Below, piece after piece: positions 1 to 20,155 of a stretch of DNA of 20,155 nt. Numbering within the stretch: position 1 is the stretch's first letter; the number at the start of each line of letters is the position of its first letter. Below the pieces are notes generated by a model that saw only the letters and a program-made list of their open reading frames with translations, was not told the DNA's origin and did no database searches. The translations under genes and the position numbers were made by a program. The DNA comes from a virus: positions 1-20,155 of the IMG/VR virus record IMGVR_UViG_3300032271_000017; one strand, 5' to 3'.

Positions 1-1020
1 AAAAGCAATCCAATTGTGTTTGACAAGCTTAGACGACAATTTCAAGCCGCTATGAAGCAAGGCTTGTTATCTCCAGAGCTTGAAGCAAAGATTAACCATA
101 ACTTAGCTTTGAATTTTGGTGAAGGCGCAAGCATTCGTGATCCCCAAATATGGAACATGGCAAATACGTTTGAAAAACGTAGAGCATTGGCTGAGCTAAT
201 GATGGGACAAGGCATTCCCCCCAAAAAAGGCGGAGTGGCTCTTGGCGGAGAAAAAAGCGGTAACGGGGTAATCTTCCAGCCAACACAGACTTTGATGCAA
301 GAAACTGAACCCAGTCTGCTTCATCCTGAGCATGGCGGTGATATTCCAACATTTGCGGCAGGCCCCCGCTTGTTCCAACTGGAGAAGGAAGCCTCATACC
401 GCCCTGACCTGCACCCCGGATTCCCTATGCTGATTCACGGCAAAGACTTGGGCAAGCGCATGAATCCTGTTCCGACCGAAACCTATTTGCCTGACTGGCA
501 TAAAGCATTCAAGAAGTCTGCTGGTGGACGCAAGCCCGGTTACTATGATCTGGCGCTGGGTGTCAAAGGCCAAGGCTTGCCATCGCAAGAACTGACTGAC
601 GCATATATCCGCCATTTGATGACAGAAGGCTTCAAGCGCGGCGGCGCAGTGCGCATGGCTGATGGCGGTCAGGTTGATGTCCAAAGCATTGGCGTAGAAG
701 AAGCCCCCAGCATGGATGTCAAGGCGTATTTCCCGCCCCGTCCTGCCCAAGGTAATATGTTGCCCGTTGGTGGAATACAGCAGGCTCAGCAGGCTCCTAT
801 GCAGCCTCCTCCGCCTGTACCTAATCAGCAGCCCCCGCAGCAACCAAGCCCTGCGCCAATTCAGGCTGGTCAACCGCCTAGCAACATCCTCCAGATGACT
901 CGTCAGGGTCAGGCTATGAATGCCATGACACCTCCGCAGATGGCTCGTGGCGGTCATATTAATCGTGATGCCATGATGCTTGCACTTATGAACCGCAACA
1001 AGAAAGTAAAGTATGGATGA
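1..1020 (+). CDS. C-terminal part of a large phage protein with basic-glycine motifs (5' end outside window)
   Basis: The reading frame is open from the first base, so the GTG at 16 is probably internal and the gene starts upstream. I do not recognise a catalytic domain. The first ~215 visible residues look folded, with charged helices and a Pro/Tyr-rich part containing RPDLHPGFP and KPGYYDLALGVKGQG. Next come two Gly-rich basic motifs (FKRGGAV and MADGGQV, DNA 631-681) and a Pro/Gln-rich linker (about 733-895). The tail carries MARGGHI and ends basic, NRNKKVKYG. An earlier KKGGVALGG lies at about 224-250. The end overlaps the portal start by 8 bases, so the two are translationally coupled. 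From memory, environmental phages carry very large multi-domain proteins with this kind of C-terminus next to the portal, possibly injected or internal virion proteins. That role is inference. Confidence 0.7.
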   Translation, partial: KSNPIVFDKLRRQFQAAMKQGLLSPELEAKINHNLALNFGEGASIRDPQIWNMANTFEKRRALAELMMGQGIPPKKGGVALGGEKSGNGVIFQPTQTLMQETEPSLLHPEHGGDIPTFAAGPRLFQLEKEASYRPDLHPGFPMLIHGKDLGKRMNPVPTETYLPDWHKAFKKSAGGRKPGYYDLALGVKGQGLPSQELTDAYIRHLMTEGFKRGGAVRMADGGQVDVQSIGVEEAPSMDVKAYFPPRPAQGNMLPVGGIQQAQQAPMQPPPPVPNQQPPQQPSPAPIQAGQPPSNILQMTRQGQAMNAMTPPQMARGGHINRDAMMLALMNRNKKVKYG

Positions 1021-3460
1021 CTTGCAAGAAAACGAAGATGGTTCAGTTGACGTTGAGATGCCGGATCTGACAACTGAAGTGCAGGAGATGCCTGATGGCT
1101 CTGCTGTGGTGACGATGGAAGATATTGAAGGCCCGCAAGAATCGCCTGACTTCTATGAAAACATGGCTGAGACCATCAATCCACGCGATTTGGATGGCAT
1201 TGCTATGCGCTATCTGGAGTTGCTAGAGAAGGATAAAGAAGCCCGCAAGGAGCGCGACAAGAAGTATGAAGAGGGCTTGAAGCGCACAGGCATGGGCAAT
1301 GATGCCCCCGGCGGCGCTACCTTTGCTGGAGCTTCTAAGGTCGTTCACCCCGCTATGGCTGAGGGATGCGTGGACTTTGCTGCCCGCGCAATGAAGGAAT
1401 TGTTCCCGCCTGATGGCCCCGTCCGTACAAAGATTATGGGCAAGGTTGACGACGAGAAGACCGAACGCGCTGAACGCAAGCGTGACTACATGAACTGGCA
1501 GATCACCGAGCAGATTGAAGAGTTCCGTGACGAGCAAGAACAACTGTTGACCCAGCTTCCGCTTGGCGGCTCACAATACTTCAAGATCTGGTACGACGAG
1601 CATAAGAAGCGCCCGTGCGTTGAGTTCTTGCCGATTGACCGTGTGATCCTGCCATTTGCAGCCACCAACTTCTACACCGCACAACGCGCCGCTGACGTGA
1701 ACGAAATCACCCAGTGGGAATTCAAGCGTCGTGTCAAATCCGGCATGTACCGTGATGTTGATTTTGTCCGCGCCACTCAAGAGATAACCCCAACTTCCGC
1801 CCAGAAGGCCAACAATAAGATTGAAGGCAAGCAGTGGGATGACAATGAAGATGGCGTACGCAAAGTTTTCCACATCTACACATGGCTGGAACTGGAAGAC
1901 GACAAGTTTTCCAAAGGTGAGTCCGCACCCTACATTTTGATGGTCGATGAGATCACCACTGAAGTCGTTGGCCTGTACCGCAACTGGGAAGAGACAGACA
2001 AGACAATGACCAAGCTGGATTGGATTGTCGAGTTCAAATTCATCCCATGGCGCGGCGTTTACGCCATCGGGCTACCTCACCTTATCGGCGGTCTTTCAGC
2101 GGCCCTGACGGGCTCATTGCGGGCCCTGCTGGACTCTGCGCACATCAACAACGCTGCCACCATGCTCAAGCTCAAGGGAGCCAAGATGTCGGGCCAGTCC
2201 CAGCAAGTGGACGTGACTCAGGTGGCTGAGATTGAGGCGGCTCCCGGCGTGGATGACATCCGCAAAATTGCCATGCCGATGCCGTTTAACCCGCCGTCGC
2301 AAGTCCTGTTTGAGCTTTTGGGTTGGCTGGATAACGCCGCCAAGGGCGTGGTGACGACCGCAGAAGAGAAAATTGCTGACGTAAACGCTAATTCGCCCGT
2401 TGGAACTACACAGGCGTTGATTGAGCAGGGAGCCGTGGTGTTCTCAGCCATTCACGCACGACTGCACGACAGTCAGGCGCGGGTTCTGAAGATCCTTGGT
2501 CGCTTGAATCGCTGGTATTTGGACGAGCAGCACAAGGGTGAAGTGGTTGCTGACCTTGAAATCAGCCGTGAAGACTTCGCCACCAACACCGATGTAGTGC
2601 CTGTAAGTGACCCGCACATCTTCTCTGAGACCCAGCGCATGGCTCAGATGCAGGCTGTGATGCAATTGATGGGCAGCAACCCCGATGTCTTCAACAAAAA
2701 GAAGGTCATTGAGCGGTTTTTGAAGCAGATGAAGGTTCCCGCCATCAATGAATTGATGATTGACGTGCCTGCGCCTGAGATGCGTACCATCGCTGACGAG
2801 AATGCGGCTATGTCTATTGGTCAGCCAGCCTATGCATACATCCAGCAAGACCACATTGCCCACATTCAAGGGCATTTGCAGTTTGCCAACGACCCTGCAT
2901 ATGGTTCTAACCCGTTCTTTGCGCCGCAATTTACTCCGCATGCCATCGAACACATCAAGCAGCACATGACTTTGTGGTACTTGAACCGCATGAATGGCTA
3001 TGTACAGCAGTCTCGCGGTGGAAAACCTGTGACTAACTATGAGGATGTGAAGCTGACAGGCATCATTGACCAAGTATTTGCCGCTGTTGGGCAGCATGTA
3101 AGCTTGGATACGCAAGAAGTGTTCCAGCAAATCATGCCGCAACTGCAACAACTGATGCAGCGCAACCAACAATTGCAGCAGCCACCTCAGTTGCCCCCGG
3201 ATGCACAGGTTGTCAAGGACACCAGCATGGCGGAAACCCAGCGCAAGGCTCAAAAAGACCAAGCAGACGCTCAATTTGCGGCCCAAAAGTTGCAAGCCGA
3301 GCAACAAGAGCACCAGATGGACATCCAAACAAAGATTGCCATTGAAAATGCAAAGCTGTCGCACCAAACTATCCAAAATTTGGGTCAGGCGCAGTTAGAT
3401 ATGGCGCAAAACCCGCCACAACCACCACAACCACCACAAGGAGCGCCAAATGGCATCTGA
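1013..3460 (+). CDS. Portal protein (P22-like, podovirus type)
   Basis: Portal proteins form the dodecameric ring at one capsid vertex through which DNA is packaged and ejected. The 815 residues are close in size to the large P22-type portals. The acidic N-terminus (residues 1-60) is followed by a helical stretch with FAARAMKELFPPDGPVRTKI, which I recognise from portal proteins of environmental podoviruses. The core contains WRGVYAIGLPHLIGG and a later helical crown-like part. Residues about 705-735 are Gln/Pro-rich (LQQLMQRNQQLQQPPQ). Residues about 736-796 are a strongly charged heptad-like coiled coil, followed by a short Pro-Gln tail. The gene overlaps its upstream neighbour by 8 bases, and the ATG of the next small gene lies inside its 3' end. 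Position before scaffold and capsid genes supports the call. No terminase is visible; it would be expected upstream. Confidence 0.92.
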   Translation: MDDLQENEDGSVDVEMPDLTTEVQEMPDGSAVVTMEDIEGPQESPDFYENMAETINPRDLDGIAMRYLELLEKDKEARKERDKKYEEGLKRTGMGNDAPGGATFAGASKVVHPAMAEGCVDFAARAMKELFPPDGPVRTKIMGKVDDEKTERAERKRDYMNWQITEQIEEFRDEQEQLLTQLPLGGSQYFKIWYDEHKKRPCVEFLPIDRVILPFAATNFYTAQRAADVNEITQWEFKRRVKSGMYRDVDFVRATQEITPTSAQKANNKIEGKQWDDNEDGVRKVFHIYTWLELEDDKFSKGESAPYILMVDEITTEVVGLYRNWEETDKTMTKLDWIVEFKFIPWRGVYAIGLPHLIGGLSAALTGSLRALLDSAHINNAATMLKLKGAKMSGQSQQVDVTQVAEIEAAPGVDDIRKIAMPMPFNPPSQVLFELLGWLDNAAKGVVTTAEEKIADVNANSPVGTTQALIEQGAVVFSAIHARLHDSQARVLKILGRLNRWYLDEQHKGEVVADLEISREDFATNTDVVPVSDPHIFSETQRMAQMQAVMQLMGSNPDVFNKKKVIERFLKQMKVPAINELMIDVPAPEMRTIADENAAMSIGQPAYAYIQQDHIAHIQGHLQFANDPAYGSNPFFAPQFTPHAIEHIKQHMTLWYLNRMNGYVQQSRGGKPVTNYEDVKLTGIIDQVFAAVGQHVSLDTQEVFQQIMPQLQQLMQRNQQLQQPPQLPPDAQVVKDTSMAETQRKAQKDQADAQFAAQKLQAEQQEHQMDIQTKIAIENAKLSHQTIQNLGQAQLDMAQNPPQPPQPPQGAPNGI

Positions 3461-3614
3461 TAACGAACAAAAAAGCGTCAATGTGCCCATGCACAAGCGT
3501 CTTGCCATGGGCGAGAAGCTGGACGGTGCAAGCTTGCAGCCCAAAGGCGGCAAATCCACCGAGTCTAAACCTCACAAACCCCAAGGCGGCTTGTCTGCAC
3601 TGAAGAAAAAATGA
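3450..3614 (+). CDS. Small basic phage protein, 54 aa, unknown function
   Basis: This short gene lies between portal and scaffold. Its ATG sits within the last codons of the portal gene and has a good ribosome binding site (AAGGAG at 3438-3443). Its TGA is overlapped by the next ATG in an ATGA junction at 3611-3614. The product begins MASDNEQKSVNVPMHKRLA, is rich in Lys, Gly and Ser, and has a PKGGKS stretch near residue 32 and an LSALKKK end. It carries no signal peptide or membrane segment. The PKGGKS stretch resembles the basic-glycine motif seen in other proteins of this window. I recognise no family. The tight coupling on both sides and the low-complexity basic composition suggest a small virion or assembly protein, which is inference. 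Confidence 0.75.
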   Translation: MASDNEQKSVNVPMHKRLAMGEKLDGASLQPKGGKSTESKPHKPQGGLSALKKK

Positions 3615-3787
3615 CATCCGAACTGATCCACATGATCAAGCTTCGGCAGGCTGAGATAGGTGTCTCATTGGCTGAGGGTAATGCCTCAACATGGGAGACC
3701 TATCAAAGGATGGTTGGTGAGAACGTAGGACTCGCATGGGTCTTGCAGATGATCAACCAGAAGTTGGAAGAAGAAGACCGGGGTTGA
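3611..3787 (+). CDS. Small helical phage protein, 58 aa, unknown function
   Basis: The start overlaps the previous stop (ATGA), so translation is probably by re-initiation. The product, starting MTSELIHMIKLRQAEIG and ending LQMINQKLEEEDRG, is predicted from composition to be almost entirely helical. The central ETYQRMVGENVGLAW resembles a pattern (aromatic followed by G-x-x-x-G-L) that I remember in short phage proteins at the same place, just after the portal gene; this is memory and not a search result. There are no Cys, signal or membrane segments. A small helical partner of the portal or scaffold is possible but unproven. The following 70 bases to the GroES-like gene hold no separate gene that I can support. 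Confidence 0.75.
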   Translation: MTSELIHMIKLRQAEIGVSLAEGNASTWETYQRMVGENVGLAWVLQMINQKLEEEDRG

Positions 3788-3848
3788 GATACCCCATAAA
3801 TCCGTTGCACTGAAAGATGTGCGTGTTGCGCTGAAATATGCGCGTTTT

Positions 3849-3852
3849 GGAG
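3849..3852 (+). promoter_or_regulatory. Ribosome binding site that sets the GroES-like start
   Basis: GGAG is followed by five A residues and then ATG at 3858. This favours the 147-residue product over an in-frame GTG start at 3819, which has no comparable site in front of it. Confidence 0.75.
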
Positions 3853-3857
3853 AAAAA

Positions 3858-4301
3858 ATGACCGATAACGTAATCCCTATGTTCGGGGGCGATCAAACTG
3901 TGCCGCCTTCAGAAGAACTCAAATGGGCCTTCCCTGATGTACCAGCAGGTCAAAGCCCTTTCGGTGGACGAGTAATTGTCCAACTGCGCCGAATCAAGAA
4001 AAAAGCAGGAATGATCATCATCGTTGATGAGACAAAAGAAAATGAAAAGTGGAACAACATGATTGGCAAAGTCGTGGCGCTGGGCCCGCTCGCCTTCAAG
4101 AACCGCGACACCATGCAGCCATGGCCCGAGGGTACATGGGCGCAAGTTGGTGATTACGTCCGAGTCCCAAAGTGGGGCGGAGACCGTTGGGAACGCCCTG
4201 TTCTTGATGACGAAGATCCCGTCCTGTTTATGACCCTCAATGATCACGAGTTGATTGCCAAGGTCACAGACAACCCGCTTTCATTTAAAGCTTTTGTTTA
4301 A
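3858..4301 (+). CDS. GroES-like co-chaperonin (Cpn10 fold), phage type
   Basis: The product would cap a GroEL-type chaperonin, host or phage, and help fold virion proteins. T4 gp31, needed for T4 capsid protein folding, is the classical example. The 147 residues show the Cpn10 order of elements. GGRVIVQLRRI (about 36-46) matches the first GroES strand. AGMIIIVDETK (about 50-60) sits where the mobile loop with its hydrophobic GroEL-contact tripeptide lies. GKVVALGP (about 70-77) is followed by QVGDYVRVPKWGG (about 96-108), which matches the VGD-I-V strand. PVLFMTLNDHELIAKV (about 121-136) matches the final strands. GroES is about 97 residues, so this version has an extra ~35-residue N-terminus, a longer loop near residue 85 and a C-terminal tail. 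It lies between portal and scaffold, which suggests it serves capsid assembly. Confidence 0.85.
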   Translation: MTDNVIPMFGGDQTVPPSEELKWAFPDVPAGQSPFGGRVIVQLRRIKKKAGMIIIVDETKENEKWNNMIGKVVALGPLAFKNRDTMQPWPEGTWAQVGDYVRVPKWGGDRWERPVLDDEDPVLFMTLNDHELIAKVTDNPLSFKAFV

Positions 4302-4310
4302 GGAGCCATC

Positions 4311-5294
4311 ATGGCAGAAAAAGATAAGCAAGAAATAGAACTGCACGTCAAGGAAGAAAAGGACGGCTCAGCCGTTGTTGATTTGCCCGAGGGCATCGAC
4401 ATGGGTGACGAGCTTGACGAGAAGTTTGAGCAGCCAGAGCCAAAGGTTGAGGCAGATGGCGGCTTGGTCGAGGAGGATGATCCAGACCATCCTGATGACA
4501 CTGACGCTGTTCGTGAGGCCAAACGCGCCCGCCGCAGGTCAAAACGCGCATTGGCTAGAGATACAAACCGCGAGCGTGAGCTTCAACTGTTGCAACTCAA
4601 GCGCCAGAATGAGGAAATGGCCCAGCGCATGGCTGAACTGGAGCGCAAAGCCCAGTATTCAGAACTCAACCAGCTTGACAAGCAGATTGAAGACGAAAAC
4701 CTTCGCCTTGAATACGCTAAGATGAAAATTTCCGAAGCCGCTGCCGTTGGTGACGGGGATGCAATGGTTCAAGCGCAAGAGATGCTGTATGACTCTAAGC
4801 AAAAGTTAAATTCTTTATCTGGAGTTAAGCATCAATACGCCCGTCAAGCACAAGCACCCAAGCAAGAAAGAATTGATCCACGCATGCAAATGCAGGCCAC
4901 AAAGTGGATTGAACGCAATGCTTGGTACAAACCTGACTTAGGTGACACTGACAGCCGCATTGCAAAAAGCGTGGACGAAGAGTTAGTTAAAGAGGGCTGG
5001 AATCCTAATGAGGCAGATTATTGGGATGAGCTTGACAGCCGCTTGCAAAAGTACTTACCCCACCGCTACAATGCCAATGCAGAACAAAATTCGTCTGTGA
5101 GAAAACCGAGGAATGTAGTGGCTAGTTCAGGACGCGAAGCGTCAGCATCTTTTGGTGGATCGAATCGCACCTTTACGCTCTCTCCAGAACATGTGAGAGC
5201 AATCAAGGAGGCGGGAATGTGGGACAACGTGGAAACACGCAACCGCATGATCCGTAGATACGCACAACAAGCCCGAAACATGGAAGGTAATTAA
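4311..5294 (+). CDS. Capsid scaffolding protein
   Basis: Scaffolds direct coat-protein assembly into a procapsid and then leave. The call rests on position between portal and major capsid genes and on protein character. The N-terminal ~65 residues are very acidic, followed by a basic patch (KRARRRSKRALARD, about 70-85). A long coiled coil with few aromatic residues covers about 85-175. The C-terminal part ends in a likely helical, basic segment (FTLSPEHVRAIKEAGMW, then RMIRRYAQQARN). A basic C-terminal helical segment that binds coat protein is known for the P22 scaffold, and I infer a similar role here. The gene has a strong AAGGAG site ten bases before its ATG and follows the GroES-like gene by 9 bases. 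The fold cannot be confirmed from sequence alone, because scaffolds diverge quickly. Confidence 0.8.
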   Translation: MAEKDKQEIELHVKEEKDGSAVVDLPEGIDMGDELDEKFEQPEPKVEADGGLVEEDDPDHPDDTDAVREAKRARRRSKRALARDTNRERELQLLQLKRQNEEMAQRMAELERKAQYSELNQLDKQIEDENLRLEYAKMKISEAAAVGDGDAMVQAQEMLYDSKQKLNSLSGVKHQYARQAQAPKQERIDPRMQMQATKWIERNAWYKPDLGDTDSRIAKSVDEELVKEGWNPNEADYWDELDSRLQKYLPHRYNANAEQNSSVRKPRNVVASSGREASASFGGSNRTFTLSPEHVRAIKEAGMWDNVETRNRMIRRYAQQARNMEGN

Positions 5295-5296
5295 TC

Positions 5297-5845
5297 ATGA
5301 ATGAATCTCGTTTAAAAAAATCTTTGAATGCTGGTGGACGCGAAGACCGCTCAAGTGGGGACGTATCCCGCCAAGCACCTGAAGAAAAGTTCCCCTCAAA
5401 TGATGAACGTCGCAAGATGTGGACTGATGAGTGGACGCAATCGGCAATGCCCAAGACACCCGAAATACCGGGATGGCATCTCTGTTGGCTCTCAACAAAC
5501 AACAGTTACGACAGTATTGAAAAGCGCATGCGTTTAGGATACGTTCCCGTGAAAGCGGATGAGTGTTCTGGATTTGAAAATAATCGCGTCAAGGCTGGCG
5601 AACATGTTGGATATATATCTTGCAACGAGATGTTGCTCTTTAAGATCCCTATGGATGTCTATCAGGATTACATGACTCACTTCCATCACGACATTCCCCG
5701 TGAAGAAGAAGAAAAGGTCAAAATTCAGATAGAGAGCCTGCAAGGTCAGCGAGACAGCAACGGAAAGTCGCTAGTGAGTGTTGAGGGTGATGGAATGGGT
5801 AATTTTAGTCAGCAACCAAGAGCAACACCCGTATTTCACGGGTAA
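5297..5845 (+). CDS. Conserved-looking phage protein of unknown function, 182 aa
   Basis: The ATG follows the scaffold stop by two bases, with GGAAGG at 5282-5287 as a likely binding site inside the scaffold 3' end. The N-terminal ~55 residues are charged and probably disordered. A compact middle follows (IPGWHLCWLSTNN at about 58-70, RLGYVPVKADE at about 79-89, HVGYISCNEMLLFKIP at about 103-118), then a helical part (MDVYQDYMTHFHHD) and a low-complexity tail. The aromatic and Gly pattern is that of a folded domain, but I do not recognise the family. From memory, similar proteins sit between scaffold and capsid genes in environmental podoviruses. It may be a minor capsid or assembly protein; no motif decides this. 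Confidence 0.75.
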   Translation: MNESRLKKSLNAGGREDRSSGDVSRQAPEEKFPSNDERRKMWTDEWTQSAMPKTPEIPGWHLCWLSTNNSYDSIEKRMRLGYVPVKADECSGFENNRVKAGEHVGYISCNEMLLFKIPMDVYQDYMTHFHHDIPREEEEKVKIQIESLQGQRDSNGKSLVSVEGDGMGNFSQQPRATPVFHG

Positions 5846-5865
5846 CTCAAAAAAAGGAGTTTCTT

Positions 5866-6465
5866 ATGTCTAGTACATCCGCTCCGTTTGGTTTGCGCCC
5901 TGCGTTCCACCCTTCTGGTCTGGATCGCGCCCAAGCGCTTGCTAACGGCATCACATCAGGTTATTCCACTCAAATTTTGAAGGGTCAACCTGTCGCTTAC
6001 TCTGCTTCGGCAGGTGTAATTGTTCCTCTCACAACCAATCCCGCTTCAGGCTCTTCAGTTGCTTGGTCTGGCGCATTTGCTGGTGTTGAGTGGACTGACA
6101 CAACTGGTCGTCGTCGCGTGTCCAACTACTGGCCTGCAAGCACTGCATTCCAGACTGGTTCATGCGTTGCTTATTTCTACAACGACAACAACATCGTTTA
6201 TGAAATCCAAGCCGATGGCGCAATGGCTCAAACCACTATTGGTAACGAGTACAACTTCACTAACGTGACTTCTGGTTCTAGCACCACTGGTCTGTCTCAA
6301 GCCACTCTTGGTTCTGCGACAGCCGCTGGTAGCGGTACACAAGGTCAAATGCGTGTTGTCGATCTCGCGCCATATGTGGACAACGCATGGGGGGACTCAT
6401 ACACGATTGTTCGTGTTGTGTGTTCACATTCTCAACTCTTCGGTAGCTTTACTGCTATCGCCTAA
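5866..6465 (+). CDS. Probable capsid accessory or decoration protein, 199 aa
   Basis: A strong AAGGAG site precedes the ATG. The N-terminus (SAPFGLRPAFHPSG) matches a pattern of proteins encoded next to major capsid genes in marine and freshwater phages, as I remember them. The rest is rich in Ser, Thr, Ala and Gly with alternating hydrophobic residues, typical of beta structure: GQPVAYSASAGVIVPL early, SGAFAGVEWTDTTGRRRVSNYW in the middle, DSYTIVRVVCSHSQLFGSF at the end. There are no catalytic signatures or membrane segments. It directly precedes the major capsid gene with a 15-base spacer, so high co-expression is likely. Decoration or cement protein is an inference from place and composition; a minor head protein is the main alternative. 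Confidence 0.7.
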   Translation: MSSTSAPFGLRPAFHPSGLDRAQALANGITSGYSTQILKGQPVAYSASAGVIVPLTTNPASGSSVAWSGAFAGVEWTDTTGRRRVSNYWPASTAFQTGSCVAYFYNDNNIVYEIQADGAMAQTTIGNEYNFTNVTSGSSTTGLSQATLGSATAAGSGTQGQMRVVDLAPYVDNAWGDSYTIVRVVCSHSQLFGSFTAIA

Positions 6466-6480
6466 TTAAGGAGCTAAATT

Positions 6481-7395
6481 ATGGCAGCCCCAATGCGCAG
6501 TACGGACTTTAGAAGCATTGTTGAACCAATTCTCAACGAATGCTTCGATGGAGTCTATGACCAACGTGCCGACGAGTGGAGCCGTGTGTTCCGCGAACAA
6601 GACGGCATTCCCCGCAACTACCACGAAGAGCCTGTCCTTTATGGATTTGGTGCTGCACCCCAGTTGCCTGACGGCACTCCGGTGACATACCAACAAGGTG
6701 GTGTTCTGTTCTTGAAACGCTATGTGTACAAAGTGTATGGCTTGGCCTTCGCTTTGACCAAAGTGTTGTATGAGGACGGCGACCACATCCGCATCGGTCA
6801 GACTTATGCACGTCACTTGGCTCAGTCTTTGGTGGAAACCAAAGAGTTGTTGTCAGCAAACGTGTTGAACACCGCCTTCAACTCAAGCTACCCCGGTGGC
6901 GATGGCGTTTCTTTGATTAGCACTGCTCACCCCATCGTGAACGGTACTTTCAGCAACCAGTTGTCTACTGCTGCTGTCCTGTCACAGACATCTCTTGAAC
7001 AGATGTTGATTCAGGTTCGCCAAGCAGTTGACAACAACGGCAAGCGTATTCGTCTGGTTCCCCGCCAATTGGTGGTGGCTCCCGGCAATATCTTCCAAGC
7101 CGAAGTGTTGTTGAAATCTGTTCTGCGTACTGGTAACGCAAACAACGACATCAACCCCGTTAAGTCTATCGGCCTGTTGGACGAAGGCGCAGCGGTTCTG
7201 TCACGTTTGTCTTCCAGCACTGCATGGTGGGTTCAGACCGACGCTCCAGAGGGCATGAAGCTCCTGATGCGCCGTCGTCTGGAGAAGACCATGGAAGGTG
7301 ACTTCGAGACTGACTCTATGCGCTACAAAGCGACAGAGCGTTACGACGTTGGCTTCACTGATCCTCGTGCTATGTACGGCACACCCGGCGCTTAA
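6481..7395 (+). CDS. Major capsid protein (Mu gpT-like, HK97-fold)
   Basis: This is the main shell subunit. The 304 residues agree in length with Mu-like major head subunits. Features I recognise are EWSRVFREQDG near residue 32, NVLNTAFNSSYPGGDG (127-142) followed by STAHP (147-151), and a C-terminal half with LVVAPGNIFQAEVLLKS, GLLDEGAAVLSRLSS and WWVQTD. The Mu-like family has the same order of F/Y-x-GGDG, S-T-x-HP and a late aspartate-rich C-terminus. The gene has an AAGGAG site and is followed within 15 bases by a strong hairpin terminator, common after highly expressed capsid genes. The C-terminal DVGFTDPRAMYGTPGA completes the protein, with no sign of truncation. Confidence 0.9.
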   Translation: MAAPMRSTDFRSIVEPILNECFDGVYDQRADEWSRVFREQDGIPRNYHEEPVLYGFGAAPQLPDGTPVTYQQGGVLFLKRYVYKVYGLAFALTKVLYEDGDHIRIGQTYARHLAQSLVETKELLSANVLNTAFNSSYPGGDGVSLISTAHPIVNGTFSNQLSTAAVLSQTSLEQMLIQVRQAVDNNGKRIRLVPRQLVVAPGNIFQAEVLLKSVLRTGNANNDINPVKSIGLLDEGAAVLSRLSSSTAWWVQTDAPEGMKLLMRRRLEKTMEGDFETDSMRYKATERYDVGFTDPRAMYGTPGA

Positions 7396-7409
7396 TCAAC
7401 GCCGAAACG

Positions 7410-7440
7410 GGGGAGGGGTCACAAGCTCCTCCCCATTTTT
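7410..7440 (+). terminator. Rho-independent terminator after the major capsid gene
   Basis: A nine-pair stem (7410-7418 with 7426-7434, one G-U pair) has a seven-base loop and is followed by A and five T. It lies between the capsid gene and the next structural gene, so it could set a step down in transcription after the capsid protein. Confidence 0.85.
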
Positions 7441-7472
7441 AAATCCTCGTCAAACTTTTCAAGGAGAAGACG

Positions 7473-8471
7473 ATGCCTCAATTTTCAGATGACCTTTTCT
7501 TAGGCCCTGCCCAAACTTACATGGGTACTGGCATTCGCCCCTATACCACCACAGCAACTGGCGGTACTGGCGGCTCTTCCTCAAGCACTCTTACCATCAC
7601 CGCATTGAACCAAGGCGCTCCAATTGTTGTTGGTATGTATATTGACGGTTCAAGCGTAACTGATGGCACTTACATTACCGCTTTTGGTACTGGCAATGGT
7701 GGCACTGGAACGTACACACTGAACCAAGCAATCAATATTGCAAACACTACTGCATTGACCTTGCATGGCAACATTCAATTTGATGACCCAGCCCTGATGG
7801 ATTTGGGTGTTGGCCCTATTGGTCGTATCTATGTTTGGGATGTCATTCCTCAAGCATTGGCGACCAACAACATTGCCGCATCACAGACTCCTGCTGCTTC
7901 TGGCAATTTGACTTTGACTGCTGGCACTTCAGTCAAGTCTGTGGTTCGTCCAGACGGAACTACTGTTCTGCAACTTGACTTGCCTCGCGCTGTTCAGTTG
8001 ACTACAGCATCTGGCACGATCTCTACAAGCCGTACCTTGACTGTTTCTGGTTACGACTACTACGGTCAGCCAATGAGCGAAGCAATCGCAACTGGCACTA
8101 CCTCTTCTGCCGTGGCTAACGTTAAGGGCAAAAAAGCATTCTTCCAAATCTCTAGCATTGCAATCAGCGGCGCTTTGCCAGTGGCAATCACTGTTGGCAC
8201 TACTGACATTTTGGGTCTGCCTGTTCGCGTGTTTAACGTGGCATACCTTGCAAGCGTTAAGAGCAACAACACATTGGCACAAGATGCTGGTACGTTTGTA
8301 GCCGCAGACACTGCGACTGCTACAACCACTACTGGTGATGTTCGCGGTACATATGTCCCGGCAACTGCATCGGACGGTATTGTTCGTACAGTGATGGGTA
8401 TTTTGTTGCCCGGCATCGCGGTTGGCCCCAATGCAACCCGCACTGGCGCTCTTGGTGTTACACAGGCCTAA
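7473..8471 (+). CDS. Beta-rich virion structural protein with an inserted small module, 332 aa
   Basis: The ATG follows AAGGAG by six bases. The protein is rich in Thr, Ser, Ala and Gly with alternating beta-type patterns and no enzymatic motif. Residues 1-30 lead into a module (about 39-97) that reads LTITALNQGAPIVVGMYIDG, then ITAFGTGNGGTGTYTL, and resumes in HGNIQFDDPALMDLGVGPIG. That module resembles short beta modules I remember in many phage structural proteins, so it looks inserted. The remainder (about 100-332) has two strand-rich parts, including YDYYGQPMSEAIATG and FFQISSIAISGALPVAITV. Its position just after the capsid terminator suggests a head or head-tail virion protein. Exact role unknown. 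Confidence 0.75.
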   Translation: MPQFSDDLFLGPAQTYMGTGIRPYTTTATGGTGGSSSSTLTITALNQGAPIVVGMYIDGSSVTDGTYITAFGTGNGGTGTYTLNQAINIANTTALTLHGNIQFDDPALMDLGVGPIGRIYVWDVIPQALATNNIAASQTPAASGNLTLTAGTSVKSVVRPDGTTVLQLDLPRAVQLTTASGTISTSRTLTVSGYDYYGQPMSEAIATGTTSSAVANVKGKKAFFQISSIAISGALPVAITVGTTDILGLPVRVFNVAYLASVKSNNTLAQDAGTFVAADTATATTTTGDVRGTYVPATASDGIVRTVMGILLPGIAVGPNATRTGALGVTQA

Positions 8472-8483
8472 TAGGAGGTTTTC

Positions 8484-9890
8484 ATGGCTACTAAAAACAG
8501 TGCAGGGGGCTTCAAGCAGATGCCCAAAATGGAGACCACCGAGCCTTCAGTCATCTTAAAGATGAAAAAAGGTGGTCATGTGAATACCAAGCACCTCGAG
8601 AAGGGTGAGCATGGTCACATGCCAATGACGAGCAATCCAAAGTATCGTGAGTCAATGGAAAGCGAAGAGGGAAATTCACCTAAAAAGCCTTCCATGAGCG
8701 AGCGCAAAAAAGCGATGAACCCCAACTTCAAAGGCGGCGGTAAAGTTGAGCATAAGGCTGATGGCGGCATGATGGGCAACCCTCAAGCAATGGCTGCAAT
8801 GGCTAATCCAGCCATCCGCGCGGCTATGGCAAAACGCGCCTTGGCTAAACGTGCAATGATGGCTCAGCCCGGCGGCGCACCAATGGCTCAACCTATGGCC
8901 TCCCCAGCAATGGGCGCAGGCTTGCAGCCCGGCATGAAAAAGGGCGGCAAAGCTACTGCTAAAGAGCTTCACAAGCTTGAAAAAGAACTCAAGCACCACG
9001 AGCATATGAAGGCAGGCAAAGCTCATCACGGCTTGAAGTCTGGCGGCTTGGCTAAGAAGGGTGAAGCCTTTGAAGTCAAGACAACTATTGAGCATGACGA
9101 GAAGCCTTATGTCCGCACCAAGATGCATGACGGCGACAAAACTGATCGTGCGCACGGTACTGGTGATGTCAAGATGGGCAACGCAGGCGGCTTCAAGCAT
9201 GGCGGTCACGCACACAAGAAACATCACTATGCTGCTGGTGGCACGATTGAGGGCAATGAAGGCCCTTACGAAGACACAATGATGCATGATGGCGATCACA
9301 ATGACTCTGCTCACGGAACTGGCGGTGTTCGCATGGCTAATGCTGGCGGTTTCAAGCACGGAGGCAAGGCCAAGCACCATTACGCTCACGGCGGAACCAT
9401 TGAGCATGACGGCAATTGGGAAAACCGCCCTGCTGATACTGCCAAGCCCGGCAAGACCAACACCAAGACTGGCGAAGTCAAGGAGTCCAATGCTGGCGGC
9501 TACAAGCACGGAGGTAAAGCCTCAAAAAAAGCCTACGCCACGGGGGGAAGTGTTAACGATGAGGGCAAGGCAGTAAAAATGCCTCGTCACTTCGTTTCTC
9601 AACCCGTGGCAAACAGCTTGCAATCCGGCACTTTTAAGCATGGCGGCAAGGTAAAAAAGTTTGATGATGGCGGCTCTACAAGCAATGACAAATACACAGT
9701 CAAAGATCCAAAGGCTGTGTCCGACAAAGCAAGCAGAGATCTTGAAGAAGCTTTGAATCCCTTCAGCATGGCAAAAGAGCTTTATGGCAAGGCAAAAGAT
9801 TATTTCACGCCACCTGCCGGGAGCGTAACCAAGACAGAAAAATCTGTTACGGTGGCTCCTAGCAAGAAGCGCGGCGGAAAAGTCTGTTAA
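8484..9890 (+). CDS. Gly/Lys/His-rich protein with tandem 51-53 aa repeats, unknown function
   Basis: Strong AGGAGG site before the ATG. The 468 residues are low in aromatic and aliphatic residues and very rich in Gly, Lys, His, Ala and Met. The basic-glycine motif occurs at least eight times, for example KKGGHV (28-33), GGGKVEHKADGG (84-95), KKGGKA (152-157), FKHGGHA (237-243), FKHGGKA (290-296), YKHGGKA (340-346), FKHGGKV (384-390) and the C-terminal KRGGKVC. Residues 201-253, 254-304 and 305-355 are three related repeats, each starting TIE, with NAGG[FY]KHGG in the middle and ending GG. His clusters lie near residue 170 (LKHHEHM) and at 244-249 (HKKHHY). There is an Ala/Met-rich helical stretch at about 97-128. 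Probably disordered and basic. Location among virion genes suggests a virion or assembly component. No enzyme, signal peptide or membrane segment seen. Confidence 0.8.
   Translation: MATKNSAGGFKQMPKMETTEPSVILKMKKGGHVNTKHLEKGEHGHMPMTSNPKYRESMESEEGNSPKKPSMSERKKAMNPNFKGGGKVEHKADGGMMGNPQAMAAMANPAIRAAMAKRALAKRAMMAQPGGAPMAQPMASPAMGAGLQPGMKKGGKATAKELHKLEKELKHHEHMKAGKAHHGLKSGGLAKKGEAFEVKTTIEHDEKPYVRTKMHDGDKTDRAHGTGDVKMGNAGGFKHGGHAHKKHHYAAGGTIEGNEGPYEDTMMHDGDHNDSAHGTGGVRMANAGGFKHGGKAKHHYAHGGTIEHDGNWENRPADTAKPGKTNTKTGEVKESNAGGYKHGGKASKKAYATGGSVNDEGKAVKMPRHFVSQPVANSLQSGTFKHGGKVKKFDDGGSTSNDKYTVKDPKAVSDKASRDLEEALNPFSMAKELYGKAKDYFTPPAGSVTKTEKSVTVAPSKKRGGKVC
9084..9548 (+). repeat. Three tandem in-frame protein repeats (53, 51, 51 aa)
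   Basis: Units at 9084-9242, 9243-9395 and 9396-9548 encode residues 201-253, 254-304 and 305-355. All share TIE at the start, an acidic/His-Asp part, the NAGG[FY]KHGG core and an aromatic-Ala-x-GG end. The first two also share MHDGD and AHGTG. The third has lost these and carries an NWENRPADTAKPGKT stretch instead. Confidence 0.85.
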
Positions 9891-9895
9891 ATCCG

Positions 9896-9920
9896 GCGGG
9901 GGCTCAGGCCCCTGCTTTTT
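9896..9920 (+). terminator. Rho-independent terminator after the Gly/Lys/His-rich gene
   Basis: An eight-pair GC-rich stem (9896-9903 with 9908-9915, one G-U pair) has a four-base TCAG loop and a tail of five T. It starts just after the stop codon and precedes the next ribosome binding site (AAGGAT at 9922-9927). Confidence 0.8.
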
Positions 9921-9932
9921 CAAGGATAAATT

Positions 9933-10733
9933 ATGAGTAACGGCATTGTTTCGTCAATCACTCGCGGCGGTCAATTTGAGCCATTTGACCTTCAAGTTTC
10001 AAGAAATCAAATCTTGGGCCACAGCCCGGCAAATATATTTGCTTATGGCACTACGCCAGCAACAGCAGGTTTGTTTAGAACTGTTTGGGAAAACATGTCA
10101 ACCACTGACTATGTGTTTCCAACTTCCGCAAGCACAATGAATTTGGTTAGCACTGTAGGCACAGACACAGCAACAATCACTATTGTTGGTACAGATGCAA
10201 GCTATAACTTAATCACAGAAAACCTTGTGTTGAACGGTACGACAAACGTCCCAACCGTTAACTCATATTTCAGAATCAATAACATATCCGTCTCTGTTGG
10301 CTCTGCAACAAACCCTTCAGGTGTAATTACACTGTCGGTCAGTTCAACTGTTTATGCTCAAATAAACACCGCTACTGTCAACGGCGTAACCGCAAGCATT
10401 GGCACATCACAGATGGGTGTATATACCGTACCAAAGGGGTACACATTTTATGGGTACAGATACGGCGCATACTCTTCTTTCAACGGCAATAGCGCCAACT
10501 ACACCACATACAGAGCATTGACAAACGCTTCATCGGGCGTTCAAAGAGTTATTGTTCAAACTCCTTTCAATACCACCTATGAAGTGCAGCGACACTTTCC
10601 GTTCCCTTATGTGGCTGGTACTGATTTGAGATTCCAAGTTGCAAGTAGCGCAGCCACTGCGGCTGTTGTAAGCATCAACATTGGCGGTGTTTTGGTAGAA
10701 AACAGCAACTTGTTGACTGTACCGGAAGGATAA
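9933..10733 (+). CDS. Beta-rich virion structural protein, 266 aa
   Basis: The start is set by AAGGAT six bases upstream of the ATG. The N-terminus ([21 protein letters not shown]) and the middle ([49 protein letters not shown]) follow an order I remember from structural proteins of environmental short-tailed phages. The C-terminal part contains [18 protein letters not shown] and a final strand. The whole protein is Thr/Asn/Ser/Val-rich with beta alternation and lacks catalytic or membrane features. It lies between a terminator and the cluster of small basic genes, and its stop is three bases before the next ATG. A virion protein on the head or tail is likely; the site is unknown. Confidence 0.75.
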
Positions 10734-10735
10734 TT

Positions 10736-10894
10736 ATGCCTTTGATCAAATCAAAATCTGAAAAAGCATTCAAGAAGAATATTGCCACTGAGGTCAAGGC
10801 TGGTAAACCAGTCAAGCAGGCCGTGGCAATCGCATACAGCACCAAACGCGCCGCACCAAAGAAGAAGGCTGATGGTGGAAAGTGTGAGTGGTAA
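10736..10894 (+). CDS. Small basic phage protein, 52 aa, ending GGKCEW
   Basis: The ATG follows the previous stop by two bases, with GGAAGGA upstream. The product ([20 protein letters not shown] at the start, then [17 protein letters not shown]) is highly basic and probably helical. The K-A-G-K-P[10 protein letters not shown] pattern is one I remember in many environmental phage small proteins. It ends [11 protein letters not shown], which combines the window's recurrent DGGK motif with Cys and a terminal Trp. The stop overlaps an alternative GTG of the next gene, but the next true start is probably the ATG at 10897. Function unknown; the basic helix could bind DNA, which is inference. Confidence 0.82.
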
Positions 10895-10896
10895 TC

Positions 10897-11292
10897 ATGT
10901 CAAAAAGGGGGCTATATGCCAATATCAATGCAAAACGCGAAAGAATCGCTGAAGGCTCTGGGGAGCGCATGCGCAAGCCGGGTTCAAAAGGCGCTCCAAC
11001 TGCTGAAGCTTTTAAAGAGTCAGCCAAAACAGCAAAATACGCAAAAGGCGGAGTAAGCCTTGCTGTTGGTCGCGGTGAGAAATTACCCGTCTCCAAAGGC
11101 GCTGGATTGACCGAGAAGGGTCGAGAAAAGTACAACCGAGAGACAGGTAGCCATCTGAAGGCTCCGCAGCCTCAAGGCGGTTCTCGTAAAGATTCTTTTT
11201 GCGCAAGAATGAGCGGCGTAGTTGAGCATTCAAAGGGCGATGCTGAGAGAGCAAAGGCATCGTTGAAGCGCTGGAAATGTCCCGGCTGGTAA
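10897..11292 (+). CDS. Small basic phage protein, 131 aa, DUF6321-like C-terminus
   Basis: I chose the ATG at 10897 over an in-frame GTG at 10888, which lies inside the previous gene. The N-terminal half (KRGLYANINAKRERIAEGSG, then MRKPGSKGAPTAEAFKESAK) is basic and followed by YAKGGVS, another copy of the recurrent motif. The C-terminal half (GAGLTEKGREKYNRETGS, KDSFCARMSGVVEH, KASLKRWKCPGW) resembles, from memory, a phage family of unknown function with the same LT-KG, SFCARM and RW-C elements that I believe is DUF6321. Two Cys are in these conserved elements. The protein is strongly basic with no membrane segment. Neighbouring small genes share the terminal Trp. Function unknown, nucleic-acid or capsid binding is possible. 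Confidence 0.82.
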   Translation: MSKRGLYANINAKRERIAEGSGERMRKPGSKGAPTAEAFKESAKTAKYAKGGVSLAVGRGEKLPVSKGAGLTEKGREKYNRETGSHLKAPQPQGGSRKDSFCARMSGVVEHSKGDAERAKASLKRWKCPGW

Positions 11293-11301
11293 GGAGTTGA
11301 A

Positions 11302-11502
11302 ATGGCCCCCGCACAAGGATCAGCAAACGCAATCGGCGGATCATCATCAGAAGAGAGTGATGTTCCAAGAGCCACTGGCGAAAATGTCGGCGGCTTGATT
11401 CTTGCGGGCCAAAACAATCCTTACAAAAAGGGCGGCAAGGTCAGCTTGAAAACTTGCAAAGTAAAGACGCATCAAAAAAGTAAATCTTCACCCAGTTGGT
11501 AA
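11302..11502 (+). CDS. Small protein, 66 aa, with shared KGGK-LKxC-TH-W C-terminus
   Basis: An AAGGAG site at 11291-11296 precedes the ATG. The N-terminal 35 residues are Gly/Ser/Ala-rich and look disordered. From residue 41 the protein reads YKKGGKVSLKTCKVKTHQKS and ends in Trp. That C-terminal element aligns with the end of the next gene's product (see the repeat entry). Lys, Cys and His in fixed order could bind a ligand or metal, but one Cys and one His are few for a zinc site by themselves. I do not recognise a named family. Confidence 0.78.
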   Translation: MAPAQGSANAIGGSSSEESDVPRATGENVGGLILAGQNNPYKKGGKVSLKTCKVKTHQKSKSSPSW

Positions 11503-11959
11503 AGGAAACATCATGACAATGACAGGTAATTACAAATTAAGCCCGGCTCTTAAAGAAGCAACTGATCGGGCTTCAAAAATGATGGCTGAAGGCAAAGCTG
11601 AAAAAATGCCAGCCCGTGAAGAGACAGAAAGTCGCTTGGCGGCTCGCAAACAAGAAAGCGAAAACGCAGAGCGTGAGGCCGCAAAACGTGACGCGGCTGA
11701 TTTGCCGAACCTTAAGAAGCGCCACGCTGAAATGGAAGCAACCTACAACAAGGGCAAGAACTATGAGTATGCCGACCGAGAGCAAAACCTGTCGGATGAA
11801 GAGCGCTCAGCCCGCGACGTTAAGGGTGGCATGATGAATTTGGCCCAAAGAATCCACAATGTCAAAAAACATGGCTTCAAACAGGGTGGCAAAATCAACT
11901 TAAAAGATTGCGGTGTTTCAACACACGAAAAAAACCCTAAACACAAAAATTGCTGGTGA
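11422..11959 (+). repeat. Related C-terminal coding segments in two adjacent genes
   Basis: The segments 11422-11499 and 11876-11956 encode peptides that align as aromatic-K-x-G-G-K-[VI]-x-L-K-x-C-x-V-x-T-H-x-K, then a variable stretch, then Trp at the C-terminus. The N-terminal parts of the two proteins do not resemble each other. Confidence 0.85.
11513..11959 (+). CDS. Charged helical protein, 148 aa, with shared KGGK-LKxC-TH-W C-terminus
   Basis: AGGAAAC lies before the ATG. Residues about 8-100 are highly charged and probably one or two long helices or a coiled coil (ESRLAARKQESENAEREAAK, then LKKRHAEMEATYNKGKNYEY). After RDVKGGMMNLAQRIHNVKKH, the last 27 residues from 122 read FKQGGKINLKDCGVSTHEKN and end HKNCW. 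This repeats the C-terminal element of the previous gene. Two His and two Cys in this tail could chelate a metal, which is speculation. Placed just before the adaptor gene with an 8-base gap. Possibly a virion-internal or assembly protein. Confidence 0.8.
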   Translation: MTMTGNYKLSPALKEATDRASKMMAEGKAEKMPAREETESRLAARKQESENAEREAAKRDAADLPNLKKRHAEMEATYNKGKNYEYADREQNLSDEERSARDVKGGMMNLAQRIHNVKKHGFKQGGKINLKDCGVSTHEKNPKHKNCW

Positions 11960-11967
11960 GGTAAACA

Positions 11968-13038
11968 ATGGCATATTCAGGCACGATTGGTCAAACAGTC
12001 ATCACAGTTCAAAACCTGATAGATGATGGCGCTCGTCGTGCTGGAAAACTGGCTGAAGAGTTGACTGTTGAGCAAATCCAATCAACAAAACGCGCATTGT
12101 TTTATTTGCTTAGCAACCTGATTAACCAAGGCATACAGTATTTCGCCATTCAAAAGGTTGTTTTGGGTTTAACTCCAAATGACTATGAATATCAGCTTCC
12201 AGTGGGCGGGAATGATGTTTTAAATGCCCTTTATAGAACTTTGACGCGCCCTGTGGGTGGATATGCGTCATCTGCTGGCGGTGTGGTTGGAAATGCTTTT
12301 GATGGCAATTTAAATACCTACTGTCAACAAACGAGTGCGGCGGGAAATATTTCTATTAATTATGGCAATCAAACCAATTACATTGGTTCTATTGGTTTTA
12401 TGCCTTACATTTCTGGCGGCGGAAGTCAGACATGGGACTATGTTTTTGAGTCATCAATTGATGGAACAACTTGGAAAACTTTATATACAGGAACTTCGGT
12501 ATCTGTGACTGATGGACAGTGGGTTTGGCAGGACATTGATCCGGGGGCAAATGTTGCAAATTACCGCATGCGGGCAACTGGCACAACAACTTTGTCATTG
12601 CGTGAGCTTTACTTTGGTACGAATAGCACTGAAATCACAATGGCTAGATTGAACCGTGATGATTACACTAATTTGCCAAACAAAAATTTTACCGCCAATC
12701 AGCCGTACCAGTATTGGTTAAATCGAACGATTCCGCAGGCAACCATTACGATATGGCCCACCCCATCAGATCCGTTTGTCCAGATGGTGGTGTGGTACTC
12801 AGCCCAGATTCAGGATGTGGGGGCATTGAGCGGTCAATTGGCTATTCCTGATCGCTGGTTGATGGCAATCCAAAACATGCTGGCTCACCAGATGGCGCAG
12901 ATTTTGCCCGGAGTTGATGTGGGTCGTGTTCAATACTTGGAAGGTCAAGCCGAAAAGTATTTCAACATGGCAGAGCAGGAAGAACGCGACAAATCGCCTA
13001 TTTACCTTGCGCCAAACATTGGCGTGTACACGAGGTAA
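11968..13038 (+). CDS. Head-to-tail adaptor/neck protein with inserted discoidin-like domain
   Basis: The outer parts (residues 1-96 and about 219-356) look like the helical neck adaptors of podoviruses. ELTVEQIQSTKRALFYLLSN and later IPDRWLMAIQNMLAHQMAQI are long helices, and the C-terminus has EKYFNMAEQEERDKSPIYLA. P22 gp4-like proteins are the nearest known role, by inference. Residues about 97-218 (DNA 12256-12621) read like an F5/8 type C (discoidin) domain: NAFDGNLNTYC, SINYG, SIGFMPYIS, ESSIDGTTWKTLYTG, NYRMRATGTTTLSLRELYFG. Such domains usually bind sugars or lipids. The insert sits between YRTLTRP and the conserved-looking ARLNRDDYTNLPNKNF. GAGGTAAACA precedes the ATG. Confidence 0.78.
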   Translation: MAYSGTIGQTVITVQNLIDDGARRAGKLAEELTVEQIQSTKRALFYLLSNLINQGIQYFAIQKVVLGLTPNDYEYQLPVGGNDVLNALYRTLTRPVGGYASSAGGVVGNAFDGNLNTYCQQTSAAGNISINYGNQTNYIGSIGFMPYISGGGSQTWDYVFESSIDGTTWKTLYTGTSVSVTDGQWVWQDIDPGANVANYRMRATGTTTLSLRELYFGTNSTEITMARLNRDDYTNLPNKNFTANQPYQYWLNRTIPQATITIWPTPSDPFVQMVVWYSAQIQDVGALSGQLAIPDRWLMAIQNMLAHQMAQILPGVDVGRVQYLEGQAEKYFNMAEQEERDKSPIYLAPNIGVYTR

Positions 13039-13040
13039 TC

Positions 13041-13388
13041 ATGCCTAGATTCCTTAACACTGACGGCAATGCCAGTATTGCAATTTTTATTTGCGATAGA
13101 TGCCGCATGAAAAGGGCAATTGATGAAGCTCAGCCTGACCCAAACTTCCCCGGCCTCTCTGTGTGCCGTCAAAATTGCGCCGATGAGAAAGATCCTTATC
13201 GTTTGCCTGCTAGGAAAACTGAGAAGATTACTTTAAAATTCCCTCGTCCAGATGTCAGTGTGGCTGTTGATCCAAACGCAATCATTACAACTGGAAGCAA
13301 TCAGTACGATCTGTCTCCAGAGCAAAATGTGCAGACACCCGAGAACAACGGAAACCTTGATACCTTGAGTCCATCACCGGGGCAATAA
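13041..13388 (+). CDS. Small phage protein with two Cys pairs, putative zinc-binding, 115 aa
   Basis: The ATG follows the adaptor stop by two bases and its GAGG site lies inside the adaptor gene. Cys 18 and 21 (ICDRCRMKR) and Cys 42 and 46 (VCRQNCADEKDPY) form a C-x2-C and C-x3-C arrangement typical of a zinc ribbon or knuckle. The N-terminal ~70 residues are probably the folded part (DPNFPGLSVC, RLPARKTEKITLKFPRPD). The tail after about residue 75 is Asn/Pro/Ser-rich and looks disordered. The gene sits between the adaptor and the first fibre gene, a place where I remember small proteins of this kind in environmental phages. Zinc binding is inferred from spacing only; function unknown, possibly a neck or plug component. 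Confidence 0.78.
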   Translation: MPRFLNTDGNASIAIFICDRCRMKRAIDEAQPDPNFPGLSVCRQNCADEKDPYRLPARKTEKITLKFPRPDVSVAVDPNAIITTGSNQYDLSPEQNVQTPENNGNLDTLSPSPGQ

Positions 13389-15407
13389 ATGGCAAATTTA
13401 ACCATAACGCAATTACCAAACGCTCAGACCTTAACTGGTACTGAGGTTGTGCCTGTTGTTCAAAATGGCGTGACGGTACAAACTACCGCGCAGGCAATAG
13501 CCCAATCAGGTGGCGCTGGCGCTGGCACTGTTACTCAGGTTAGTACGGGTACTGGACTGACGGGTGGGCCAATCAACACGACGGGAACTATTTCTCTTAC
13601 CAATACAGGGGTAACGGCTGGCTCCTATACAAACTCAAACATTACTGTTGATGCACAAGGTCGCATTACAAATGTTGTAAGCGGGAGCAGTGGAGCCACT
13701 GGAACCGTTACAAATGTTTCTGTCGTTTCGGCTCGCGGATTTACGGGAAGTGTATCCAACCCAACAACAACGCCTGCTATTACTCTTGGCACATCGGTTA
13801 CAGGTCTTTTGCAAGGTAATGGAACATCAATATCTGCCGCAACATCTGGCACTGATTACGCTCCAGCAACAAGCGGTTCTGCAATTCTTTATGGAAATGG
13901 TTCTGGCGGATTTAGCAATGTAACAATTGGAAGTGGATTATCATTTTCTACTGGAACTTTATCGGCTACTGGCGGTGGTTCTGGAACAGTTACAAATGTA
14001 GCGGCAACTGTGCCTAATTTTTTGTCTGTAACTGGTTCGCCTATTACTACAAGCGGTACTTTAGCAATTAGTTATTCTGGAACGGCTTTGCCAATTGCTA
14101 ATGGCGGCACGGGTCAAACAACGGCTAACTCTGCTTTAAATGCTCTTTTACCAAGTCAAACAGGCAATAGCGGAAAATATTTAAGCACTGATGGCACAAA
14201 TACTTCTTGGGTGGCAAGTAGTGGTAGTGGTACTGTAACGAGTGTTTCTGTTGTTTCTGCAAACGGTTTTGCGGGAACTGTAGCCAATTCCACAACAACA
14301 CCCGCCATTACTCTTACGACATCAATTACAGGTCTTTTAAAGGGTAATGGTACTGCTATTTCGGCGGCTACCTCGGGCACTGATTATGCGCCTGCCACGA
14401 GCGGCTCTGCAATTCTTTATGGAAACGGCTCTGGTGGTTTTAGTAGCGTAACGATTGGGACAAACCTTTCATTTACTGGCGGAACATTAAATGCCACTGG
14501 CGGTGGCGGAATGACTTATCCCTCCGCTGGTATTGCCAATTCCACAGGATCGGCATGGGGAACATCGTATTCAACTACCGGCAGTGGCACTGTAGTTGCG
14601 TTAGCTACATCGCCAACTTTTGTAACACCTATTTTAGGAACGCCACAGTCAGGTAATTTTTCATCTGGTACTTTTACTTGGCCTACATTTAATCAAAATA
14701 CAACAGGCTCAGCCGCCACATTAACAACTGCCAGAGCAATCTACGGCAATAACTTTGATGGTTCTGCCGCACTTACTCAGATTATTGCGTCTACTTATGG
14801 CGGTACTGGCAATGGATTTACCAAGTTTTCCGGCCCAACAACCACAGAAAGAACTTTTACGCTTCCAGACGCAACGGCTACTATATTAACCAGCAATGCG
14901 GCAGTTACTCCAGCGCAAGGCGGTACAGGTGTTGCAAATAATGCGTCAAGCACCATTACAATTTCTGGAGCTTTTGGAACAACATTAACCGTTTCTGGAA
15001 CGACCTCTGTAACCTTGCCGATAAGTGGAACGCTATCCACATTGGCTGGCACTGAGACATTGACAAACAAGCGGGTTGATCCAAGAGTTACTTCAGCCGC
15101 ATCGGCATCAACTTTAACGCCAAGCATTGCAACGGCTGATGTTTATGCTTACACCGCTTTGGCGGCTAATTTAACTATCAATGCGCCAACAGGAACGCCT
15201 GTAGATGGGGATAAGTTGATATTTAGAATTTTGGATAACGGAACACCTAGAAATTTAACTTGGGATGCCACATATACGGTTATTGGGGTCACTCTACCAA
15301 CAACAACAACTGCAAATAAAACGGTATATGTTGGCTGTATTTACAACGCCTATGGCGCTAGTGGTACTGGTCGTTGGGATGTTATTGCAGTAACTACACA
15401 GGCTTAA
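13389..15407 (+). CDS. Tail fibre-type protein with duplicated repeat units, 672 aa
   Basis: The ATG follows the previous stop directly, with no strong binding site (CCGGGG upstream), so coupling is likely. The N-terminus (LTITQLPNAQTLTGTEVVPV) resembles a virion-attachment module of phage fibres. The rest is Gly/Thr/Ser/Asn-rich beta sequence. Two related ~93-residue units, 105-197 and 281-374, share SGTDYAPATSGSAILYGNGS. Elements I recognise from other fibres include IANGGTGQTTANSALNALLP, QTGNSGKYLSTDGTNTSW and YGGTGNGFTKFSGPTT. The C-terminal ~110 residues (LTPSIATADVYAYTALAANL to the end) look like a small globular tip domain. A receptor-binding fibre is the likely role; no endosialidase-type or peptidase signature was found. 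Confidence 0.82.
   Translation: MANLTITQLPNAQTLTGTEVVPVVQNGVTVQTTAQAIAQSGGAGAGTVTQVSTGTGLTGGPINTTGTISLTNTGVTAGSYTNSNITVDAQGRITNVVSGSSGATGTVTNVSVVSARGFTGSVSNPTTTPAITLGTSVTGLLQGNGTSISAATSGTDYAPATSGSAILYGNGSGGFSNVTIGSGLSFSTGTLSATGGGSGTVTNVAATVPNFLSVTGSPITTSGTLAISYSGTALPIANGGTGQTTANSALNALLPSQTGNSGKYLSTDGTNTSWVASSGSGTVTSVSVVSANGFAGTVANSTTTPAITLTTSITGLLKGNGTAISAATSGTDYAPATSGSAILYGNGSGGFSSVTIGTNLSFTGGTLNATGGGGMTYPSAGIANSTGSAWGTSYSTTGSGTVVALATSPTFVTPILGTPQSGNFSSGTFTWPTFNQNTTGSAATLTTARAIYGNNFDGSAALTQIIASTYGGTGNGFTKFSGPTTTERTFTLPDATATILTSNAAVTPAQGGTGVANNASSTITISGAFGTTLTVSGTTSVTLPISGTLSTLAGTETLTNKRVDPRVTSAASASTLTPSIATADVYAYTALAANLTINAPTGTPVDGDKLIFRILDNGTPRNLTWDATYTVIGVTLPTTTTANKTVYVGCIYNAYGASGTGRWDVIAVTTQA
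13701..13979 (+). repeat. Fibre repeat unit 1 (pairs with 14229-14510)
   Basis: Encodes GTVTNVSVVSARGFTG onward to TLSATGGG. It aligns in frame, residue by residue over most of its length, with unit 2. Codons differ at many silent positions although the proteins stay the same over long stretches. Confidence 0.85.
14229..14510 (+). repeat. Fibre repeat unit 2 (pairs with 13701-13979)
   Basis: Encodes GTVTSVSVVSANGFAG onward to TLNATGGGG. Between the two units lies the ANGGTGQTT/SGKYLSTDGT region, so the units are not directly adjacent. Confidence 0.85.
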
Positions 15408-15409
15408 TC

Positions 15410-18022
15410 ATGGCAAATAAATACTGGGTAGGCGGAACTGGTAATTGGGACACATCGTCCACCAAATGGGCAACCGCAGACGGCGGCGCAAGTACACAAA
15501 CTTTTGCGACTGGGGACACTGTTTTTATTACAAGTAAAAACGCCCCCAACTGGGCGGCATTAACAACTTTATCTTTAGGCGCAATTAGAAGCCCAACCAC
15601 AGGCAATGGTTACTATTATGAAGTAACTACTGCTGGAACAACGGGCGCAACTGAACCTACTTGGCCTACTCCAGAGGGAACTACCGTTACAGATGGAACG
15701 GTAGTATGGACTTGTAGATTGGCAACTGTTACTCTTTCAACGAGTGTTAGCGCGTTAACTTTAACAATGACAGGGTTTGCGGGTACATTAGCATTTGGGG
15801 CAAACACTATTTCGGTGTCTGGAACGGGCACTGTTTTTACAGGCGCAGCCACCTACAGTGTTTCAGGCACTCCATTAATATTGGTAACAAATACGGCGGC
15901 AACTGCAAGAGCAATAACCACTGGCGCAGTATCAGAAGCGCAAAGTATAAGTTTTAACGTTAATGCTGGCGGAAGCACTTTCACAGTGAATTCTTCAAGT
16001 GCTGTTAGAGATTTAATTTTTAGCGGTTCATTTAATGGGTCATTTCCCAACGCGGCGGCAACTATATATGGAAATTTAACATTTAGTTTAACAACGACTG
16101 TAACCGCAGGCACAGGGGTAAGAACATTTGCAGGAAGCGGAACGCAAAAAATAACTTCTAGCACTAAATTTTTAGATTTTCCTATTACGCTTGCAGGAAC
16201 GGGAACAGTTCAATTACAAGATGCGTTAAACGTAGGAACATCCACATCAAGAACAATTACACTTACATCTGGTACGCTTGATTTAAACGGATTTACCCTT
16301 ACTAATTTTGGTGTTTTTTCTTCTTCAAATTCAAATACAAGATCAATAGCATTTAACGGCGGGAATTACACAAACACGTTAAATACTGCAACGACTGTGG
16401 TGAGCATGGGGACAACTACAGGATTTACTTATACCGGAACTCCAACTTTTAATATTACTGGAAACACAACAGGGGTCACAACAACTGTTTCATTTACTGG
16501 GACTGAAACAAATTCACTTAATATAAATGTTTCGTCTGGCGTGGGCACAGTTGCATTGACTGGCACGTTTAAAAATATTAATTTAACGGGCTTTACTGGG
16601 ACGCTTAGTAATACCACCAGAACTATTTATGGCAATTTAATTATTCCGTCAGGAATAACTGCATTGACAGCAGGAGCATCTGTAACTACATTTGCCGCTA
16701 CAAGTGGAACGCAACAAATAACTTCTAATTCAAAAATTTTAGATTTTCCATTGACGTTTTCTGGAACGGCTACTTATCAGTTACAAGACGCACTAGCTGT
16801 AGGATCGGCAGGAACAAGAACAATTACTTTTACATCAGGAACACTTGATTTAAATAATTTTATATTGACGCATTATGGTATTTTTAGCTCAAGCAACATA
16901 AACACAAGATCAATCATTTTTGGGACTACTGGCAGGATAGATAACACGCTTACTACCGGTACAGCGTGGCAAATGGCTGACCTGACCAGTTTTTCATTTA
17001 CCGGCACATCTAATGTTAGATTTACAAGTATTGTTGGCGCATTTACAGTTCAACATGGAACAACTAATGGCTTAGAAGCGCAAGCATTATCCTTTGCTTT
17101 TGGTAATAATCCCACAACTATAACTCTAGGCACTTCTTGGATATTAGATTTAACTTTACTTAGTGGCTTTGCTTCGTCAACATCGCCAACATTTAGTCCT
17201 ACTACTATTTCAATATATGGAAGCTATCTAGATCAAACCACATCATCATTCACAGCACCTGTGGCTTTAAATTTGGTTGCTACTTTAAAAACAACAAATT
17301 ACATCACCGTAACATCTGGAATCCCGCCAACTACTGTAACTGTTAATGCGGGAAGCGGTGTAACTTATAAACTTTTGACGCAAGCATTTTTCAGCACTTT
17401 AAATATTCAATCTTCATTTGACTCAAACAGCATTGATTTTACTGCTCAGTCAAGTTTTAACGTTAGTGGCTCAAATACAAAAACTCTAACACTTAATTCT
17501 ATTTTAACTATATTTAGTGGTTCATTTACTGATTCATCATCAAGCACTACATATAATTTAACTGGTTCTACAATCAAATACAGTAACACTGGGACATTTA
17601 ATGCGCCTAATGGTACTTTTCCGTATGTATTGCTTAATGGCTCAGCTTCAAACACCACACTTACTATAGGCGGATCGGGTTCTAACCCAACAATAACAAC
17701 ATTGGCAATTACGTCAGGTAGCAATAAAAGAATAATTTCTATTTTTGCTGGATCAACGCTGAATGTCACTAATCTGTCTATTGATGGTACTGCTTCTGCT
17801 ACCAATAATTTACAATCAACAACAGCGGGAACTCAAGCCACTATAAGCAGTACAAGCGGAACTATCACAACAAATTATTTGACCATAAAAGATAGTGCGG
17901 CTACTGGTGGTGCGGTGTGGAGAGCGCCAACAACCGCCGGAAACGTGGATGGTGGAAATAATAGCGGGTGGATTTTTGGGGCTTACACGCCATCAACAGG
18001 CAACTTTTTGATGTTTTTTTAA
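15410..18022 (+). CDS. Large beta-rich tail fibre/adhesin-type protein, 870 aa
   Basis: I start at the ATG at 15410, not the in-frame ATG at 15374, because the latter lies inside the previous gene and the former begins MANKYWVGGTGNWDTSSTKW, a fibre N-terminus I remember from environmental phages. Residues about 47-102 hold GAIRSPTTGNGYYYEVTTAG, then EPTWPTPEGTTVTDGTVVWT, a small module that recurs in unrelated phage proteins and may bind carbohydrate. The rest is Thr/Ser/Asn-rich with strand-turn alternation as in beta-solenoids. Two related units, DNA 16064-16378 and 16625-16948, share LDFP[IL]T, [LY]QLQDAL and SGTLDLN. It ends IFGAYTPSTGNFLMFF. Base use here is clearly more A+T-rich than in the capsid genes, with many AGA codons. 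Probably an adsorption fibre. Confidence 0.8.
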   Translation: MANKYWVGGTGNWDTSSTKWATADGGASTQTFATGDTVFITSKNAPNWAALTTLSLGAIRSPTTGNGYYYEVTTAGTTGATEPTWPTPEGTTVTDGTVVWTCRLATVTLSTSVSALTLTMTGFAGTLAFGANTISVSGTGTVFTGAATYSVSGTPLILVTNTAATARAITTGAVSEAQSISFNVNAGGSTFTVNSSSAVRDLIFSGSFNGSFPNAAATIYGNLTFSLTTTVTAGTGVRTFAGSGTQKITSSTKFLDFPITLAGTGTVQLQDALNVGTSTSRTITLTSGTLDLNGFTLTNFGVFSSSNSNTRSIAFNGGNYTNTLNTATTVVSMGTTTGFTYTGTPTFNITGNTTGVTTTVSFTGTETNSLNINVSSGVGTVALTGTFKNINLTGFTGTLSNTTRTIYGNLIIPSGITALTAGASVTTFAATSGTQQITSNSKILDFPLTFSGTATYQLQDALAVGSAGTRTITFTSGTLDLNNFILTHYGIFSSSNINTRSIIFGTTGRIDNTLTTGTAWQMADLTSFSFTGTSNVRFTSIVGAFTVQHGTTNGLEAQALSFAFGNNPTTITLGTSWILDLTLLSGFASSTSPTFSPTTISIYGSYLDQTTSSFTAPVALNLVATLKTTNYITVTSGIPPTTVTVNAGSGVTYKLLTQAFFSTLNIQSSFDSNSIDFTAQSSFNVSGSNTKTLTLNSILTIFSGSFTDSSSSTTYNLTGSTIKYSNTGTFNAPNGTFPYVLLNGSASNTTLTIGGSGSNPTITTLAITSGSNKRIISIFAGSTLNVTNLSIDGTASATNNLQSTTAGTQATISSTSGTITTNYLTIKDSAATGGAVWRAPTTAGNVDGGNNSGWIFGAYTPSTGNFLMFF
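16064..16378 (+). repeat. Fibre repeat unit A (pairs with 16625-16948)
   Basis: Begins IYGNLTFS, passes through KITSSTKFLDFPITLAGTG and TITLTSGTLDLNGF, and ends around SIAFNGGNYTNT. The order and spacing match unit B, so this looks like a duplicated ~105-residue block. Confidence 0.8.
16625..16948 (+). repeat. Fibre repeat unit B (pairs with 16064-16378)
   Basis: Begins IYGNLIIP, passes through QITSNSKILDFPLTFSGTA and TITFTSGTLDLNNF, and ends around SIIFGTTGRIDNT. It differs from unit A at many residues, more than the units in the first fibre gene differ from each other. Confidence 0.8.
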
Positions 18023-18051
18023 AGTAAAATCATGAAAAACTGAGGTACAAC

Positions 18052-19623
18052 ATGGCACAAAGCGGATATACCCCAATACTGATTTATGCAAGCGGAACTG
18101 CTTCTAATGTGCCCTTGGCGGCAAACATGACCAGCAGTGCATCAGGCGCTGAATTGGCGTTGAATTATGCAGATGGCAAGCTGTACTTCAAGAACAGTTC
18201 TGGTGTTGTGACCTTGTTGGCAGGCTCAGGTGGCGGCGGCCCAGCCGCCGGATCAAACACTCAGGTTCAGTTCAACAACAGCGGCGTGTTTGGCGCGTCA
18301 GCCAACTTGACATGGAACGGCACGGCGCTGTCCACCACTGGCCTGACATTCACAGGCACAGGAAACCGCATTACTGGTGACATGACTAACGCAACTCAAG
18401 CCAATCGAGTTGCGTTTCAAACAAGCACAGCAAATTCTGCTACTACAATTACAGTTATTCCAAGTGGAACTGGAACGCAGTCATCTATAAATCTTTTTAA
18501 TAATAGCGACCCAACAAACGCAAGTTTGTTAAATATGCTTACCAATGCCGCTGATGCCAGAATAAACTCAACAATCACAGGCACAGGCACATACCTTCCC
18601 ATGACCTTTTACACAGGAGGTAGTGAGGCAGTGCGTATAGGGTCAGGTGCATCATCAGCAACAGACAAAGGCACTGTAGGTATAGGTTACACATCTTTAA
18701 CAGGTGTGGGTAATAACGGACTTGCTGTTCTTGGTAACGTGGGGATTGGTACTACTTCGCCAAGCACTAAATTAAGCGTGTCTTCATCTGGCCCAAACGG
18801 CGTTGATTTAGCTGTTGATCAAGCAAATTCTGTTGCCAGTGCAAGATTGTTTTTTAGCAATGGAACTGCGGGACAAGCTTGTTCAATTAGTAACGATACT
18901 GGCGCTCTAAAATTTAATAGAGCGGCAACTGCTGGGTCTTCAACAGGCGCAGAGAGTATGCGTATCGACACCAACGGTTTAATTGGTGTTAAAGGCGCAG
19001 CAAGTACAAGTTGGTCATCAACTTATCAAGTTATTCAATATAACGCAGGCCCTGCTCTTTGGAGCGCAAACAACACCAATATAAATTTTTCATCCAACAT
19101 CTATAACGATGGCACAAGCAGGTATATAACAAGTGCAGGAGCAGGATATGTTAATGCAAGCACTGGAGGCATTACTTTAAATAGTCTTCAATCAGGAACT
19201 GCTGGAAATGCTGTTACTGTTGGAGCAATTTTTAATGTAAATACGACAGACTGCGTTATGACAACTGCCAATGGCGGTCTTGGATACGGCACAGGTTCAG
19301 GTGGCACGGTTACTCAAGGCGCTGGTTCTGGCAAAGCAACTGCTGTCACGTTAAATAAACCTACAGGAGTTATCACGATGAACAATGCTGCTTTGGCGGC
19401 TGGTGCATCTGTTGTTTTTGCTCTAAGCAATACTTTGCTTGCTGCGGTTGATACTGTAATTGTTGGTCATAACGCAAATGGAGGAACTGCAAATGCTTAT
19501 ACAGTTCAGGCTTTAACTGTTGGCGCAACCAGTGTGTCTATTAGAGTTACTAACATTACCGCAGGTTCATTAAGTGAAGCCGTACAAATTAACTTTGCAA
19601 TCATCAAAGGAGCATCAGCATGA
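18052..19623 (+). CDS. Tail fibre-type protein, 523 aa, with knob-like C-terminus
   Basis: TGAGG lies before the ATG. The N-terminus (SGYTPILIYASGTASNVPLA, then LALNYADGKLYFKNSSGVV) is a fibre attachment region found in many phages, by memory. A Gly-rich hinge (AGSGGGGPAAGSNTQVQFNN) follows at about residues 57-77. The middle contains GNVGIGTTSPSTKLSVSSSG and SMRIDTNGLIGVKG, which are classical trimeric-fibre shaft patterns. The last ~105 residues (GTVTQGAGSGKATAVTLNKP, then GVITMNNAALAAGASVVFAL, ending NFAIIKGASA) look like a compact tip domain. No peptidase-chaperone motif was seen. The stop overlaps the next start as ATGA. The first ~360 bases are richer in G+C than the middle, which suggests distal-part exchange. 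Likely receptor binding. Confidence 0.82.
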   Translation: MAQSGYTPILIYASGTASNVPLAANMTSSASGAELALNYADGKLYFKNSSGVVTLLAGSGGGGPAAGSNTQVQFNNSGVFGASANLTWNGTALSTTGLTFTGTGNRITGDMTNATQANRVAFQTSTANSATTITVIPSGTGTQSSINLFNNSDPTNASLLNMLTNAADARINSTITGTGTYLPMTFYTGGSEAVRIGSGASSATDKGTVGIGYTSLTGVGNNGLAVLGNVGIGTTSPSTKLSVSSSGPNGVDLAVDQANSVASARLFFSNGTAGQACSISNDTGALKFNRAATAGSSTGAESMRIDTNGLIGVKGAASTSWSSTYQVIQYNAGPALWSANNTNINFSSNIYNDGTSRYITSAGAGYVNASTGGITLNSLQSGTAGNAVTVGAIFNVNTTDCVMTTANGGLGYGTGSGGTVTQGAGSGKATAVTLNKPTGVITMNNAALAAGASVVFALSNTLLAAVDTVIVGHNANGGTANAYTVQALTVGATSVSIRVTNITAGSLSEAVQINFAIIKGASA

Positions 19624-19823
19624 TTTTTTTAGCCGCAGTATGTCACGACATCAAATCAAACACCTTAGAAGCCACATGGCTAGAGGAGGTGTTGGATGAC
19701 AATGGTCAACTTAAAGAACTTAAGCGTACCAAATGCCGCAACTACAGCGCAGAACAAAAGGATGAATTTCTTACTGACTGTGGTGCGGATGGACAAAAAT
19801 ATATAACTATGGCGGGCTGGTAA
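19620..19823 (+). CDS. Small phage protein, 67 aa, unknown function
   Basis: The ATG overlaps the fibre stop (ATGA at 19620-19623), and AAAGGAG lies just upstream. The product has a hydrophobic start (MIFLAAVCHDIKS), a strand-like LEATWLEEV, an ELKRTKCRNYSAEQKDEF helix and ends DGQKYITMAGW. Three Cys are present (residues 8, 39 and 54). I do not recognise a named family, although small proteins with N-Y-S-x-E-Q-K between fibre and lysis genes are familiar from environmental phages. Its stop TAA shares a base with the next ATG (TAATG), so the next product is coupled to it. It ends in Trp like the small proteins at 10736-11959. Confidence 0.75.
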   Translation: MIFLAAVCHDIKSNTLEATWLEEVLDDNGQLKELKRTKCRNYSAEQKDEFLTDCGADGQKYITMAGW

Positions 19824-20017
19824 TGAATGATTTAGAAACAGAATTTGCCGTGCATGAGGCCATCTGCGCCCAGCGGTACGAAGCCATCCAAAAGTCACTG
19901 TCTGACGGCGATAAGCGCATGACCAAGATTGAGTATCTGTTGTACGCAGTCATGATCTGTGTGTTGTTTGGCCCCGGCGTAGCTAGCACGTTCGTCAAAC
20001 AGCTTTTGGGGCTATAA
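19823..20017 (+). CDS. Small one-helix membrane protein, holin-like candidate, 64 aa
   Basis: TAATG junction with the previous gene. Residues 1-36 are polar and helical (AICAQRYEAIQKSLSDGDKR), probably a short coiled coil. Residues about 38-58 (YLLYAVMICVLFGPGVASTF) form one membrane segment, followed by VKQLLGL. A soluble helix followed by a single C-terminal membrane helix is the layout of XhlA-like proteins that act with phage holins. The position after the fibre genes is where lysis genes start in many phages. Holin or holin partner is an inference from layout; a membrane-anchored adsorption or exclusion protein is also possible. Confidence 0.65.
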   Translation: MNDLETEFAVHEAICAQRYEAIQKSLSDGDKRMTKIEYLLYAVMICVLFGPGVASTFVKQLLGL

Positions 20018-20155
20018 ATTGACCCAATCACGATCCTCATCGCCGCCAAAGCTTGCGTTAGTGCAATCCGTGAAGGAACCGCGCTTTATAAACAAGCCAA
20101 AACCGCTTTCATGGAGATCAAGTCCTCGGTTGATGAAATTGTCGGAGATGCCCAA
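20018..20155 (+). CDS. 5' part of a small phage gene, apparently starting at ATT
   Basis: The frame that continues after the TAA at 20015-20017 stays open to the window end. It reads (I/M)DPITILIAAKACVSAIREG, then ALYKQAKTAFMEIKSSVDEI. It resembles a family of short phage proteins near lysis genes that, as I remember, begin MDP and contain a helix ending in a D-E-[IV]-x-G-like part. No ATG, GTG or in-frame TTG stands at the expected place, so ATT at 20018 is the only near-cognate start there; the first in-frame ATG is at 20110. The +1 frame is also open, but it gives a less protein-like sequence. Function unknown. Confidence 0.55.
   Translation, partial: MDPITILIAAKACVSAIREGTALYKQAKTAFMEIKSSVDEIVGDAQ

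Follow-up and report, generated by a model that had tools for sequence, protein, structure and literature searches.

The capsid targeting sequences of phage T4 are N-terminal, 10 residues long, and processed after targeting (PMC9026906). DarB of phage P1 also has an N-terminal capsid targeting sequence, and no consensus among the Dar proteins was found (PMC9024508). Encapsulin cargo loading peptides are about 10 residues long and mostly C-terminal, and they bind the luminal face of the shell (PMC7355545). The polyvalent proteins have been described as a class, and it has been argued that their phage members are packaged and injected (PMC5512222).

Here we describe a C-terminal peptide of 23 residues, called tag A, together with a shorter core motif that it contains. 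Both occur in a virus record, a 20,155-base piece of a tailed phage from the environment. This whole stretch is called the window below. The best reading of tag A is that it works like the T4 sequences, the DarB signal and the encapsulin peptides.

As in T4, a short peptide is common to several small accessory proteins, and the T4 peptides serve delivery to the head. Unlike in T4, this peptide is C-terminal and 23 residues long. The T4 sequences are also cleaved by the prohead protease, whereas none was recognised in the head genes tested here. The likeness to DarB is one of proposed role, since it is by its signal that DarB, a large injected protein, enters the head; the differences are that a consensus is here common to many proteins, and that the tag is C-terminal. 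As with encapsulins, a short conserved C-terminal peptide sits on unrelated proteins encoded near a shell gene, but this is a phage head module (portal; terminase in relatives) and not a cellular nanocompartment. The encapsulin docking pocket belongs to a shell of the HK97 fold; the capsid protein of the window is similar to major head proteins in PHROGs. The large carriers of the motif resemble polyvalent proteins: in relatives they are multi-domain, several have ART-PolyVal, PcfJ or PBECR5, and they are encoded beside the portal and terminase. PMC5512222 nowhere uses the words glycine, linker or low complexity, and the recurrent motif found here at protein joints is an addition to the description of this class. 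A literature search found no paper on such a shared C-terminal phage motif.

The window and its relatives

The features of the window are listed in Table 1. Its relatives are a freshwater group of phages, from which 80 loci were fetched using the capsid protein as query (91-98% identity, among the matches listed). Sampling went by the capsid protein and one DNA pattern only, and gene calls are longest ORFs. All locus counts are phylogenetically dependent. Because the loci are related, motif counts across them are not independent, and related sequences enter the fold enrichments repeatedly.

Among the matches listed, the capsid protein (6481-7395) is 90-99% identical across many contigs from many lakes, and the neighbouring genes are hypervariable. 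One contig (L029) has an open frame of 316 aa at 10034-10984; it runs antisense to the capsid gene and is probably a by-product of codon usage. The GroES-like gene is annotated too in relatives at about 37-42% capsid identity. The phrog_2423 and DUF6321 modules (10736-11292) are recurrent. In cyanophages and pelagiphages, DUF6321 either stands alone or forms the end of a larger protein (231 phage records), and no paper naming it was found in the literature search. Positions 15374-18022 encode a long Ser/Thr/Gly-rich tail-type protein, and the GC content of this DNA is about 0.38, versus about 0.5 in the head module.

Table 1 Features of the window, in order of position.
Feature	Position	Strand	Remarks
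Large mosaic protein, C-terminal part	1..1020	+	In relatives, encoded between terminase and portal
Core doublet	631..675	+	FKRGGAV (631-651) and MADGGQV (655-675), in the large protein where two modules join
Class C tag	940..1017	+	C-terminus of the large protein; MARGGHINRDAMMLALMNRNKKVKYG; consists of the core and a short, basic, helix-like stretch
Portal	1013-3460		phrog_1216
Small genes	between portal and GroES-like gene		
54-aa protein	3450..3614	+	Doubtful motif carrier, weak PKGGKS
GroES-like co-chaperonin gene	3819-4301		Within the head module
Probable scaffold	starts 4311		
Major capsid protein	6481..7395	+	PHROG similarity to major head proteins
Structural-looking protein	starts 7473		
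GKH (Gly/Lys/His) protein	8484..9890	+	Multi-copy carrier
GKH core copies	8562, 8727, 8934, 9192, 9228, 9351, 9381, 9501, 9534, 9633	+	10 copies, 21 nt each
GKH C-terminus	9864-9887	+	KKRGGKVC
Further protein	starts 9933		Between the GKH and phrog_2423 genes
Small basic protein	10736..10894	+	phrog_2423
Short C-terminal variant	10865-10891	+	KADGGKCEW on the phrog_2423 protein; relatives have class B tails ending CW
DUF6321 protein	10888..11292	+	phrog_16028 and others; adjoins tagged genes in relatives
Small tagged protein, 66 aa	11302..11502	+	No family match
Tag A on 66-aa protein	11422..11499	+	YKKGGKVSLKTCKVKTHQKSKSSPSW; reaches stop codon
Small tagged protein, 148 aa	11513..11959	+	Helical body; no significant family match
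Tag A on 148-aa protein	11876..11956	+	FKQGGKINLKDCGVSTHEKNPKHKNCW; reaches stop codon; predicted disordered after helical body
Tail gene	11968..13038	+	Named tail adaptor in MW202545; directly 3' of the tagged cassette in relatives
Long tail-type genes	3' of the 11968 tail gene		

The core motif

A preliminary description of the window had reported a short basic-glycine motif in at least six unrelated proteins. All peptides that it quoted are found in the window sequence. In a strict form, [FYM][KRHDA]xGGx[VIALC], the motif has 15 copies in the 23 proteins of the window, where shuffling within proteins leads one to expect 0.37; the maximum among 2000 shuffles was 4. A motif no more frequent than composition predicts had been named as grounds for dropping the idea, and what is found lies far above the shuffled expectation.

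The strict copies are in four carriers: three in the first gene, ten in the GKH protein, and one each in the genes at 11302 and 11513. Some of the other copies listed earlier are weak. KKGGVAL at 223 has no aromatic residue. PKGGKS in the 3450 gene is not of the general form, and the usual tail of that family is ..GGLAxAKKK. YAKGGVS (11038-11058, in the DUF6321 protein) is a single internal copy, and of the 51 members of that family 9 have the motif. The peptide YQQGGVL of the capsid protein was rejected as a copy; it is inherited, being one fixed heptamer in all 68 sequences.

For families built from the window and the related loci, the core pattern used was [FYMH][KARTS]xGG[^G][VIAMC]. The GKH family has 394 copies versus 6.8 expected, and the large upstream family has 99 versus 4.0. 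The core is absent from the portal family (0 versus 1.1 expected) and from the capsid family (0 versus 0.6), and the tail family is not enriched (2 versus 3.6). With a looser motif, 408 copies are counted over 63 of 64 GKH members, where 19 are expected, and 117 over 53 of 58 in the large upstream family, where the expectation is 13.8; portal and tail families do not rise above chance. Distant relatives, with capsid identities of about 43-86%, have 56 copies versus 5.6 expected, at 19 loci of which most were picked for having copies. Six near-complete contigs have the core on their late strand, and the opposite strand has a single copy in all of them together.

The consensus of the core is [Y/F/M]-[K/A]-x-G-G-x-[V/I/A]. 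With position 2 left free in the search pattern, K or A stands there in 96% of the GKH copies and 81% of the large-protein copies. The heptamers of the large proteins are close to neutral, with a mean net charge of +0.19, so the word 'basic' is wrong as a general description.

Large mosaic proteins and the GKH protein

The first gene, described before as truncated, is the C-terminal part of a mosaic protein of about 1000 residues, encoded just upstream of the portal gene. Its relatives are mosaic proteins too, of roughly 700-1500 residues. Some of the 26 that were scanned have recognisable domains: GP88 (4), ART-PolyVal (3), PcfJ (3), PBECR5, SLT and ASCH. In one locus (L036) a single large protein has two effector-type domains. 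The window's own fragment had no Pfam match. When the 26 are aligned, four columns are nearly invariant, and two of these are the GG of the core.

Within the large proteins, internal ends of homology blocks are enriched 3.2-fold within 25 aa of a core. Random positions gave 1.03 (sd 0.16, maximum 1.49 of 500) and other GG pairs 1.33. Joints are often linkers, and therefore part of this enrichment may reflect linker placement. The large carriers are probable injected effector proteins. Their domains are in part of the kinds that PMC5512222 calls capsid-packaged and injected, which counts in favour of a docking tag.

The GKH family keeps an N-terminus like MGQFKPMVKMMTTEPSVILKLKKGGKV, a stretch GTFKxGGxV and a C-terminus KKRGGxxC, with about six core copies per protein on average. 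The GKH protein may be a hub, or simply the most heavily tagged cargo.

C-terminal tags

The genes at 11302 and 11513 do contain the motif as first reported, but there it is only the start of an element that runs to the stop codon. This element, tag A, reads [Y/F][K/A]xGGK[I/V][N/S]LxxCxVSTxxKxKKxxNW-COOH, and the 23-residue peptide is nearly constant. A pattern that is blind to position, GGKxxLxxCxVxT, matched 55 IMG/VR stretches, and all 75 of its ORF matches lie 23 to 25 residues before the stop. A profile made from 55 distinct tails was then run on 181 loci. It matched 126 ORFs, and 120 of these matches end at most 2 residues from the C-terminus, which is the enrichment at C-termini that had been proposed as a check.

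Once the tag is removed, the protein bodies fall into 18 BLAST clusters (E<1e-3); this is an upper figure, because short disordered bodies could hide remote homology. Ten tagged bodies were compared with PHROGs and matched no family. AlphaFold models of 11 relatives of the 11513 protein have helices within residues 11-121 and a low-confidence tail that spans the tag. This tail is predicted to be disordered after the helical body, with a pLDDT of about 45-55. Searching a phage collection by tblastn gave no match for the tag peptides, a weak result as queries of 23-28 residues are too short, and none for a whole 137-aa tagged distant relative. Searches of solved structures with DUF6321, capsid, tagged-body and tail queries returned nothing useful.

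A listing of C-termini contains several classes of tag. Tails of class A end in ..NW or ..CW, and class B tails are short, ..GGKVxxCW. Class C, on the last large protein, is ..GGxVxxxxDxMRxxLxxxxKKAK. Class C', in the gene preceding the last large protein, is ..GGxVTHAHHLxIEERPL, and a sample of 12 places it on 6 body clusters. The ending ..LxIEERPL is a second C-terminal signature, carried by several different proteins whose genes lie immediately before that of the large protein (L005 641-1417, L034 488-1018, L070 3-2588). In a distant relative (L237), the proteins at 498-863 and 1077-1490 share a C-terminus with a GG core, GGxVRGQ.., ending FKGIF or FRGIF; this suggests further tag classes elsewhere.

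The preliminary description had offered three functions: a packaging signal, a docking peptide, or a protease site. A protease that cuts at or near the GG would split apart the modules of the large, polyprotein-like proteins and shorten the small proteins at their tails, possibly once targeting is complete, as in T4. Proteases commonly recognise di-glycine, and the core does sit at the module joints of large proteins. But the most conserved part of tag A runs from after the GG to the terminal Trp, standalone tagged proteins end 23 residues past the GG, and comparing a set of head genes with PHROGs, Pfam and NCBIfam brought up no head-maturation protease. For these reasons a processing site fits less well than a packaging or docking signal, which fits best of the three. 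The GKH protein would moreover fall into about ten pieces. We consider processing unlikely.

Binding or condensation of nucleic acid is another candidate role. Stickers made of glycine, basic and aromatic residues would bind the packaged DNA, or GKH and the tagged proteins would condense together. The GKH protein has a high content of G, K and H, the mean net charge of tag A is +3.7, and small basic proteins are neighbours. Set against this, the cores of large proteins are near neutral and often have D or E at position 3. For non-specific binding, the fixed V/I/A at position 7, the fixed L, C, V and T and the terminal W would all be superfluous, and so would the fixed distance to the C-terminus. 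This role too is improbable, and a shade more so than processing.

Selection on the tag

At invariant tag positions the codons vary synonymously, and third codon positions vary freely. Within families, pS is 0.61 for the tag and 0.64 for the body, and pN is 0.17 and 0.33. The ratio pN/pS is 0.28 for the tag versus 0.52 for the body. The tag is under purifying selection at the protein level.

Gene junctions are uniform. The stop of the tag overlaps the probable ribosome-binding site of the next gene (TAAGGA), and the ATG follows about 9 nt on. Such junctions (stop plus GGA, then ATG) in an otherwise variable cassette could mean that the conserved 3' ends are recombination anchors for cassette swapping, and that the peptide has no role. 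The synonymous sites of the tag are as diverged as those of the bodies, while the amino acids are kept. A Trp codon is not required for the TAAGGA site, and at the terminal position (W in 81, F in 7, C in 1) Trp is replaced mainly by Phe. An explanation of tag conservation at the DNA level is rejected on the codon data, which largely refute the anchors; we see very little chance for them.

The likeness of tags on different proteins is 0.52 within one contig and 0.54 between contigs, and 0.72 within the same protein family. Tags on one contig are no more alike than those across contigs, and those of one family are more alike, so the tags are old and kept, not recently copied.

The whole pattern could in principle be an artefact of composition and descent, in which glycine-rich linkers and shared ancestry produce it without any function. 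Carriers are indeed related across loci, and their counts are not independent. The shuffle tests, the 18 body clusters, and a pN/pS lower in the tag than in the body all speak against an artefact, which is refuted for tag A and overall the least probable account; it may still explain the weak copies at 3450 and 11038.

Position and lineage

In the 20 loci that were drawn, tagged genes are 3' of GKH, usually 3' of DUF6321, and 5' of the tail gene, in a variable cassette. The maximum is four tagged genes on one contig, with three drawn in tandem directly before the tail gene. In ten larger records, the tag profile matches this same cassette downstream of the capsid gene. It also has two weak matches in large proteins (frames of 1609 and 1221 aa), to the first ten tag positions only. 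A further match, weak and partial, falls in a frame interrupted by a stop.

This position raises a further possibility: the tag could serve something other than virion entry, anchoring proteins to one late structure or host factor, for example a tail adaptor or the membrane, or controlling their stability. The cassette directly precedes a tail gene, and C-terminal peptides with a terminal aromatic residue are plausible docking ligands. Against docking of this kind, the domains of some large carriers are like those of packaged effectors. We rate its chances as low, on a par with those of a protease site.

A capsid gene is present in 14 of 19 tag-bearing records, at 90-99% identity, and the remaining five are fragments of 15-30 kb. 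Tag A thus appears to belong to one major-capsid lineage. GKH is present at 54 of 60 loci with a capsid identity of at least 90%, at 2 of 19 at 70-90%, and at 0 of 16 below that. Both GKH and tag A are found at 12 loci, GKH alone at 34, tag A alone at 1, and neither at 26 (Fisher p 0.024); this association proves little, as it tracks capsid phylogeny. The nearest cultured relatives, the Caulobacter RW group with 78% capsid identity, have neither GKH nor the tag. Metagenome bins in which the capsid protein has matches are mostly betaproteobacterial. Virion proteomics of this lineage was not found in the literature search.

A possible docking tag

On unrelated proteins of the late region, the window and its relatives have a C-terminal element that is portable and maintained by selection, and its core lies at the joints of large proteins. 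The suggestion of a portable tag is well supported by the C-terminal position, the 18 body clusters, the purifying selection and the core at module joints. We give an even chance to the reading that it is a docking tag by which accessory proteins enter the phage particle while the head is being assembled.

As a docking tag, it would hang from its protein as a flexible tail and attach, within the head under assembly, to a partner that is always the same. Candidates are the capsid protein, the scaffold, the portal, the tail adaptor, or GKH as a hub. The major capsid protein is one such candidate; the fold prediction made for it, in search of a docking pocket, had a pLDDT of 35 and was too poor for use. 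We infer a single common partner, rather than observe one, since no more than about seven positions are common to the core, tag A and class C. With one fixed partner, a single address would load different cargos, including effectors of the polyvalent type meant for injection. Where cargo genes fuse, tags would remain as joints between modules, and repeated copies of the core would raise avidity.

A wider proposal is that this is general cargo sorting in phage heads. A multi-copy GKH hub and a shared C-terminal code, made of the core and an extension particular to each class, would load an exchangeable set of unrelated effectors, and the motif would mark former cargos that have been fused into polyvalent proteins. 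This is possible but less likely than not, and we put it forward tentatively.

Little is known outside T4 and P1 about how phage proteins are chosen to be packed and injected. A signal that can be read from sequence would allow the injected proteins of uncultured phages to be listed. The tagged cassettes would be places to look for new counter-defence effectors, and the tag could possibly be used to load chosen proteins into phage heads. The finding also suggests that large polyvalent proteins grow through the fusion of tagged cargos.
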